Part shown: positions 1-64,000 of the stretch, piece after piece
Layout: every line of letters begins with the position of its first letter
Position numbering within the stretch: position 1 is the stretch's first letter
NCBI RefSeq assembly: GCF_014696925.1
Contig: NZ_JACJQY010000029.1
Span: forward strand, 1-64,000
Origin: Phormidium tenue FACHB-1050
GTDB taxonomy: Bacteria > Cyanobacteriota > Cyanobacteriia > Pseudanabaenales > Pseudanabaenaceae
Direction of reading: 5' to 3'
DNA length: 64,000 bases
The notes under the pieces: model-generated
Told to the model about the DNA's origin: nothing
Seen by the model: the letters and a program-made list of their open reading frames with translations, nothing else
Database searches by the model: none
Program-made: the position numbers and the translations under genes

Positions 1-308
1 TCTCTGTCTCAAGTTCTTCGCTGTAATAACCCAAAATTATTCCTTTTCTTTCTTTGTCTGAGATTATCCTAATTTGCACAAGTTATTTGTTTTTCATTCC
101 TAACGGTGGTGAGGCTAGACTAAAGTTATTGGATTTACAACAACGCTATGGGTTGATGGATTTATAGTATTTGCATCGTAAGGGCAATTCATGAATTGCC
201 CTTACGATTCGTTCTTTTGTATAAAGCATATTTGTCCGACAACTTGCAGATTCATGAAAATTTAGGCTTTATCTGAGATAAAATCGATAAACGTATGAGT
301 ATTTGGAA
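1..308. other. Intergenic region at window start
   Basis: No gene with a start codon can be supported here. The + frame ending in TAG at 165-167 is open back to position 30 and its last ~25 codons look coding-like, so this could be the decayed 3' end of an upstream gene, but I do not recognise it. The stretch also holds the 34-bp palindrome at 175-208. Confidence 0.4.
175..208. repeat. Perfect 34-bp palindrome with GGCAATTCATGAATTGCC core
   Basis: The two 17-bp arms are exactly complementary without a loop. The same core recurs in the longer palindrome at 28988-29037, while the outer stem bases differ between the two copies. This is a dispersed palindromic repeat of a kind common in cyanobacterial intergenic DNA; it could also act as a terminator. 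Confidence 0.8.
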
Positions 309-482
309 ATGAGTAAAGTTCAAAGTCTAAGTAGTCTTCATGAGCCAATTGAAAAAGCTCCACCTGAAGTTCAACAAATTATTCGTAATGTCTTAAAGAT
401 CGAAAAGGATCGGCTCGACAAAAATGAATTGGGGCGGATTAATGAGGATATTCTCAAAATTGTTAAGGAAGCTGTGCAATGA
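309..482 (+). CDS. Small 57-residue protein preceding the DndD-like ATPase
   Basis: The frame starts at ATG 309 and encodes 57 residues, highly charged and probably helical, without a membrane segment. Its stop codon overlaps the start of the following ATPase gene as ATGA (479-482), a translational-coupling arrangement that supports it as a real gene. I do not recognise the family. From the coupling I infer that it is a dedicated accessory subunit or antitoxin-like partner of the ATPase. Confidence 0.6.
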   Translation: MSKVQSLSSLHEPIEKAPPEVQQIIRNVLKIEKDRLDKNELGRINEDILKIVKEAVQ

Positions 483-2554
483 AGCTAATCTCGATCAAGC
501 TGTTTAATTTTCGCTGTTTTTATCAACAAACGCCTGAGATCGTATTGGCAAGACTGGACGATCGCAATATCACGATCATGCATGGAAACAATGGCACGGG
601 TAAAACCTCGCTGCTCAATGCTTTTACATGGGTGTTATACGAAAAATTCACCTCAGCCTTTGGCGACTCTGAACAGCTCGTCAATCGTCAGGCGATCGCG
701 GAATCACAATTAAATCAGCCTGTGGAATGCTGGGCAGAAGTTTTATTTGAGCATGATGCTAAGCGTTATCGGGTGCGGCGGTTAACTCGCGCCTATCAGC
801 TTGCTAATAATGGCGAGAAAAATATTCAGTACAACAAAAGTGAGTTGTTTTTGCAAGTGGCGGGGGATGATGGACGTTGGGTGACTCAAAATCATCCTGA
901 AGCCGTAATTAATGGCATTTTACCGAAGAGTTTGCATCAGTACTTCTTTTTTGATGGTGAGCGAATTGAGCAAATCGTGAGATCGGACAATCGCAATGAG
1001 ATTGCGGAAGCAACCAAAAAGCTTTTGGGTGTGCAGGTTTTGGACAATGCGATTAAACATCTTAAAGAAGCTAGAAAGTCCCTTGAGGATGAACTCAAAA
1101 GTATTGGCGATGCTCAAACTAAAACCCTGATTTCGCAAAAGCAGAATCTAGAGAGTAATAGCACTGAATTTGAAGTAAGAATCAAGGAAATCGAACAGGA
1201 ACTAGAAGCACAAAACCAACTAAAGATATCTTGCAATCAACGATTGACAGAATTGGGTGGTATTGATGAAATCCAAAAGCGGCGTGAGGCTCTTGAACAA
1301 CAAGAACGGGAAAACCGCAGTAATTTACGAGGTTTAAAGAACCAACTAAAGACAGATATTTCTACCAAGGGCTATAGTGTATTTCTGACGGGTGCGATCG
1401 CAGATTTTCGAGAGTTAGTAGGTGGTCTGCATGAACGGGGTGAATTGCCTGCGGATATCAAACAGACCTTTGTGATTGATCTATTAGAACGGCGCAAATG
1501 CATCTGTGGTGCAGCATTACATGATGGTTCTCCTAATTATGAACAGGTCAAGTCTTGGCTAGAGAAAGCTGGGTTAGCGGATGTGGAAACTGCAACTTTG
1601 AAGCTAGAAGGTTTTGTTGATGAAGTGGAGAAACAGGCTACAGATCTTTGGCAGAGTATTGATACTAAGCAAGCAAGTATCAGTAATGTAAAAAATACTC
1701 TTTCTCGTCTTGAGTTAGAGTTAGAAGCAATTAGCGACCAGTTACGCAAGAGTCCCATTGAGGATGTTCGTAACATGAAAGCTCGCCTTGATGAGATCGA
1801 TCGCAAGGTTGAAGATTTAACCTTAGAGAAAGGTAAAAAGCTCCAGAAATGGACTGATTATCAAGGGCAAATTGAAAATCTTCAGAAGCAAATTAAGAGC
1901 AGTAAGCAAAATGAAGGTAAGCAAAGGCTTGCTCAGAAACGCATTGATGCGGCGCAACAAGCGATCGATCTCCTGAGTGAGTTAAAAACCAATCGTAATG
2001 AGCTATTCCGCAAGCAATTGGAAACTCGGATCTGTGAAATCTTTAGCCAGATCTCGTTCAAAGCGCAAACACCGAGACTGAGTGAAAAATATGAACTTAG
2101 CTTAGTGGAAACTGTGGCTGGTCAAGAGGTTCAGTCGGGTGCTTCAACAGGGGAGAATCAGATTCTCAGTTTATCTTTTATCGGTAGCATCATCGATCGC
2201 GTGAGGGAATGGAGTAAGTCTGGTTTAGTGATGGGGCCAGATAGCAGTACTTTCCCGATGGTAATGGATTCGCCCTTTGGGAGTCTAGATGAAATTTACC
2301 GTCGGCAGGTGGCAAGATTGATTCCTCAGTTGGCAAACCAGCTTGTAGTGATGGTTTCTAAAACCCAGTGGCGGGTGGAAGTTGAAGAAGAGATGACTTC
2401 CCGCATTGGCAAGGAATATGTGTTTGTATTCAACTCTAATAAACCTGACACCCAAACCGATGACATCGTTCTCTATGGCAAGAGCTATCCGTTAGTGCGA
2501 AAGAGTGCCTATGATTATGAATATACCGAAGTCTTGGAGGTGAATCATGGTTAA
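479..2554 (+). CDS. DndD/Rad50-like SMC-type ATPase
   Basis: This 691-residue protein has the layout of a Rad50/SbcC or DndD ATPase. The Walker A motif GNNGTGKT lies at residues 36-43, long coiled coils occupy roughly 190-300 and 370-500, and a zinc-hook-like CIC motif (C341, C343) lies between them. An ABC signature-like SGASTGENQ is at 553-561 and Walker B/D-loop VMDSPFGSLDE at 595-605. It is a distant paralogue of the dndD at 11697. It follows the 57-residue gene with a 4-nt overlap and runs 8 nt into the Uma2 gene, so the three are probably one transcript. Role inferred: ATP-driven DNA-sensing or clamp subunit of a defence system. It could be a second DndD or a stand-alone SMC-like defence ATPase. 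Confidence 0.75.
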   Translation: MKLISIKLFNFRCFYQQTPEIVLARLDDRNITIMHGNNGTGKTSLLNAFTWVLYEKFTSAFGDSEQLVNRQAIAESQLNQPVECWAEVLFEHDAKRYRVRRLTRAYQLANNGEKNIQYNKSELFLQVAGDDGRWVTQNHPEAVINGILPKSLHQYFFFDGERIEQIVRSDNRNEIAEATKKLLGVQVLDNAIKHLKEARKSLEDELKSIGDAQTKTLISQKQNLESNSTEFEVRIKEIEQELEAQNQLKISCNQRLTELGGIDEIQKRREALEQQERENRSNLRGLKNQLKTDISTKGYSVFLTGAIADFRELVGGLHERGELPADIKQTFVIDLLERRKCICGAALHDGSPNYEQVKSWLEKAGLADVETATLKLEGFVDEVEKQATDLWQSIDTKQASISNVKNTLSRLELELEAISDQLRKSPIEDVRNMKARLDEIDRKVEDLTLEKGKKLQKWTDYQGQIENLQKQIKSSKQNEGKQRLAQKRIDAAQQAIDLLSELKTNRNELFRKQLETRICEIFSQISFKAQTPRLSEKYELSLVETVAGQEVQSGASTGENQILSLSFIGSIIDRVREWSKSGLVMGPDSSTFPMVMDSPFGSLDEIYRRQVARLIPQLANQLVVMVSKTQWRVEVEEEMTSRIGKEYVFVFNSNKPDTQTDDIVLYGKSYPLVRKSAYDYEYTEVLEVNHG

Positions 2555-3200
2555 TACAACTACGGCTCCTAAAGCAGAAATTGTCAGCGATCGCTGGGTT
2601 AAGGCAACGTGGGACGAGTTTTTAGCGCTTGCAGACGATCCTAAGTTGGAGACAGGTAGATTTTATTATGACAATCATAAAATGAGGATTGAGATGTCAC
2701 CAGTTGGACCAATACATGCCCATGAAAACTCCATTGTTTCTAATGTGGTTCGGCTCTTTGCGACGATTAGAAATATTCACATCTATGAATATACAAATTG
2801 TAGTTTTAGAAAAAAAGGCGAGAGTGAATGTCAGCCAGATATTGCCTTTTATCTAGGGGCTGACTTGAAGTTGCCACCTCGCAATAATGCACCTGTGGAT
2901 CTCAATAAGTTTGATTTGCCAACTCTGATTGTGGAAATCTCTTCAACAACGCTGCAAGATGATTTGGGATATAAGCGCTTATTGTATGAGCGTTTAGGGA
3001 TTCTAGAATATTGGGTGGTGAATGCTCAAACTTCTGAGGTGTTTGCTTTTACAATCGCTGATGGACGTAGCGGCATAGTTGAGCGCTCTCAAGTTCTCGA
3101 AGGTTTGGAAATTACCACGGTACAAGAGGCACTTAAACGCAGTCAAACTGAAGATGATGGCGCGATCGCGAGATGGCTATTGCAAACTTTTAATGGGTAG
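2547..3200 (+). CDS. Uma2-family (DUF820) PD-(D/E)XK nuclease-like protein
   Basis: The 217-residue product has the Uma2 pattern: an N-terminal strand/helix region, then QPDIAFY with the acidic residue, IVEISS with the glutamate, and the K/Y-rich tail ending in ILEYWVV. This family is hugely expanded in cyanobacteria and has the restriction-endonuclease fold; natural substrates are unknown. A strong ribosome site (GGAGG, 2536-2540) precedes ATG 2547, and the first codons overlap the end of the ATPase gene. It is followed 4 nt later by the DUF1016 gene. Confidence 0.85.
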   Translation: MVNTTTAPKAEIVSDRWVKATWDEFLALADDPKLETGRFYYDNHKMRIEMSPVGPIHAHENSIVSNVVRLFATIRNIHIYEYTNCSFRKKGESECQPDIAFYLGADLKLPPRNNAPVDLNKFDLPTLIVEISSTTLQDDLGYKRLLYERLGILEYWVVNAQTSEVFAFTIADGRSGIVERSQVLEGLEITTVQEALKRSQTEDDGAIARWLLQTFNG

Positions 3201-3204
3201 GGAT

Positions 3205-4233
3205 ATGGCAGGCGATTCTGTAAGTTTATCTGATACCTATAATGAGTTATTAATTGAGATAAAGCAACGGATTCGGACTGCTCAATATGAGGCTTTGAGA
3301 GCGGTTAATCGAGAACTAGTAATGCTTTATTGGGATCTTGGCAGGATGATTGTCACTCGTCAGCAGGGAGAAACTTGGGGAAAGTCGGTTGTGGAGCAGT
3401 TGGCTAAAGATTTGCAAGCTGAGTTTCAAGGTGTCAGTGGGTTTTCTGCGGCTAACCTTTGGCGAATGAGACTTTTTTATCAAACTTATGGTGACAATGA
3501 AAAACTCGCGCCAATGGTGCGAGAAATTGGATGGTCGCATAATTTAGTCATTATGGAGAAATGCGAAGATGATTTAGAGCGTGAGTTTTATTTGCGGATG
3601 ACGCGCAAGTTTGGCTGGACAAAAAATGTGTTGATTCACCAAATCGAGAATCAAACCTATGAAAAGACTTTGCTGAATCAGACAAATTTTGATGTGACTC
3701 TATCGGAGGATATTCGCGATCGCGCAAAGTTGGCGATTAAGGACGAATACACCTTTGATTTTCTAGAATTGGGTGATGAACATAGTGAGAGGCAGCTTGA
3801 GGCGGCGATTTTAGCTCAGGTTGAGCCATTTTTGCGAGAGATGGGTGGGATGTTTGCGTTTGTGGGTAGTCAGTATCGGTTAGAGGTGGGAGACGATGAG
3901 TATTTTATCGATTTGCTGCTGTATCATCGGCATTTGCGCTGTTTGGTAGCGGTTGAGTTGAAGATTGGGAAGTTTAAGCCTGAGTATGTGGGTAAGATGC
4001 AGTTTTATTTGGCGGTATTGGATGATAAGGTGCGGATGGTGGATGAGAGGCAATCGATAGGAATTATTCTGTGTAAGTCGAAGGAGCAGACGATTGTGGA
4101 ATATGCTTTGAAGGATGCGAGTAAGCCTATTGGGGTGGCAACTTATCGGTTATCAACGCTGCCGAAGGAGTTGAGGAATCAGTTGCCTGCGCCTGAGCAG
4201 GTGGCGATGTTGTTAAATGGTATTGAGGAGTAA
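3205..4233 (+). CDS. DUF1016 (YhcG-like) PDDEXK nuclease family protein
   Basis: I place the start at ATG 3205, five bases after the Uma2 stop, because the DUF1016 N-terminal domain begins there (YNELLIEIKQRIRTAQYEAL). The product has 342 residues. The N-terminal helical domain is followed by the C-terminal nuclease domain with the acidic residue in EYFIDLLLYH and the LVAVELKIGKF motif carrying E and K. DUF1016 proteins occur in toxin-antitoxin and restriction neighbourhoods. The 3' end overlaps a decayed nucleotidyltransferase frame on the other strand, so the insertion or recombination point of this cassette lies near 4233. Confidence 0.85.
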   Translation: MAGDSVSLSDTYNELLIEIKQRIRTAQYEALRAVNRELVMLYWDLGRMIVTRQQGETWGKSVVEQLAKDLQAEFQGVSGFSAANLWRMRLFYQTYGDNEKLAPMVREIGWSHNLVIMEKCEDDLEREFYLRMTRKFGWTKNVLIHQIENQTYEKTLLNQTNFDVTLSEDIRDRAKLAIKDEYTFDFLELGDEHSERQLEAAILAQVEPFLREMGGMFAFVGSQYRLEVGDDEYFIDLLLYHRHLRCLVAVELKIGKFKPEYVGKMQFYLAVLDDKVRMVDERQSIGIILCKSKEQTIVEYALKDASKPIGVATYRLSTLPKELRNQLPAPEQVAMLLNGIEE

Positions 4234-4386
4234 TACTGGGTCAATTTTTACCCAAATATCCATATCGCCTGTAGCTCTTACAAACCCGTAGTAACCAACT
4301 GCATAACCGCCAATTAATAAGTATTCAAATTGAAGGAAGTTTAGCAATCTCAAAAACTCTTTGAAGTCTGGAGGTATTTGGATCAT
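4213..4386 (-). pseudogene. Truncated minimal nucleotidyltransferase (AbiEii/MNT-type) remnant
   Basis: Reading the minus strand from ATG 4386 gives a 57-residue frame starting MIQIPPDFKEFLRLLN, followed by the hallmark EYLLIGGYAVGYYG and RATGDMDIWV. These carry the GG and DxD residues of a nucleotidyltransferase. The frame then runs into the 3' end of the convergent DUF1016 gene and stops at 4213-4215. Full members are about 180 residues, so roughly the last two thirds are missing. Its start overlaps the end of the 73-residue gene upstream, the usual arrangement of this two-gene module. The truncation appears to have been caused by the DUF1016 cassette. Confidence 0.75.
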
Positions 4387-4546
4387 AGCCGTACATTACT
4401 TGACGTAGATATTCTAGGGCAATTAATCGCTCTTTTGGGCTTTTCAGAAGCCAATATGCACGATCTTCTTTGTCCTCATCATTTAAGTTCGCAATGCTAA
4501 GTGTAGATAGGTTAAATTTAAAATTCTCAGAGTTAGTGCTGCTCAT
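4325..4546 (-). CDS. Small partner protein of nucleotidyltransferase module
   Basis: The 73-residue product ends with the pattern YWLLKSPKERLIALEYLRQ...RLQRVFEIAKL, known from small cyanobacterial genes placed directly before nucleotidyltransferase genes like the one truncated here. Its last codons overlap the start of that remnant in another frame. Probably the antitoxin-like or accessory member of a toxin-antitoxin-type pair. Now that its partner is broken it is likely an orphan. The family is recognised by pattern only. Confidence 0.65.
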   Translation of the reverse strand: MSSTNSENFKFNLSTLSIANLNDEDKEDRAYWLLKSPKERLIALEYLRQVMYGYDPNTSRLQRVFEIAKLPSI

Positions 4547-4716
4547 TTAAATTGATTTGAAGAAATAATATATTCAGGTAAAATATATAAAGATTATAAC
4601 GCACTGTAAAAGATGATCGCTTGTTGATGATGGCTGGTTTGATGGTGACTGAAGTTAATGAATTGATCGCTTGTGTGTAAGATGTTTTTAGATTGGGTAT
4701 CAAGGAATAAGTAAGA

Positions 4717-4785
4717 ATGGCTGATGCAAGGGTAAAGATCGCGAAGGATAAAGCGGAGTTTGGGGCAGATAATGAGCATTCGTAG
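4717..4785 (+). pseudogene. Vestigial duplicate of the 5' end of the Dnd-associated protein 4 gene
   Basis: A 22-codon frame from ATG 4717 to TAG 4783-4785 reads ARVKIAKDKAEF, matching the beginning of the next gene (RRVYIAEDKAELV) in both protein and DNA. It then runs into the start region of that gene in another frame. It looks like the leftover start of an earlier copy replaced by recombination. It may also serve as a short upstream reading frame. Confidence 0.5.
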
Positions 4786-5230
4786 AGTCTATATTGCTGA
4801 AGATAAAGCTGAATTGGTACGTTCTTTAAGATCTGCTGAAAATCCTACTGCGCCATTTCAGACCTATGCTGACGTGATGACTTTTGCGGCTGTCCTTGGG
4901 GCTAAGCGAGGAAAAAAGCTTCCTCTTGGTAAAACATCAAGAAAAGAACCCGATCCTATTCCTCAAGATCAGTTTGTAGCTAGAGGCTATGAACCTGTAA
5001 TTAATTTAATTGCGATCGCCCATACCAAAGATCCTAAAAGTCTTGCCCTTGACGAAGAATCTGGAAATATCCGCGTTCAAATCTTTGAAGAGTATGCCAA
5101 TGGAGGTCTTGAAGTTTTACAGAACACTTTACAAGGAAGTGTGGACTATACAGATGCAATTTTGTTGATGCTGTTAGCTGAAAAAGATCAAGAATCTTTA
5201 GAAGATTTCGATTTGAGTAGATTTCTATGA
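4772..5230 (+). CDS. DNA phosphorothioation-associated protein 4 (dnd_assoc_4-like)
   Basis: The 152-residue product starts at ATG 4772; a TTG 12 nt upstream in the same frame is less likely. It matches what I know of the family called DNA phosphorothioation-associated protein 4: a short basic start, FQTYADVMTFAAVLGAKRGKK near residues 30-50, RKEPDPIPQDQF and RGYEPVINLIAI in the middle, and an acidic tail. The biochemical role is unknown; the family is named for co-occurrence with dnd genes. Its stop overlaps the start of the HNH nuclease gene as ATGA (5227-5230), so the two are translationally coupled and probably act together. Confidence 0.75.
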   Translation: MSIRRVYIAEDKAELVRSLRSAENPTAPFQTYADVMTFAAVLGAKRGKKLPLGKTSRKEPDPIPQDQFVARGYEPVINLIAIAHTKDPKSLALDEESGNIRVQIFEEYANGGLEVLQNTLQGSVDYTDAILLMLLAEKDQESLEDFDLSRFL

Positions 5231-6198
5231 GCAAAGATTTACTGTACTATTCCAAAAAGTTTGCGAAGTTGCGTGTAGACCGTGTGCGGGGAATTGCACC
5301 TCATAAACCAATATTGCTTTTATCTGCGATCGCGCTAATCCAACAGGGAATAATCAGACAAAATCGAATATTTTTATCACCTGAATTAATCGCCACATTT
5401 CTCAAATACTGGAGTTTTTTGGGTTCAGAATCCCATCGTTCAGATATTGCTCAGCCCTTCTTTCATCTTCAAAGTGAAGGCTTTTGGCATCTAAAAGCAA
5501 AGGCTGGATTTGAACCTGTAATTAACTCTAAAGTGAAAATCAAAACCTTAAATGGGTTGAGAGATTCGGTGCAATATGCTTACTTTGATGACGAACTTTT
5601 TGAGTTAATTCAGAATCTATCATCAAGAAATAGTTTGATTGATATCCTTGTAAGTACTTGGTTTTCTGATAAATCGTCACAAATTGAACAACTTTTTCAA
5701 ATCAACTCTTTTCAAGAATTTCAAGATCGCTTACGAGATAGAGGTGGTGCTGTCTATTCAGTTGATGAAGTAGAAGATGAATCTAAATTAATTGTGCGAG
5801 ATGCAGCATTCCGTAGAATAGTTGTCTCTGCCTATGAATATCGATGTGCATTTTGTGAGTTACGGGTTCTCAATTCTCTAAATCAACATATCGTTGATGG
5901 AGCGCATATCAAGCCATTCTCACAGTTTCGAGATGATCGCTTTGATAATGGGCTTTCCCTTTGCAAAAATCATCACTGGGCTTTTGATCGTGGTTGGTTT
6001 ACGGTTGATGATGACTATCGAATAGTTGTCTCTAATGATCTTAGGGAAGAATCACCTCACGCCCAGACAATGCGAGATTTTCACGGTCAGAATATCGTTT
6101 TGCCAGCACAACAAAGCTATTTGCCAAGAATTGAAGCTTTACGATGGCATCGAGAAAATGTTTTTAATCAAGGCGATCAACTCTTTTTAGAGTACTAG
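5227..6198 (+). CDS. SBD-like HNH restriction endonuclease (phosphorothioate-dependent type)
   Basis: The 323-residue protein has two parts. The N-terminal half (about 1-130) has APHKPILLLSAI and AQPFFHLQSEGFWHL, resembling the HKPxLLL and PFxxLxxxGxW signatures of sulfur-binding domains that recognise phosphorothioate DNA in ScoMcrA-type enzymes. The C-terminal part is an HNH nuclease: C207 and C210 form a zinc half-site, HIVDGAHIKPF supplies the metal/catalytic histidines, and SLCKNHHWAFDRGWF completes the motif. It is coupled to the dnd_assoc_4 gene by a 4-nt overlap and its stop overlaps that of the convergent XRE gene. Its known relatives cut modified DNA, which is paradoxical beside dndCDE. 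The SBD assignment is by pattern only. Confidence 0.7.
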   Translation: MSKDLLYYSKKFAKLRVDRVRGIAPHKPILLLSAIALIQQGIIRQNRIFLSPELIATFLKYWSFLGSESHRSDIAQPFFHLQSEGFWHLKAKAGFEPVINSKVKIKTLNGLRDSVQYAYFDDELFELIQNLSSRNSLIDILVSTWFSDKSSQIEQLFQINSFQEFQDRLRDRGGAVYSVDEVEDESKLIVRDAAFRRIVVSAYEYRCAFCELRVLNSLNQHIVDGAHIKPFSQFRDDRFDNGLSLCKNHHWAFDRGWFTVDDDYRIVVSNDLREESPHAQTMRDFHGQNIVLPAQQSYLPRIEALRWHRENVFNQGDQLFLEY

Positions 6199-6416
6199 TC
6201 GCTCATATACAGATTCTTAAATTCTTTTGCTGCGTTGGGATTAATTTTTTCTAGCGCTGCAACAATCCGTAAAACCGTTTCAGAGTTAGGATCTCTAACT
6301 TCATTGATCCAACGATAAATATTTGAACGACCAACGCCTAAAGCATTAGCCAGATTTGTTTGGCTAATACTGTATTTTTCAAGAACTTGTCCGAGTGTTT
6401 TACCTGCTTTACCCAT
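6195..6416 (-). CDS. XRE-family HTH transcriptional regulator
   Basis: A 73-residue single-domain protein that is almost entirely a lambda-repressor-like helix-turn-helix (GQVLEKYSISQTNLANALGVGRSNIYRWINEVRDP, residues 9-43). There is no dimerisation or ligand domain. It is transcribed against the HNH gene and overlaps its stop by 4 nt. Its upstream region holds three operator-like sites that match a perfect palindrome in front of dndC. I infer that it is the autoregulated repressor of the Dnd island. Confidence 0.85.
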   Translation of the reverse strand: MGKAGKTLGQVLEKYSISQTNLANALGVGRSNIYRWINEVRDPNSETVLRIVAALEKINPNAAKEFKNLYMSD

Positions 6417-6453
6417 ACCTTTGATCGTGTCAGAGGATGTTAAGCCTGTAAAG

Positions 6454-6540
6454 AAACGTGTCCAAATGGACTACAAGAGTGTATAATTTTGTAGTCCATT
6501 TGGAGTCGTTTATTCAATTTGTAGACTAATTGGACTACGA
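6454..6540. promoter_or_regulatory. Operator cluster in the divergent XRE / small-gene promoter region
   Basis: Three copies of the motif TTGTAGTCC-N4-GGACTACAA are centred at about 6465, 6499 and 6529. In the first only the right half (GGACTACAA) is well kept, in the second only the left half, and in the third both halves with a few changes. The right half of the first and left half of the second face each other as an exact 15-bp inverted repeat around a TATAAT at 6482-6487, a candidate -10 box for the rightward gene. Binding there would block transcription. The XRE protein encoded at 6195-6416 is the obvious candidate binder; this is inferred. Confidence 0.7.
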
Positions 6541-6567
6541 AACTTTTACTATTTAATTACTAACGTC

Positions 6568-6753
6568 ATGAGCTACCAAGAAATGCTTCACCCTTGGGCG
6601 ATCGCTCGTCCTCTCCCCAATAATATTCAAAGCGTAATCGTAGGAAGATTTCGGCGCAGAGTAGACGCAGAAGAACATTTAAAGTTTTTACGGAAGCGCA
6701 TCCCTGCGGTTAAATTCTTTATTGTTTTTGATTGTCAGACAAATCTGCTGTGA
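6568..6753 (+). CDS. Small conserved cyanobacterial protein of unknown function
   Basis: 61 residues containing WAIARPLPNNIQSVIVGRFR and RRVDAEEHLKFLRK, a pattern I associate with small conserved cyanobacterial proteins. No catalytic motif or membrane segment is visible. It is divergent from the XRE gene and shares the operator region, so it is probably repressed by the same regulator. It stands 76 bp before the first AAA-ATPase gene and may lead that transcript. Confidence 0.6.
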   Translation: MSYQEMLHPWAIARPLPNNIQSVIVGRFRRRVDAEEHLKFLRKRIPAVKFFIVFDCQTNLL

Positions 6754-6829
6754 TGCAGTGAATTAGAAAGTGGCGCTAGTGCGTTGCTATATATTGAAAG
6801 AGTATATGATGCCCTGTTAAATAGCTAAC

Positions 6830-8377
6830 ATGATGAAGAAATGGTTTAATACCGCAGGTCCTTGTAAAGCTGACATTCACTATATGCTACCCGCAAGCGA
6901 TCGCCTGCCAGAGCTAGAGCAGTTAATTGCCCAAGAAAATTACTTCGTCATCCATGCCCCAAGACAAACAGGCAAAACTACAGCCATGATGTCATTAGCG
7001 CAGGAGCTAACCGCTAGTGGTCGATATACATCGGTGATGCTATCTCTTGAAGTTGGTGCAGTATTTTCTGACGACGTAGGAGCAGCCGAACTCGCTATTT
7101 TAGACGAATGGAAGCAATCAATACGGTTTCGCTTGCCCAAAGAACTTCAACCACAACAATGGTTAGAAGCAGACGCAGGCGCAAGAATTGGTACAAACTT
7201 AAGCAACTGGGCAGAACAATCATCCCGCCCGTTAGTCGTCTTTTTAGATGAAATTGACGCTTTGAGCAATGAAACATTAATTTCTGTATTAAGGCAATTA
7301 AGATCGGGTTTCCCAAATCGTCCACAAGGCTTTCCCCAGTCAGTTGCTTTAGTAGGAATGCGCGATGTCCGTGATTATAAATATGCATCAGGAGGAGGCG
7401 AGAGACTCAATACCTCAAGCCCCTTTAACATCAAAGTGCGTTCCTTCACGCTGAGTAATTTTAGCCTTGAAGAAGTCAGAAATCTCTATCAACAACATAC
7501 AGAAGCCACAGGACAAATATTTACACCAGAGGCAATAGATTTAGCATTCCATTTAACACAGGGACAGCCATGGCTCGTCAATGCGATCGCCAAGGAAATC
7601 ACCGAATATATCGCCAAAGATCCCAATACTCCAATTACACCTGAATTAGTAAACCAAGCCAAAGAGATTTTAATTCAAAGACAAGATACCCACTTAGATA
7701 GCCTAGCTGAAAGATTGCGAGAAGAACGAGTCAGAGCCATCATTCAGCCAATCCTTGCTGGGCAGGAATTACCAGATGTGCCACAGGATGACGTGCGCTA
7801 TGTTTTGGATTTAGGCTTGTGTAGTAACGAGAATGGATTGGCGATCGCTAATCCCATTTATCAAGAGGTACTGCCCAGAGTACTTGCCTATGTGACATCT
7901 GCTTCTATGGGATACATTCAACCAATTTGGCTAACTGAACAGGGTGAATTTGTACCTGAACGCTTATTAGAGTCATTTCTAGAATTTTGGCGACAGCATG
8001 GAGAGCCACTGTTTAAAAGCACCCCCTATCCAGAGATTGCGCCCCATTTAGTATTGATGGCTTTTTTGCATCGGGTGGTCAATGGTAAGGGAACTTTGGA
8101 ACGCGAATATGCGATCGGTTCGGGAAGAATGGATTTATGTTTACGCTATGGCAAGGTTACTTTGGGAATGGAGTTAAAAGTATGGCGCGACAAGAAACCA
8201 GACCCACTTAACGAAGGCTTAAAGCAATTGGATAAATATCTATCGGGATTGAATTTAGATACGGGTTGGTTAGTAATTTTTGATCGCCGTGAGGGTTTGC
8301 CACCACTCAGCGATCGCACTACTACAGAAAGAGCAATCAGTCCCGCAGGGCGAAATATTACCGTAATTCGGGGATAA
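6830..8377 (+). CDS. AAA-like ATPase with C-terminal PD-(D/E)XK nuclease domain, copy 1
   Basis: 515 residues. The N-terminal P-loop ATPase has Walker A APRQTGKTT near 43-51 and Walker B PLVVFLDEID near 135-144, followed by a helical lid (LSNFSLEEVRNLYQQH) and the LTQGQPWLVNAIAKEI segment. The C-terminal ~110 residues carry GSGRMDLCLRYGKVTLGMELKVW, with D and ExK of a PD-(D/E)XK nuclease. This architecture (AAA-like ATPase plus DUF1703-like nuclease region) is abundant in cyanobacteria; function unknown, presumed DNA-related. It is followed after 38 bp by a near-identical copy, and the pair leads directly into dndC. Confidence 0.75.
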   Translation: MMKKWFNTAGPCKADIHYMLPASDRLPELEQLIAQENYFVIHAPRQTGKTTAMMSLAQELTASGRYTSVMLSLEVGAVFSDDVGAAELAILDEWKQSIRFRLPKELQPQQWLEADAGARIGTNLSNWAEQSSRPLVVFLDEIDALSNETLISVLRQLRSGFPNRPQGFPQSVALVGMRDVRDYKYASGGGERLNTSSPFNIKVRSFTLSNFSLEEVRNLYQQHTEATGQIFTPEAIDLAFHLTQGQPWLVNAIAKEITEYIAKDPNTPITPELVNQAKEILIQRQDTHLDSLAERLREERVRAIIQPILAGQELPDVPQDDVRYVLDLGLCSNENGLAIANPIYQEVLPRVLAYVTSASMGYIQPIWLTEQGEFVPERLLESFLEFWRQHGEPLFKSTPYPEIAPHLVLMAFLHRVVNGKGTLEREYAIGSGRMDLCLRYGKVTLGMELKVWRDKKPDPLNEGLKQLDKYLSGLNLDTGWLVIFDRREGLPPLSDRTTTERAISPAGRNITVIRG

Positions 8378-8415
8378 ACAGTTCTGCTAAGTTTGAATTA
8401 TATTAAATAACTAAG

Positions 8416-9963
8416 ATGATGAAAAAATGGTTTAATACCGCAGGTCCTTGTCAAGCAGACATTCACTATATGCTGCCAGCAAGCGATCGCCTACCCGAAT
8501 TAGTTGATCTAATCGATCAGCGAAATTACTTCGTCATCCATGCCCCAAGGCAGACGGGCAAAACTACTGCCATGATGTCATTAGCGCAGGAGCTAACCGC
8601 CAGTGGCAAATATTGCGCCGTTATGGTATCAGCAGAAGTAGGGTCAGCATTTCCCGATGAACCCGAAAAAGCAGAACAAGCAATCCTATCAGCATGGCGA
8701 GATGCAGCAGATTTTTGGTTGACAGACAAATTAAAACCACCCATTCACAATCCTAATCAACCGCCACAACGCATCGGTAATTTTTTAAAAGTATGGGCAG
8801 AGACTTCACCCCGACCATTAGTTATATTTATTGACGAAATAGATTCCCTCCAAAATCAAACTTTAATAACAGTATTGCGACAGCTAAGAGATGGGTTTCC
8901 CCGTCGTCCACAGGGATTTCCGCAGTCAGTTGCTTTAGTAGGAATGCGCGATGTCCGTGATTATAAATATGCATCAGGAGGAGGCGAGAGACTCAATACC
9001 TCAAGCCCCTTTAACATCAAAGTACGTTCCTTCACACTGAGTAATTTTAGCCTTGCAGAAGTCAGAAATCTCTATCAACAACATACAGAAGCCACAGGTC
9101 AACTATTTACACCAGAAGCAATAGATTTAGCATTTTACTTAACACAGGGTCAGCCTTGGCTCGTCAATGCGATCGCCAAGGAAATCACCGAATATATCGC
9201 CAAAGATCCCAATACTCTAATTACATCTGAATTAGTATCCCAAGCCAAAGAGATTTTAATTCAAAGACAAGATACCCATTTAGATAGCCTAGCTGAAAGA
9301 TTGCGAGAAGAACGAGTCAGAGCCATCATTCAGCCCATCCTTGCTGGGCAGGAATTACCAGATGTGCCACAGGATGACGTGCGCTATGTTTTGGATTTAG
9401 GCTTGTGTAGTAACGAGAATGGATTAGCGATCGCTAATCCCATTTATCAAGAGGTACTGCCCAGAGTGCTTGCCTATGTGACATCTGCTTCTATGGGATA
9501 CATTCAACCAATTTGGCTAAACGAACAGGGTGAATTTCTACCTGAACGCTTGTTAGAGTCATTTCTAGAATTTTGGCGACAGCATGGAGAACCATTGTTT
9601 AAAAGCACCCCCTATCCAGAGATTGCACCCCATTTAGTGTTGATGGCTTTTTTGCATCGGGTGGTCAATGGTAAAGGGACATTAGAACGCGAATATGCGA
9701 TCGGTTCGGGAAGAATGGATTTATGTTTACGCTATGGCAAGGTGACTTTGGGAATGGAGTTAAAAGTATGGCGAGACAAGAAACCAGATCCACTTAATGA
9801 AGGCTTAAAACAATTAGATAAATATCTATCGGGATTGAATTTAGATACGGGTTGGCTAGTAATTTTTGATCGCCGTGAGGGTTTGCCACCACTCAGCGAT
9901 CGCACTACTACAGAAAGAGCAGTCAGTCCCGCAGGTCGAAATATTACCGTGATTCGGGGATAA
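8416..9963 (+). CDS. AAA-like ATPase with C-terminal PD-(D/E)XK nuclease domain, copy 2
   Basis: 515 residues, the tandem duplicate of 6830-8377. The first ~75 residues and everything after about residue 165 are almost identical to copy 1. The stretch between Walker A and Walker B (about 78-165) is clearly different in sequence, although length is conserved. Walker A APRQTGKTT, Walker B PLVIFIDEID and the nuclease residues D/ExK are intact. This mosaic pattern points to gene conversion over the flanks with a variable segment kept apart, perhaps the partner- or target-recognition part. The perfect operator before dndC lies 56 bp after its stop. Confidence 0.75.
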   Translation: MMKKWFNTAGPCQADIHYMLPASDRLPELVDLIDQRNYFVIHAPRQTGKTTAMMSLAQELTASGKYCAVMVSAEVGSAFPDEPEKAEQAILSAWRDAADFWLTDKLKPPIHNPNQPPQRIGNFLKVWAETSPRPLVIFIDEIDSLQNQTLITVLRQLRDGFPRRPQGFPQSVALVGMRDVRDYKYASGGGERLNTSSPFNIKVRSFTLSNFSLAEVRNLYQQHTEATGQLFTPEAIDLAFYLTQGQPWLVNAIAKEITEYIAKDPNTLITSELVSQAKEILIQRQDTHLDSLAERLREERVRAIIQPILAGQELPDVPQDDVRYVLDLGLCSNENGLAIANPIYQEVLPRVLAYVTSASMGYIQPIWLNEQGEFLPERLLESFLEFWRQHGEPLFKSTPYPEIAPHLVLMAFLHRVVNGKGTLEREYAIGSGRMDLCLRYGKVTLGMELKVWRDKKPDPLNEGLKQLDKYLSGLNLDTGWLVIFDRREGLPPLSDRTTTERAVSPAGRNITVIRG

Positions 9964-10018
9964 ATAATTTGCTAATTCTAATTTGCCAATTCACAGGCTT
10001 TAGTTTTCATCTTGCCAT

Positions 10019-10040
10019 TTGTAGTCCATTTGGACTACAA
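10019..10040. promoter_or_regulatory. dndC operator: Perfect 22-bp operator palindrome upstream of dndC
   Basis: Half-sites TTGTAGTCC and GGACTACAA are exact inverted repeats around a 4-bp ATTT centre. The site lies 44 bp before the chosen dndC start. The same half-sites occur three times in front of the XRE regulator gene (6454-6540). This is the best-preserved copy and defines the motif. Binding by the XRE protein is inferred. Confidence 0.75.
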
Positions 10041-10083
10041 CAGTAATAGGGATATCCCGAAAAACAAGGCAAATCTACCAACC

Positions 10084-11700
10084 ATGACCGAACCACAACG
10101 CACTGCACCCCAGTTAATCGAAGACATCAAAGCCCTGATAACTGAGATCCAGCAGTTGTATTGCCATGATGAAATCCCTTGGATTATTGGCTATTCAGGC
10201 GGCAAAGACTCTACCGCCACCCTCCAACTCGTTTGGCTAGCCCTCCAACAACTACCAAGCGATCGCCGCACCAAACAGATTCATGTGATCACCACCGACA
10301 CTCGCGTTGAAAACCCCATCGTCGCTGCATGGGTCAAGCGATCAATCGCCAATATGCAAGCCGCCGCCACTGAGCAAGACTTACCAATTTCTGCAAATTT
10401 ACTAGTCCCCGATGTCAAAGACACCTTCTGGGTGAATCTCATCGGCAAAGGCTACCCCGCACCCCGCAATGGCTTTAGATGGTGTACCGAACGCCTCAAA
10501 ATCAAACCATCTAACCAATTTGTCCAAAACGTTGTCCGCGCCAAAGGCGAAGTAATCATTGTCCTTGGCACACGCAAAGCCGAAAGCTCTAGGCGATCGC
10601 GATCGATGAGCGATCACGAAATGGGTAGCATAGGAGATCGCATTGGTGACAGTAATCTCACCTCCCTGCTTTATAGCGGCAGCCTACCCAACTCACTGAT
10701 CTATAGCCCCATTGCCGACTGGAGCAACAGTGAAGTATGGCTATACCTCATGCAATATCCCAACCCTTGGGGCAATAGCAATCAAGACCTCTTCACCATG
10801 TATCGCGGCGCAACCGCCGACAATGAATGTCCTCTGGTAATCGATAGCAATACACCTAGCTGTGGTGACTCCCGCTTTGGTTGTTGGGTCTGCACCCTCG
10901 TCAATAAAGACAAATCGATGGAAGCAATGATCCTCAATGATGACGAAAAAGAATGGATGCAGCCCATGCTAGATCTACGCAATGCCCTCGATAGCCCCGA
11001 TGACTGGGACAAACGTGACTTTCGCCGTATGAGTGGCAATGTACAGCTATTTACCCACAACAGCGACGGCAAACAAGAAGTCAAGCCGATCCCCGGTCCT
11101 TACACCAAAAAATGGCGCGAACATTGGCTGAGGGAATTACTCAAAGCGCAAACCGAAGCACGTAAAAATGCTCCTCCTGAAATGCAAGCGATCGAACTCA
11201 TTACTCAAGCTGAACTTAGCGAAATTAGACGAATTTGGCGTGAAGATAAACATGAATTTGATGACGCACTGCCCCATATTTATCTCGAAGTAACAGGCGA
11301 AAAATTCCAAGATATAAACAATCCCAACAATCAAAGCTTGCTAGGAGCCGATGAGTGGGAAATTCTAGCGCGACTCTGCGGCGACAATGCCATGCACCTC
11401 GAACTCACCACCAAACTGCTCAGCGTTGAAAAGCAACATTATGGCAAAATGCGCCGCGTCGGTATCTATGAAGCCCTCGAAAAATGCTTTGAAACCAGTT
11501 CGCGATCGCCAGAAGAAGCAATTCAAAATGCCCATAGGGTCAAAAATATAAAAGATGCAGCGGAGGAAGGAGATGCTAATAAAGTTCGTCAACTTGCGCT
11601 AGGGCAACCAGTCAAACCAGCCGAATCAGAGTCTCCCCAAAAAGCTAATAGTTGGGCATCTATGAAATTTGGCTCCCCAGTTGCAGAGGTACAGTCTTGA
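10084..11700 (+). CDS. dndC: DndC, DNA phosphorothioation sulfurtransferase
   Basis: DndC is the PP-loop ATP pyrophosphatase / sulfotransferase-like component that transfers sulfur during DNA backbone modification. The PP-loop SGGKDST is near residues 38-44. WCTERLKIKP and the cysteine cluster in PSCGDSRFGCWVCTLV (C-x6-C-x2-C) fit the 4Fe-4S site of the family, and the length (538) fits. I chose ATG 10084 because the frame's earlier ATG at 10012 would place the operator palindrome inside the coding region and the DndC-like sequence begins only after 10084. Its stop overlaps the TTG start of dndD. No dndA is present in the window, so the cysteine desulfurase must be encoded elsewhere. Confidence 0.93.
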   Translation: MTEPQRTAPQLIEDIKALITEIQQLYCHDEIPWIIGYSGGKDSTATLQLVWLALQQLPSDRRTKQIHVITTDTRVENPIVAAWVKRSIANMQAAATEQDLPISANLLVPDVKDTFWVNLIGKGYPAPRNGFRWCTERLKIKPSNQFVQNVVRAKGEVIIVLGTRKAESSRRSRSMSDHEMGSIGDRIGDSNLTSLLYSGSLPNSLIYSPIADWSNSEVWLYLMQYPNPWGNSNQDLFTMYRGATADNECPLVIDSNTPSCGDSRFGCWVCTLVNKDKSMEAMILNDDEKEWMQPMLDLRNALDSPDDWDKRDFRRMSGNVQLFTHNSDGKQEVKPIPGPYTKKWREHWLRELLKAQTEARKNAPPEMQAIELITQAELSEIRRIWREDKHEFDDALPHIYLEVTGEKFQDINNPNNQSLLGADEWEILARLCGDNAMHLELTTKLLSVEKQHYGKMRRVGIYEALEKCFETSSRSPEEAIQNAHRVKNIKDAAEEGDANKVRQLALGQPVKPAESESPQKANSWASMKFGSPVAEVQS

Positions 11701-13688
11701 TTTTTCGCGAATTAACCCTGCAAAATTTTGGTGCTTATCAAGGAAAGCACACGATCAATCTTTCTGTTGATGTCAGTCAAGACCATCCACCGATTGTTCT
11801 TTTAGGCGGCTTAAATGGTGGGGGTAAAACGACCTTTATTGATGCCATCCGACTGGCTCTATATGGTGCAAAAGCCCAATGCTCCACAAGAGGCAACCTA
11901 AACTATGGCGAATTTCTCTCTCAAAGCGTCAATCGTGAAGCCAAAATCGGCGAAGAAGCAGCGATCGAATTAGTCTTTGAACAAGCTAGTTTCAATAAAT
12001 CCGAACTGCGCCAAGTACCTATCTCGATTTCCCGTCGCTGGACACAGCAACCCAAAAATGGGCGCGATATTTTAGAAGTCCGTGTTGATGGCTGGAATAA
12101 CGAAACCCTGACTAATACATGGGATGAATTTATCGAAGAAATAATGCCCATCGGTATTTCGGGTCTATTTCTATTTGATGGAGAACAAGTGCGAGAACTT
12201 GCACTGCAAGACACTCCCACACAGGGCATTGTTGATGCTATTCGCACAATTCTCGGATTAGAGCTAGTCGATCGCTTAGAAATTGATTTAGAAGTCTTAT
12301 CCAGCAAAAAACGGCGTGAATCATCTGATATAGAAGCTTTTAGTAAACTTACAGAGATAGAAGCCCTAATTGCCCAACAATCCGCAGAAATTGATTTAGA
12401 AGCTGCCCATAAAAGTCAACTAGAAAACGACTTAGAACAAGCCAAAGTTAATCTTGCGGAAGCCGAACGTGAGTTTATGCGTAAAGGCGGAAAAGCGGCG
12501 GGAGATAAGCACGAATTGGAACAAAGCTATCAGAGACTTAAAGAAGAAGCCGATCAGCAAAGAAAAGCATTGCTAGATTTAGCAGAAACTTGTTTACCCC
12601 TGATGTTGATTAAATCGCCTCTGTTAGAACAAGCACTCTCCCAAAGCCAAAAAGAGCTACATCTGCAAAAAGCGAAAGCCGCCCTAGATCTGATCAAAGA
12701 ACGCGATCGCAAACTATCAGAATTTGCTGAGCAGAACCTCCCTAAGAAGTACACTCGCTTAGTTCAAGAGTTTTTAGAAACTGAACTTGCCCAACTGGAA
12801 GATGAATCACAGGATGGAGAAATATGGCTGGGTAGTGATCTCGATCTAGTAAACTCGCTCTCAAATCTTTTAGAGCAGGATTTACCCAAAACCCTTTCTT
12901 TGTCTAGTAACGCATTGCAAAAACTAGAATCTTGCGATCGCGAAAGCTCTCAAATCCAAAATGTGATTGCCTCTGCGGCAAGTCCAGAAATCTATCAACA
13001 ACTCTTACAAAAAAAAGAAGAAGCTGAAGCACTGTGTGAATCTTTAGTCAATCAACTAGATGATTCTCAACGATACTTAGCACTTTTAGAACGCAAGTTA
13101 GCTTCTAGTAAAAGAGAACTGGAAAATTATGGAACAACCATAGTCGCAAGAGGCAATCTAGAATTTTTCTTTCAGTCTGTTGTTAAAGTGCAATCAACAA
13201 TGGATTCATTCAGAAGAGAACTTACTGCCCATAAAATCGCTCAACTAGAAAACAGTGTCACTGAATGTTTTCTCCATCTTTTACACAAATCTCGTCTTGT
13301 ACATCGCATCACGATTGCGCCTGAAACCTTTCGTCTAGAGCTATACAATGCTGAAGGCAAGTCCATCCCCAAACATCGCCTTTCCGCAGGTGAAAAACAG
13401 ATGTTAGCGATCGCCTTTTTATGGGGATTAGCCCGTGTTTCAGGATGCCAATTGCCCGTCGTCATTGACACACCTCTTGGTCGTCTAGACTCATCCCATC
13501 GTTTAAATCTGCTTGATCGCTATTTCCCCAATGCCAGCCAACAAGTGATTCTGCTTTCAACTGATACCGAAATCGGCAAAGAAGAAGTAACTCGCTTACG
13601 ACAAAATCAACTAATCGCCCATGAATATATCCTAGATTACGATGAATCAATCAATCGGACTGAAGTGCGATCTGGATACTTCTGGTAA
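11697..13688 (+). CDS. dndD: DndD, DNA phosphorothioation SMC-like ATPase
   Basis: I start this gene at TTG 11697: the TTGA overlaps the dndC stop, GAGG lies 7 nt upstream (11686-11689), and the protein then begins MIFRELTLQNFGAY, the normal DndD start. The 663-residue product has Walker A GGLNGGGKTT near 36-45, LFLFDGEQVREL near 155, central coiled coils, the signature RLSAGEKQM near 560 and Walker B VVIDTPLGRLD near 585. DndD is thought to supply ATP hydrolysis for opening or nicking DNA at the modification site in the DndCDE complex. A longer upstream TTG (11652) would only add non-homologous residues. Confidence 0.92.
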   Translation: MIFRELTLQNFGAYQGKHTINLSVDVSQDHPPIVLLGGLNGGGKTTFIDAIRLALYGAKAQCSTRGNLNYGEFLSQSVNREAKIGEEAAIELVFEQASFNKSELRQVPISISRRWTQQPKNGRDILEVRVDGWNNETLTNTWDEFIEEIMPIGISGLFLFDGEQVRELALQDTPTQGIVDAIRTILGLELVDRLEIDLEVLSSKKRRESSDIEAFSKLTEIEALIAQQSAEIDLEAAHKSQLENDLEQAKVNLAEAEREFMRKGGKAAGDKHELEQSYQRLKEEADQQRKALLDLAETCLPLMLIKSPLLEQALSQSQKELHLQKAKAALDLIKERDRKLSEFAEQNLPKKYTRLVQEFLETELAQLEDESQDGEIWLGSDLDLVNSLSNLLEQDLPKTLSLSSNALQKLESCDRESSQIQNVIASAASPEIYQQLLQKKEEAEALCESLVNQLDDSQRYLALLERKLASSKRELENYGTTIVARGNLEFFFQSVVKVQSTMDSFRRELTAHKIAQLENSVTECFLHLLHKSRLVHRITIAPETFRLELYNAEGKSIPKHRLSAGEKQMLAIAFLWGLARVSGCQLPVVIDTPLGRLDSSHRLNLLDRYFPNASQQVILLSTDTEIGKEEVTRLRQNQLIAHEYILDYDESINRTEVRSGYFW

Positions 13689-13716
13689 CCAATCACCAAT
13701 CACCAATCACCAATCA
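13689..13716. repeat. Four tandem CCAATCA heptamers between dndD and dndE
   Basis: Exactly four copies of CCAATCA follow the dndD stop (13686-13688). Short tandem heptamers of this kind (STRR) are common in filamentous cyanobacteria. They separate dndE from dndD by 36 bp with no visible ribosome site. Confidence 0.9.
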
Positions 13717-13724
13717 TCTAACAT

Positions 13725-14117
13725 ATGGAACCCCCTATTGACCGCATCCGTATCTCCCAAAATGCCAGAGAGCAACTACTCAAACTCAAACGCTCTACCC
13801 ATATCGAGAATTGGAATGTTCTCTGTCGATGGGCGCTATGTAAATCTTTAGCTGAACCAACTCCTCCATCAATTATTAATATTGTCACTGATAGCAATGT
13901 GGAAATGACTTGGCAAGTCTTTGCTGGCAACTTATCAGACATTCTCATAGTTGCTCTAAAACAACGCTGTCACAACGATGGACTTGGCACAGACAAAGAA
14001 ACCCTTGCTACACAGTTTCGTTTACATCTCAATCGTGGCATTGGCTACTTATCAGGCGATCCAAATCTTAAAAAGATTGAGAACTTAATTCTTCTTGCTA
14101 GCCACGTTGAAGATTAG
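13725..14117 (+). CDS. dndE: DndE, DNA phosphorothioation protein
   Basis: 130 residues, matching DndE in length and in the sequence IDRIRISQNAREQLLKLKRSTHIENWNVLCRWALCKSL at the start and FRLHLNRGIGYLSGD near the end. DndE is the small nicked-DNA-binding subunit of the DndCDE modification complex and forms tetramers in studied bacteria. ATG 13725 is the first in-frame start at the domain boundary. It is the last gene of the dndCDE transcript, followed by a convergent truncated HNH gene. Confidence 0.9.
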   Translation: MEPPIDRIRISQNAREQLLKLKRSTHIENWNVLCRWALCKSLAEPTPPSIINIVTDSNVEMTWQVFAGNLSDILIVALKQRCHNDGLGTDKETLATQFRLHLNRGIGYLSGDPNLKKIENLILLASHVED

Positions 14118-14138
14118 CACTTTATCAGGCTGCAAAAA

Positions 14139-14168
14139 ATTGATGCTATGTCAATTGATGCTATGTCA
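14139..14168. repeat. 15-bp direct tandem duplication
   Basis: ATTGATGCTATGTCA is repeated twice head to tail in the space between the converging dndE and HNH-like genes. It is a simple local duplication in the 66-bp convergent gap. Confidence 0.85.
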
Positions 14169-14182
14169 ATAGACACCTCAAC

Positions 14183-14830
14183 CTACACAAAAGCTAGCTT
14201 TTTGGGTAGATTGTCAATACTAGAATTACACTTTTGCATATATCCTAGCCATGCAGCAAAAGCCCACTGGTAAACAACATCATAATTTGTCTTTAAATAT
14301 TCTATCCATTCAGGATGTAATGAAATTGTTTCATCTTGATCGTTAATGTAGTATAAAGGCTTTTTGTCTTGAAAGCGATCGCAGGATAATGCGGCGATAT
14401 TTTGATTTGTCTCACCACTTTTAACTCCCTTAAGTTCCATTTCAAAAAATGGTCTAATCAGACGATAAGGAGCAAATTTTTTTAACTCCTTAGTAGTACT
14501 TAACATTTTAGAAGCGATCGCCTTTCGCAACTCTTCTCCTGACAGATTTCTCCCAACTTCATCAAAAACATCAAATCTGCCAGCGATCATGTCCTTATTG
14601 CCAAACGATAACCGATGGGGATGATATGCCTGCCAAGCAATGACCAACATCTCAACCATAAGATCCTGTAGTGCAATAGGAGTATGATCAAATTTTCTTT
14701 GCTTCAGAATGTTCAACAACGCCAAGAAAAATAAATATTTGTAAGAGTTTGCTGTATGCGTAAATAGTTTTGAAAATGCTTCAATATTTAGCTGCTCGGA
14801 CTTTGGTAATGCATTAGCGCCTTGACTCAT
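14183..14830 (-). CDS. HNH-endonuclease-family protein lacking its HNH domain (truncated)
   Basis: 215 residues. ANSYKYLFFLALLNILKQ, LVEMLVIAWQAYHPHRLSFG, RLIRPFFEMELKG and the end YMQKCNSSIDNLPKKL match the N-terminal helical part of a defence-associated HNH nuclease family whose members normally continue for another 100-150 residues with the catalytic HNH. Here the frame stops right where that domain should begin, and the sequence after the stop shows no continuation in any frame. It is probably a truncated relic, or a retained regulatory/specificity fragment. It converges on dndE. Confidence 0.6.
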   Translation of the reverse strand: MSQGANALPKSEQLNIEAFSKLFTHTANSYKYLFFLALLNILKQRKFDHTPIALQDLMVEMLVIAWQAYHPHRLSFGNKDMIAGRFDVFDEVGRNLSGEELRKAIASKMLSTTKELKKFAPYRLIRPFFEMELKGVKSGETNQNIAALSCDRFQDKKPLYYINDQDETISLHPEWIEYLKTNYDVVYQWAFAAWLGYMQKCNSSIDNLPKKLAFV

Positions 14831-14908
14831 TAACGATCTCCACTCAGTTTATTGTTAAAACACGTTGCAACAAGAATACATCGCACAGGTCAACAGCGGA
14901 TCGCTCCA

Positions 14909-15481
14909 TCATTTATATCTTTCCTGAAAAGCCAACATTGCTTCTAACTGTGACTCCATCAGCAAACATTGTTCCAAATGAGCAATATCCAAATCAGTTA
15001 AACATCCACTTGCTTCAACCTGTGCATATTCTCCATCCTGAAAGCGATAAATCCTGATCTTGCCGTCTTGCCAAAACCAAACCTCAGGAATATTTCTTAA
15101 CTGGTACTTTCTTAGCTTTTTGACGCTGCCACTAGTCACCACAATCTCAATACATAAATCTGTAAGTTCAGGATTGTCACCAAATGCAAAAGATAAATCT
15201 GCTTGAAACTCTAACTTAGGCTCAATGGTTTGGGTATAAGCACCTGTACCAGTAAATCGAATCCGTTTAACTAAAAAATAGTAATTAAGCAACGCACCCA
15301 ACAAGGTAGATACCATTTCATGCAGCAAACCAATGCCCACAATTTCTACTACTCCTTCGCAATAATTTAATCTTACTCCGCCAATTTCTGCAAACGTAGA
15401 TTGCAGAGCCTTGAATTGCTCCCATGTCACAGCCTGCTTGACGAGGTATTGATCAGCCGTTTTAGTTAAAGTTAGAGTCAT
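14909..15481 (-). CDS. Uma2-family (DUF820) PD-(D/E)XK nuclease-like protein
   Basis: 190 residues. The Uma2 hallmarks are visible: an acidic residue in LEFQADLSFAFG, the glutamate in LCIEIVVTSGS, the lysine in KKLRKYQLRNIPEVWFWQDGKI, then the conserved RIYRF strand. Substrate unknown. It lies divergently beside the Dnd-associated methyltransferase gene (76 bp apart) and is a different subfamily from the Uma2 gene at 2547. Confidence 0.85.
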   Translation of the reverse strand: MTLTLTKTADQYLVKQAVTWEQFKALQSTFAEIGGVRLNYCEGVVEIVGIGLLHEMVSTLLGALLNYYFLVKRIRFTGTGAYTQTIEPKLEFQADLSFAFGDNPELTDLCIEIVVTSGSVKKLRKYQLRNIPEVWFWQDGKIRIYRFQDGEYAQVEASGCLTDLDIAHLEQCLLMESQLEAMLAFQERYK

Positions 15482-15557
15482 GGCTTAACCTTGGCAATTA
15501 CTTGGGTAATGAAGTGTTACTAGTATAATCTAAACATTCAATAAAGCTCTTGTCGCA

Positions 15558-17651
15558 ATGATCACAGAGTATAGCCACAACCAACTCATTGCCCTCTGTC
15601 AACAAAGCAAAGTTGGCAAAAAGCTACCCACTGCGCTCTATGTTCATATATCAGCGATCGCCTCTTTAGCTCCACAATTACAAGAATGCGATCGCCAAGC
15701 CAGATCACTACTTCCCAAAAAAAGCAAATTCACCATTATCAAATTCAACTACGAACAACCCAAGATCTCCTATTTGTTTTATCCAGAATTTGATACTGAC
15801 CCACATCCCGCATTGCATCAAAGTATTCAAGTTGACCTCCAAACCCAAACCACTCAACAGCGCGATTATCATCAATCTCCCAATCCGCCAATCCTGCATC
15901 GCAAAGAAACCTTTGTAACCTCTGACTATCCCCACTATCAATTATTTTCTCAACTAACCAAACAAGAAGAAGCGATCGGGCTATTTCATGAAACACGCAC
16001 CATCGGCACTCGTAAAGGATGGGAACAAAGGTTAAAGGAATACAATGTTGAACTTAAAGATCATCAAGTAATTTTGCTCCCCTCGTCCTCTAGGAGAGGG
16101 GCTGGGCGATGCACTGAGCTTGTCGAAGTGGGTGAGGGAAACATCAAAATCGATCGCCATAAAGCCGCAATTCATCGCCCAGATCTATCTAAACCCATTC
16201 GACTTGCCCTAGAAGCAGGACTATTTACAGAAAGCTCAACCTTTTTTGACTATGGCTGTGGTCATGGTGAAGATATCAAAAGAATTAGCGATCGCGGCTT
16301 TACTAGCACAGGTTGGGACCCATACTATCGACCAACAGGCGATCGTACCAGCGCCGAAATCGTCAACCTCGGCTATATCATCAACGTCATCGAATCACAG
16401 ATCGAAAGAAGAGAAGCCCTTATCAAAGCATGGGAATTAACACAAAAAGTATTGATAGTATCAGCACAAGTATTAATTGGTGATGTGGGTAAAGGACAAA
16501 TCGCTTATAGTGACGGTGTGGTGAGTAGCCGTAACACATTTCAGAAATACTACGAACAAGAAGAACTCAAACTCTATATCGATCAAGTATTAGGCGTAGA
16601 TTCAGTCCCTGTAGCTCTCGGCATTTATTTTGTGTTTCGCGATGAAATGCAAGCACAAAGCTTTAGAGCATCACGTTTTCGTTCTAGAGCCACCACACCC
16701 AGAATCCGACTTGTCTCCAAACGATTTGAAGACTATCGCGAATTACTTACCCCCCTAATGGCTTTCTTTACTGAGCGCGGCAGATTACCCGTCGGCGAAG
16801 AATTGCCTAGCTTTGAGCCGTTACTAACAGAATTTGGAACAGTCCGCCGTGCCTTTAACTTGATTGTCAGCACTACTAATCAAAATGAATGGGATGCGAT
16901 CGCCGATAAGCACCGCCAAGATATTCTGGTATTCCTAGCCCTCAGCAATTTTGATAACCCTTACAAACGACTCAAATTAAGCCAACTTTCAACGCAATAC
17001 CAAACCGATATCAAATCTCTATTTGGCTCTTATCAAGGTGCAAGTACTACTGCTGACCTGATGTTATTTAATTTAGGTCGTGAAGGTTTCATCGCTACCT
17101 GTTGTCGAAACAGCAGAATTGGCAGACTGGATGATCAAGCCCTCTATGTTCACATTTCGGCTTTAGAACATCTTGATACTATGCTCAGACTCTATGAAGG
17201 ATGTGCCAGTCGTACCATTGGTAGAATGGATGGAGCCACGCTGATCAAATTCCATCTTCATAAACCGAAAATCAGCTATCTTTTTTATCCTGACTTTGAT
17301 CGAGATCCTCACCCAAAAATGCAAGCCTCAATGCAAATTGACCTTAGAGATTTACAGGTTCGCTATCGTGACTATCACAACTCCGATAATCCCCCCGTAC
17401 TGCATTGCAAAAATACCTATGTCTTATCCGACTACCCACAGTATGAAAAATTTGCCAAATTAACCAAACAGGAAGAAAGTTGGGGATTGCTAGAAAACAT
17501 GAAAGATATTTCACATTGGCAAGGCTGGCAACAAAAATTAAAAGAACATTGTGCGGAAATACAAGGGCATCGATTAGTTTGGTTAAAACAAGCTGATTCA
17601 GAAGCAATTAAATTACTAAAAGCAAAGTGCAAGGGAAAAAAGATTAAATAA
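15558..17651 (+). CDS. DNA phosphorothioation-associated putative methyltransferase
   Basis: 697 residues. The central domain (about 190-500) contains KIDRHKAAIHRPDL and FFDYGCGHGED, a class I SAM-binding motif, followed by GWDPYYRP; together these match the family named for Dnd clusters. It is flanked by two copies of another domain: residues ~5-178 and ~512-690 both contain KVG/RIGR...ALYVHISA, IKFxxxKPKISYLFYPxFDxDPHP, RDYHxSxNPPxLH and SDYPxYxxFxxLTKQEE. The duplication is ancient and diverged. A repeat-derived insert of ~20 residues sits before the methyltransferase domain (see 16078-16138). Presumed role: methyl transfer near or on phosphorothioated DNA; untested. Confidence 0.85.
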   Translation: MITEYSHNQLIALCQQSKVGKKLPTALYVHISAIASLAPQLQECDRQARSLLPKKSKFTIIKFNYEQPKISYLFYPEFDTDPHPALHQSIQVDLQTQTTQQRDYHQSPNPPILHRKETFVTSDYPHYQLFSQLTKQEEAIGLFHETRTIGTRKGWEQRLKEYNVELKDHQVILLPSSSRRGAGRCTELVEVGEGNIKIDRHKAAIHRPDLSKPIRLALEAGLFTESSTFFDYGCGHGEDIKRISDRGFTSTGWDPYYRPTGDRTSAEIVNLGYIINVIESQIERREALIKAWELTQKVLIVSAQVLIGDVGKGQIAYSDGVVSSRNTFQKYYEQEELKLYIDQVLGVDSVPVALGIYFVFRDEMQAQSFRASRFRSRATTPRIRLVSKRFEDYRELLTPLMAFFTERGRLPVGEELPSFEPLLTEFGTVRRAFNLIVSTTNQNEWDAIADKHRQDILVFLALSNFDNPYKRLKLSQLSTQYQTDIKSLFGSYQGASTTADLMLFNLGREGFIATCCRNSRIGRLDDQALYVHISALEHLDTMLRLYEGCASRTIGRMDGATLIKFHLHKPKISYLFYPDFDRDPHPKMQASMQIDLRDLQVRYRDYHNSDNPPVLHCKNTYVLSDYPQYEKFAKLTKQEESWGLLENMKDISHWQGWQQKLKEHCAEIQGHRLVWLKQADSEAIKLLKAKCKGKKIK
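16078..16138 (+). repeat. Intergenic-type repeat inserted in frame in the methyltransferase gene
   Basis: The DNA contains the hairpin CCCCTCgtCCTCTAGGAGAGGGG and the widespread repeat core CACTGAGCTTGTCGAAGTG, both typical of intergenic repeats. It is read through in frame as a low-complexity Ser/Arg/Gly-rich insert just before GNIKIDRHKAAIHRP. The insert does not interrupt a conserved motif. Confidence 0.75.
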
Positions 17652-17681
17652 AACTCTAAGCTGTTGCTGGTCTTGTTAGAA

Positions 17682-17738
17682 CAAACCCCCAGAAGACAGT
17701 TGCGGCGCAAAGCGCTGCAACTGTCTTCTGGGGGTTTG
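17682..17738. terminator. Hairpin terminator after the methyltransferase gene
   Basis: 22-bp arms 17682-17703 and 17717-17738 are exact complements around a GC-rich inner part with GCGCAAAGCGC. It lies between two converging genes and could end both transcripts. Confidence 0.7.
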
Positions 17739-17773
17739 ATTTGTCCGTCTACAGCTATAAAAGCATTTTTAGC

Positions 17774-18844
17774 CTAACGTTGTTCAGGATGACAAATTAG
17801 TGGATTGCCACTATCACAAGTGTCATTAATCGCTGCTATTAACTCATATAAACGTCCAAACCCATGCTGATTAAAGTGCATGGCTAAACGTGGCAAATCA
17901 ATAATATGTGGCTCATTAGCCTCCTTGGGAAGAGCCGCACTACGTTCTATCTTGCCCCTGATTAAAATATCGCTGAAATTATCATTCAGGCGCTCTAAAT
18001 GTTCATCAGTAATTTCAACATGCAACCGAATTACAAATAAATCTCCAACCCATCGGCAAGAGTGATAAACACTATAAAACGAAGCAATAAATTGGCAAGC
18101 TTCATCAATATCATCAGTGATTTTGTATAAACTTCGGTCTTCTTTCGTGATCAAGCCTCTTTCGAGTAAATTATTCTGGACAAATACATCCCAATCATTC
18201 CAATAGTCACCACCCTTTTTATCTATTAATACAATTGGGCGCGGCGTTGTCCGCCCTGTTTGGCAAAGTGTCAAACATTCAAAGAATTCATCCTGCGTGC
18301 CAAATCCTCCAGGGAAAAGAGCGATCGCATCGCTTTCTTTTATAAAATACAATTTGCGCGTAAAGAAGTAACGAAATCTGACTAGTCGTGAGGCTTCAGC
18401 CAAAAATCCATTACTTGATTGCTCAAAGGGCAAAGTGATATTTAAGCCAAAGGAATTATTACCTGCACCTTCATTACCAGCAGCCATAATGCCACCACCT
18501 GCACCAGTAATCACCATAAATCCTTGCTTGGTGATTTTTTGAGAAAACTCAAAAGCCTGACGATATTCAGGCGCATTCACATCAGTACGTGCTGAGCCAA
18601 AGATGCTCACTTTTCGATTAAAGCGATGGGGATAAAACATGGCGATCGCTTTTTGCATATCTTGCAAAGAACCCGCCAGAATTTTCCAGTCTAAGCGCTC
18701 TGCGTCATTTTGGCTCAGTTGGGTAATCGCCTTTAAGGCACTGTAAATTAGCTCTCCATGATCATTTGAATCAAGGCTATCAACTAGCTTATGTAAATCA
18801 TGAGAAAGAGCTTTGATATCTGAATTTGAAGGAATTTTAGCCAT
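17774..18844 (-). CDS. LOG-family (TIGR00730-like) protein
   Basis: 356 residues. The Rossmann-type motifs FGSARTD, VITGAGGGIMAAGNEGAG and LFPGGFGTQDEFFE (PGGxGTxxE) identify the LOG / lysine-decarboxylase-like fold. Related enzymes remove ribose 5-phosphate from nucleotides such as cytokinin riboside monophosphate. This long form has N- and C-terminal extensions of ~80 and ~100 residues. Substrate in this organism unknown. It begins the region of ordinary genes beyond the island. Confidence 0.85.
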   Translation of the reverse strand: MAKIPSNSDIKALSHDLHKLVDSLDSNDHGELIYSALKAITQLSQNDAERLDWKILAGSLQDMQKAIAMFYPHRFNRKVSIFGSARTDVNAPEYRQAFEFSQKITKQGFMVITGAGGGIMAAGNEGAGNNSFGLNITLPFEQSSNGFLAEASRLVRFRYFFTRKLYFIKESDAIALFPGGFGTQDEFFECLTLCQTGRTTPRPIVLIDKKGGDYWNDWDVFVQNNLLERGLITKEDRSLYKITDDIDEACQFIASFYSVYHSCRWVGDLFVIRLHVEITDEHLERLNDNFSDILIRGKIERSAALPKEANEPHIIDLPRLAMHFNQHGFGRLYELIAAINDTCDSGNPLICHPEQR

Positions 18845-19035
18845 ATAGATTAATATTAAGCCGCACTTGGCATGTAATTACCCCCTCTCTATTTTTGATG
18901 GTGTGGCTTTGCCTTGCAATCAAAAATCGATTCTTTAGATTCTTTATTTTACGGCTAAGCCCTAATGTTTATTGTTCGCCTTTTGATAGGATAATAAGTA
19001 AGTAATAAAAATTAACAAAAAATTAACACTCAGCT

Positions 19036-19335
19036 ATGGCAAACATTACGTTTGTGAATGAAGGAAAAGAGGCGATCGCGATGGACGGCGCAAACCTTCG
19101 CATAAAAGCTCTCGAAAACAACATCGACATCTATAAATTTGTTGCGAAGCTCACTAACTGTAATGGTTATGGACAATGTGCCACCTGTGTCGTTGAGATT
19201 GTCGATGGGCTTGAAAACCTATCACCAAAAACTGACTTTGAAGAAAAAAAGCTTAAAAACAAACCCAATAATTACCGTCTCGCTTGTCAAACTTTGGTCA
19301 ATCAAGGAAATGTAAGTGTAAAGACTAGACCATAG
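19036..19335 (+). CDS. 2Fe-2S ferredoxin
   Basis: 99 residues. Cysteines in [11 protein letters not shown] (C-x5-C-x2-C) plus the distal RLACQ cysteine give the plant-type 2Fe-2S binding pattern. The sequence is not the classical photosynthetic PetF but a divergent cyanobacterial ferredoxin. Likely a soluble electron carrier for an unidentified partner. It stands alone, followed by a repeat-filled gap before dnaJ. Confidence 0.85.
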
Positions 19336-19345
19336 CTTTTGGCTT

Positions 19346-19420
19346 TTAGCTATTGGCTCTTTCTTAGCTTTTGGGCTGTACACCTAAAACTCAGGAAGGA
19401 ATTCAATAGCCAATAGCTAA
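19346..19420. repeat. Inverted repeat with TAGCTATTGGCT units
   Basis: TTAGCTATTGGCT at 19346-19358 is matched by its exact complement at 19408-19420, with additional degenerate AGCTAATAGC-like copies up to 19440. This is a dispersed cyanobacterial repeat type and fills most of the 215-bp gap between the ferredoxin and dnaJ genes. Confidence 0.65.
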
Positions 19421-19550
19421 TCGCTAGCCGCTATTAGCTAAAGATGTGCGGTAAAACGTACTCCTACTTATGTGTCCGAACCAACGATTAAGTGCTACGT
19501 TAAACTAGAATAATTGTCTATGAATCCTTTAGGCGACAGAGAAACCCCCT

Positions 19551-20681
19551 ATGGCGCGTGATTATTACGAAATCCTTGGAGTCGATCGCAATACTGACAA
19601 AGAGGAAATCAAACGAGCATATCGACGTTTAGCTCGAAAATATCACCCCGATGTCAACAAAGAAGCGGGGGCAGATGAACGATTTAAAGAAATTAACCGT
19701 GCGTATGAGGTTCTCTCAGAGCCAGAAACCCGTGCAAGGTACGATCGCTTTGGCGAAGCTGGCGTATCAAGTGGCGGAGGTGGCTCACCTGATATGGGCG
19801 ATATGGGCGGATTTGCCGATATCTTTGAGAGCTTCTTTAGTGGCTTTTCTAATACGGGGCAACAACAAACACGCCGCCGTAGTGGTCCCACTCGCGGAGA
19901 AGATCTACGTTTCGATTTGAAACTAGAATTTCGTGAAGCAGTTTTTGGTGGAGAGAAGCAAATCAAGATCTCTCACCTAGAAACCTGTGGAACTTGTAGC
20001 GGTTCAGGCGCAAAGCCAGGGACACGCCCTCGCACTTGCGGAACTTGTAGCGGTACTGGTCAAGTGCGTCGAGCCACTCGTACCCCCTTTGGCAGTTTTA
20101 CACAAGTGTCTACCTGTCCAACTTGTAACGGCACTGGTCAAACCATTGAGGACAAGTGTGAAAGCTGTAATGGTCTAGGACTAAATCAAGTTACCAAAAA
20201 GCTAAAAATTACGATTCCCGCTGGTGTCGATAGTGGAACCAGACTAAGGGTATCCAGTGAAGGTGATGCGGGACAGCGTGGTGGTCCTTCGGGTGATCTG
20301 TATGTTTACTTGTTTGTGCAAGCGGACAATGAGTTTGAGCGTGAAGGCATCAATGTTTTATCAGAGATCAAGATTAGCTATCTACAAGCAATTTTGGGCG
20401 ACAAAATTGCAATTAATACTGTAGATGGCAAGAAGCCTCTCACGATTCCTGTAGGGACACAACCAGATACGGTCTTGACACTAGAGGGATTGGGTGTGCC
20501 TAAGTTGGGCAATCCTGTCGCTCGTGGTGATCATTTAATTAGAATCAAGATCGATATCCCCACTAAAATCGGTAGCGAAGAACGCGAAGTCCTTGAAAAA
20601 CTTAAGGAAAAGCAGTTTGGTAATGCCGCGAAAGGTGGAATTGGGGACATTTTAGGCGGTATATTTGGCAACCAAAAGTAA
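19551..20681 (+). CDS. dnaJ: Chaperone DnaJ
   Basis: 376 residues, type I DnaJ. The J domain has the HPD motif (YHPDVN, ~33-38), followed by a Gly/Phe-rich stretch (~75-115). Four zinc-binding repeats follow: [24 protein letters not shown] and CESCNGLG. The C-terminal substrate-binding domains complete it. It stimulates DnaK ATPase and holds unfolded proteins. dnaK is not adjacent here, but the downstream tusA-like and rsgA genes form a common cyanobacterial neighbourhood. A decayed partial duplicate lies immediately downstream. Confidence 0.96.
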
Positions 20682-20684
20682 GAG

Positions 20685-20727
20685 TAGCTTTCTAAAGTCC
20701 ATGCTTTGCATGGACTTTAGAAAGCTA
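20685..20727 (+). terminator. Hairpin after dnaJ
   Basis: A 20-bp perfect stem around TTT within ATGCTTTGCAT, directly after the dnaJ stop. A degraded copy of the same hairpin follows the dnaJ pseudogene, so it was duplicated with the gene. Confidence 0.75.
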
Positions 20728-20763
20728 GGACGAAAATACCTGTAGCAGATTAAAGAGGTTGAC

Positions 20764-21251
20764 ATGGGTATATTTAATAATATTCTTGAAAGTTTCTTTA
20801 GTGGCTTTTCAGGTATAGGTCAACAGCAACAAGACCGCCGCCAAAGTGAATCAACTAAAGGCGAAGATATCAGGCTTGACTTAAAACTGGAATTCCGTGA
20901 AGCCGTTTTTGGTTGCGAAAAACAAATCAAAATTGTGCATCTAGAAAATTGCAGCATTTGTAGCGGATCTGGAGCCAAGCCTAGTACTCGACCACGAACC
21001 TACATTGAAGAGAAGTGCGAAAACTGTAACGGGTCGGGACTCAATCAAGTTACCAAAGAGATGAAAATCACAATTCCTGCTGGTGTCGATAGTGGCACAA
21101 GATTGCGGGTTGCAAACGAAGGGGATGCAGGATTACATGGTATGCCATCAGGCGATCTGTATATATATTTGTTTGTGCAACCTGACAATGACTAGGTAAT
21201 CGTGGTGAAATAGGTGATATTTTGGGTGGCACATTAGGCAACCAAAAGTAA
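20764..21251 (+). pseudogene. Decayed partial dnaJ duplicate
   Basis: The open part (20764-21195, 143 codons) starts inside the Gly/Phe region and follows dnaJ closely ([45 protein letters not shown]). It lacks the J domain, and the second and third zinc repeats are deleted (RPRT joins directly to the IEEKC of repeat four). After [14 protein letters not shown] about 110 codons are missing. The last codons of dnaJ (GDILGG...GNQK) survive out of frame, ending with TAA at 21249-21251. The flanking intergenic sequence is duplicated as well. A residual product cannot act as a co-chaperone. Confidence 0.9.
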
Positions 21252-21324
21252 TATTTAGTTTTCTAAAAGCCATGCAAAGGTTTTGAGAAGGGTAAATCGA
21301 AAATATCTGTAGTAGAGAAAGAGT

Positions 21325-21558
21325 ATGTGCATTCAGGTTATCAAGTCTATCGATTTACGTGGCGTTCCCTGTCCGCTCAGTTTTGTGCGGGCTAAATTGC
21401 ACCTTGAAAAGCTAGAGACTGGACAGTTGCTGGAAGTATTGCTGGATGGGGGGGAACCAATTGAGCAAGTTCCTAATAGCCTGATCTCAGACGGTCATCA
21501 GGTCAAAGGGATTGAAGAACGCGATCGTTTTTTTGCTTTGACAGTCCAAAAAGCATGA
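21325..21558 (+). CDS. TusA/SirA/YedF-family sulfur carrier-like protein
   Basis: 77 residues with IDLRGVPCPLSFVRAKLHLEKL, the CPxP-like signature with the reactive cysteine (here CPLS), and the expected length of the TusA fold. In other bacteria these proteins relay persulfide sulfur, for example to tRNA modification. It lies between dnaJ and rsgA, 14 bp from rsgA, as in other cyanobacteria. No link to the Dnd system is evident from position. Confidence 0.85.
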   Translation: MCIQVIKSIDLRGVPCPLSFVRAKLHLEKLETGQLLEVLLDGGEPIEQVPNSLISDGHQVKGIEERDRFFALTVQKA

Positions 21559-21571
21559 TGCAAATTATCCT

Positions 21572-22645
21572 ATGTTGGCTATAACAGGTACAGTTTTGGC
21601 TGTACAAGCCAACTACTATCGCGTCATGTTAGATCAAGCTTTCAGTCTAGAGTTGCTTGATGAATCTGGACAGAAATTTAGCCAGCTTGTGTATGAGTTA
21701 CTCTGCACTCGTCGGGCGCGACTCAAAAAAATTGGACAGCAGATCTGTGTAGGCGATCGCGTCACGGTTGAAGAACCAGATTGGCAAGGGGGGCGGGGAG
21801 CGATATCAGAGGTATCGCCGCGCCGTAACTTGCTGGATCGTCCAACTGTGGCGAATGTTGATCGGATCTTATTAGTTTTTGCGTTAGCTGAACCCACTCT
21901 CGACCCGCATCAACTAAGTCGCTTTTTAGTCAAAGCCGAAAGTACTCAAGTTGACGTTTTGTTATGTCTAAATAAACGCGATTTAGTAAATGATCAAGTA
22001 TGGGCGACATGGTGCGATCGCTTAACGTCGTGGGGGTATTCACCGATCGCGATTAGCACCTATACCAAGGAAGGTATTAACGAACTAGCGCAACATTTAC
22101 AAACTGGTGTAACCGTTGTAGCGGGACAATCAGGTGTTGGCAAATCTAGCCTAATTAACCTATTAATTCCTGATTTACAAGTCCGTGTTGGTGAAGTTTC
22201 GCAACGCTTAGGGCATGGAAAACATACGACCCGCCATGTCGAGCTATTTGCATTGCCTGCGGGAGGATATCTTGCGGATACCCCAGGATTTATGCAACCT
22301 AATTTGACAGTTACACCTCAAGAATTAACAGATTGTTTTCCTGAAGCCAGACAGAGATTAGCCTCAGGCAACCTTTGTCATTTTAATAACTGTTGGCATC
22401 GTCGCGATGAACCTGATTGTGTGGTGCGCGGCGATTGGGAACGCTATGAGCATTACTTGGCATATTTAGAAGAGGCGATCGTTTATCAGCAAAAACTAAA
22501 AAATACAGCTAGCGCCGATGCCTCAGTCAAAGTCAAAGACACTAGTGATGGTAAGCAACAACAGGAGCCAAGGTTACTTAAAAAGCGCTATCGCCGAGAG
22601 TCTCGGCGCAGTGAGCATCAAAATCTGGACACCGATGATGATTAA
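21572..22645 (+). CDS. rsgA: Ribosome biogenesis GTPase RsgA
   Basis: 357 residues. OB-fold start, then a circularly permuted GTPase: NKRD (G4) precedes GQSGVGKSS (G1) and DTPG (G3). The zinc site CHFNNCWHRRDEPDC closes the protein. RsgA acts late in 30S maturation. The C-terminal tail is basic and variable. Likely co-transcribed with the tusA-like gene 14 bp upstream; a hairpin overlaps its stop. Confidence 0.95.
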   Translation: MLAITGTVLAVQANYYRVMLDQAFSLELLDESGQKFSQLVYELLCTRRARLKKIGQQICVGDRVTVEEPDWQGGRGAISEVSPRRNLLDRPTVANVDRILLVFALAEPTLDPHQLSRFLVKAESTQVDVLLCLNKRDLVNDQVWATWCDRLTSWGYSPIAISTYTKEGINELAQHLQTGVTVVAGQSGVGKSSLINLLIPDLQVRVGEVSQRLGHGKHTTRHVELFALPAGGYLADTPGFMQPNLTVTPQELTDCFPEARQRLASGNLCHFNNCWHRRDEPDCVVRGDWERYEHYLAYLEEAIVYQQKLKNTASADASVKVKDTSDGKQQQEPRLLKKRYRRESRRSEHQNLDTDDD

Positions 22646-22680
22646 ATATAAACGAGCTTAGCTCGTCTATATTTAATCAT
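22638..22680. terminator. Hairpin overlapping the rsgA stop
   Basis: Arms ATGATTAAATATA (22638-22650) and its complement at 22668-22680 enclose a second stem ACGAGC/GCTCGT. The rsgA stop codon lies within the left arm. Confidence 0.65.
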
Positions 22681-22759
22681 CACGCGATTCCAAGTCACGA
22701 TATAGTATCTAACGAGCTTCAAGCTTATTGCCCAATCGAAGGTCGTAACTTAATCACAC

Positions 22760-23410
22760 ATGAAAAAGTATATTTCCCTTGCTGCTGGTTTAGTCTTATT
22801 TGCAGTCAGTGCTTGCACTCCATCTACACCTGTAGCTGAGAAAACGCCTCTCCCAACACCTACAGCTACAGCAACACCTACAGCAACACCCACTGACAAA
22901 CCTACAACTGCACCAGAAGTTAAAACAGACGATAAGCCTGTAACCACTAATGCTTGGCAAGATTACAAATCATCGACTGGGAAATTTAGTGTGCAACTCC
23001 CTAGTAAGCCACAAGAGCAATCTCAAGACCAAAAGACTGACGTGGGAACAATCAAGCTGAATATGGTGATTGCGGAAGCCAATGAGTCAGGATATTTTGT
23101 GGGCTATGCCGACTTCCCTAACAAAATTGCTGATCCTGCGGCTATTCAAAAAGGTTTAGCAGATTCTGTCAAAGGTTCGGTTGCTAATCTCAAAGGCGAA
23201 ATCAAGTCAGAAAAAGAATACTTACTCGGCGATATTCCCTGCCGTGATTTTGAGGCTAGTGGCAAAGTTCAAACCACTGATGTATCGATGAAAGGAAGAT
23301 TTTGTCTTGCAGACAATCGTCTGTATCAAGTATTTGCTTTAGGAGCTGCTGATAAAATTGCTGCATCCGATGTCGATCGCTTTATTACCTCTTTCAAGAT
23401 TGAGAAATGA
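22760..23410 (+). CDS. Putative lipoprotein
   Basis: 216 residues. The N-terminus MKKYISLAAGLVLFAVSAC has a lipobox (VSAC) with lipidation at C19. A Pro/Thr-rich linker (~25-60; TPTATATPTATPT) leads to a ~150-residue globular domain (WQDYKSSTGKFSVQLPSKPQEQ ... VDRFITSFKI), a pattern seen in many cyanobacterial secreted proteins of unknown function. Probably membrane-anchored and facing the periplasm. Confidence 0.8.
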   Translation: MKKYISLAAGLVLFAVSACTPSTPVAEKTPLPTPTATATPTATPTDKPTTAPEVKTDDKPVTTNAWQDYKSSTGKFSVQLPSKPQEQSQDQKTDVGTIKLNMVIAEANESGYFVGYADFPNKIADPAAIQKGLADSVKGSVANLKGEIKSEKEYLLGDIPCRDFEASGKVQTTDVSMKGRFCLADNRLYQVFALGAADKIAASDVDRFITSFKIEK

Positions 23411-23490
23411 GCTTTGGTATTTTCAGCGCCTGTGGCGCTGAAAATACCAAAGCTTAAAAAAGAGGCGACGCATTGCGTCGCCTCTTTTTT
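23411..23490. terminator. Two consecutive hairpins between converging genes
   Basis: First hairpin 23411-23453 (stem GCTTTGGTATTTTCAGCGCC, perfect); second 23456-23490 (AAAAAAGAGGCGACGC-ATT-GCGTCGCCTCTTTTTT), symmetrical with U-tracts on both strands. They sit between the lipoprotein gene and ctaE and would end both transcripts. Confidence 0.8.
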
Positions 23491-23495
23491 GATGT

Positions 23496-24116
23496 CTACA
23501 GAATATAAAGCAATAAAAATAAGACAATCCAGACAATATCGACAAAGTGCCAATATACAGAGGCAGCTTCGATACCAAAATGACTAGTGTTGCTGTAATG
23601 TCCAGTTTTAAGCGATCGCACTAATACTGCGGCAATCAGCGACAAGCCAATAATTACGTGCAAGCCGTGAAAACCTGTCAAGACATAAAAGGTACTAGCA
23701 AACAGATTCGTGGTTAGCCCAAACTCTAAATGCTGATATTCATAGATCTGTCCAGCAATGAAGATCGCACCCATGATAAATGTGGCGAGAAACCATAGCT
23801 GAGCCGCTTTGACTTTATTTTCTTTAATCGCGTGATCAGCTTGATGAATTACGAAACTACTTGATACCAGAATAATTGTGTTGATCCCAGGTAAGAGAAG
23901 TTCAAGTTCGGGTGTACCTTCAGGAGGCCAAGACGTGGCAACTGAGCGGAAAGTCAAATAAGCAGCAAACAAGCCAAAGAAAAGCATTCCTTCAGAAATC
24001 AGGAAAACAATCAAGCCAAACACCCTTAGATCTGGATGTTCAGCGTGACCAGCTTCGGCGGTATGAGCATGAATTGCTTCATCTTGTGTTGTAACTGGAG
24101 CGATCGATCCTTGCAT
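23496..24116 (-). CDS. ctaE: Cytochrome c oxidase subunit III
   Basis: 206 residues, multi-pass membrane protein with five clear hydrophobic segments and the subunit III pattern FLISEGMLFFGLFAAYLTFR, TGFHGLHVIIG and AASVYWHFVDIVWIVLFLLLY. It has the short five-helix form typical of cyanobacteria. Third gene of the minus-strand operon ctaC-ctaD-ctaE. Confidence 0.95.
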   Translation of the reverse strand: MQGSIAPVTTQDEAIHAHTAEAGHAEHPDLRVFGLIVFLISEGMLFFGLFAAYLTFRSVATSWPPEGTPELELLLPGINTIILVSSSFVIHQADHAIKENKVKAAQLWFLATFIMGAIFIAGQIYEYQHLEFGLTTNLFASTFYVLTGFHGLHVIIGLSLIAAVLVRSLKTGHYSNTSHFGIEAASVYWHFVDIVWIVLFLLLYIL

Positions 24117-24153
24117 AGATTAATGTTTGGATAAATGGATAGGATTACAGAAA

Positions 24154-24170
24154 AGGGGCTTGAAGCCCCT
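24154..24170. repeat. Short hairpin between ctaD and ctaE
   Basis: AGGGGCTTGAAGCCCCT, a 7-bp stem in the 73-bp ctaD-ctaE gap. It could damp read-through or stabilise processed ends; no U-tract follows on the minus strand. Confidence 0.5.
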
Positions 24171-24189
24171 TGTTTAGGAAACTTGGAAA

Positions 24190-25857
24190 TTAGGTTGCAG
24201 CTTGAGATGCAGCGATCGCCTCTTTGCGAGCATCTTTATATTCTTCACCGTAGTCATAGGGCCCAGTTGATAAAACAGGCTCACCCACCCAGTTATGGGG
24301 GATTGGAGGTGAAGAGGTTGTCCATTCTAGAGTCAATGCATTCCAAGGGTTATCAGGTGCTTGTTCGCCCTTAAACCAACTATAAACAGCATTGATTACA
24401 AAAGGAACTGTAGAAATCGCCAGTACAAAAGCACCAATGGTGCAGATCACATTGATTGGCGCAAATTGAGGATCGTACTGAGCTACGCGGCGCGGCATAC
24501 CTTGCAAACCCAGAATATGCATTGGACCAAAGGTTAAATGCATTCCGATAAAGGTCAGCACAAAATGTACCTTGCCCCAAAACTCATTTAACATCCGACC
24601 CGTCATTTTGGGAAACCAGTGATATAGCCCTGCGTAAATACCAAAAACGCTGCCACCGAAAAGAACGTAATGGAAGTGAGCAACTACAAAATAAGTATCG
24701 TGAACATGGATGTCAATGGGAGCCGAACCGAGCATCACGCCGCTAAGGCCACCAATTAAGAAGGTGGAGATAAAGCCCATCGCAAATAGCAAAGGACTCT
24801 CTAAGCGCAACTTACCACCCCAAAGTGTTGCCACCCAACTAAATACCTTGATGCCTGTTGGCACTGCAACTAGCAATGTAGCCACCATAAAGAAAACACG
24901 CAACCAGTCAGGTGTGCCGCTCGTAAACATATGGTGCGCCCAAACAAACAAGCCCAAAGCACAAATCATCATGCTGGAATAGGCGATCGCCTTGTAACCA
25001 AAAATCGGTTTGCGGCTATGGGGAGGCAAAACTTCAGAAATGATCCCGAATACAGGCAAAACCATCACATAGACGGCAGGGTGCGAATAGAACCAGAATA
25101 AGTGTTGATACACGACGGGATCACCGCCACCCGTAGGGTTAAAAAAGTTTGTGCCAATTAACAAATCGAAACCTAGTAACACCATTGCTCCAGCTAATAC
25201 AGGTGTTGCCAAAAGAGCAAGTACTGAGGTTGCCATCATCGCCCAACAAAACAGGGGCATGGTAAACAAATCCATACCAGGCATCCGCATCGCCCAGATG
25301 GTGACAATGAAATTCACTGCCGCCAAGATTGATGAGGTTCCCACCAACAGAATGCTGCCAATCCAGATCACTTGTCCAACATGCTCATTGGTCAAAATGC
25401 TCAAAGGTGGATAGGCTGTCCAACCTGTGGAAGCGGGACCAAAAAAGAAACTGCTCATTAGCAATAATCCCGCAGGAATCGTCAACCAAAAGGCGATCGC
25501 ATTCAAGCGAGGGAAAGCCATGTCACGCGCCCCAATCATCAAGGGGATGAGGTAGTTACCAAACCCACCAGTTACCGCAGGCACAATCCACAAAAAGATC
25601 ATGACCGTGCCATGCATTGTGAACAAGCTGTTATAAAAGGCAGGATCGACTAGATCAGAATCGGGTGTTGCTAGTTCTGCACGTACCACAGAGGCAAGCG
25701 CCCCACCGACTAAATAAAACACAAAAGATGTAACGAGATATTGAATCCCAATAATCTTGTGATCGACGCTAAAGGTGAAAAATTCCCACCAAAGAGTTTT
25801 TTGGGGTTCTAGTCCCGATGCGCCCGAATTTTCGGTTGGGATAAGGGTTTGGGTCAT
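24190..25857 (-). CDS. ctaD: Cytochrome c oxidase subunit I
   Basis: 555 residues, twelve predicted membrane helices. The heme and CuB ligands are visible: TMHGTVMIF, FWFYSHPAVYVMVLP (His and the cross-linked Tyr), HHMF and VVAHFHYVLFGG. It is the catalytic subunit that reduces oxygen to water in the aa3-type terminal oxidase of the thylakoid/cytoplasmic membrane. The gene follows ctaC after 77 bp. Confidence 0.97.
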   Translation of the reverse strand: MTQTLIPTENSGASGLEPQKTLWWEFFTFSVDHKIIGIQYLVTSFVFYLVGGALASVVRAELATPDSDLVDPAFYNSLFTMHGTVMIFLWIVPAVTGGFGNYLIPLMIGARDMAFPRLNAIAFWLTIPAGLLLMSSFFFGPASTGWTAYPPLSILTNEHVGQVIWIGSILLVGTSSILAAVNFIVTIWAMRMPGMDLFTMPLFCWAMMATSVLALLATPVLAGAMVLLGFDLLIGTNFFNPTGGGDPVVYQHLFWFYSHPAVYVMVLPVFGIISEVLPPHSRKPIFGYKAIAYSSMMICALGLFVWAHHMFTSGTPDWLRVFFMVATLLVAVPTGIKVFSWVATLWGGKLRLESPLLFAMGFISTFLIGGLSGVMLGSAPIDIHVHDTYFVVAHFHYVLFGGSVFGIYAGLYHWFPKMTGRMLNEFWGKVHFVLTFIGMHLTFGPMHILGLQGMPRRVAQYDPQFAPINVICTIGAFVLAISTVPFVINAVYSWFKGEQAPDNPWNALTLEWTTSSPPIPHNWVGEPVLSTGPYDYGEEYKDARKEAIAASQAAT

Positions 25858-25934
25858 AGGAGAATGTTTGTAAAATAATTGCTGTTTTGGTATTTAACAA
25901 TCTGGACTTAGCCACATTGACTTAGCCACATTGA

Positions 25935-26918
25935 TTAATGGTTCATCATCATGTGCTGATGTTCGCCGCCGAGTTGAGCAACTTTCCCAGCTAGATATTC
26001 TTGTTCAGACAGTTGAGATACTGATGAGCTTGAATTTGTCGCCACGATCGCTTCAGGATCATTACTGGCAATTTCTTGCTGCTCCTTTAACCATGCTTGA
26101 TAGTCTTCAGGGGTATCAATTACCATCGTGGTACGCATACCACCATGATACGAGCCACATAATTCAGCACAGACTACTGGATATTCGCCAACTACACGCG
26201 GCGTGAATTCGAGATAGGTTTCACGACCGGGGATCACATCTTGCTTGATGCGTAATTGAGGAACCCAAAAAGCATGAAGTACATCCACAGCATTCATGTT
26301 TAATCGTACTTTTTTGCCAACTGGCACATGGAGTTCAGCCGTTGCGATTTCGTCGGTATAGTTAAAAATCCAAGCGAACTGCATGGCGCTGACATTAATA
26401 GCGACAACATCATCGCTACCAGCAGGTAATGTACCTGCCATTAGCACACCATCACTATTGGACGAGGCAAGAGTTGCTTTTGACATCGGCATTCCCCCTC
26501 TTTCATGATTAGCATTTGCCACAGTTTGATGCATACCGCCATGAGCCATGCCACCAAGATCTTGCGTACCTTGCATAGCGGTGTATACGTCAAAGCTATA
26601 AATGGCTACCCACATCACAATTACGGTGGGTATGGCTGTCCAAACGATTTCAAGGCTTAAGTTTTCATGAATGGCGGGACCATCGGTGTTATCACCCTTA
26701 CGACGGCGAAACTTGATGATCGAATAGATCAATACGCCCTCAACAATCAGGAAAAACCCGAAGGCGATCGCCAAGATCGTATTAAAAAGCCCGTCATATA
26801 AGACTGCTTCGTCACCTGCGGCAACTGGTAGTAAGCCATTATTGCGTGCGTACCAAATGCTAGCTGCAAAAATCAGCCCAATGATTACGACCACTGAAAT
26901 TAAGTTGTTTTTTTTCAT
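25935..26918 (-). CDS. ctaC: Cytochrome c oxidase subunit II
   Basis: 327 residues, two N-terminal membrane helices and a periplasmic/lumenal cupredoxin domain. The CuA ligands are present: C250, E252, C254, H258, M261 (CAELCGSYHGGM), with the first His in DVLHAFWVPQ. Odd features are a Met/His/Gly-rich stretch (GGMAHGGMHQTV...RGGMPM) between the second helix and the CuA domain, and a C-terminal HQHMMMNH tail. These look like copper-binding additions. First gene of the operon. Confidence 0.96.
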   Translation of the reverse strand: MKKNNLISVVVIIGLIFAASIWYARNNGLLPVAAGDEAVLYDGLFNTILAIAFGFFLIVEGVLIYSIIKFRRRKGDNTDGPAIHENLSLEIVWTAIPTVIVMWVAIYSFDVYTAMQGTQDLGGMAHGGMHQTVANANHERGGMPMSKATLASSNSDGVLMAGTLPAGSDDVVAINVSAMQFAWIFNYTDEIATAELHVPVGKKVRLNMNAVDVLHAFWVPQLRIKQDVIPGRETYLEFTPRVVGEYPVVCAELCGSYHGGMRTTMVIDTPEDYQAWLKEQQEIASNDPEAIVATNSSSSVSQLSEQEYLAGKVAQLGGEHQHMMMNH

Positions 26919-27107
26919 GACTAGGTTGCCCTATCTTGCTGCTCCTATAGAGTGGATCTGGGTCAATTGGAGCTTACTAGCAGCTCGTTTCTAAATCAGG
27001 ACAGATTGACATACGGTCTATCTTGTCATTTATTTCCAGAATGAGGGGCAATTGTTTGTAATCTTTTAGCAATTTCTTTGGGATCGCTGTGAAAATAGCA
27101 TCTTTAA

Positions 27108-27221
27108 ATAGCAAAGCAAGTTTTGCTTAGGACATAAAAACCAAGCATCGAGTGGCGGTGCTTCGCACCGCCACTCGATGCTTGGTTTTTGGTTTGTATT
27201 AGCTAACTCTTTTTTGCTATA
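27108..27221. mobile_element. MITE-like element, ATAGCAAA family, copy 1
   Basis: About 114 bp starting ATAGCAAA and ending TTTGCTAT. It shares TTTTGCTTAGGACATAAAA on the left and GGTTTGTATTAGCTAACTCT on the right with 33309-33422 and, more distantly, 52090-52207. In between is a perfect ~23-bp hairpin ending GGTGCTTCGCACC. It lies in the 584-bp gap between ctaC and cry-DASH, which holds no gene. Confidence 0.75.
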
Positions 27222-27343
27222 TCAGTCTTGCGCGCTTGCGCGATTGCAAAAAAAATATGCCAACGGGTTTGTTTCCCTGCCGAAAAAAACCTTGGTACCT
27301 CGCTTGCTTGAAAAGCGCTATAAGGGGCTTACAAAAAAATAAG

Positions 27344-27416
27344 ATACCAATCCAGATTTTCCAGAATCAGTGGGGCGGCAGAGCCGCCCCACTGATTCTG
27401 GTTTTATATTTGGTAT
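27344..27416. repeat. Hairpin repeat bounded by ATACCAA/TTGGTAT
   Basis: ATACCAA at 27344-27350 and TTGGTAT at 27410-27416 enclose a perfect 18-bp stem (CCAGAATCAGTGGGGCGG). The same ends occur at 51972-52074. Probably a second small non-coding mobile element family. Nothing else supportable is seen between 27222 and 27502. Confidence 0.6.
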
Positions 27417-27502
27417 TTTATTAAGTCGCAAGTCCCTAAGCTCAAAGAAAAAACTTATGAACTCAAAACGGTAGGGCGAAAGAAGTAAGTAATCTATGCG
27501 AA

Positions 27503-28975
27503 CTAGAATGTGTTCTTATAAATTTCTTCGTTTACTTTTGCAGAAGCAAACAAATCGACAACAGGATGGGGATAGTCAACACCCAGACGAACGTTAAAAC
27601 GTTTCTGCTCAATTGGTAAAAGCTTCCAAGGTTGATGCACTTTACTGGTCGGAAGATCTGCAAGCTCTGGTAGCCAATGCTTAACATATTCCCCTAGTGG
27701 ATCGTAATCCTGCGCTTGCTTATTGATATTAAAGAATCGGAATCCTCTAGCATCATTCCCTATTCCTGCGGTATAGTTCCAATTTCCCCAGTTACTGCAA
27801 GGATCGTAATCGATCAGCCGTGATTCAAACCACTCCGCGCCCATTCGCCAATCAATACCGAGATTTTTGGTGAGAAAACTTGCCACATTTTGACGACCAC
27901 GATTGGACATAAATCCAGTGTCCGCGAGTTCGCGCATATTTGCATCAACTAGAGGGAAGCCTGTGTTTCCTGTTTGCCAGATTTCAAAGCGCTTCCAGTC
28001 TTGCTTCCAAGGTATATCCATACCGCGTAACCCTGAGCGATGGAATAACTTGTTACCATGTTTTGCGGCAACGAAGCGGAAATAATCACGCCATAACAAC
28101 TCAAAGATTAACCAATAAGTCGAGTCATTAGCGAGGCGATCGCTTTCATATTTTTTAACCTGTTCATAGATATATCGTGGACTGAGACAGCCCAAGGCAA
28201 GCCAAGGTGAGAATTTGGAAGAGTCATCAGCATGGAGCATTCCATTTCGAGTTTGCTTATAAACTTGGAGGTGATCGCTAGTCCAGAAATAATACTCAAG
28301 TCGTTTTAGAGCTTCAGTTTCGCCGCCTTTAAATTGCAACACCGCGCGATCGCATGGTATTGGTTCTTTGAGTCCTAGTGTGTCTAAAGTAGGAATTTTG
28401 CCAATATCAACGCTTTCGGGTAAGGGGGGAAGATTTTTTGGCATGGGAAAAGCTTCCCGAATTGTGAGATTAGCTTCAACCTGTTTACGAAAGTTGGTAA
28501 AGAGTTCAGGAAGATTAGCTATTTCAAAGGGTAAATCATGTTGATGTAATAACGTACTTCCACAGAAACTTTTAAAATTTACGTTCTGTTTTTTGAAAAT
28601 AGAACGCAATTGATCTTCTAGATTTTTCTCTTCAGTAGTGACTTCTGCATGGTAGTAAATTGAGTTAATTTCTAATTGCTGTGCTAGTTCAGGCAAAATT
28701 TGTGCGGGATTACCGATGCGGACAATTAGATTAGAATTAAGCGATCGCAAATTTTCCCGTAAATTTGTCACACTCTCGATCAGAAATTTGGCGCGAAATG
28801 CTCCAGTTTTCTCAAATCCAAAGTAAGTTTTATCAAAGTGAGCATAATCAAAGCAATAGACAGGAAATATCTGTGCGCCCGTCAGTTGAGCTTCTTGATC
28901 CGCTCGATATAAAGTTTCGCAATCATGCGATCGCAAGTCATTGCGGAACCAAACTAAAATATTTTGACTATTCAT
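27503..28975 (-). CDS. Cryptochrome DASH / class photolyase-like flavoprotein
   Basis: 490 residues. N-terminal photolyase alpha/beta domain (ILVWFRNDLRSHDCETL, VYCFD), C-terminal FAD domain with SKFSPWLALGCLSPR, ELLWRDYFRF, GFPLVDANMREL, MSNRGRQNVASFLTKNLGIDW and CSNWGNWNYTAGIGND. FFNINKQAQDYDP is a cry-DASH feature. Related proteins bind FAD and a methenyltetrahydrofolate antenna and repair UV dimers in single-stranded DNA or sense blue light. Monocistronic. Confidence 0.9.
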   Translation of the reverse strand: MNSQNILVWFRNDLRSHDCETLYRADQEAQLTGAQIFPVYCFDYAHFDKTYFGFEKTGAFRAKFLIESVTNLRENLRSLNSNLIVRIGNPAQILPELAQQLEINSIYYHAEVTTEEKNLEDQLRSIFKKQNVNFKSFCGSTLLHQHDLPFEIANLPELFTNFRKQVEANLTIREAFPMPKNLPPLPESVDIGKIPTLDTLGLKEPIPCDRAVLQFKGGETEALKRLEYYFWTSDHLQVYKQTRNGMLHADDSSKFSPWLALGCLSPRYIYEQVKKYESDRLANDSTYWLIFELLWRDYFRFVAAKHGNKLFHRSGLRGMDIPWKQDWKRFEIWQTGNTGFPLVDANMRELADTGFMSNRGRQNVASFLTKNLGIDWRMGAEWFESRLIDYDPCSNWGNWNYTAGIGNDARGFRFFNINKQAQDYDPLGEYVKHWLPELADLPTSKVHQPWKLLPIEQKRFNVRLGVDYPHPVVDLFASAKVNEEIYKNTF

Positions 28976-28987
28976 ATCAATATTCTA

Positions 28988-29037
28988 TTTATTTTTATGT
29001 AGAGGCAATTCATGAATTGCCTCTACATAAAAATAAA
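28988..29037. repeat. Perfect 50-bp palindrome with GGCAATTCATGAATTGCC core
   Basis: Two exactly complementary 25-bp arms without a loop. The core is shared with 175-208 but the outer arms differ in both sequence and length. It lies between the start of cry-DASH and the end of the ABC permease gene. Confidence 0.85.
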
Positions 29038-29056
29038 AGGTTGAGCATTTATTAGA

Positions 29057-30010
29057 TTAGCGTTCAACAATTTGGAACTGGCGATTTAGTAAGTTCATAC
29101 TTGCGGAAATTGTCAGACTCATTGCTAGATATACACCCATGATAATCAAAATTACATTTACAGGTCTTCCTGTCTGATTAATTGTGGTTGAAGCAATGCG
29201 ATAAATATCGGTATAGCCGATCGCGATCGCTAGACTAGAGTTTTTAGCGATATTCACATATTGACTAGTCAGTGACGGAATGATGACACGTAATGCTTGG
29301 GGTAACACGATTTTTCGCATCGTTTGGAAATTAGTTAATCCCAGCGCTTTAGCTGCTTCTGTTTGTCCTTTAGGAACTGAGAGAATCCCCCCACGGACAA
29401 TTTCAGCGATGAAGGCACTGGAAAACATGGTCAATCCTAAGACTAGAGCACAAAACTCAGAACTCAAGGTCATTTTTAAAGCGGTGATTGTGATGCCATC
29501 TTTGGCAAGAGTGGCGAATCCTAGGGAGATGCGATCGCTAGCGGATGGAAGTGTTAAAAAGATTGCCGAATACCAGAAAAATAGTTGTAACAGTAAGGGC
29601 GTATTGCGGAGGACTTCTACGTAAATACGAGCCAGTTGCTTGAGCAGCCAGTTACTTGATAGCCGTGATACGCCAACTGTGACACCAACGACAGTTGCCG
29701 AAATGATGCTAACGGCGATCGCCTTTAGAGAGTTCAGTAATCCAACTTGTAGAGCTTTTGTATAGCTATCTGAAGCCTTATAGGGAAAAGGGGAGTCGGC
29801 AATATCAAAGGAAGCAGGATCGCTGAGAAAGTCAAAACTAATTGCTAGCCCAGAATTTCGCATATTTCTAGCTAGGGTATTCCATGCCAAAATACTGCAA
29901 GTAATTACGATCGCTAAAAAAATCAACTGAGCGATCGTGCGCCAATTCCAGAAATTTCTTTTGAAATTAGTTTGTAAACTTGTGACAAAGCTCCCATTAC
30001 TTGCGGACAT
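29057..30010 (-). CDS. Polar amino-acid ABC transporter permease
   Basis: 317 residues, membrane permease of the His/Glu/Gln/Arg family: first helix near 27-47, a large loop with GLAISFDFLSDPASFDIADSPF, then the core helices with YVEVLRNTPLLLQLFFWY and the EAA loop EAAKALGLTNFQTMRKIVLPQALRVIIPSL that contacts the ATPase. This matches NatC/AapQ-type subunits. No binding protein, second permease or ATPase gene is adjacent, so its partners are elsewhere. Confidence 0.88.
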   Translation of the reverse strand: MSASNGSFVTSLQTNFKRNFWNWRTIAQLIFLAIVITCSILAWNTLARNMRNSGLAISFDFLSDPASFDIADSPFPYKASDSYTKALQVGLLNSLKAIAVSIISATVVGVTVGVSRLSSNWLLKQLARIYVEVLRNTPLLLQLFFWYSAIFLTLPSASDRISLGFATLAKDGITITALKMTLSSEFCALVLGLTMFSSAFIAEIVRGGILSVPKGQTEAAKALGLTNFQTMRKIVLPQALRVIIPSLTSQYVNIAKNSSLAIAIGYTDIYRIASTTINQTGRPVNVILIIMGVYLAMSLTISASMNLLNRQFQIVER

Positions 30011-30070
30011 GGCTCACAGCACTCCCAATCTGGATTAAATTTAAGTTTAGTATAGTCGGCGCATAACTTA

Positions 30071-30136
30071 TACCAAAACACAAAATGGCTACGCCATTTT
30101 GTGTTTTTAAAACCCTTACTGGGTTTGTTCTTTTAT
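30071..30136. repeat. ACCAAAACACAAAATGGC hairpin repeat
   Basis: A perfect 15-bp stem (30075-30089 with 30093-30107, loop TAC) followed by TAAAACCCTTACTGGGTTT. The same two-part unit occurs at 51972-52030 with one stem change (AATCAC versus AAACAC) compensated on both arms. Confidence 0.7.
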
Positions 30137-30179
30137 TGGCTTGCTATACTACTAATCTACCCCTAAGTATCTGCCAATC

Positions 30180-31112
30180 ATGCCCAAGTCATCGGTCAAA
30201 ATAGCTGTAGTTGGAGATATTCATGATTTATGGCAGCCCGTTGAAGACCGCTTAGCTCTTCAGGCTTTAGGTGTCGATCTAGTTCTATTTGTTGGTGATA
30301 TTGGCAATGAGTCAGTGGAAGTTGTAAGGGCGATCGCGAATCTTGATATGCCGAAAGCTGTGATTTTGGGCAATCATGATGCTTGGTACAGTGCCACTGA
30401 CAATCAAAAAAAGCTCAATAAAAAGAAATGTCCTTACGATCGCACTAAAGAAGATCGCGTGCAGCAGCAATTAGATATTTTAGGTAAGCTCCATGTTGGT
30501 TATAGTTGGCTAGACTTTCCTGAATTAAATCTTTCAGTAGTTGGTGCGCGTCCCTTTAGTTGGGGAAGTTCTAGATGGAAGAAAGCAGCATTTTATAGCG
30601 ATCGCTTTGGTGTTAAAAGTTTTGAAGAATCAACACAACGGATTGTTGAATCTGTTGCCAACACTGCCCATGACAATATAGTTTTTCTGGGACATAATGG
30701 ACCTTTCGGATTGGGAAGCGAAGAATATTCTATTTGTGGCAAAGATTGGAAAGCTGGTGGTGGAGACTATGGCGATCCAGATTTTACCGAAGCAATTTCT
30801 AAATCCTATCAAATGCTCAAAACAGTTTCTCTAGTTACTTTTGGGCATATGCATCACAATTTACGGCTTAATTCTAAACGTACTCGTGAAGTGCTAGTAA
30901 CTAACGAAAAGGGAACAGTTTTTCTTAACGCAGCCTGTACACCCAGAATTGTCCAAAGCAATAACGAAGAGTACCGTAACTTTTCCATCGTCACATTAGA
31001 ATCTGGCAAGATCGCCCAAATATCTCTTGTATGGCTCAATTCGCATTGCCACGTAGTTAAAGAGAACATTCTGTTGCAACGCACCATACAAACAGTTTCA
31101 AGTCAAGTTTAA
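30180..31112 (+). CDS. TIGR04168-family metallophosphoesterase
   Basis: 310 residues with calcineurin-like motifs in order: VGDIHD (start), FVGDIGNES, LGNHDAW, LGHNGPFG and FGHMHH. These supply the dinuclear metal ligands. The family is shared by cyanobacteria and plants; substrate unknown. The stop overlaps that of the convergent J-domain gene by 4 nt. Confidence 0.88.
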   Translation: MPKSSVKIAVVGDIHDLWQPVEDRLALQALGVDLVLFVGDIGNESVEVVRAIANLDMPKAVILGNHDAWYSATDNQKKLNKKKCPYDRTKEDRVQQQLDILGKLHVGYSWLDFPELNLSVVGARPFSWGSSRWKKAAFYSDRFGVKSFEESTQRIVESVANTAHDNIVFLGHNGPFGLGSEEYSICGKDWKAGGGDYGDPDFTEAISKSYQMLKTVSLVTFGHMHHNLRLNSKRTREVLVTNEKGTVFLNAACTPRIVQSNNEEYRNFSIVTLESGKIAQISLVWLNSHCHVVKENILLQRTIQTVSSQV

Positions 31113-31816
31113 ACTGTTTGCAAGTTTTCCATTGCCATTTGAGCGCAATAACGCATTTCGTCAGCCCTGCGCCATAGTTCTTGTCCTGTGTGCAAATGAT
31201 GATCGTCAAAATTTAGAGTGAAGTAATTTAATTCTTCAATTCCATCACTGATCGCATTGAGACAGTGATACAGATAGCTAGCAATTCCTGCGGCGGAAGC
31301 AGGATTTGGGAAAGCTCGAAAGAAAATCTGTGCCTTGGCATAGGAGCCACGACATTCATCAATATAGTCCTCAAAATCTTCCATCAAACCATCATCGTAG
31401 GGATCAGCCGCGAGATCGTCGATCTGCTCGTCTAGACTATCCAAAATTACTTCGAGCATCTCGGTAATCGGCTCGTACACTTGCTTAAACCAGCGATCAA
31501 GCTTCTGATCTTCGTTGAGGTGGGTTTCCCGCTTGGATGGCGATCGCTTTACTCCTTGAGATGCACCATTAGGTGAGTGTTTAATGCCAAGACTGCGATC
31601 GTAATAGGCGCGAGATTGGGGATTACTAAGGACTTCGTAAGCCAGATTGATTGAGGCGATATCATCATGATTATCGAGATGATGGTTGCAATCGGGATGA
31701 TATTCCTTGACCAGACCACGATAGGCACTTTTGACCTCAGCAGGAGCAGCATTATAGCTAATTCTCAGGGTTTTATAATGATTTACTTGTTGAGTGCGAT
31801 CGCTTGTCCTAGCCAT
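31109..31816 (-). CDS. J-domain protein
   Basis: 235 residues. J domain at ~10-60 with the HPD motif (KEYHPDCNHH) and INLAYEVLSNPQSRAYYD. The rest is a ~150-residue acidic helical domain without zinc repeats, so it is a type III J protein. Presumably recruits DnaK to a specific client. The C-terminal domain is of unknown function. Convergent overlap with the phosphoesterase gene. Confidence 0.85.
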   Translation of the reverse strand: MARTSDRTQQVNHYKTLRISYNAAPAEVKSAYRGLVKEYHPDCNHHLDNHDDIASINLAYEVLSNPQSRAYYDRSLGIKHSPNGASQGVKRSPSKRETHLNEDQKLDRWFKQVYEPITEMLEVILDSLDEQIDDLAADPYDDGLMEDFEDYIDECRGSYAKAQIFFRAFPNPASAAGIASYLYHCLNAISDGIEELNYFTLNFDDHHLHTGQELWRRADEMRYCAQMAMENLQTV

Positions 31817-32074
31817 GTCCTTGTGATTAATCTACGTTTGCGGTGATATTTTTATGTTTTTCATGCCGAATATTTAAGAATTTCGATGTTGTCGAAATAT
31901 TATTTCTGAGCAGAGCAAAACTTTTCCTACTAAGCATTTTGTAGGGATATTCTGAGAACGTCAACCACTTGACAGCTAAAGTCATCATCTGCTTAGGACA
32001 TAAACCAACAGACTTTTACAATAAATGTTGCTAAAGCGATCGCACGTCTGTTATTGTATCAAAGGATTAAATTT
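31817..32074. other. Intergenic region before tRNA-Thr
   Basis: No gene seen. GCTTAGGACATAAACCAA near 31990 is a fragment of the MITE-like family found at 27108, 33309 and 52090. Confidence 0.5.
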
Positions 32075-32147
32075 GCTGGTGTAGCTCAGTTGGTAGAGCA
32101 ACTGATTTGTAATCAGTAGGTCACGAGTTCGAGTCTCGTCCCCAGCT
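32075..32147 (+). tRNA. trnT: tRNA-Thr (anticodon TGT)
   Basis: Cloverleaf is readable: acceptor GCTGGTG pairs with CCCCAGC with one mismatch, D-arm GCTCAGTTGGTAGAGC, anticodon arm CTGAT-TTGTAAT-CAG with TGT, variable loop AGGTC, and T-arm ACGAG-TTCGAGT-CTCGT. CCA is not encoded. A strong terminator follows at once. Confidence 0.96.
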
Positions 32148-32154
32148 TAACTTT

Positions 32155-32191
32155 GAATAAAAAAGCACTGCATTGCAGTGCTTTTTTATTC
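32155..32191. terminator. Terminator after tRNA-Thr
   Basis: GAATAAAAAAGCACTGC-ATT-GCAGTGCTTTTTTATTC, a perfect stem with U-tracts on both strands. It serves the tRNA and the convergent GH19 gene. Confidence 0.85.
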
Positions 32192-32207
32192 AAAATTTAG
32201 ACATGAA

Positions 32208-32945
32208 TTAGGCAAAGATGCCACAAGCTTTGTCGTAATATTGTTGGCGATCCTCTAGACCGTTATAGCCACCATTCACCCGCAAAGTTACCTCTTTGAC
32301 AGTAGCCCCGCGATCGCACAAAGCATTCATCTTATTATTGTCCCACCAAAAACCAGCACTAGTAAATGGATACTTCGATGCAACATAGGCAACTCCATCC
32401 ATCACTTTAGGATCACCGATCGCCTTACTAAACGCTTGGTAATTAGCGCGTCCCGTAAGCTGAATCACCCCAGCACCTTTGTACTTAGGTCCATCTCCTG
32501 GATTTACGTTGCCCAAATCTGCTCGACCTTCATAGTCTGCACCACTAGCAATTTCCTGTGTATATCGCAAACCACCCGACTCATGGGCAATTTGACTAAG
32601 AAAATGTCGTAATCTAGGTGCAGTAGTAATATTGTACCGAACAAGACAAGAATTTAAATCTTGCAGTTGGACATCACTAATTTGCCTACCAAAGAAGGCA
32701 TCAGCTTGCTTTTTACTAACAATTTGGGGAACATCAGGCTCTAAACCATCCCAGTGCGGTGGAAACACAAAAAAAGTTCCACTGCCAGCCGCCAATATAA
32801 CTTTTAGATGTCCATTTTCAGCAGGCTCAAACTTATCAAATCCATAGGTTTTACCCACTGCTACATCAATAGTCTCGTTAGGTTTTGTGAGTTGCGCCGA
32901 GTCTACTGGACGTATTTTCAGTTTAGTTGCAACCTTAGCCTTCAT
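32208..32945 (-). CDS. GH19 chitinase/endolysin-like protein
   Basis: 245 residues from the chosen ATG. The N-terminal ~75 residues form an SH3-like or binding module ([19 protein letters not shown]...HLKVIL). The rest is a GH19-type lysozyme/chitinase domain: [15 protein letters not shown] with the catalytic Glu, [16 protein letters not shown], and [18 protein letters not shown]. It probably cleaves cell-wall polysaccharide. ATG 32945 is preferred over the longer frame (33032) because it overlaps the stop of the small membrane ORF as TAATG, has GGGA just upstream, and matches the usual start of the N-terminal module. Confidence 0.8.
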
Positions 32946-33154
32946 TATTCCCATATCATGATTACCACAATGACTAATACAATAATTATCAACTTCTGGT
33001 GTTGTTTTTGTAAATGCAAAAATGTTTCCCAATTATGATTTTCTAAATCCTTAAAAAAATATTTCTCCAATGTTTTTGTACTAATATCTTTTGAGACAAT
33101 CTTCCTTATAAGCTCAGGCACTGAAACTTCTTGAGACCTCCATTGACGAGACAT
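32945..33154 (-). CDS. Small single-pass membrane protein upstream of the GH19 gene
   Basis: 69 residues. A charged N-terminal half ([23 protein letters not shown]) is followed by [14 protein letters not shown], one membrane helix ending at the C-terminus. Its stop and the GH19 start form TAATG. The topology suggests a tail-anchored or holin-like protein, but no family is recognised. It competes with the alternative N-terminal extension of the GH19 frame for the same bases. Confidence 0.45.
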
Positions 33155-33203
33155 CCTGTTTAGACTTTATGTATAGCTATAGCTACTTGTATCAGGACAA
33201 ATC

Positions 33204-33258
33204 AAAACCCAAATAGTATGAGACGGCGTTTTGCGCCGCCTCATACTATTTGGATTTT
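33204..33258. repeat. Hairpin repeat AAAACCCAAATAGTATGAG
   Basis: A long stem with one or two mismatches around GGCGTTTTGCGCC, preceded by AGGACAAATC, similar to the left part of the MITE-like family. Part of the repeat-filled 444-bp gap 33155-33598, which holds no gene. Confidence 0.6.
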
Positions 33259-33308
33259 ATGTTCTCAAAAGAATAGCGACAGTTATAGTACAAAAAATTT
33301 TTAAAAAT

Positions 33309-33422
33309 ATAGCAAAGCAAGTTTTGCTTAGGACATAAAACCCAATAATCGAGTGGCGGTGCGAACTGCCACCACCCAATTCTTGGGTTTTGGTTTGTAC
33401 TAGCTAACTCTTTTTTTGCTAT
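33309..33422. mobile_element. MITE-like element, ATAGCAAA family, copy 2
   Basis: 114 bp bounded by ATAGCAAA and TTTGCTAT and flanked by TA on both sides. Left and right thirds are nearly identical to 27108-27221. The central hairpin (CCCAATAATCGAGTGGCGGTG) has decayed on its right arm (CTGCCACCACCCAATTCTTGGG), so this copy is no longer a perfect stem. Confidence 0.75.
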
Positions 33423-33507
33423 ATTTCAAAGCAACATTTTTAAAAATTTCTTAGGTTTTGGAAAAGTGCAAAGCACTGTACAGTTTACTGATGTTTTAAG
33501 TAATACA

Positions 33508-33554
33508 GAAATATTTTTGAAAGCGGAGCTTCGCGCCGCTTTCAAAAATATTTC
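33508..33554. repeat. Hairpin AGAAATATTTTTGAAAGCGG
   Basis: A ~22-bp stem around GGAGCTTCGCGCC with one mismatch, just upstream of the M28 peptidase gene. Same GC-TTC-GC core as other hairpins in the window. Confidence 0.6.
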
Positions 33555-33598
33555 TAAATTCTAAGTCAGCACAAAGCGCTGTAAGTTATTCGTGATAA

Positions 33599-34444
33599 AT
33601 GATGGAACCACTACAACTTCGATTAACTCAACATCTGGAAAGATTAGTTATAGAACGTAATCCTTACTATGCATCGGCTGGACATTTATTTGCTCGTGAA
33701 TATATCCGATCGCATTTTGCAAGATTCGGTGAAGTTCTCATCCATGAGTTTGAAGTCAATGGCAATATTCATCAGAACTTAATTTTGCAGATTGAGTCTA
33801 ACTCTGCTAAAAAGCGATCGCCTTTGATTATTGGCGCACATTACGATACGGTAGCAGGCTGTGTGGGTGCTGATGATAATGGCTCAGGTGTTGCGGTACT
33901 TCTTGAAATCGCTGAATATTTCTCAGCAAATCCTGTTAAGTATCCCATTCAATTAATTGCCTTCGACATGGAGGAATATGGACTATTAGGTAGTGCAGCC
34001 TATGCAGATAAGCTCAAGCATGAAAACCAAAAAATACGCCTGATGATTTCCTTGGAGATGTTGGGCTATTGCGATCGCACTCCCAATTCACAGCATTATC
34101 CCGCAGGATTAGACAAGTTCTATCCCAACACAGGAGACTTTATTGGACTTATTGGTAGCATTCCCACAATTCCCGATCTGATCCATTTACAGTATCACAT
34201 GAAATCTGTGGTTTCCTGTGAATGGCTTCCCGCAGGTTGGCGGGGCTTAGCAATACCCGATACTCGCCGCAGCGATCATGCTCCTTTTTGGGATGCTGGC
34301 TACAAAGCCTTGATGGTTACCGATACTGCGAATATGCGAAATCCGCATTATCACAAAAGTAGCGATCAACTAGAAACACTCGACTTAGAATTTCTCACTC
34401 AAGTTTGTCGAGGATTAATCACAGGGGTTGCTAACTTGTCTTAA
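33599..34444 (+). CDS. M28-family zinc metallopeptidase (aminopeptidase-like)
   Basis: 281 residues. The M28 zinc ligands appear in order: IGAHYDTV (His), GADDNGSG (Asp), DMEEYGLLG (catalytic Glu and Glu ligand), SLEMLGYCD and the distal DHAPFWDAG / NPHYHKSSD histidines. No signal peptide is visible, so it is probably cytoplasmic. Two ATG codons in tandem (33599, 33602) begin the frame. Confidence 0.88.
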   Translation: MMEPLQLRLTQHLERLVIERNPYYASAGHLFAREYIRSHFARFGEVLIHEFEVNGNIHQNLILQIESNSAKKRSPLIIGAHYDTVAGCVGADDNGSGVAVLLEIAEYFSANPVKYPIQLIAFDMEEYGLLGSAAYADKLKHENQKIRLMISLEMLGYCDRTPNSQHYPAGLDKFYPNTGDFIGLIGSIPTIPDLIHLQYHMKSVVSCEWLPAGWRGLAIPDTRRSDHAPFWDAGYKALMVTDTANMRNPHYHKSSDQLETLDLEFLTQVCRGLITGVANLS

Positions 34445-34455
34445 AAGCTTGATAT

Positions 34456-35538
34456 TTAACTAGATTTTTTTTTAGTTACTTCTCCGCGCATTTCATCAAC
34501 ATCAAGGATACTTATGATCACGCCTGTGATGGGGATGGATAGAAAAACCCCAATCAATCCAGCCACTCGCGCCCCCACCAAAAGTGCCAAGAACATAATT
34601 ACAGGATTTATGTTGATCGAGCCTTTCATAATTCGCGGCATGAGTAAGTTCTCTTCTATTTGCTCCAAAATAATGCAAGCCGCTAAAACCTTCAAACTAA
34701 GGAAAATTCCTTGAGGCAAAATAATTAAACAAATCAAACTAATTCCAATCGTTGTTCCAATTCCAGGAATGAGGTCAAATGCACCAACAACAGATGCTAA
34801 AACTAATGGATAGGGACTGTTTAGTACGATCAATACCACAAAAGCAGAGATTCCAAAGAAACCCGACAACAGCAGTCTCCCCCAAAAGAAACCGAGAAAA
34901 TTCTTTTGAATTGATTTTGTTAGATCGTAGCGTAAATGTGATGGAAATAGTCTCATAATTAGATGCCATAATCTCTTGCCATCCAACAACATAAAAAAGC
35001 TGATCACTCCAACCAAAATTATATCTAGTAGGTTAAATAGCACATTTTGTAATGTGGTTAAGCCTTTACCAATAGCACTGAGAGCCTGATCGCGAAGTTG
35101 TCCTTCAAAAGCACTGAAATCAACTTTAATATTTTGATTATCCATAAATGATTGGATTATTTGCAACTGGGCGATCATCGCTTCTAAAAGTTTGGGAGCC
35201 TGTGCAATTAGTTGCTGTGCTTGAGCAATGACTGCTAATCCTAATGTAGCCGTTAAACCACCAATAACGAGTAAAGCAAGTAAGAATACAAGTAATACCG
35301 CTATCGATCGCGGCATAAACCTCGATATAAATTTGACTGGATAGTTCAATAAAAATGCAAGAATGGCAGCAAAAATAAAGATGATTAGAACTGTTGCAAA
35401 ATATGCCAATACCTGTGCGATCACCCAAGCAAGAGCGAATAGTAACAAGTAACGAACTAGTTGGGCATTATTGATGTGTTTCCACATCTGATTGTTGTTG
35501 CTTTTGGGATCTTCCATTACAGCCTTAAGTAGTTCCAT
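34456..35538 (-). CDS. AI-2E family (PerM/UPF0118) membrane transporter
   Basis: 360 residues with eight hydrophobic segments: three at the N-terminus (~28-110), an extended loop with LIAQAPKLLEAMIAQLQ, and the C-terminal group with LDGKRLWHLIMRLFP, GFFGISAF, DLIPGIGTTIG and SINPVIMFLALLVGARVAGLIGVFLSIPI. The family includes small-molecule and ion exporters; the substrate cannot be told from sequence. Confidence 0.88.
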   Translation of the reverse strand: MELLKAVMEDPKSNNNQMWKHINNAQLVRYLLLFALAWVIAQVLAYFATVLIIFIFAAILAFLLNYPVKFISRFMPRSIAVLLVFLLALLVIGGLTATLGLAVIAQAQQLIAQAPKLLEAMIAQLQIIQSFMDNQNIKVDFSAFEGQLRDQALSAIGKGLTTLQNVLFNLLDIILVGVISFFMLLDGKRLWHLIMRLFPSHLRYDLTKSIQKNFLGFFWGRLLLSGFFGISAFVVLIVLNSPYPLVLASVVGAFDLIPGIGTTIGISLICLIILPQGIFLSLKVLAACIILEQIEENLLMPRIMKGSININPVIMFLALLVGARVAGLIGVFLSIPITGVIISILDVDEMRGEVTKKKSS

Positions 35539-35588
35539 CGTTTATTACAGCGCTTTGCGCTCAAACCCGAACCAACAGATTTTTTGAA

Positions 35589-35649
35589 AGTGCTTCGCGC
35601 TTAAACACAAACCAAAAAACTTTTGGTTTGTGTTTAAGCGCGAAGCACT
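35589..35649. repeat. Long hairpin AGTGCTTCGCGCTTAAACAC
   Basis: A ~29-bp stem whose outer end contains the GCTTCGCGC core and whose loop is AAAACTTTTGG-like. It lies in the 300-bp gap between the divergent AI-2E and oligopeptidase genes, which otherwise contains no gene. Confidence 0.65.
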
Positions 35650-35838
35650 GTAAGTCTGTAACTAACCCTAAGTATATGTACACAATTACAGTACTTTGCA
35701 CAAACCAAACCAGACCCACACATGAGTCGATAACCTTTAACCTAGTCGCCTAATCAGTTTTCCTCTAATGCGGTTAGCGATCGCGATATAATCAAAGATA
35801 GCTAATTTACAAATCTTAAAGATTAACCAAAATTATTT

Positions 35839-37923
35839 ATGAGTGATGTTATTAATCCGCTCTTGATTGGCAAAGGTTTACCGCCATTTCCAGACATTAC
35901 TTCTGAACATGTAATTCCTGCGATCACCCAATTGCTTGAAGAAACTAGCGCAGGATTGACTGAACTAGAAGCAAACCTCCAGCCCACATGGTCAGGGCTA
36001 GTCGAACCTCTAGAGCGTTTGACTGAGCGCATTGGTTGGGGCTGGGGTGCGATCGAGCATTTATTGAGTGTAAAAAATAGTGCAGCCTTGCGTGAAGCTC
36101 ACAAAGTCGTGCAGCCTAAGGTTATCGAATTTTTTAACCGCTTTAGTCAGAGCCAGCCAGTCTATAAGGCTTATAAGGCAATTTACGGATCATCGGAGTG
36201 GGACAGTCTCGAACCTGCTCAAAAACGTATCGTTGAAGCTGCCATCCGTGATGCAGAGCTATCGGGCGTTGGTTTGGAAGGTGAAGCCAAAGAGAAGTTT
36301 AATGCGATCCAAATGGAACTTGCTGAACTCTCCACTAACTTCTCTAATCATGTGCTTGATGCTACCAAAGAATTTAGTATGACGCTGAACAAACCCGAAG
36401 AGATTGAAGGTTTGCCTCCTAGTCTATTAGCTCAAGCAGCTCAAGCTTCGCGTCTAGATGGCGATGATAAAGCCACACCCGAAGATGGACCTTGGTGTAT
36501 CACCCTCGACTACCCCAGTTATGTGCCATTTATGCAACATAGCCGTCGTCGTGATTTGCGAGAAAAACTCTATCGCGCCTTTGTTAGTCGCGCCGCAAGT
36601 GGTGAGTTTGACAATTCTCCATTAATCGATCGCATTCTCGAATTGCGTAAACAAAAGGCAAATTTACTTGGCTACTCTACCTATGCGGAACTCAGTCTTG
36701 CTCGGAAGATGGCTCCTAATGTTGAAGCAGTTGAGAAATTGCTAGAAGAACTGCGTCAATCTAGCTACAATGCAGCGACTGAGGAGTTTGCTGAATTAAA
36801 GGAATTTGCTAAGTCTCAAGGCGAAACAGAGGAACTGAAGCATTGGGATACGGCTTACTGGTCAGAACGTCAGCGTGAAATCAAGTTTAACTTCACCGTT
36901 GAAGAATTACGCCCTTACTTCCCATTACCTCAAGTTCTTGAAGGTCTGTTTGCACTAGTTAAACGTTTGTTTGGCGTGACGGTAGTACCTGCGGATGGGA
37001 AAGCACCAATCTGGCATGAAAGTGTACGCTTTTTTGAGATTCAGAATGAGAGTAATGAAGCGATCGCTTATTTTTATCTCGATCCCTATAGTCGTCCTGC
37101 GGAAAAGCGTGGTGGTGCATGGATGAATGATTGCATCGGACGTGCCAAGGTGACCGAAAATGGTAAGACGATTACCCGTTTACCCGTTGCCTATCTGATT
37201 TGTAATCAATCGCCCCCCGTTGATGGTAAGCCTAGCTTGATGACCTTTGGTGAAGTGGAAACTCTCTTCCATGAGTTTGGACATGGCTTGCAGCATATGT
37301 TGACCAAGGTTGACTATTCAGGAGCATCAGGTATTAATAACGTCGAATGGGATGCAGTGGAATTGCCCAGTCAATTCATGGAAAACTGGTGCTACGATCG
37401 CGCTACTTTGTTTGGCATGGCGAAACACTATGAAACAGGCGAAACCCTTCCCGAAAGCTACTTCCAAAAGTTGATTGACTCCAAAAACTACATGAGCGGT
37501 TCAGGAATGCTCCGTCAGTTGCATTTCAGCCTTGTCGATATCGAGTTACACCATCGCTATGAAGTCGGCGGCTCGGAAACGCCAATGCAATTGCGATCGC
37601 GCCTTGCGGAAACCACAATGGTAATTCCACCCTTGCCAGAAGATAATTTCCTATGTTCGTTTGGTCATATCTTTGCGGGAGGCTATGCCGCAGGTTATTA
37701 CAGCTACAAGTGGGCGGAAGTCCTCAGTGCTGATGCCTTTGCTGCTTTTGAGGAAGCAGGATTGGAAAACGAAGAGGCGATCGCTTCAACGGGTAGACTC
37801 TATCGCGATACAGTTCTTGCCCTCGGTGGCAGCAAGCATCCGATGGAAGTATTCAAAACCTTCCGAGGACGTGAACCTAGCACTGCACCACTACTCCGTC
37901 ATAGCGGTTTAGCAAAGGTCTAA
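35839..37923 (+). CDS. prlC: Oligopeptidase A (M3 metallopeptidase)
   Basis: 694 residues. The zinc motif LFHEFGHGLQHML (HEFGH) lies near 478-482, followed by the third ligand Glu in NVEWDAVELPSQFMENW. The helical N-terminal half and length are typical of oligopeptidase A. It degrades short peptides, including released signal peptides, in the cytoplasm. A terminator follows six bases after the stop. Confidence 0.95.
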   Translation: MSDVINPLLIGKGLPPFPDITSEHVIPAITQLLEETSAGLTELEANLQPTWSGLVEPLERLTERIGWGWGAIEHLLSVKNSAALREAHKVVQPKVIEFFNRFSQSQPVYKAYKAIYGSSEWDSLEPAQKRIVEAAIRDAELSGVGLEGEAKEKFNAIQMELAELSTNFSNHVLDATKEFSMTLNKPEEIEGLPPSLLAQAAQASRLDGDDKATPEDGPWCITLDYPSYVPFMQHSRRRDLREKLYRAFVSRAASGEFDNSPLIDRILELRKQKANLLGYSTYAELSLARKMAPNVEAVEKLLEELRQSSYNAATEEFAELKEFAKSQGETEELKHWDTAYWSERQREIKFNFTVEELRPYFPLPQVLEGLFALVKRLFGVTVVPADGKAPIWHESVRFFEIQNESNEAIAYFYLDPYSRPAEKRGGAWMNDCIGRAKVTENGKTITRLPVAYLICNQSPPVDGKPSLMTFGEVETLFHEFGHGLQHMLTKVDYSGASGINNVEWDAVELPSQFMENWCYDRATLFGMAKHYETGETLPESYFQKLIDSKNYMSGSGMLRQLHFSLVDIELHHRYEVGGSETPMQLRSRLAETTMVIPPLPEDNFLCSFGHIFAGGYAAGYYSYKWAEVLSADAFAAFEEAGLENEEAIASTGRLYRDTVLALGGSKHPMEVFKTFRGREPSTAPLLRHSGLAKV

Positions 37924-37928
37924 TCTAT

Positions 37929-37959
37929 AATAAAGGCGTTGCAATGCAACGCCTTTATT
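37929..37959 (+). terminator. Terminator after prlC
   Basis: AATAAAGGCGTTGC-AAT-GCAACGCCTTTATT, a perfect 14-bp stem with a U-rich right side. Confidence 0.8.
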
Positions 37960-37977
37960 GTATGTAAATCGATATTT

Positions 37978-39576
37978 ATGCTAGAAACTGCCCGTGAATT
38001 TCTCTCGCAAATAGAAAACGATCCGATTTCAGAAAAGATAGAACAGCAATTAAGAAATAGCGATCGCGCCCTGTTTATCCTTCATGATCAACTAAATCTG
38101 GATGTATTTCCCAAAGAATTACTCGCACAAAAGCCATTATTAATCTTTGTAGAATCCCTAAAATATGCCACATTTATTCCTCACCATAAGCAAAAATTAG
38201 TTTATATCCTCAGTTCTCAGAGACACTTTGCGATCGCCTGTCATCAACAGGGCTTTCCCGTACTAAATTTATTTACCGAAGGATTTCATGCTGAGGCGAT
38301 CGCTGATTTTTTGGCGCAATATCCTCAGCTTAAGCTTACCTATATGCAGCCATCAGAGTGGGATACGCGATCGCAGATGTTGGCGTTAAATGATCAATTT
38401 AGCGATCGCATCGAAATACTTCCCAATAGCTTTTTTATTGCGGATGCTGAAAAATTTAAGCCAAAAATCAAAAAAGGATATCGCTTAGAAACTTTCTATC
38501 GAGAACTTCGTAAGCAAACTGGTTACTTGATGGCAGATGGTAAACCCGTTGGCGGTAATTGGAACTATGACAAAGAGAATCGTAAAGCTTTACCGAAAAA
38601 TGTAGTGATTCCCATGGTTCCTGAAGTCGAACCTGATGCAATTACTCAGGAAGTAATTGAGTTAGTCAACAACTATTTACCTGATAACTTTGGAAGACTA
38701 GACCAATTTGGCTATGCTGTAACCCGCGATCGCGCCCTAGAACTAGCGAAAGTATTCATCAAAACTCGCTTAGCGAATTTTGGAGCTTATGAAGATGCCA
38801 TCAAAGTTGGCGCACCCTTTTTATTTCATTCTGTGTTATCGATCTATCTCAACAATGGCTTGTTATTACCGCAGGAACTCTGCAAAATGGCGATCGTAGC
38901 CTATGAACAAAACATCGCCCCTCTCAAGTCTGTTGAGGGTTTTATCCGCCAAATTTTAGGATGGCGCGAATATATTCGTGTGTATTACGAAGCGCAAATG
39001 CCCCAAGTGCGAGAGAGTAATTATTTTGAATTTTTTAATAATTTACCGCAACTTTATTGGGATGCTAATACCGATTTACTCTGCCTAAAAGATGCTATTA
39101 CTCATGTTCTAAATTATGGCTATTCACATCATATTCAGAGACTGATGGTCTTAAGTAACTTTAGCAATCTAACCAACACTGATCCACGCCAGCTAAATCA
39201 CTGGTTCTGGCTTGCCTATGTCGATGCCTACGAATGGGTTGAGCTTCCCAATGTTCTAGGCATGTCTACGTTCGCTGATGGTGGTGTACTTGCCTCCAAG
39301 CCCTATGTATCAGGGGGGAATTACATTAACAAAATGAGTAATTGCTGCTCCCAATGCACCTATGATGTGAAGCAAAAAACAGGTAGTTCTGCTTGTCCCT
39401 TCAATTATCTATATTGGAATTTTGTCGATCAGCATCGTCATAGCTTCATTGAAAATGGCAGGGTGTCACTAATGATTCATGCCTATGAGAACAAGCCTGA
39501 TGAGGAAAAAATAGCTATTAGAGACTTATCAACTCATTTCATAGAGAACCTCAAACGTAGCTACAGCTATATATAA
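37978..39576 (+). CDS. FeS-type bacterial cryptochrome/(6-4) photolyase-like protein
   Basis: 532 residues from ATG 37978; the open frame extends to 37939, but that would lie inside the prlC terminator. The N-terminal photolyase-related domain (LFILHDQLN...LLIFVES) precedes the FAD domain with FIRQILGWREYIRVYY, HHIQRLMVLSNF and VDAYEWVELPNVLGMSTFADGG. Four cysteines expected for a 4Fe-4S cluster are present: one in DLLCLKDAI and three in CSQCTYDV...SACPFNYLYWNF. This class (PhrB-like) repairs (6-4) photoproducts. The first ~25 residues are an unusual extension. Confidence 0.88.
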   Translation: MLETAREFLSQIENDPISEKIEQQLRNSDRALFILHDQLNLDVFPKELLAQKPLLIFVESLKYATFIPHHKQKLVYILSSQRHFAIACHQQGFPVLNLFTEGFHAEAIADFLAQYPQLKLTYMQPSEWDTRSQMLALNDQFSDRIEILPNSFFIADAEKFKPKIKKGYRLETFYRELRKQTGYLMADGKPVGGNWNYDKENRKALPKNVVIPMVPEVEPDAITQEVIELVNNYLPDNFGRLDQFGYAVTRDRALELAKVFIKTRLANFGAYEDAIKVGAPFLFHSVLSIYLNNGLLLPQELCKMAIVAYEQNIAPLKSVEGFIRQILGWREYIRVYYEAQMPQVRESNYFEFFNNLPQLYWDANTDLLCLKDAITHVLNYGYSHHIQRLMVLSNFSNLTNTDPRQLNHWFWLAYVDAYEWVELPNVLGMSTFADGGVLASKPYVSGGNYINKMSNCCSQCTYDVKQKTGSSACPFNYLYWNFVDQHRHSFIENGRVSLMIHAYENKPDEEKIAIRDLSTHFIENLKRSYSYI

Positions 39577-39652
39577 CAACGCAAGGGATAGGTAATAAAT
39601 CAAAACTCAAAAGATAGGTGGCGTTGCGAAGCGCCGCCACTCCTAATTTAGT

Positions 39653-39677
39653 AAAGGGAGTGCAATGCACTCCCTTT
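39653..39677. terminator. Terminator between photolyase and secA
   Basis: AAAGGGAGTGC-AAT-GCACTCCCTTT, perfect 11-bp stem between converging genes. A weaker GGCGTTGCGAAGCGCC hairpin precedes it at 39618-39640. Confidence 0.75.
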
Positions 39678-39681
39678 GCTT

Positions 39682-42489
39682 TTAGACAAATTCAGCTTCG
39701 ATGGTTTCGGGTTGTTGTTGAGGACGTGGATCGAACTCGAATAGAGAGTAGACAACATCGCGACGAATTTGCGTCATCATTTCTAGGAAGATCTCGTAAC
39801 CTTCGCTCTTATATTCAATCAGAGGATCTTTTTGTCCATAGCCGCGCAAACCAACTGACTCGCGCAAAGCTTCCATTGCTTGCAAGTGATCGCGCCATAG
39901 AGAATCAATCCGTTGCAAGATAAAGAAACGTTCAGCCTGACGCATTAAGCCAACTTGTAATGACTCCACCTGTGCTTCTTTAATTTCGTAGGCACGGCGA
40001 ACTTCTTCCCGCAAGAAAGCTTGCATCTCAGGCAAGAACATATCATCCAGCTGATCAGGTTCAAGATCTTGTAGGAGATTCACAAACTCCTTGATCTTTT
40101 TCACCATCGCCACAAGGTTCCATTCTTCGGGAGGGAGTTCTGGATTCACGTAGGCGTTGACGATATCATCCATCGTGCGCTCAGCATACTCGATCACGCG
40201 ATCGCGTAAGTTTTCACCTTCCAGCACGCGACGACGCTCCGCGTAAATAGCACGACGTTGATTGTTCATCACTTCATCGTATTCAAAAACCTGCTTACGG
40301 ATGTCGTAATAGTAGGTTTCTACTTTCTTTTGGGCGTTTTCTAGAGCGCTGGTCAACATTCCTGAACTAATCGGCATGTCTTCTTCAACGCGGAAGGCAT
40401 TCATCAAACCAGCCACGCGATCGCCTGCAAAAATCCGCATCAGATTATCTTCAAGACTAAGGAAAAATCTGGTGGAACCTGGGTCACCTTGGCGACCGCA
40501 ACGACCGCGTAACTGGTTATCCACACGCCGCGATTCATGACGCTCAGTGCCGATCACATGCAATCCACCAAGTTTCGTTACCAGCTCATGCTCAGCATCA
40601 GTGACTTCTTCATATTCACGCTTGATTAAGGTGAACACATCACGCAGCTTTTGAATAACTTCATCATCGGTAGGAGCTTTTTCAGAAGCAACCGCCAGCA
40701 TTTCTTCCGCTTCCAATTCCGATTGACTCATTCTGCCTAACTTCTCAACTGCAAAATCTACAGCTTCTTTGAGCATCGTTTGGGCATCTTTGGAGAGTTC
40801 GCAAGGATAGAGACTATCGGATACTTTCCAAGTCTTTTTCTTTTTGCCATCCGTTGAGCCGAATCCTTGTCCCTTTTGAGGGCGATCGCTAAACATGCGT
40901 TGACCTTCATTGGTGAAGTCATCATCATCTTCAGGACGAACAATCATTGGCATAAAGCTTTCACGCACCTTCAAACGCGCCATGTAGTCAGCATTACCAC
41001 CGAGGATGATGTCTGTACCACGACCAGCCATATTGGTAGCGATCGTGATCGAGCCTTTACGCCCTGCTTGAGCAACGATTTCTGCTTCCCGTTCCACGTT
41101 CTCAGGCTTCGCATTTAATAGATTATGAGGAATATCCTTTTCACTCAACAACCTTGCTAAGACTTCAGACTTTTCAACACTGGTAGTTCCGATCAGTACA
41201 GGACGACCTGTTTCATGCATCTCGCGGCATTCCTCAGCCACGGCACGCCATTTAGCAGCTTCTGTTTTATAAACTACATCTGACCAGTCACTACGTCCAC
41301 TCTTGCGATTGGTAGGCATGGTCGTAACTTCAAGATTATAGATTTTTCCTAGTTCAGCTTCTTCGGTTTTGGCTGTGCCAGTCATGCCGCCAAGCTTAGG
41401 ATAGAGCAGAAAGAAGTTTTGATAGGTAATTGTGGCTAAGGTTTGGGTTTCATTCTCAATATCTGTACCTTCTTTAGCCTCGATCGCTTGGTGCAATCCA
41501 TCGCTCCAGCGACGACCAGGCATGACCCGACCTGTAAACTCATCAACGATCGTCACTTCTCCATCGCGCACGATGTAGTTGACATCTTTGAGGAATAATT
41601 CTTTTGCTTTGAGCGCATTAAATACATAGTGCGCCCAAGGATCAGCTTGGTCAAATAAATCCGTCACACCAAGTAGTTTTTCGGCAAGCTCAAAGCCTTC
41701 ATCAGTCATGATCACGTTGCGCTGCTTTTCGTCAACTTCGTAGTGGGTTTCTTTTTGCAATTGATCGGCGATCGTCACAGCACCAATATATTTCTCGGTT
41801 GGACGCTCGACCATACCTGAAATAATTAGGGGTGTGCGAGCTTCGTCAATTAAGATCGAGTCAACTTCGTCAATTACACAGAAATTAAAGGTACGCTGCA
41901 CCACTTCTTCGATGCTAGTCGCCATGTTGTCGCGTAAATAATCAAAACCTAGCTCACTGTTAGTGGCATAGGTAATATCACAGCCATAGTTTTTGCGCCG
42001 CTCAAATGGCTCCATTGAGTTTTGAATCAAGCCAACCGACATCCCTAGAAAGCGATGCACCTGTCCCATCCATTCCGCGTCACGACGGGCGAGGTAATCG
42101 TTAACCGTAACTACGTGAACGCCTTTTCCTGAAAGGGCATTGAGATAGCTGGGTAATGTGGCGACGAGAGTTTTGCCTTCCCCAGTTTTCATTTCGGCTA
42201 TTTCACCTCGATGCAGTACCATGCCACCAAGCATCTGCACATCATAGTGACGCAAGCCTAGAACGCGCGTAGCAGCCTCACGGACAACTGCAAAGGCTTC
42301 AGGTAGGAGGTCATCAAGTGGTTCTCCTTTTTCGAGGCGCTGTTTAAACTCTCCTGTTTTTCCTTGCAATTCGCGATCGCTTAGCACCGCTAACTCTGGG
42401 GCTAGGGAGTTAATGAGAGCCACTTCGGGACGGAGTTTGTCAAGCTTACGCTTATTAGGATCGCCAATCAGGTTTTTTAGGTTAAACAT
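39682..42489 (-). CDS. secA: Preprotein translocase ATPase SecA
   Basis: 935 residues. Nucleotide-binding domain 1 has MKTGEGKTL (Walker A, ~101-109) and [21 protein letters not shown] (Walker B); NBD2 has NMAGRGTDI and [25 protein letters not shown]. An insertion of about 70 residues near 520-590 ([15 protein letters not shown]...[15 protein letters not shown]) is typical of cyanobacterial and plastid SecA, and there is no C-terminal zinc motif. Drives export across thylakoid and plasma membranes. Monocistronic. Confidence 0.97.
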
Positions 42490-42611
42490 AGCTACCGAAT
42501 GCAGTTAAAACAGGGGATGCGCCAAACGTGATATTTAATACGATTTTGGACTACAAGTATATATTACCCGACTGTTGAGATTACAAGCTTCGGATAACCG
42601 AAGCGATCGCT

Positions 42612-42658
42612 AAACCAAATAAAAAAGTCTTGCGAAGCAAGACTTTTTTATTTGGTTT
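42612..42658. terminator. Perfect 22-bp stem terminator after gdhA
   Basis: Arms 42612-42633 and 42637-42658 are exact complements with loop GAA inside GC-GAA-GC. It carries an A/U-tract on both sides. It abuts the gdhA stop and lies upstream of secA. Confidence 0.85.
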
Positions 42659-43940
42659 ATTGCGCGTAATAAGCTCTTGTACCTTTAGCATCGATCGCTT
42701 CACTGAGGCGTGTCAAGGCATGGACATAGGCTGCGGTTCGCATGGAGATTTGTTTTTGGTCAGCAATCTTCCAGATTCTTAAAGTTTCGGCAATCATGCT
42801 GTGTTTGAGGCGATCGTTGACCTCTTCGATTGTCCAATACAAGCCACTACGATTTTGTACCCATTCAAAATAACTAACGGTGACACCACCTGCATTTACT
42901 AAAATGTCAGGAAATACCATGATCCCGCGTTTTTCTAAAATTGCATCCGCCGCAGGTGTGACTGGTCCGTTAGCAATCTCGAAAATATATTTAGCACAGA
43001 TCTCGTGAGCATTATGTTCAGTGATTTGATTTTCTAGCGCCGCAGGAATCAAGATATCGACATCTAGTTTGAGTAATTCTTCATTGGTAATGATTTGATG
43101 TTCGACAATATTACAGACTGAATCCTGACAGTACACAGCCTGAAAACTGCGAGCCGAATTTTTATAACTAATGATGCTCGGTACATCTAGCCCTTGCTTA
43201 GCATAAATCCCACCTTTAGAATCACTTACCGCCACAACTTTGTAACCTGCCTTGCTCAACAGATCGGCGATCGCTGCACCTACATTGCCAAAGCCTTGTA
43301 CTGCCACGGTTGTCCTTTCACGTTGCAATTTTAGCAATGGCAGCAAAGTTTCAATCGCAAAAAAAGCTCCCAATCCCGTTGCGGTTTCGCGTCCTAGACT
43401 ACCCCCCATTGCGATCGGCTTGCCTGTAATTGCGGCTGGACAGAGCCGTCGTTGAATATTGCTATATTCATCCACCATCCATCCCATAATCGTCTGATTA
43501 GTCTGCACATCAGGCGCAGGAATATCCACATCTGCACCGATAAAATCAGCGATCGCATCGATATAGCCACGACTGAGACGTTCTAATTCAAACTTGGATA
43601 ATTGCTTTGGATCGACTGCTACACCACCTTTTGCACCGCCAAAAGGTAAATTTACCGCCGCACATTTAAATGTCATCCAAAATGCTAAGGACTTTACTTC
43701 ATCCATGTTCACATTCGGATGGAAGCGAATCCCTCCTTTAGTAGGTCCTCGCAAATCGTTGTAGCGCACCCGATAGCCTTGAAAAACTTTTAAGGTTCCA
43801 TCATCCATTCGCACAGGAATGGAAACCTGCAAACTTGCTTTCGGAGATTTTAATCGCTCGATCGCATCTTCAGAAATATTCACATGGGCGATCGCATCGG
43901 CTAGTCTCTCGCTTGCCTGATCAAATAAGGACTCTGACAC
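42657..43940 (-). CDS. gdhA: Glu/Leu/Phe/Val-type glutamate dehydrogenase
   Basis: 427 residues from GTG 43940. This start gives the family's usual beginning (MSESLFDQASERL) and has GGGAG 6-7 nt upstream; a TTG five codons earlier is possible but includes the ribosome site. Motifs: RGPTKGGIRFHP, MTFKCAAVNLPFGGAKGG with the catalytic lysines, PAPDVQTN, then the NAD(P)-binding VAVQGFGNVGAAIADLL. It interconverts glutamate and 2-oxoglutarate. Unusual start codon noted. Confidence 0.92.
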   Translation of the reverse strand: MSESLFDQASERLADAIAHVNISEDAIERLKSPKASLQVSIPVRMDDGTLKVFQGYRVRYNDLRGPTKGGIRFHPNVNMDEVKSLAFWMTFKCAAVNLPFGGAKGGVAVDPKQLSKFELERLSRGYIDAIADFIGADVDIPAPDVQTNQTIMGWMVDEYSNIQRRLCPAAITGKPIAMGGSLGRETATGLGAFFAIETLLPLLKLQRERTTVAVQGFGNVGAAIADLLSKAGYKVVAVSDSKGGIYAKQGLDVPSIISYKNSARSFQAVYCQDSVCNIVEHQIITNEELLKLDVDILIPAALENQITEHNAHEICAKYIFEIANGPVTPAADAILEKRGIMVFPDILVNAGGVTVSYFEWVQNRSGLYWTIEEVNDRLKHSMIAETLRIWKIADQKQISMRTAAYVHALTRLSEAIDAKGTRAYYAQ

Positions 43941-44027
43941 CAATAACTCCCGCAATTTGTGTTCTAGTATGTGTTAATCATAACTGTTGTTAGGTGAAAG
44001 GATTTCCAGCAATTGCGTGAGTCTTGG

Positions 44028-44100
44028 GCTGGCACGGGGGCGCAGCCCTTACAAGGTTCTAAATTTTTTAGGTAGGGGCAATCCCCCCGTGGTTGCCCTG
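44028..44100. repeat. Dispersed repeat with GGGGCAATCCCCCCGTGGTTGCCC
   Basis: Two pieces of a family common in cyanobacterial intergenic DNA: GGCTGGCACGGGGGCGCAGCCC near 44028 and a hairpin TAGGGGCAA...TTGCCCTG at 44073-44100. It lies between gdhA and the helicase-like gene. Confidence 0.6.
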
Positions 44101-44128
44101 CTTGGCTTTTAATCGCAGCAAGTAATTC

Positions 44129-46183
44129 TTAAATGGTTTCTTGAATATTATCGGAAGAGATTGTGGTGCTAATCTCAATTAGTGGAAGTAATACCCCGTT
44201 TTGAATCTGTCCATTAGTGCTGAGTTCACTATGACAGAGATATAAGCGATCGCCTGTACGATCCAACAAATCCCTCAGCAACCTCTGTAACCTTTGCATA
44301 TCGGCATCACGTTGATTCTCGATTGTCCATCGTTCACCATTCCAACTTTTGAGAAAAAGAGGCGCACCAAAGAGAGAAGCGGCTCCACCCTGTAACCACA
44401 GATCAGAACTAGCATCTAACCAAAATTGCCAACGATGCGATCGCCTTGCCATCCGATATTGAATAATTGTTGCGAGGACAACGCTATCTTCAGGTTGATT
44501 AGGCGCATAGGGATTTGCCGTGACAGTACCTTGTCGAATCAGTTGAATAAAATTTTCGAGAATGACCGCATCTTCTAGATCGAGACGATATCCCAGTTGC
44601 CAGTAATATTGAGCAGTTTCAATCAGAGATTGTAAAGTCGCAGTATGTTCATAACTAAGCTTGCGCGGTTTAAAGAAAGCCTGAATAGCGCGATCAATAA
44701 ATAATAGTGGTGCATCCTTGGACGATTGTTGTTCAATCCATTGCCGTAATTTTTCGTAGGCTTGAGTAGCTTCATAGCCAAGGCGATTCCATTGGTTATA
44801 GGTTTCAGCTTCTAGTAGTTGTGGATTTTCTGGATGTCTGGCAAAGCAATAGTCAGCAAGCATTCCCGCCCGCACTGGATCGATCGCTTCAGTAAGTACC
44901 ACCAACATCTCGGCAATGTGATCTCGGCTAACCAGTTGACCAAGGTTGGGATAGACCAGTGAGATTAGAGTTAGCAGCGATCGCACTTGAGCGGAATAGG
45001 ATAATGGACGCTGATCGTCGAGGGGAGTAATCTTAATATTCTTTTTGCGAAGAATTTCGATAATTGCGTAGTTGGCAATATTGTCTAACCCAGGGGCGAT
45101 GATTGCAATCTCGTTGGCTTTGACTGCACCAGAGGCGATCGCTTCCACAATTGTTTCAGCAACATTGCGGAACAGCTTAGCCCGTGAAACTGATTCAATG
45201 GAATGAATGTTAGCGTAAGGCTCGATAAATTGTAAAATTGGTTCGTTAACGACTTGCAAAACTGATTCAGCGACTTCACTACCCAAAGTGTTGTCAGCAT
45301 GGGGTAAATTGATGATTTCACATTCAGATTTGAGTTCTTGCCAATATTCAGGATCTGCTCCTAATCCCAACCTTGCCGATCCATCAGGATTAAAAGTAAA
45401 CATGCCGATCGCACCATTCTTAAGCAGAAACTTGCATAAATCACAGGCGATCGCTGGCATCTCATCGGCGCGATCAACAATTACATAACGAAATCTCTCT
45501 TTGAGTTTCCGTTGATATTGAGGATTAGGAAGCAAGTAATGGGCGAACAGATCCGTAATGATTCCATAGGTAAGTAAGCCTCGTTCCCAGCAATATTTGC
45601 GCCATTCTAATAAAGCTTCACCAATCTCTTGCCATTGCTCTAATATGCTATTCCCAGCATCTTCAGGATTTTCGACTACATTAGTCTCGATACCAGCATT
45701 TAAAATTGCAGGAATTTCGGTGATCTGGCGATCACTATAGGCAGCTAGTAGAAATAGGTCTAATAATCTCCGAACTAGGCGATCGCGCCCGATCCCTTCC
45801 ATTTGCAAAGTTCCTGTTTCGATGCGATCTTTCCAGAGCTTATTCGCAAGTTCCTGCTCATTCTCAACTCTTAAGATTAAAGGGAACTGGGCTTTGAGAT
45901 CGAGATTTTTAACTAATAATGTCCAAAACAAGCGCACTTCATCACGAAAAAAACTGATGGGGGTGACAGCGGTGACGGGATAGCTGCCGTGGGTGACAAT
46001 GGTTAGGCGATCGCTAAGTTCACGGCGTTGTTGAGAATCGACGGTAAGCACCAAAACTTTTTGGGAAGCCGCTTGGGGATTGGACTGATAAGCAAAATCC
46101 GTTTCCGCCCAATCACAAAACCGCTGAACTATTCGCTCAGTCTTGCCACTCTTACTTCCACCTTCAATCCACAAATTCGTCAT
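44129..46183 (-). CDS. UvrD/AddB-like P-loop protein (recombination-related)
   Basis: 684 residues. The N-terminal Walker A WIEGGSKSGKTERIV (~6-20) and later YVIVDRADEMP (Walker B-like, ~237-247), EIAIIAPGLDN and a C-terminal strand-rich region resemble superfamily I helicases and the inactive AddB/RecC type. The canonical helicase arginine motifs are not obvious, so it may be a DNA-end-processing subunit rather than an active helicase. Cyanobacteria-restricted as far as I recognise it. Confidence 0.6.
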   Translation of the reverse strand: MTNLWIEGGSKSGKTERIVQRFCDWAETDFAYQSNPQAASQKVLVLTVDSQQRRELSDRLTIVTHGSYPVTAVTPISFFRDEVRLFWTLLVKNLDLKAQFPLILRVENEQELANKLWKDRIETGTLQMEGIGRDRLVRRLLDLFLLAAYSDRQITEIPAILNAGIETNVVENPEDAGNSILEQWQEIGEALLEWRKYCWERGLLTYGIITDLFAHYLLPNPQYQRKLKERFRYVIVDRADEMPAIACDLCKFLLKNGAIGMFTFNPDGSARLGLGADPEYWQELKSECEIINLPHADNTLGSEVAESVLQVVNEPILQFIEPYANIHSIESVSRAKLFRNVAETIVEAIASGAVKANEIAIIAPGLDNIANYAIIEILRKKNIKITPLDDQRPLSYSAQVRSLLTLISLVYPNLGQLVSRDHIAEMLVVLTEAIDPVRAGMLADYCFARHPENPQLLEAETYNQWNRLGYEATQAYEKLRQWIEQQSSKDAPLLFIDRAIQAFFKPRKLSYEHTATLQSLIETAQYYWQLGYRLDLEDAVILENFIQLIRQGTVTANPYAPNQPEDSVVLATIIQYRMARRSHRWQFWLDASSDLWLQGGAASLFGAPLFLKSWNGERWTIENQRDADMQRLQRLLRDLLDRTGDRLYLCHSELSTNGQIQNGVLLPLIEISTTISSDNIQETI

Positions 46184-46311
46184 ATTAGACTTGTAGTTCC
46201 ATTATCTTTACGGTAATTATCGTCAATTAAAGAGGATGACGGGTAATTGTTGATAAAATTTTTGCAAGATATGAAGAATGAGCGTTAATGGATTTCTCAC
46301 TAGAAAGTTTG

Positions 46312-46500
46312 CTAACTTTCTGGCTCACTGTTAATTTCGATATCTAGGGTGTCTTCATCAATCTCAATATATAGAATATTGGGCTGACAGCAAACTTGAC
46401 AATCTTCCACATACGACTGTTGCATTCCTCCACTAAAATCAACAAATGTCGTATTAGTCTCGCCACAAAAAGCACAGGTATATTCAGCAGTATCTTGCAT
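46312..46500 (-). CDS. CPXCG-type cysteine-rich zinc protein
   Basis: 62 residues with two cysteine pairs, TCAFCGE and EDCQVCCQPN, and an acidic tail: the small Cys_rich_CPXG family. Probably zinc-binding; role unknown. It stands alone. Confidence 0.85.
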   Translation of the reverse strand: MQDTAEYTCAFCGETNTTFVDFSGGMQQSYVEDCQVCCQPNILYIEIDEDTLDIEINSEPES

Positions 46501-46553
46501 TGTTTAAAATTTAATTGTAAGCGATTTGATGGGTTGTTTGAATATTACTCAAA

Positions 46554-46643
46554 GCGATCGCCCCTTCATCTTCCCAAAACAAGGCGATCGCCTCTAATCA
46601 AAATCAAGAACCAGCGATCGCCAATTCATCTCTCCAAAATAAT
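46554..46643. repeat. Three 30-bp repeats, each starting with HIP1
   Basis: GCGATCGC occurs at 46554, 46584 and 46614, exactly 30 bp apart. Units one and three share GCGATCGCC, TTCATCT and CCAAAA. It fills much of the gap between the CPXCG gene and mrr. Confidence 0.8.
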
Positions 46644-46676
46644 GACTTGCGATTACTAAAGCATCAATAGTTTTAT

Positions 46677-47582
46677 TCATTCTTCGATAAAATAATCTGA
46701 ATCAATTTTACTGATTTTGATTATTTCTTTAACAGTAACGCCAACTTCATGTTCGATCATTAAATTAGTTAACATTTCACCATCAATTAAGACTATAGCT
46801 GCATTGCTTGTATTATTGGCATATTCGATTGCTTCTTTGGTGAAGAAAGCTGTAGTCATAAAAACTCCTTTTTTTGCCCTTTTTCCATCTAATGCACCAA
46901 CAAATTTTTGAATTTCTGGTCTTCCAATTTTCGTCTCTTTTTTCCATCTTTTAGCTTGGATATAAATCTTGTCAAGCCCTAATTTATCTTCTTTGATAAT
47001 TCCATCAATTCCCTCGTCACCAGATTTTTGAGTTGCTTTACCATTAGCAAGATTTGATTCACCATAGCCCATTTTTATCAGAAGATCTAATACAATTTCT
47101 TCAAATTTGTAAGGTGAAATATCTTCTAAATTTTTTAGTAGTAATTTTGACAACTCTATTCTAATTCTCTTATAACCCTCTTCTATCATCTCGTCAGGAG
47201 TTTGGATCGAGATATCAGATTGCTCGTTGGATGAATTAGTATCTATATTTTCAATATTTTTATTTGGGTTAATTTCCTTCAAAAATCTTATGGTTATTTT
47301 TTTAGGAGGAGATTTTAAAACCTTTAACCCCAAATCAGAAATTTTATATTTTCCTCTTTCAGGACTAAAAATAAGACCTCCAGTCCTTAAATAAGAAATA
47401 GACCAAGCAATTCTATTAAAAAATAGTATTTGTTTACCATTAGGCGTTTTGGTTTGCTTCTCTTCTTCTGTTATTTGGAAGTAATTTATTGCGTGATTTC
47501 TGAGTAAATTTGAGTCATAGATGTTACCGTCTTGCATTTTCTCTAGTAGTGGCAACATAGCGGTCTGAAAATCTGGAATCAA
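46677..47582 (-). CDS. mrr: Mrr-type restriction endonuclease
   Basis: 301 residues. N-terminal winged-helix Mrr_N domain (~1-95; NHAINYFQITEEEKQ, SYLRTGGLIFSPERGKYKISDLG). C-terminal PD-(D/E)XK Mrr_cat domain (~150-290) with GDEGIDGII (catalytic D), YIQAKRWKK (QxK), EIQKFVGALDG and GVFMTTAFFTKEAIEYA. Such enzymes cut methylated DNA (type IV restriction). The gene is markedly AT-rich and contains no HIP1 octamer, unlike its neighbours, which suggests recent transfer. Confidence 0.9.
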   Translation of the reverse strand: MIPDFQTAMLPLLEKMQDGNIYDSNLLRNHAINYFQITEEEKQTKTPNGKQILFFNRIAWSISYLRTGGLIFSPERGKYKISDLGLKVLKSPPKKITIRFLKEINPNKNIENIDTNSSNEQSDISIQTPDEMIEEGYKRIRIELSKLLLKNLEDISPYKFEEIVLDLLIKMGYGESNLANGKATQKSGDEGIDGIIKEDKLGLDKIYIQAKRWKKETKIGRPEIQKFVGALDGKRAKKGVFMTTAFFTKEAIEYANNTSNAAIVLIDGEMLTNLMIEHEVGVTVKEIIKISKIDSDYFIEE

Positions 47583-47741
47583 CTTTATCTAACTCCATAG
47601 TTACAAAATATTCTATTCGGCTTGTAAAACATTTAACTTCATTAATTGCTAGTAAGAGCAAGCATCATTACTAAAAATTAATTTATCATTTTCTAATTCC
47701 TACATCAACTTTGGCAAGTCAAAATCCCCTAAAATTTCATT

Positions 47742-47972
47742 TTATTTAGATTCTTCTTTAAGTCCAGCAATACCCATAACTGCGAAGGTTGATGCAACTG
47801 TCACTTTTATGACAACAATTACCCAAAATGAAATTGGTTGATCTACTCGCGTAATTGGATTGCTTTTAGGCCTTGCAACAATCTGCCCAGTCATCAATTC
47901 GTAAATGACTACACCAAATATTATGACCGAGGCGATGAGTTGCCAACCACTTACACTTATCTTTCGATTCAT
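47742..47972 (-). CDS. Small two-helix membrane protein
   Basis: 76 residues from ATG 47972 (the frame is open 13 codons further). Two hydrophobic segments, WQLIASVIIFGVVIYELMTG and FWVIVVIKVTVASTFAVMGIAG, are joined by a basic loop. Function unknown. It follows the rbcS terminator, so it is probably transcribed separately. Confidence 0.55.
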   Translation of the reverse strand: MNRKISVSGWQLIASVIIFGVVIYELMTGQIVARPKSNPITRVDQPISFWVIVVIKVTVASTFAVMGIAGLKEESK

Positions 47973-48012
47973 GTCATCTTTCACTATCCAGAACATTTGA
48001 CTTCTAACCATA

Positions 48013-48049
48013 AAACAAAAAAACCCCGCAATGCGGGGTTTTTTTGTTT
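48013..48049. terminator. Terminator after rbcS
   Basis: AAACAAAAAAACCCCGC-AAT-GCGGGGTTTTTTTGTTT, a perfect 17-bp stem with long U-tracts, 9 bp after the rbcS stop. Confidence 0.9.
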
Positions 48050-48057
48050 GTTAAAGC

Positions 48058-48393
48058 TTAGTAACGAGCGCTGTTAGGCTTGTGTACGATGAAGCTTTGG
48101 ACTTGGCACTGCTTGATGTTGTCGAAAGCAACAACACGGATGAAGCTACCAGGATAGCTAGAGCGGCAAGCTTGAACTTCGCTCAAAACTTCTTGAGGAG
48201 TTCTGGCGTTGAACAAGGGCAACTTCCAAAGAGTCCAGTAGTGAACAGCAGGATCGGAATCTTCGTTAAATTCGATCGCAGGATAGAAACCTTGCTTCAA
48301 GGTGTACTCGATTTGACGAGTGATTTGAGCATCGCTCAAAGGGGGAAGGTAAGAAAGAGTTTCGTAACGACGCTCTTTTGGTAAAGTTTGCAT
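48058..48393 (-). CDS. rbcS: RuBisCO small subunit
   Basis: 111 residues. [46 protein letters not shown] and [12 protein letters not shown] are standard for cyanobacterial RbcS without a transit peptide. It completes the L8S8 enzyme. Third gene of rbcLXS, 27 bp after rbcX. Confidence 0.98.
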
Positions 48394-48420
48394 TATTTCC
48401 TCGCGATTGAAATTATATTG

Positions 48421-48918
48421 CTATTGATTTTTTTGTGTGGAAGCGCGATCGCCTTCAACATCTGAGTCAGCAGCAACTTCTGGAGAACTTTCGAGAACAA
48501 CCTCTGAACTAATTTCCAGATTACTCTCTAAATCAGGTTCAGAACTAAGATTCTCACATTCTGCATATCCTTCAGAAGCCTGAACATTCATGATGCGCTC
48601 AAAATGCTGACGACGAAGCTGCATATTTGATTGTTGGATGCCAGTACGAGTCATTTCTGGCAGAAATTCTAAAATCTCATTAGCAAGATGCTCCCGTACT
48701 GTCATAACCCGAAAAGCCATTTCTTGGTGAACCTCAAAGAGGTCTTTGATATAAAGCTCGCCATTTTGGAGTCTTTCGCGCGTCGAGAATTGATTAAACC
48801 AGAGAGCTTTTAACTTATCGGTTTCTTCCAATTGCTCGGCAATTGTCTTGACAGCCTCGAAGGTCAAAAAATTGATCAACATTTTGGCTGTGGACTTAGT
48901 ACTGCGCTTGATATCCAT
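48421..48918 (-). CDS. rbcX: RuBisCO assembly chaperone RbcX
   Basis: 165 residues. Helical core with KSTAKMLINFLTFEAVKTIAEQLEETD and LANEILEFLPEMTRTGIQQSNMQLRRQHFERIM matches RbcX, which clamps the C-terminal tail of RbcL during assembly. After about residue 115 there is an acidic tail rich in E/S with imperfect repeats (SSEPDLESNLEISSEVVLESSPEV), making it longer than the ~135 residues I expect. Confidence 0.93.
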   Translation of the reverse strand: MDIKRSTKSTAKMLINFLTFEAVKTIAEQLEETDKLKALWFNQFSTRERLQNGELYIKDLFEVHQEMAFRVMTVREHLANEILEFLPEMTRTGIQQSNMQLRRQHFERIMNVQASEGYAECENLSSEPDLESNLEISSEVVLESSPEVAADSDVEGDRASTQKNQ

Positions 48919-48940
48919 AGGCTGAACTTAACCAAGATTT

Positions 48941-48979
48941 ATTACTATAGTGTTTCACAATGCGAAACACTATAGTAAT
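48941..48979. promoter_or_regulatory. Perfect 16-bp hairpin between rbcL and rbcX
   Basis: Arms 48941-48956 and 48964-48979 are exact complements around ACAATGC. There is no U-tract on the minus strand, so it looks more like an mRNA stabiliser or processing site separating the abundant rbcL message from rbcXS than a full terminator. Confidence 0.6.
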
Positions 48980-48991
48980 GGAGCTAATCAA

Positions 48992-50422
48992 TTAGACGGT
49001 ATCCATTGCTTCAAACTCGAACTTGATTTCCTTCCAGAGTTCAAGAGCAGCATTCAATTCAGGAGACCAACGACCAGCTTCACGAAGAATGTCGCCACCT
49101 TCACGCATCATGTCGCGACCTTCGTTACGTGCTTGTACGCAAGCTTCAAGCGCAACGCGGTTAGCGGTTGCACCAGGAGCAGCACCCCATGGGTGACCCA
49201 AAGTACCACCACCAAACTGTAAGCAAGAGTCATCGCCGAAGATTTCAACGAGCGCAGGCATGTGCCATACGTGGATACCACCCGAAGCAACGGGAAGTAC
49301 ACCAGGCATAGAAGCCCAATCTTGAGTGAAATAGATACCGCGAGAGCGATCGAGTTCGATGTGGTCTTCACGCATTAGGTCAACAAAGCCCATGGTGATG
49401 CCCTTTTCGCCTTCGAGCTTACCAACAACGGTTCCAGAGTGAAGGTGATCACCACCAGACATACGCAGACACTTAGCCAAAACGCGGAAGTGAATCCCGT
49501 GGGTTTTTTGACGGTCAATAACTGCGTGCATAGCGCGGTGAATGTGCAAGAGCAAGCCATTGTCACGGCAATACTTAGCAAGAGTGGTGTTAGCTGTGAA
49601 ACCACCAGTCAAGAAGTCATGCATGATGATTGGAGTGCCGATTTCTTTTGCGAAAGCTGCACGTTCCATCATTTGCTCACAGGTAGGAGCAGTAACGTTC
49701 AAGTAGTGACCCTTGATTTCGCCAGTTTCAGATTGAGCTTTTTCGATTGCTTCTTGTACAAACAGGAAGCGATCGCGCCAGCGCATGAAAGGCTGAGAGT
49801 TAATGTTTTCGTCGTCTTTGGTGAAGTCCAAACCGCCGCGTAGACATTCGTATACTGCACGACCGTAGTTCTTAGCAGACAAGCCCAATTTAGGCTTAAT
49901 GGTACAACCCAATAGAGGACGACCGTACTTGTTCAACTTGTCGCGTTCAACTTGAATACCGTGAGGAGGTCCTTGGAAGGTCTTCAGGTATGCAATAGGT
50001 ACACGGATGTCTTCTAGACGAAGTGCGCGAAGAGCTTTGAAACCGAATACGTTACCGACCAATGAGGTGAGCAAGTTGGTTACAGAACCTTCCTCGAACA
50101 AGTCAAGAGGGTAGGCGATGTAAGCGATGTATTGATTATCTTCGTTGGGTACTGGTTCAACATCGTAGCAACGACCTTTGTAGCGATCGAGGTCGGTCAA
50201 CAAGTCTGTCCATACAGTTGTCCAAGTACCTGTAGAAGATTCAGCAGCTACCGCAGCAGCAGCTTCTTCTGGAGGTACGCCTGGTTGAGGCACGAAACGG
50301 AAAGCGGCGAGAAGGTCAGTATCTCTGGGTGTGTAATCGGGGGTATAGTACTTTAGTTTATAGTCCTGAACACCTGCGTCGTACCCAGCCTTAGCTTTAG
50401 ACTGTGTTTTTGAGTAAGACAT
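48992..50422 (-). CDS. rbcL: RuBisCO large subunit (form IB)
   Basis: 476 residues. [41 protein letters not shown] (active-site lysine), [24 protein letters not shown] (carbamylated Lys, metal ligands D/E) and [13 protein letters not shown] are intact. Carboxylates RuBP in carboxysomes. AAGGAG lies 6-7 nt before ATG 50422. First gene of rbcLXS. Confidence 0.99.
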
Positions 50423-51120
50423 TAATATCTCCTTACTAGATTTAAATGAGAATCAGTAAACTGCACGAAGCTCTGCAAAAAAAACTTAAGAGTCAGAGTC
50501 AATAGTCAAATCGAAAATTAAAGAAAGATTAAAAATCTATTAAAAATCTAATTAGCCCTTTGATGTCTGCTTCTTCTTGGAATAATTTTTTGCTTTATAT
50601 AAGTTAATCCTATCAGGAATCCTTCGTGTGAATTCCTTGAGCGATGTCTCTAATTTAAACATAAAGTGCGTATCCACATTTACTTTTTTTGCAAAAAAAT
50701 TTTTGAAACTCGCTATTTTTGGTAACAAATTCATATAAAAAATTTATATAACTCTAATAAGGTAGATATATCCCCTAGTACTTGTTTTTGCGAGATATTC
50801 CTAAACCAACAACCCCAAAACCTTGATTAATAAGGATTTGTGGATAAGTCTAGTTATAAGTTTATGTTAAGAAAAATAGCAATCTCGCAATCTATTTTAG
50901 TGATCGGCTGATACATACCAACACAAAAACTAATATGAATAGTTAGGAATTTTAATAAGATTAAAACAATATTAGAAATCCTAATGACTTATATATAAAT
51001 ACAAAATCAATTGATTTTGATCTGACTTTGTTGTTAGCTTATCTATTGATTTAAATAGAGTATTTTTACTCATTGCTATTATTGCTAAAAAAAGTAGGGG
51101 TGCAAAGCACCCCTACTTTT
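50423..51120. other. AT-rich rbcL leader/promoter region
   Basis: About 700 bp without a convincing gene. A 60-codon minus-strand frame (50552-50734) exists but has no homology I recognise. The space presumably holds the rbc promoter and a long leader; I cannot place the start site with confidence. Confidence 0.5.
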
Positions 51121-51122
51121 TT
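51088..51122. terminator. Terminator after the DUF1350 gene
   Basis: AAAAAAGTAGGGGTGC-AAA-GCACCCCTACTTTTTT, perfect and symmetrical; overlaps the DUF1350 stop. Confidence 0.85.
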
Positions 51123-51894
51123 AGACGATTTGCTGTGTCAGCCATGCTAGTAAGACTAGTTCTAAGCTCTGATTATTTTTGTGCATTTCTTGCTTAACCC
51201 ATTGCGCGATCGCATCGATCGCCGAAAAACTAGAACCTGCTTGCCATTTCACATCCAGCCCCATAGATGTGAGATGAGTGCCTTCGAGGGTTTGCAAGCT
51301 GATAGTTTTAGGGAATTTTTGTTTGAGTAGTTGAGCAAGGATGGAAATTTCATCAATACCATCGTCCACAAATTTGACTAATAAATTATTTGCGGTCTGA
51401 TAGTTGGCATTAATAAGCTGTTCAGTTTCCTTGGGTGTGGGGGTGAAATCCATTGACGACATTTCGGGAATCTTGCCAGCTAGTTCTTTGAAGAACGGAA
51501 TTGAGCGATCGGCGCTGTAGTTGTTGTAGGCAATGTAGATGTTGCCAGCACGGGTAGGCTTGTACAGGCAATTAATTAATAGATGGATTTTGCAGCCCAT
51601 GCTATGTCCCATACCAAATACGGGGAAATAATCGAGAAATAGTTTGCTGCGTACCTTGCGAAATGAGGTGTGGACTTCGCGAGCAATTTGACGATGATCG
51701 AAGGTGTTATTTAAAAATGGCGTAGCCACGATCGCATAATCATTTTTAGCAAGTTGCTCTAGGACTCGACCATAGGCAACATGGGGAGCCGCCGCAAAAA
51801 ATGCTCCACCCAAAAAGTGAATTACGCCCTTGGGTTTGGGTGGTGTTAATACCCAGTTATCTTCGATTTGCTTCCACTCCATCGTTTTTGCCAT
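51121..51894 (-). CDS. DUF1350 alpha/beta-hydrolase-like protein
   Basis: 257 residues. PKGVIHFLGGAFFAAAPHVAYGRVLE at the start, FGMGHSMGCKIHLL (GHSMG, nucleophile-elbow-like) near 95-108 and LEGTHLTSMGLD near the end fit the DUF1350 family of cyanobacteria and plants. A hydrolase fold is likely, reaction unknown. Confidence 0.88.
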   Translation of the reverse strand: MAKTMEWKQIEDNWVLTPPKPKGVIHFLGGAFFAAAPHVAYGRVLEQLAKNDYAIVATPFLNNTFDHRQIAREVHTSFRKVRSKLFLDYFPVFGMGHSMGCKIHLLINCLYKPTRAGNIYIAYNNYSADRSIPFFKELAGKIPEMSSMDFTPTPKETEQLINANYQTANNLLVKFVDDGIDEISILAQLLKQKFPKTISLQTLEGTHLTSMGLDVKWQAGSSFSAIDAIAQWVKQEMHKNNQSLELVLLAWLTQQIV

Positions 51895-51971
51895 TCTTTA
51901 CATTTCTTTATATATTCTATCGCGAATAAAAATGCGAATTGCGGATTAAGCGAATTACTATTTGGAGAGTT

Positions 51972-52074
51972 ATACCAAATCACAAAATGGCTACGCCATT
52001 TTGTGATTTTAAAACCCTTACTGGGTTTAGTTTTTAATTCCCGAAAGTGTAGCCACACTTTCGGGAATTGGTAT
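51972..52074. mobile_element. Small element bounded by ATACCAA/TTGGTAT
   Basis: 103 bp. ATACCAA (51972-51978) and TTGGTAT (52068-52074) enclose two perfect hairpins: ATCACAAAATGGC/GCCATTTTGTGAT and AATTCCCGAAAGTGT with its complement at 52055-52069. TTA flanks both sides (51970-51972 and 52074-52076) and may be the target duplication. The first half is shared with 30071-30136. Confidence 0.65.
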
Positions 52075-52089
52075 TATTTCAGTAGCTTC

Positions 52090-52207
52090 TATAGCAATGT
52101 AAGTTTTGCTTAGGACATTGAACCCAAAAGATGAGTGGCGGCGCTTCGCGCCGCCACTCATCTTTTGGGTTTTGATTTTTGTCCGAGCTATCTCTTACAT
52201 TGCTATA
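52090..52207. mobile_element. MITE-like element, TATAGCAA family, copy 3
   Basis: 118 bp with a perfect 14-bp terminal inverted repeat (TATAGCAATGTAAG, 52090-52103, and complement 52194-52207). Inside are AGTTTTGCTTAGGACATTGAACCC and a perfect hairpin whose stem (CCCAAAAGATGAGTGGCGGCG) differs from the other copies on both arms. The TA at both ends may be an IS630-type target duplication. Confidence 0.8.
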
Positions 52208-52260
52208 ACTCTAGAATGGGGCAGCGATCTCGCATCTGGTGATTAAATGTATGAGGACAT

Positions 52261-52315
52261 AAAACCCAAGAAGAGAATGGCGGCGCGAAGCGCCGCCATT
52301 CTCTTCTTGGGTTTT
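52261..52315. repeat. Perfect 26-bp hairpin related to the MITE-like family
   Basis: Arms 52261-52286 and 52290-52315, loop GAA within GCGC-GAA-GCGC. It is preceded by ATGAGGACATA, as in the TATAGCAA elements, but has no terminal repeats. The gap 51895-52354 contains only such repeats. Confidence 0.7.
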
Positions 52316-52354
52316 GCTGCTGTAATATGCTTTGAGAGAAAAAGAAAATTTATC

Positions 52355-52570
52355 TTAATCGTCTTTTTCTAGTCTATGACCAAATCTGATTAAGCAAACA
52401 CAACTTGGAGCCACTATAAGTGGTAACAATATCGCTAATATTAGGAATAAATTTTTTCCAGTAAATACAGATAATAAAAGTAAATTAATTGTATAAAAAA
52501 TTGTGCAAAATAGACCTATCACACCAATAATTATCAAGATAAGTGAATATAATTTATTCATGTTTGCCAA
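52355..52570 (-). CDS. Small two-helix membrane protein
   Basis: 71 residues with two long hydrophobic stretches (LYSLILIIIGVIGLFCTIFYTINLLLLSVF and LFLILAILLPLIVAPSCVCLI) and a charged C-terminal tail. No family recognised. Upstream it is separated from DUF3611 by 75 bp. Confidence 0.5.
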   Translation of the reverse strand: MANMNKLYSLILIIIGVIGLFCTIFYTINLLLLSVFTGKNLFLILAILLPLIVAPSCVCLIRFGHRLEKDD

Positions 52571-52645
52571 ACTTCATTGATGCCATGATCATCGTGCTGA
52601 TATAAATAAAAAGGCTCTTATTTTATAGTAAATACCAATAAACTT

Positions 52646-53263
52646 TTATTCGCGATTAGGTTTATCGGTGGCTTTGTTTAGTAGCCATAAAGAGCAGACC
52701 AAACCAACAAAGTGAGCAAAGATAATATTGAAACTAGCTTGAATAATTTGAAAGTCGAGGGGCTGAATTACGGAGTTAAAGCTGCCTGCACCAGGTAATA
52801 TTGCTTGTCCTTGTCCTGCTCTTAGTGTTAAAGCACCGATAATCGCAAAGGCTCCCAGTAAAGTAACAAACATTCCAATCAGATTAATAATCAATCCAAT
52901 TTTGATTTGAAATACAGTTTGGCTTTTAGTTGGACGATCAGGCGATCGCAGCTTTTTTGCCATTTGCGTATAACGATAATTCCAAAAAATACTTGCACCT
53001 AATACAGCCACACCTGCCCAAGCAAAGCTCAGTCCTGGTAATGTCGCAGGACTAGTATCCAATCCTGTGGGACTAACTACTTGTCCAGCCCTAGGAAACA
53101 AGAAAAGTTGCAGTAAGACAACCGAAGAAACTACACATAAAACGACTTGTGTCCAAAAAGCAGTCCAGCCCCACCGCCGAAATGCTAAAACAACGCGCAA
53201 GACATTGGGCGAGACATCACTGTTGTCGTCTTCTTTTTTGGAATTTTTTAGTTCTCTGGGCAT
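52646..53263 (-). CDS. DUF3611 membrane protein
   Basis: 205 residues, four membrane helices, with VLRVVLAFRRWGWTAFWTQVVLCVVSS at the start, LSFAWAGVAVLGASIFWNYRYTQMAKKL in the middle and FQIKIGLIINLIGMFVTLLGAFAIIG later. Conserved in cyanobacteria and chloroplast-bearing eukaryotes; function unknown. Confidence 0.85.
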   Translation of the reverse strand: MPRELKNSKKEDDNSDVSPNVLRVVLAFRRWGWTAFWTQVVLCVVSSVVLLQLFLFPRAGQVVSPTGLDTSPATLPGLSFAWAGVAVLGASIFWNYRYTQMAKKLRSPDRPTKSQTVFQIKIGLIINLIGMFVTLLGAFAIIGALTLRAGQGQAILPGAGSFNSVIQPLDFQIIQASFNIIFAHFVGLVCSLWLLNKATDKPNRE

Positions 53264-53327
53264 TGTTTTAGTGGGGCTGCTTATGAAACCAGTAAATACT
53301 ATAACGTTTTCCGCTTTCTTCCAAAAA

Positions 53328-53358
53328 AGTAATAAGGGCGCTTTGCGCCCCTATTACT
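53328..53358. terminator. Hairpin after the TerB/Mo-nitro_C gene
   Basis: AGTAATAAGGGCGC-TTT-GCGCCCCTATTACT with one bulge; overlaps the stop of the minus-strand gene at 53357. Confidence 0.7.
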
Positions 53359-54004
53359 AACAATATTTTGAGACATCTTCACCTTTATCAGCGAGATAAC
53401 TTAGCGATCTAAACCGCAATCCCACTAATTGATCATATAGAGGATTAATCTCGCACATTGCAGGTATATGCATAATTTTGCGTCCGAACAAGACAATATC
53501 ACGCTCAAAAGGGCATTGTGCAGGAACAACCTTACAGATTAAATTAGCAAGGCGTGAATCATGAATATCCATATGATCAAGCCATTCTTTAACAGGCTCT
53601 AATACACTGGGGTGATGTTCTTCGTGGTGAGAGTTAGCTTCTAGGTTTTTACGTAAATCGTTAATGGGTTTTACTTCTTGGTTGAGCGCCTTGCAAAATC
53701 CTTGGATGACCTGATCTTCAGTATCTGTATATTGACCATCGGCAAGAGCCATCATCACAGCCATTCGCAAGAAGTTTTCGCCTACCTCGCGATCGCTACC
53801 CAATGCGTCAACCAATTCTTGAGCACTAATTGGTTCAAAATTAGAAATTGTTATTTCTTCTCCCCATTCGTCACTATGGCTAATTTGATCGAAAAGGGTA
53901 CGCTCTTGTTCACTGTAATCATTATCTGCAAGGGCTACGCTCATGAGTCCGCGTAACCAAGCGGAAATCTGTGATTGTGTATAAGGTTTACGATTTGTTT
54001 GCAT
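53357..54004 (-). CDS. TerB-like domain fused to Mo-dependent nitrogenase C-terminal domain
   Basis: 215 residues. The first ~115 form a TerB-like helical domain with two acidic repeats (LMSVALADNDYSEQERTLFDQI and RMAVMMALADGQYTDTEDQVI). The last ~85 match the Mo-dependent nitrogenase C-terminal domain: RLANLICKVVPAQCPFERDIVLFGRKIMHIPAMCEINPLYDQLVGLRFRSLSYL. Despite its name that domain is widespread in cyanobacteria including non-fixers. Function unknown; no nif gene is nearby. Confidence 0.85.
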   Translation of the reverse strand: MQTNRKPYTQSQISAWLRGLMSVALADNDYSEQERTLFDQISHSDEWGEEITISNFEPISAQELVDALGSDREVGENFLRMAVMMALADGQYTDTEDQVIQGFCKALNQEVKPINDLRKNLEANSHHEEHHPSVLEPVKEWLDHMDIHDSRLANLICKVVPAQCPFERDIVLFGRKIMHIPAMCEINPLYDQLVGLRFRSLSYLADKGEDVSKYC

Positions 54005-54106
54005 AACACATCAGTCTACAGGTTGACTAAAATCATAGATTGATTTGCCTTGATTTGTTGCTAATCATGCATTAAGGAATGTTTAACAATCTTCATTCCT
54101 GTAACA

Positions 54107-54227
54107 CAGCAATTCTTATATTTAGGTATTTCCAGCGCCTTCGGCGCTGGAAATACCTAAATCGATTGTTTGAAAGCCCGCCAACGGCGGACTTTCAAAC
54201 AATCGATTTTTATAATTAGAATTGCTG
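54107..54227. mobile_element. MITE with 10-bp terminal repeats and 9-bp target duplication
   Basis: 121 bp. Ends CAGCAATTCT (54107-54116) and AGAATTGCTG (54218-54227) are exact inverted repeats. CCTGTAACA stands on both sides (54098-54106 and 54228-54236), a perfect 9-bp target-site duplication. Inside are two adjacent hairpins (GGTATTTCCAGCGCC and AATCGATTGTTTGAAAG stems). No coding frame. It was evidently mobilised by a transposase encoded elsewhere. Confidence 0.9.
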
Positions 54228-54256
54228 CCTGTAACATCAGGTTAACGCCATTGTCT

Positions 54257-54291
54257 GCCATTTGCGGCGTGCTTCGCACGCCACAAATGGC
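54257..54291. repeat. Hairpin GCCATTTGCGGCGTGC
   Basis: A 16-bp stem with one mismatch around GC-TTC-GC, between the MITE and the end of the oxidoreductase gene. May end that minus-strand transcript. Confidence 0.6.
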
Positions 54292-54311
54292 GATATCGAA
54301 CTCTCGTCAGT

Positions 54312-55400
54312 TTAGATAGACAAAGGTACATTCATCCATTTTTTTTGCTGGTGAGACTCTTGAGTTAAATCCATGAGCAACTGTGACCATGCACCTTCAT
54401 AAAGACTCGGGGTCATCGGTTGACCAGTTTGAATTGACTTGACCCAGCGATCGCATATGGCTAGCACAGGCGCAAGGCGACCATCAGTATAGGTTTTTGG
54501 AAGTTCATATTCGGTTGGAATTGGTAGGATTTCCATGTCGGTGCGATCAATTTTGCCCTGTCGCAAACTGAAGCCATGAACATAATCCGATTGATTGGAG
54601 CTACCCAGTACAAGGGTTCCGTTTTCACCGTAAACCGTCAGCCAATGCCCACGACCGCGATAGGTGACAGTACTAAGGGAAATATTGCAGGGAGTTCCAT
54701 CGGCAAGTTCTAGAAGAATGTTACAGGTGTCGTCAGCATCGACGGGACGCATAACACCGTCTGCATCGGGACGTTCAGTAATGCCTGTGCTGAGTTGACC
54801 TGAGAGACTTTTGATATCGCCAAATAGCCAACGTACATAATCAAAGGCATGGGAACCGATCGCACCTAATGCACCACCACCAAAAGCTTTTTGACTATAC
54901 CAATTCCAAACCCGCTTAGGATCGGCACGTCCTTGCACTAGCCAATCGATTTGAATCAGTCTTTTTTTGCCCACATGATTCTGATCTAGGAGATGTTTGA
55001 AATATTGCCATTGCGGGACACAACGAAATTCAAAGTCGGTAGCAGTGATCACTTGTCGTTCTTGAGCAAGACGATAAAGTGCGATCGCTTCTTGAAAATT
55101 CATGGTCACAGGCTTTTCTAGCAAAATATGCTTGCCAGCTTCGATCGCGGTTTTTGCTTGTTCATAATGAAAACTTGGCGGTGTGGAGATGGTGACAGCT
55201 TGGACTTGTTGCAGTGCAAGTAAATCTTCAAGGCGATCGCAAGCATGAGGAATATTAAATTTATCAGCTATTTGCTGAGCTTTGAGGCGATCGCGATGGT
55301 ATACCGCCACAACTTCTGTATCAGGATGAATTTGTAGAGCAGGAATATGGATAATCTGACCAAATCCTGTTCCAATAATACCAACACCAATTTTCGACAT
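54312..55400 (-). CDS. Gfo/Idh/MocA-family oxidoreductase
   Basis: 362 residues. NAD(P)-binding start VGIIGTGFGQIIHIPAL, then the family motif LLEKPVT near 92-98, and the C-terminal alpha/beta domain with GGGALGAIGSHAFDYVRWLFG. It oxidises or reduces a sugar or sugar-like substrate that cannot be named from sequence. Confidence 0.9.
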   Translation of the reverse strand: MSKIGVGIIGTGFGQIIHIPALQIHPDTEVVAVYHRDRLKAQQIADKFNIPHACDRLEDLLALQQVQAVTISTPPSFHYEQAKTAIEAGKHILLEKPVTMNFQEAIALYRLAQERQVITATDFEFRCVPQWQYFKHLLDQNHVGKKRLIQIDWLVQGRADPKRVWNWYSQKAFGGGALGAIGSHAFDYVRWLFGDIKSLSGQLSTGITERPDADGVMRPVDADDTCNILLELADGTPCNISLSTVTYRGRGHWLTVYGENGTLVLGSSNQSDYVHGFSLRQGKIDRTDMEILPIPTEYELPKTYTDGRLAPVLAICDRWVKSIQTGQPMTPSLYEGAWSQLLMDLTQESHQQKKWMNVPLSI

Positions 55401-55432
55401 ATTTTTTATTGTTTGAATGATTTGAGTCGGAC

Positions 55433-55519
55433 TTACCCCCTTTAATTCCCCCTTGCAAAGGGGGAAAACTAGAAATCTTATTCCCTCCCCTTTGCAAGGG
55501 GGGGGTTAGGGTGGGGTAA
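55433..55519. repeat. Repeat element with TTACCCC/GGGGTAA ends
   Basis: Ends TTACCCC (55433-55439) and GGGGTAA (55513-55519). Inside are two G/C-run hairpins, CCCCCTTGCAAAGGGGG and CCCCTTTGCAAGGGG. A type of repeat common in cyanobacterial intergenic DNA. Confidence 0.75.
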
Positions 55520-55538
55520 ATTTTAAATAAGAAACCAC

Positions 55539-55569
55539 TTTAGAAAGAGTGCAAAGCACTCTTTCTAAA
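55539..55569. terminator. Terminator after cobO
   Basis: TTTAGAAAGAGTGC-AAA-GCACTCTTTCTAAA, a perfect 14-bp stem overlapping the cobO stop. Confidence 0.75.
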
Positions 55570-56173
55570 ACTCTATTCCTGCTTGAGCTTTAACACCTTG
55601 CTCTCTAAAAGGATGTTTGACAAGTTCCATTCTTGTTACTAAGTCAGCAACTTCAATTAGTTCGGCAGGAGCGCCACGACCAGTGAGAATCACATGGGAA
55701 TCAGCAGGTTTCTCTTTTAAACCAGTAATCACCGTTTCCACATCAAGATAGCCGAGTTTGAGAGCAATATTTACCTCGTCTAGCAAAACTAGTTTGTATT
55801 CAGGATTTTTGATATAGCCCAGTCCTACTTCCCAAGCTTCTTTAGTTTTTGCGATATCGCGATCGCGGTCTTGGGTCTCCCATGTAAATCCTTCACCCAA
55901 AGCCTGAAAAACGAGTTGATCTTGCCACATTTCAAATACTTTCTTTTCCGCAGGTTCCCATGCACCTTTGATAAATTGGACGATCGCAACTTTATATCCA
56001 TGCCCTAGCGATCGCAATACCATCCCCAAAGCGGCTGTAGTTTTACCCTTGCCATCACCAGTGTTGATAATAATCAGCCCTTTTTCGAGTTTACGCTCTG
56101 CGACTCGCTGATGTTGTACCTCTTGGCGGCGTTGCATCTTGGTGCGATGTTGTTCGGCAGTAAGTTCAGTCAT
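55565..56173 (-). CDS. cobO: Corrinoid adenosyltransferase CobO/BtuR
   Basis: 202 residues from ATG 56173, which has AGGA 8 nt upstream; an in-frame TTG at 56200 is less likely. P-loop GDGKGKTTAALGM (~42-54), VAIVQFIKGAW, LVLLDEVNIAL and VILTGRGAP mark the CobA/CobO/BtuR family. It adenosylates cob(I)alamin-type corrinoids in B12 synthesis or salvage. Confidence 0.93.
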   Translation of the reverse strand: MTELTAEQHRTKMQRRQEVQHQRVAERKLEKGLIIINTGDGKGKTTAALGMVLRSLGHGYKVAIVQFIKGAWEPAEKKVFEMWQDQLVFQALGEGFTWETQDRDRDIAKTKEAWEVGLGYIKNPEYKLVLLDEVNIALKLGYLDVETVITGLKEKPADSHVILTGRGAPAELIEVADLVTRMELVKHPFREQGVKAQAGIEF

Positions 56174-56254
56174 AAAGGATTCCTGTTGAGCGGCAGTCAA
56201 GTATTGAGTTGCTAAAACATTTTATCGCAACCGTCATAATGCTTAGAAAAAATT

Positions 56255-56309
56255 AACCCCAAAAAGTTAGGGTCGGTTACTTCGCAACCAACCCTAACTT
56301 TTTGGGGTT
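56255..56309. repeat. Long hairpin AACCCCAAAAAGTTAGGGT
   Basis: A ~25-bp stem with small imperfections around GGTTAC-TTC-GCAACC, between the divergent cobO and cax genes. The cax frame can be extended into it via TTG 56310, which I reject as start. Confidence 0.7.
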
Positions 56310-56348
56310 TTGTTGGTATATTTAGCCTTGACGCTACAACGGCTGAAT

Positions 56349-57431
56349 ATGTTTAAGAAAATCTTCTCCTATGGTTTGCTTGCGTTTGTACCGATATCGG
56401 TCATTGGTCACTTGCTAGGATGGAATTCGACACTGGTGTTTGTGACCTCAGCGATCGCAATTTTGCCCTTAGCAGGTTGGCTTAGCACGGCAACTGAGGA
56501 AATCTCGGTAGTTTTGGGGCCTTCATGGGGCGGTTTGTTAAATGCGACTTTTGGTAATGCAACGGAGCTAATCATAGCGATCGTGGCTCTGAATGCAGGA
56601 TTTACTGGCGTGGTCAAAGCTAGTATCACGGGTTCAATTATTGGCAACCTGTTGCTGGTGATGGGTTTGTCCATGTTTTTGGGTGGACTACGTTATAAAG
56701 AACAGGAATTTCAGCCAACTATGGCGAGATTAAATGCTTCTGTCATGAATTTAGCTGTAATTGCAATTTTGTTACCAACGGCTGCAAATTTTACAACTGC
56801 GGGGATCAGTGAAGAAATTTTACAAAACCTATCGATCTCAGTGGCGATCGTGCTGATCGTTGTTTATTGTTTAACGCTCCTCTTCTCGATGAAAACTCAT
56901 GCCTATCTCTATGATGTGGGCAAATCAGAAGCAGATGATGCTGAGGAGAAGGAAGGGCATCCACAGGAAATCAATCTTAAATTGTGGATTTCCGTTCTAC
57001 TTGGTGTGACTTTGTTAGTTGCTTTAGAATCTGAGCTTTTAGTAGGAACTTTAGAAGAAGCAACTGCTCAACTCGGACTAACAGAACTATTTACTGGGGT
57101 AATCCTATTACCAATCATCGGTAATGCTGCCGAACATACAACAGCGATTACGGTAGCGATGAAGAACAAAATGGAACTATCGGTATCGGTTGCCGTGGGT
57201 TCAAGTATGCAAATCGCGCTATTTGTTGCACCGTTGCTGGTGATTATTGGTTGGTTTATGGGGCAACCAATGGATTTAAACTTTAATCCCTTTGAGTTAG
57301 TGGCGGTTGCGGTAGCAGTACTGATTGCCAACTCGATTAGTTCCGATGGGCGATCGAATTGGCTAGAAGGCTCTTTGCTAGTAGCGACATACGCAATTCT
57401 AGGATTTGCATTCTATTTTCAACCAGTCTAA
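56349..57431 (+). CDS. cax: Calcium/proton exchanger (CaCA family)
   Basis: 360 residues from ATG 56349. Eleven hydrophobic segments. The two alpha repeats carry GNATELIIAIVALNAG and GNAAEHTTAITVAMKNKMELSVSVAVGSSMQIALFVAP, with an acidic loop (EADDAEEKEG) between the halves. Exports Ca2+ or other divalent cations in exchange for protons. Terminator after the stop. Confidence 0.93.
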   Translation: MFKKIFSYGLLAFVPISVIGHLLGWNSTLVFVTSAIAILPLAGWLSTATEEISVVLGPSWGGLLNATFGNATELIIAIVALNAGFTGVVKASITGSIIGNLLLVMGLSMFLGGLRYKEQEFQPTMARLNASVMNLAVIAILLPTAANFTTAGISEEILQNLSISVAIVLIVVYCLTLLFSMKTHAYLYDVGKSEADDAEEKEGHPQEINLKLWISVLLGVTLLVALESELLVGTLEEATAQLGLTELFTGVILLPIIGNAAEHTTAITVAMKNKMELSVSVAVGSSMQIALFVAPLLVIIGWFMGQPMDLNFNPFELVAVAVAVLIANSISSDGRSNWLEGSLLVATYAILGFAFYFQPV

Positions 57432-57462
57432 ACAAAGCGGCGCAATGCGCCGCTTTTGTTTT
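57430..57462. terminator. Terminator between cax and the HNH gene
   Basis: AAACAAAGCGGCGC-AAT-GCGCCGCTTTTGTTT, one mismatch, symmetrical, between converging genes. Confidence 0.8.
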
Positions 57463-57712
57463 AATCGCTATACAATCTCCGAAAGCGTGGATCAAGTTTG
57501 GCACTTTTCTCTCGATTACATTTTGCACAAAGAGTTTGAAGATTACTCAAGTCATTAGCTCCACCTTGCGCGAGGGGAATAATATGATCGACTTGTAAGT
57601 TTTTAGCAGTAAGGTCGATTTTGTGGCAGCTTTGACATTGATAATTATTCCTCTCAAAAACATATTTTCTTAGGTCAGGTGGAAGACTAATACGAGGTGT
57701 TTTGTCATTCAT
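57461..57712 (-). CDS. Small HNH endonuclease
   Basis: 83 residues. RKYVFERNNYQCQSCHK (first zinc Cys pair), LQVDHIIPLAQGGANDLSNLQTLCAKCNREK (DH, N, second Cys pair) form a complete HNH motif. Start overlaps the ribD stop as ATGA, so translation is coupled to ribD. Substrate unknown. Confidence 0.9.
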   Translation of the reverse strand: MNDKTPRISLPPDLRKYVFERNNYQCQSCHKIDLTAKNLQVDHIIPLAQGGANDLSNLQTLCAKCNREKSAKLDPRFRRLYSD

Positions 57713-58824
57713 TGTAGATAGCCAGTAATTAAGAAGTCTGTACCAATTTGTTGAAATTGCGATCGCTCTAGACTCATCGCATCAGTCATCATCATTAATC
57801 CTAGATCATCAATAGGACTAGGAGCTGTAAATCCCCCAATTAACTTAGGCGCTATAAAAGCATAAACTTTTTGTACCATTTTAGCCTTAATAGCAGCCGC
57901 ACCTAAACGCCCTCCACATTCCCATAAAACTGTATTGCAGCCACGCTTACCCAATTCTTGCATCACGACTTCAGGAGATATATCATCTAATTCAAGAACT
58001 TCAACTTGGCGATCGCGTAGTTTTTGCTTTAGTTGAGGATTAATATTAGGTAAAGTGATTAGCAAAGTTTTTTCGGTATCTGTAACTTTCCATAAACTAG
58101 CTTCATCAGGCAGATCGCAGCTTTGAGTAACTACTACTCGCAAAGGAGAATGCACACTCAATCCATGGGTATTTAAATGGGGATTATCGAGCCTAACAGT
58201 ATTGCCACCCGTAATAATTGCATCACATCCCACACGTAGGTCATGCACTACATGCCGAGCCTCTGAACCAGTAATCCAATAGCTATGCCCTGAAGTTGTC
58301 GCAATTTTGCCATCAAGAGTCATCGCATATTTAAAAATGCCAAAGGGCAAATTCGTTTTCATGCGATGGAAGAATGCTTCATTGAGTTCTAGACATTGCT
58401 GTTCTAAAACACCTGTAGTAACTTTCACCCCTGCCGCCAACAAGCGATCGCGACCAGTTCCAGATACTTGTGGATTAGCATCGATCGCCCCAATGACCAC
58501 CTCGCCAATTCCTGCTTTGATAATAGCTTCAGAACAAGGCGGCGTGCGTCCGTAATGATTACAAGGCTCTAGATTGACGTATAAAGTAGCATCTTGTAGA
58601 TCCTCACCCGTTTGTTGCGCGGCGCGAATTGCGAATACCTCTGCGTGAGGTTCCCCTGCCTTAGGATGGAAGCCTTCGCCTAATATCTGTCCATTTTTGA
58701 CAATTACACTTCCCACCATCGGATTTGGGGCAGTTTGTCCTCGCGCCTTTTTCGCTAAATCTATACAGCATTGCATCCAGCGATCGTGTTGTGATGTTGA
58801 TTCTTTATCTATGTTTTCTAACAT
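57709..58824 (-). CDS. ribD: Bifunctional riboflavin deaminase/reductase RibD
   Basis: 371 residues. Deaminase domain (~10-155) with GEPHAEVFAI (HAE) and EPCNHYGRTPPCSEAI (zinc Cys), then the reductase domain (~165-370) with KYAMTLDGKIATTSGHSYWI and GGNTVRLDNPHL. Catalyses the second and third steps of riboflavin synthesis. Confidence 0.96.
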   Translation of the reverse strand: MLENIDKESTSQHDRWMQCCIDLAKKARGQTAPNPMVGSVIVKNGQILGEGFHPKAGEPHAEVFAIRAAQQTGEDLQDATLYVNLEPCNHYGRTPPCSEAIIKAGIGEVVIGAIDANPQVSGTGRDRLLAAGVKVTTGVLEQQCLELNEAFFHRMKTNLPFGIFKYAMTLDGKIATTSGHSYWITGSEARHVVHDLRVGCDAIITGGNTVRLDNPHLNTHGLSVHSPLRVVVTQSCDLPDEASLWKVTDTEKTLLITLPNINPQLKQKLRDRQVEVLELDDISPEVVMQELGKRGCNTVLWECGGRLGAAAIKAKMVQKVYAFIAPKLIGGFTAPSPIDDLGLMMMTDAMSLERSQFQQIGTDFLITGYLQ

Positions 58825-58893
58825 GTAGGTTATCTAAAAATTGTAAATTTATAGTTAATGCTAAAGCAGATTGTGATGTCAAATAGTAGTAAG

Positions 58894-59009
58894 CCAAGAA
58901 CTCAAGTTCTTGGTTTAAAGCTCAAGTCCACTGAAGTGGACTACATAATGCTGTTAATTAACCCGTTTCAACGGGTTTGAGCTTTTAGCCCGCACTTGAG
59001 TGCAGGGCT
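58894..59009. repeat. Cluster of four hairpins (REP-like element)
   Basis: Stems CCAAGAACT, AGTCCACT, AACCCGTT and AGCCCGCACT follow one another, with AAAGCTCAA (58918-58926) and TTGAGCTTTT (58977-58986) as an outer inverted repeat. The unit resembles dispersed repeat elements of cyanobacteria. It lies between the converging ends of ribD's upstream region and the cyclase gene. Confidence 0.75.
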
Positions 59010-59015
59010 GGCTGG

Positions 59016-61658
59016 TTACTGCTTTCCTATTAAGAAATAAGTAATCATTTCCCCTTTACCTTTGATCTCAATCTTTTTCTGAGGAGCAAATTGGAACTTA
59101 TCCTTTAAAACTTGATAGGTTACTTCCGTAACTTGAATGCAACCCGCAATCCCATGCGACTCCATACGACTAGCAATATTCACCGTATCACCCCACAGAT
59201 CATAAATAAATTTTTTCTTACCAATTACGCCTGCAACAGCCTGTCCAGTATGAATACCAATCCGCAAATTAAAAGGACTGCCATCAGGACGGATAAATTT
59301 GCTAATTGACTGTTGCATGTCTAGAGCCATGGAGGCAACTGCTTCCGCGTGATCGGAGCGTGGCACAGGCAAACCACCTACCGCCATATAAGAATCTCCA
59401 ATCGTTTTGATTTTCTCTAAACCATAGAAATCAACTAAGCGATCAAATTCAGAAAATATCTCATTGAGCATATGGACGAGTTCATTAGCTGATACTGAAG
59501 ATGCAAACTCTGTAAATGATACGATGTCTCCAAATAGAACTGTTACTTCTTCAAAGGTGTCGGCAACAATCGTGCCACTAGGTTTTAATTTGGAGAGGGT
59601 GGAATTTGTGAATATTTCAGAAGTACTTTTAATCGGAATACTGGTAGGCGTATAGATCGGAGAAGACTTCAACCGCTCCGCGATCGCCTTTGGTAAAACA
59701 TTGAGTAGTAGACGCTCTGAACGCATTTTTTCAACCTTTAAATCATCCTCGGCACGTCGGCGTTCTTGAGCTTCCATTCCTAAAGACAATAACTCTGACA
59801 AAGAACTAGCAAAGCTGATTTCCTCAAGCAACCAAAAACGCTCTGTACCAATTTGTTCAAACATCAAAAGCCCAATGGTTTCCCCGCCAATGTCAAAGGA
59901 CGATATTAATAGAGATACAATACCAAGAGGTCTGAGATAGTCTGGTCGTAGCTCGATCAATATTTCTTCATCTTCAACATCTTCTATCATCAAGCTACGA
60001 TTTTCTTGGAGCGCTGCAAAAAAACTTGGAAATTTATCTGTTCCCAGAAAATCAGCTTCATTATGGGTTTTACTACTTTTTACGTAAAGATCGAGACAAT
60101 GTAATCTAGTTTTCGTATTGTCAAATAGCCAGACACTCACGCGCTCAACATCTAGAGTCTGACTAGCGGTTTCGGTAATATTCTGCACCGCTATAATAAA
60201 GTCCCCCAAGTTGAGAGCTTTATTTTTAGTGAGATCAATCAAGATCTTTTGTTGTCGGCGCAGTTGTTGTTCGCGACGTTGCAACAAAAAATTATTCCGT
60301 TGCAGCAATAACTGAGAATCGGCTAGTTCACTAGTTCTTTCTTGAACTCGTGACTCTAATTCAGTATTGGCTTTTGCAAGACGATTAAAGGATTCTGTCA
60401 GCATTTCCGCCATCCGATTAAATGACTCAGATAAAACTTTGACTTCGCTTGTGCCTTGTACCGACACCCTAGAGTCCAAATCACCATTAGCGATCGCTTG
60501 AGAAGCACCACTTAATTTGAGCAATGGTTCCGTAATATAACGTGCTGTCATCATGCCAATCAAGATCGCTAAACCTAACGCCGCCAGACTAAACAAGATC
60601 GTTATTTGTTGGCGATGATTAATTTGTGACATAAAACTAGATTCGGGCAGCACCACCACAATCAACCAATCTAGTCCATCGCGATCGCGCCAAGACTGTA
60701 CTTGAATGAAATGTTTTATCCCTTCAAAATTTGGTTCTAATTGTTCTTTATCCTGAATCGAATTAAACCCACCAAACTCACTAATTAGATAGCGAGCAGT
60801 CGCTCTTGATAACGGATCGCTACTATTTAGAATATTTAGACGTTGTGGGTTTCCATTAACAATTGAAAATGTTTTTTCACCACTAGACGATCCGACAACT
60901 AGCCCTGAACGCTCAATAATAAAAATACGTCCTGATTGATCTGATTTTAGCTCATTTAAAAAGGAATTCAATTGCGTGAGAATGAAGTCAACACCTAGCA
61001 CTCCAATGATTTTGCGATCGCGGTCATACAGTGGATAACTATGGGAAATTGATAAGACTTCGGGACGATCAACCCATTGATAAATTTTTGTCCAAGTAGG
61101 TTTGCCTGCCTTTATCGCATCTGCGTACCAGCCCTCCTCTCGGACATCCTCATCCGTTTCGATGACCTCTTGCAATTGTTGGCGATTGCCTTCTTGGTCT
61201 GATGAGAAACTAGCTGTTTTGGTAATCCCTCTCGCTAAAGTTGTCTCGTTAATGACTATTTGTCCATTATCTTTACGTTCAACACCAATAAACTCTTGGT
61301 TATCAAAGGCAAAGTTAATATAGCCAACTTTATATAGATTGATCTGCGTCCAAAAGAAAGCTCCTACTTGCTGAAAATTCTTTAAATTGAGCATACCTAA
61401 CCTTACGGCATCCACATTAGTTTGATTGATCTGCGGTGGTACTCGTAAATAATTATCAAGTTTTACACTAATGCGATCGCTCATCTCTCCACTTAATTGG
61501 GTTGCGAGTTCCCCAACAGCTTGCTGTCCATTCCGAAAAGAGAAAATTCCAACAACCCCAACCGTTATAACAATCTGCACCACAAAAGGGACAACTAAAA
61601 TCAGCGTTAACGGAATATTTTTAAATAACTTAGGTGTATAGGAGATTTTCAACATCAT
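59016..61658 (-). CDS. Membrane adenylate cyclase, Cache-HAMP-GAF-cyclase, full length
   Basis: 880 residues. TM helix ~17-37, a large extracytoplasmic Cache-type sensor (~40-350) with membrane-distal and proximal halves, TM ~355-378, HAMP ~378-430, coiled coil, a GAF-like domain (~485-640) and a class III cyclase domain (~705-878). The metal aspartates are in VLFGDIVSFT and KTIGDSYMAVG. The lysine before TIGD and the aspartate in YDLWGDTVN indicate ATP as substrate, and NIASRM supplies catalytic N and R. Probably makes cAMP in response to an external ligand. Paralogue of the next gene. Confidence 0.9.
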   Translation of the reverse strand: MMLKISYTPKLFKNIPLTLILVVPFVVQIVITVGVVGIFSFRNGQQAVGELATQLSGEMSDRISVKLDNYLRVPPQINQTNVDAVRLGMLNLKNFQQVGAFFWTQINLYKVGYINFAFDNQEFIGVERKDNGQIVINETTLARGITKTASFSSDQEGNRQQLQEVIETDEDVREEGWYADAIKAGKPTWTKIYQWVDRPEVLSISHSYPLYDRDRKIIGVLGVDFILTQLNSFLNELKSDQSGRIFIIERSGLVVGSSSGEKTFSIVNGNPQRLNILNSSDPLSRATARYLISEFGGFNSIQDKEQLEPNFEGIKHFIQVQSWRDRDGLDWLIVVVLPESSFMSQINHRQQITILFSLAALGLAILIGMMTARYITEPLLKLSGASQAIANGDLDSRVSVQGTSEVKVLSESFNRMAEMLTESFNRLAKANTELESRVQERTSELADSQLLLQRNNFLLQRREQQLRRQQKILIDLTKNKALNLGDFIIAVQNITETASQTLDVERVSVWLFDNTKTRLHCLDLYVKSSKTHNEADFLGTDKFPSFFAALQENRSLMIEDVEDEEILIELRPDYLRPLGIVSLLISSFDIGGETIGLLMFEQIGTERFWLLEEISFASSLSELLSLGMEAQERRRAEDDLKVEKMRSERLLLNVLPKAIAERLKSSPIYTPTSIPIKSTSEIFTNSTLSKLKPSGTIVADTFEEVTVLFGDIVSFTEFASSVSANELVHMLNEIFSEFDRLVDFYGLEKIKTIGDSYMAVGGLPVPRSDHAEAVASMALDMQQSISKFIRPDGSPFNLRIGIHTGQAVAGVIGKKKFIYDLWGDTVNIASRMESHGIAGCIQVTEVTYQVLKDKFQFAPQKKIEIKGKGEMITYFLIGKQ

Positions 61659-61724
61659 GGATAACCAATTTATCTTGACGGCAGGTGGGAGTAATTTATT
61701 ACCTGCTCCTACTATGACATTTTG

Positions 61725-63977
61725 CTAAATTTCAATTCGTCCTTTAAGTATATAAGTGATCATTTGTCCTTTGCCTTTGATCTCAATTGCTTTTCTTTGT
61801 TCAAGTTGATATTTGTTTTTTAAGATTTGATAGGTCGCTTCCGTTACTTGAATACAGCCAGCAACGCCATGGGACTCCATCCGACTTGCCACATTAACCG
61901 TATCGCCCCACAGGTCATAAATAAATTTTTTCGTGCCGATTACCCCCGCGATCGCCTGTCCCGTATGAATACCGATCCGCAGTAAAAATGGACTACCATC
62001 TAAACGCTTAAATTTCTGAATCGATACTTGCATCTCCAGAGCCATTTCGGCGATCGCCTCTGCATGATCTTTACTGGGTAAGGGCAGTCCACCCACCGCC
62101 ATATAAGCATCACCAATGGTTTTAATCTTTTCTAAATCATACAAATCCACAAGGCGATCAAATTCCGAAAAAATATCGTTTAGGCAGTTGACCAAATCAC
62201 TTGCCGAAATAGCCGACGCATACTCCGTAAAATTGACAATATCTGCAAATAAAACCGTAACTTCATCAAAGGCATCAGCAACTATCGCCCCATTTACACC
62301 ATTGTCCAGATTATCTAACATCGGATCTATAGTCTGATTAAGCATCTGGGCAGAATATGTTTCAGCAACCTTATTGGCTACCGCTTTTGATTGTGACAAT
62401 TTCAATCGCTCCACAATCTCCTGAGGCAGAACATTTAACAATAAACGTTCTGATTTCATCTGCTCAATTCGCAACTTCTCTTCAGCACGCTGACGCTCTT
62501 GAGACTCCATGCCCAAAGATAATAAATCAGCCAAAGAACTAGCAAAACTATCTTCTTCAGGTAGCCATAAACGCTCTACATCAATATGCTCGAACATAAT
62601 GACCCCTGTTACTTGACCATCGACTTCAAAGGATTTAATTAATAAAGATACAGTTCCCGAAGCCTTAAAATGCGAATCAATTAGTTCTTGTAAGCATTCT
62701 TCTTCTTGAACATCTTCTACCGCAATCACATGTTTTGATCGAAGAACAGCAAAAAACTTAGGATAATTCTGAGAAGTTAAAAAATCTACCTCCGTATGAA
62801 TATTCATACTTTTAATATATAAATCAAGACAATGCAACAGGGTTTGGGTCTTATCAAACAGCCAAATACTCACTCGCTCAACATTTAAAGCATGGCTACC
62901 TGTACGGGTAATATTTTGCACAACATCAATAAAATTCCCTTGATTAATTGATTTGTCTTTAGTTAAGCTAAATAGAATATCTTGCTGCTTGAGAAGTAGA
63001 CTCTCACGACGGCTTAGCAAAAAATTAGTGCGTTGGAGAGAAGCTTTTGAGGCATTTAATTCATGAGTTCTTTCTTGAACCCGTAATTCTAATTCTTGAT
63101 TTGCTCTTTCTAGATTTAGAAATGAGTTGGTAATCATTTCAGCCATCGTATTAAATGATTCGGAAAGAGTTTTAATCTCACTAGTTCCTTCTAATTTGAC
63201 TCTAGTATCAATCTTACCGTCACTAATCGCCTGTGAAGCTTCACTGAGTTTGCGTAGAGGTGTGCTAATTGATCGGGCTGTAATCATTCCGATCAAAATG
63301 GCGATCGCTAATACTGCCCAACATAGCAAAATCATCGTTTGGGTGTAGTTTTGATCGGAGCCAGTGAATTGGGAAGCAGGTACAACAATGATAATTAACC
63401 AATCTCGTCCAGAGTCATCTTGCCAATTTTGGACACGAATAAAATGATCTTCCCCTCCTAATATGGCTTCTACATGTTCAGATCCTTGAATTGCATCAAA
63501 TCTGCCGTACATTTTTAATAAATATTTGGCTGCTATTTGCGATAGAGCATCTTTACTATCTAGAATATTTAGTCGCTGAGGCTTGCCATCAACAAGCAGC
63601 AAATTTGATTCTGAAGTAGAAGATCCAACGACTAAACCCGATCGCTCAATTACAAAAAAACGCCCATTATTTCCATATTTCAATCCCCGTAGAAATATAC
63701 TAATAACATCAATATTTGCCTGATTGTCTGCCTGATTATTTTGCGGTGTCAAATGTAAATGGTGATTAAGCTCTGTACTAATGCGTTCGCCTATTTCACT
63801 GCTTAAACTTTCGGCGATCGCATTTACTCTTTGCTGCCCATTATAAAAGGTGAATAGCCCAACTGTTCCTGTAGCTAGACAAATCTGAATTACAAACGGA
63901 ACAACTAAAACAAATTTAAGTGGAACTTTGTTGAATAATTTAGTTATATAAAATGCTATGGGCGATATTTTAAACAT
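61725..63977 (-). CDS. Membrane adenylate cyclase with shortened sensor domain
   Basis: 750 residues, same order as the 59016-61658 gene: TM, Cache-like sensor, TM, HAMP, coiled coil, GAF-like, class III cyclase. VLFADIVNFT, KTIGDAYMAVG, YDLWGDTVNVASRM keep both metal aspartates and the Lys/Asp pair for ATP. The sensor is about 120 residues shorter: the section with the membrane-distal ligand-binding half is missing, while GRFFVIERSGLVVGSS onward is retained. The two genes are adjacent, 66 bp apart, and probably a tandem duplication. Confidence 0.9.
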   Translation of the reverse strand: MFKISPIAFYITKLFNKVPLKFVLVVPFVIQICLATGTVGLFTFYNGQQRVNAIAESLSSEIGERISTELNHHLHLTPQNNQADNQANIDVISIFLRGLKYGNNGRFFVIERSGLVVGSSTSESNLLLVDGKPQRLNILDSKDALSQIAAKYLLKMYGRFDAIQGSEHVEAILGGEDHFIRVQNWQDDSGRDWLIIIVVPASQFTGSDQNYTQTMILLCWAVLAIAILIGMITARSISTPLRKLSEASQAISDGKIDTRVKLEGTSEIKTLSESFNTMAEMITNSFLNLERANQELELRVQERTHELNASKASLQRTNFLLSRRESLLLKQQDILFSLTKDKSINQGNFIDVVQNITRTGSHALNVERVSIWLFDKTQTLLHCLDLYIKSMNIHTEVDFLTSQNYPKFFAVLRSKHVIAVEDVQEEECLQELIDSHFKASGTVSLLIKSFEVDGQVTGVIMFEHIDVERLWLPEEDSFASSLADLLSLGMESQERQRAEEKLRIEQMKSERLLLNVLPQEIVERLKLSQSKAVANKVAETYSAQMLNQTIDPMLDNLDNGVNGAIVADAFDEVTVLFADIVNFTEYASAISASDLVNCLNDIFSEFDRLVDLYDLEKIKTIGDAYMAVGGLPLPSKDHAEAIAEMALEMQVSIQKFKRLDGSPFLLRIGIHTGQAIAGVIGTKKFIYDLWGDTVNVASRMESHGVAGCIQVTEATYQILKNKYQLEQRKAIEIKGKGQMITYILKGRIEI

Positions 63978-64000
63978 TCAAATCAGTTAAGGTCACGCTA

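Follow-up and report, generated by a model that had tools for sequence, protein, structure and literature searches.

A DndCDE-PbeABCD phosphorothioate defence island in Phormidium tenue carries a two-domain SBD-HNH nuclease in a cassette with pbeD

The DndCDE-PbeABCD system of phosphorothioate (PT) defence has been known since 2019 (Xiong 2019, PMC6459918). An association of Dnd with SBD-HNH nucleases has also been published (Lutz 2020, PMC7461809; main text of Rakesh 2024, PMC10853773), and in published accounts the two either exclude each other (ScoMcrA) or rarely occur together (under 3.6%). In the main text of the 2024 survey, a three-domain form of the nuclease is reported at hundreds of dnd loci, and the SAD-type nuclease loci mostly lack DndFGH (698 taxa, 197 with DndFGH; Rakesh 2024, PMC10853773). 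The nucleases of IscS-DndBCDE-DndI (Tang 2024, PMC11662687) and SspABCD-SspE can likewise act without DndFGH.

We analysed a window of 64,000 nt from Phormidium tenue FACHB-1050 (contig NZ_JACJQY010000029.1, GCF_014696925.1; Table 1). dndC, dndD and dndE were all present and intact. Their HMM scores and that of the TIGR04096 methyltransferase were all well above cut-off, and the SGGKDS loop and cysteine cluster of dndC were both intact. HMM scores bore out the dndC, dndD, dndE, dnd_assoc_4, SBD-HNH and methyltransferase-like genes listed by a sequence-only reading of this DNA. That reading overlooked pbeA, pbeB and pbeC, and the dnd_assoc_4 gene it named stands with a corrected start, the ATG at 4772 and not 4717. 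The ORF at 14183-14830 had no match in the profile libraries searched.

Table 1. Features of the island in the window
Feature	Position	Strand	Basis or remark
pbeA last 21 codons (NGGEARLKLLDLQQRYGLMDL)	104..167	+	rest of pbeA at end of contig C12
pbeB (probable), small charged protein, 57 aa	309..482	+	overlaps pbeC; position and conservation in relatives
pbeC, CxC-clade ABC ATPase	479..2554	+	PADLOC PbeC 990 bits
Uma2 family gene, cargo	2547..3200	+	variable among sister islands
DUF1016/YhcG PD-DExK gene, cargo	3205..4233	+	variable among sister islands
pbeD' relic, 44 bases, cassette-exchange scar	4717..4760	+	match to pbeD' start of G019, G013
dnd_assoc_4 = PbeD, 152 aa, predicted DndE fold	4772..5230	+	TIGR04062 161 bits; predicted structure
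SBD-HNH nuclease, 323 aa	5227..6198	+	NF045808 and Pfam HNH_2; SBD matches by phmmer, Foldseek
Exchangeable cassette pbeD + SBD-HNH	4760..6784	+	bounded by loss and return of DNA homology with sister islands
AAA-type ATPase gene, 2 tandem copies (6830-8377, 8416-9963), cargo	6830..9963	+	missing from some relatives
dndC sulfurtransferase	10084..11700	+	TIGR03183 686 bits; motifs
dndD ABC ATPase	11694..13688	+	TIGR03185 587 bits
dndE	13725..14117	+	TIGR03184 130 bits, PF08870 144 bits
Dnd-associated putative methyltransferase	15558..17651	+	TIGR04096 848 bits

We observed that pbeA is split by a multicopy insertion element, with its main part at the end of contig C12 (689 aa; dnd_restrict_1, PLD/HKD and SF2 helicase; PADLOC PbeA 827 bits, TIGR04095 642 bits). 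The inverted ends of the element are near-identical, and the end sequence of C12 has 16 identical copies within the genome. Because PbeA loses 21 residues, the Pbe module of this strain may be impaired. The pbeC product scored only 150 bits against the DndD model, below cut-off, compared to its PADLOC PbeC score. PADLOC gave no match for the gene at 309-482, and no PbeB profile exists; we judge it to be pbeB on size (66 aa in Xiong 2019, PMC6459918), place and conservation with PbeA and PbeC in relatives. dnd_assoc_4 scored more than twice its TIGR04062 cut-off (161 bits against 74). Its AF2 model (pLDDT 86) matched DndE entries only (Z 8.6, 8.4, 8.2), whereas sequence searches against solved structures gave no significant match. 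A sequence-profile link to DndE was rejected (hhalign probability 1.8), and the predicted fold alone connects the two. On this predicted fold, its place and its size (PbeD of H. jeotgali is likewise 152 aa; Xiong 2019, PMC6459918), we identify dnd_assoc_4 as PbeD. The PbeD-like protein, the probable PbeB and PbeC in the window, and pbeA on C12 therefore make this a DndCDE-PbeABCD island, an assignment that is well supported. Its accessory nuclease gene, a two-domain SBD-HNH, shares four bases with the end of pbeD. Two proposals of the sequence-only reading are not supported: dnd_assoc_4 is a PbeD-like DndE-fold protein by prediction and not a dedicated SBD-HNH inhibitor, and the restriction partner is PbeABCD, not an SBD-HNH that simply replaces DndFGH.

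The absence of dndB proposed earlier was upheld genome-wide by TIGR03233 and PF14072 (PF14072 controls positive). So was that of DndFGH, judged by DptF and DptH: a DptF model that was checked on E. coli DptF (454 bits) found no DptF anywhere in the genome or in the 79 dndC-positive cyanobacteria sampled. DptH was found in 0/79, its matches being HerA-type ATPases only (controls positive). PbeA scored above cut-off in 75/79 of these cyanobacteria and PbeD in 76/79, a result relevant to the proposal of Jian 2021 (PMC8569181) that dnd systems in cyanobacteria have no restriction arm and originated as antioxidants. In the sample, dndC and SBD-HNH occur without PbeA and PbeD in three genomes (G095, G117, G247), and in two of them, G095 and G117, breaks or truncations affect the SBD-HNH or the dnd genes. 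A literal exchange of SBD-HNH for DndFGH could hold in these three only.

The nuclease consists of an SBD (residues ~1-145) and an HNH_2 domain (residues 207-261). It matched NF045808, ‘phosphorothioated DNA-binding restriction endonuclease’, over residues 22-313 with 151 bits; the curated cut-off is 180, so the protein is related to this family but uncertified. As the earlier reading supposed, its N-terminal half is a true SBD, by phmmer against SBDHga1 8h0l (E 1.5e-21) and by Foldseek, where 8h0l was the best match (E 1.2e-11, TM 0.91 by target). The SBD and HNH fill the 323 aa, and a Pfam domain search gave HNH_2 only, with no SAD/SRA domain and no DUF262. The sulfur pocket core (H26, K27, P77) is kept, the Tyr164 position is Gln and the HNH motif is intact; pocket core and HNH are also intact in close relatives. 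In ScoMcrA, mutants showed Pro165 and Arg117 to be essential, Lys is tolerated and Tyr164 is variable among homologs (Liu 2018, PMC6224610). Because the pocket residues are kept, loss of sulfur binding does not explain coexistence with the writer here, and a degenerate pocket was rejected as its cause for the window protein. Other dnd-linked copies have H, Y or N at residue 26 and K or Q at residue 27, and unlinked copies also vary. In the genome G207, dndC is split, and a gene for an SBD alone precedes a complete SBD-HNH gene.

Among 319 cyanobacteria, dndC was present in 29/30 genomes with an intact SBD-HNH compared to 50/289 others (p 7e-19 by Fisher test, on species that are not independent). 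This association is far from random, and the coexistence of SBD-HNH with dndCDE in one genome is confirmed. When 20 HNH-only matches were checked for a hidden SBD, one was a true SBD-HNH cut by a contig end, in a dndC-positive genome, and the others had none. An HNH gene adjoining dndBCDE on a Pseudomonas plasmid was rejected as SBD-HNH. In nearly all linked loci, the linkage of SBD-HNH is operon-like, on one strand and with a gap of -3 to 86 bases. The SBD-HNH tree requires at least 8 gains or losses of the dnd link, and a large all-linked clade, separate from the Pseudanabaena clade, also places SBD-HNH directly after pbeD. Of the 80 closest SBD-HNH loci, roughly half lie away from dnd genes, so the nuclease can work without an adjoining PbeD. 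Of 39 genomes with SBD-HNH away from dnd genes, 21 carry dndC elsewhere.

That SBD-HNH is inherited with pbeD as one cassette is well supported. In four sister Pseudanabaena, the two genes are swapped for a 52%-identical pbeD' and DGQHR/DndB-type or other genes, and the flanking genes stay 90-96% identical. DNA homology to the sister islands breaks off at 4760 and returns at 6784. Aligned at the ATG at 4717, 43 of the 44 bases up to 4760 are those with which pbeD' begins in both G019 and G013; the segment is a remnant of a different pbeD allele left by cassette exchange. Within the genus, dN/dS was 0.066 for SBD-HNH, 0.079 for pbeD, 0.072 for dndC and 0.095 for dndE, values that indicate purifying selection on nuclease and writer genes alike. 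SBD-HNH identity correlated with PbeC (rho 0.96) and with PbeD (0.89). Across cyanobacteria outside the genus, no signal of special coevolution of PbeD and SBD-HNH was found, as PbeC tracks SBD-HNH equally or better.

The paradox of an intact SBD-HNH of the PT-destroying kind beside a PT writer thus holds. Both lie in the same island, and the nuclease is intact and swapped among relatives, which implies that writer and nuclease can in some way tolerate each other. Our best explanation, held tentatively, is a DndCDE-PbeABCD island with a conditional PT-reading SBD-HNH effector, inherited as a pbeD-nuclease cassette. DndCDE would mark only part of the host sites, and PbeABCD would stop replication of unmarked DNA, as in archaeal PbeABCD. 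SBD-HNH would act as a further effector and would use its intact sulfur pocket to read PT. It would be harmless to self PT, its cutting being conditional and not directed at every PT site; the gate may be PT plus a second cue, either unmarked or hemi-marked DNA or a PbeC-PbeD scanner at unmarked sites. The nearest characterised SBD-HNH enzymes need no second cue to cut PT-DNA, and ScoMcrA is unable to coexist with dnd; both facts count against gating. Because pbeD swaps together with its downstream partner, these data suggest that PbeD, a DndE-like DNA-binding subunit by prediction, and its effector form one module of recognition and effector parts that can be interchanged while the writer stays constant. 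Adjacency alone can explain the joint swap, which counts against a module. A more specific version, in which SBD-HNH docks on host PT and cuts nearby invader DNA that is unmarked or hemi-marked, PbeD being the exchangeable recognition partner, is doubtful.

The nuclease may instead be a PT-dependent type IV enzyme that recognises a context unlike the resident DndCDE motif, destroying DNA marked by a rival Dnd and so protecting the resident system, as Lutz 2020 (PMC7461809) offered for a few dnd-linked cases. SBD loop residues tell PT contexts apart, and ScoMcrA is published as sparing dnd clusters that make GpsAAC. Residue 76 (the base-contacting Tyr164 position) and residues 26-27 differ between clades, and unlinked copies do exist in dndC-positive genomes. 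Such an enzyme should, however, be common in dnd-minus genomes, yet in the 319-genome sample all but one of the 30 genomes with an intact copy carry dndC, and its repeated placement directly after pbeD is not predicted; we regard this as unlikely, if still the strongest of the alternatives. We consider it less probable again that PbeD, PbeB or repression restrains the nuclease until infection frees it to shred the PT-marked chromosome and halt the phage. Suicide action is proposed for dnd-linked nucleases in the main text of Rakesh 2024 (PMC10853773), the start-stop overlap permits stoichiometric expression, and a joint swap suits an inhibitor-effector pair; yet PbeD has a predicted DndE fold and is a member of PbeABCD itself needed for defence, and SBD-HNH copies outside dnd loci have no PbeD beside them to inhibit them. 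Least probable is an inactive or decoupled passenger, which would fit the varying island cargo (Uma2, DUF1016, AAA duplicates) and the broken SBD-HNH copies in G117, G067, G048 and G170, but not the intact catalytic and pocket residues, the low dN/dS or the strong dndC association.

Within one genus the writers are nearly identical while the nuclease comes and goes as part of a defined cassette, a clean setting for testing coexistence on natural strains. If the reading in which SBD-HNH docks on host PT is true, type IV enzymes became the restriction arm of PT modification independently in several lineages. The occurrence of a two-domain SBD-HNH in the pbeD slot appears to be new, as does its exchange as a cassette; neither slot nor exchange is treated in the main text of Rakesh 2024 (PMC10853773).

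Like DndCDEA-PbeABCD (Xiong 2019, PMC6459918), this island unites dndCDE with pbeA, pbeB, pbeC and pbeD and has no DndFGH; it differs in the SBD-HNH after pbeD, the lack of dndA in the island and a pbeA cut near its 3' end. The wHTH(SBD)+SAD+HNH nucleases in the main text of Rakesh 2024 (PMC10853773) also fuse a PT reader to HNH beside dnd, but the window protein has no SAD/SRA domain. The PT-sensing HNH nucleases of IscS-DndBCDE-DndI (Tang 2024, PMC11662687) and SspABCD-SspE, which work together with the PT writer of their own cell, may be analogous; they sense PT through a DUF262/ParB-type NTPase domain, whereas the window protein has an SBD and no NTPase domain. With EcoWI and ScoMcrA (Lutz 2020, PMC7461809; Liu 2010, PMC3009677; Liu 2018, PMC6224610) it shares the SBD fold, pocket core and HNH, and with EcoWI the two-domain form. 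Unlike these enzymes, it accompanies a PT writer and falls below the NF045808 cut-off.

We identified the island as a DndCDE-PbeABCD system because PbeC, an ORF in the PbeB place, a PbeD-like dnd_assoc_4 protein and pbeA were all present. All genes named in the sequence-only reading were borne out by curated-model searches; PbeC, the PbeB-place ORF and pbeA had been overlooked. PbeC scored 990 bits vs 150 bits for the DndD model, and a 57-aa ORF directly precedes its gene. The dnd_assoc_4 product (152 aa) has the size of published PbeD (PMC6459918), and a published reannotation treats PbeD as a DndE cognate (PMC10853773). A dnd_assoc_4 structure model built from 34 relatives (pLDDT 86) retrieved DndE structures in all of the best eight Foldseek rows, at weak E-values, and DndE entries only with a second aligner (Z 8.2-8.6 across 96-111 residues); sequence profiles on their own gave no support for this link. 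In line with the earlier claim that dndB and dndFGH are missing, profile searches found no DndB in the genome and no DptF there or in any of 79 dndC-positive cyanobacteria (model control, 454 bits on E. coli DptF), and the DptH search returned nothing beyond matches to HerA-type ATPases.

pbeA (TIGR04095, 642 bits; PADLOC PbeA, 827 bits) terminates contig C12, and its last codons lie on C22, the 68-kb contig whose first 64 kb form the window, in a 5.6-Mb genome. A multicopy insertion element interrupts both pbeA and the assembly (C12, C22 and other contigs). Its inverted ends span 27 bp (25/27 alike), and the genome holds 16 identical copies of its C12 end (101 bases), many of which terminate a contig. 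The C12 and C22 ends adjoin inside pbeA in relatives. Because pbeA is broken across both contigs, we infer that they are joined through the element.

Features of the island in window coordinates
Positions	Strand	Feature	Remarks
104-167		pbeA, final 21 codons	
479-2554		pbeC	
4717-4760		relic of pbeD' start, 44 bases	MADARVKIAKDKAE; 43/44 bases as in G019 and G013
4772-5230		pbeD (dnd_assoc_4)	
5227-6198	+	SBD-HNH nuclease	323 aa
6461-6504		44-base near-perfect palindrome 3' of SBD-HNH	terminator or small mobile repeat; also in relatives
6830-9963		tandem pair of AAA ATPase genes (515 aa), between nuclease and dndC	88% alike; 0-3 copies across sister strains
14183-14830	-	215-aa gene after dndE	kept in sister islands; unmatched in every library, SBD-profile score marginal (8 bits)

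The nuclease consists of a sulfur-binding domain (SBD) and an HNH domain, without SRA. Its N-terminal half, previously called SBD-like, is a true SBD (sequence match to 8h0l, E 1.5e-21), and its predicted structure matches the SBDs of 8h0l, SprMcrA and ScoMcrA. The ScoMcrA pocket residues of most weight (Pro165, Arg/Lys117 and His116; PMC6224610) are kept as P77, K27 and H26; the Tyr164 position, variable among homologs, is Gln. HNH signature residues were invariant across the full-length cyanobacterial relatives compared, save A/S adjoining the catalytic His. Within the genus, dN/dS was 0.066 for the nuclease and 0.065-0.095 for pbeC, pbeD, dndC, dndD and dndE. SBD-HNH and dnd coexistence is usually explained by decay of one (PMC7461809). 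Judged by intact pocket and HNH motifs and low dN/dS, neither nuclease nor writer (DndCDE) looks decayed.

The survey covered a single fixed set of 319 cyanobacterial genomes. The anticipated co-occurrence was found: dnd_assoc_4 in 76 of 79 dndC-positive genomes, and intact SBD-HNH in 30 genomes (17 genera), of which 29 are dndC-positive (Fisher P = 7e-19, species not being independent); in the thirtieth, dndC is split. PbeA exceeded the TIGR04095 cut-off in 75/79. SBD-HNH was present in all three dndC-positive genomes that lacked PbeA as well as PbeD, broken in one (G117); dndC was truncated in another (G095). About half of the 80 closest SBD-HNH loci in named genomes adjoined dnd/pbe genes, a few contigs being too short to judge; full dndC lay elsewhere in 21/39 genomes with unlinked SBD-HNH. 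The SBD-HNH tree required 11 linkage changes, at least 8 on well-supported branches. On it the Pseudanabaena clade and a large all-linked clade stand apart, and in both SBD-HNH lies directly 3' of pbeD (gaps mostly -3 to 86 bases). It also adjoins dndBCDE on a Chloroflexota plasmid.

The genus relatives of the window genome are Pseudanabaena, and the nuclease is 97-98% identical in the closest named records. pbeD (91-99% identical) followed by SBD-HNH occurred in six other Pseudanabaena genomes. Four more (G019, G013, G009 and G008) carried pbeD' (52-53% identical) and other genes between unchanged flanks (PbeC 90-96%, DndC 94-95%). The pbeD' partner scores above cut-off as a DGQHR/DndB-type protein in two genomes (G019, G008). 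In G013 it is a DGQHR protein slightly below cut-off, and the G009 partner, judged by inspection of its sequence, carries the DGQHR motif as well. DNA homology to G008 breaks off at ~4760 and restarts at 6784. The pbeD' relic lies upstream of pbeD in every SBD-HNH-bearing sister examined, so pbeD+SBD-HNH probably replaced a pbeD'-type cassette in this lineage.

Variant islands were observed elsewhere. Five Nodosilinea/Leptolyngbya-type loci (L143, L187, L188, L159, L190) carry an SBD-only protein (~190 aa) immediately 5' of full SBD-HNH; in the first three, dndC apparently exists as two genes, one for the C-terminal part (123-127 aa) and one that is PAPS-reductase-like (400 aa) and divergently transcribed. 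Nostocales-type islands (L095-L107) have a divergent 530-aa DGQHR protein between SBD-HNH and dndC (for example L096, 5587-7185; TIGR03187, 203 bits). In three Nostocales loci (L163, L173, L207), SBD-HNH lies away from dnd, upstream of both a gene assignable to no known family (286-296 aa) and a row of ~160-aa ORFs. The first such ORF of L163 matches GmrSD_N (DUF262), the fold for phosphorothioate (PT) sensing in SspE and DndI.

PbeABCD halts virus replication PT-dependently (PMC6459918), and SBDs bind PT (PMC6224610). Gene content, intact motifs, selection, linkage and exchange are the basis for proposing that SBD-HNH may be a conditional PT-reading effector acting in the same cell. The strongest rival is a guard that targets a PT context unlike the resident one; next comes a suicide effector, held off until infection, none of the sequence evidence distinguishing the three. 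Two other HNH nucleases, SspE and DndI, sense PT and leave the PT-marked host unharmed (DndI: PMC11662687).

In the passages of literature consulted, we found no account of an SRA-less SBD-HNH in the pbeD slot, of pbeD-linked cassette exchange with a relic, or of near-universal PbeABCD in cyanobacterial dnd systems; earlier notice is possible. SBD-type HNH nucleases beside dnd loci without DndFGH (PMC10853773) and DndCDE-PbeABCD (PMC6459918) are already published. The finding of PbeABCD in almost all cyanobacterial dnd systems stands against the claim in PMC8569181 that cyanobacteria are without PT restriction.
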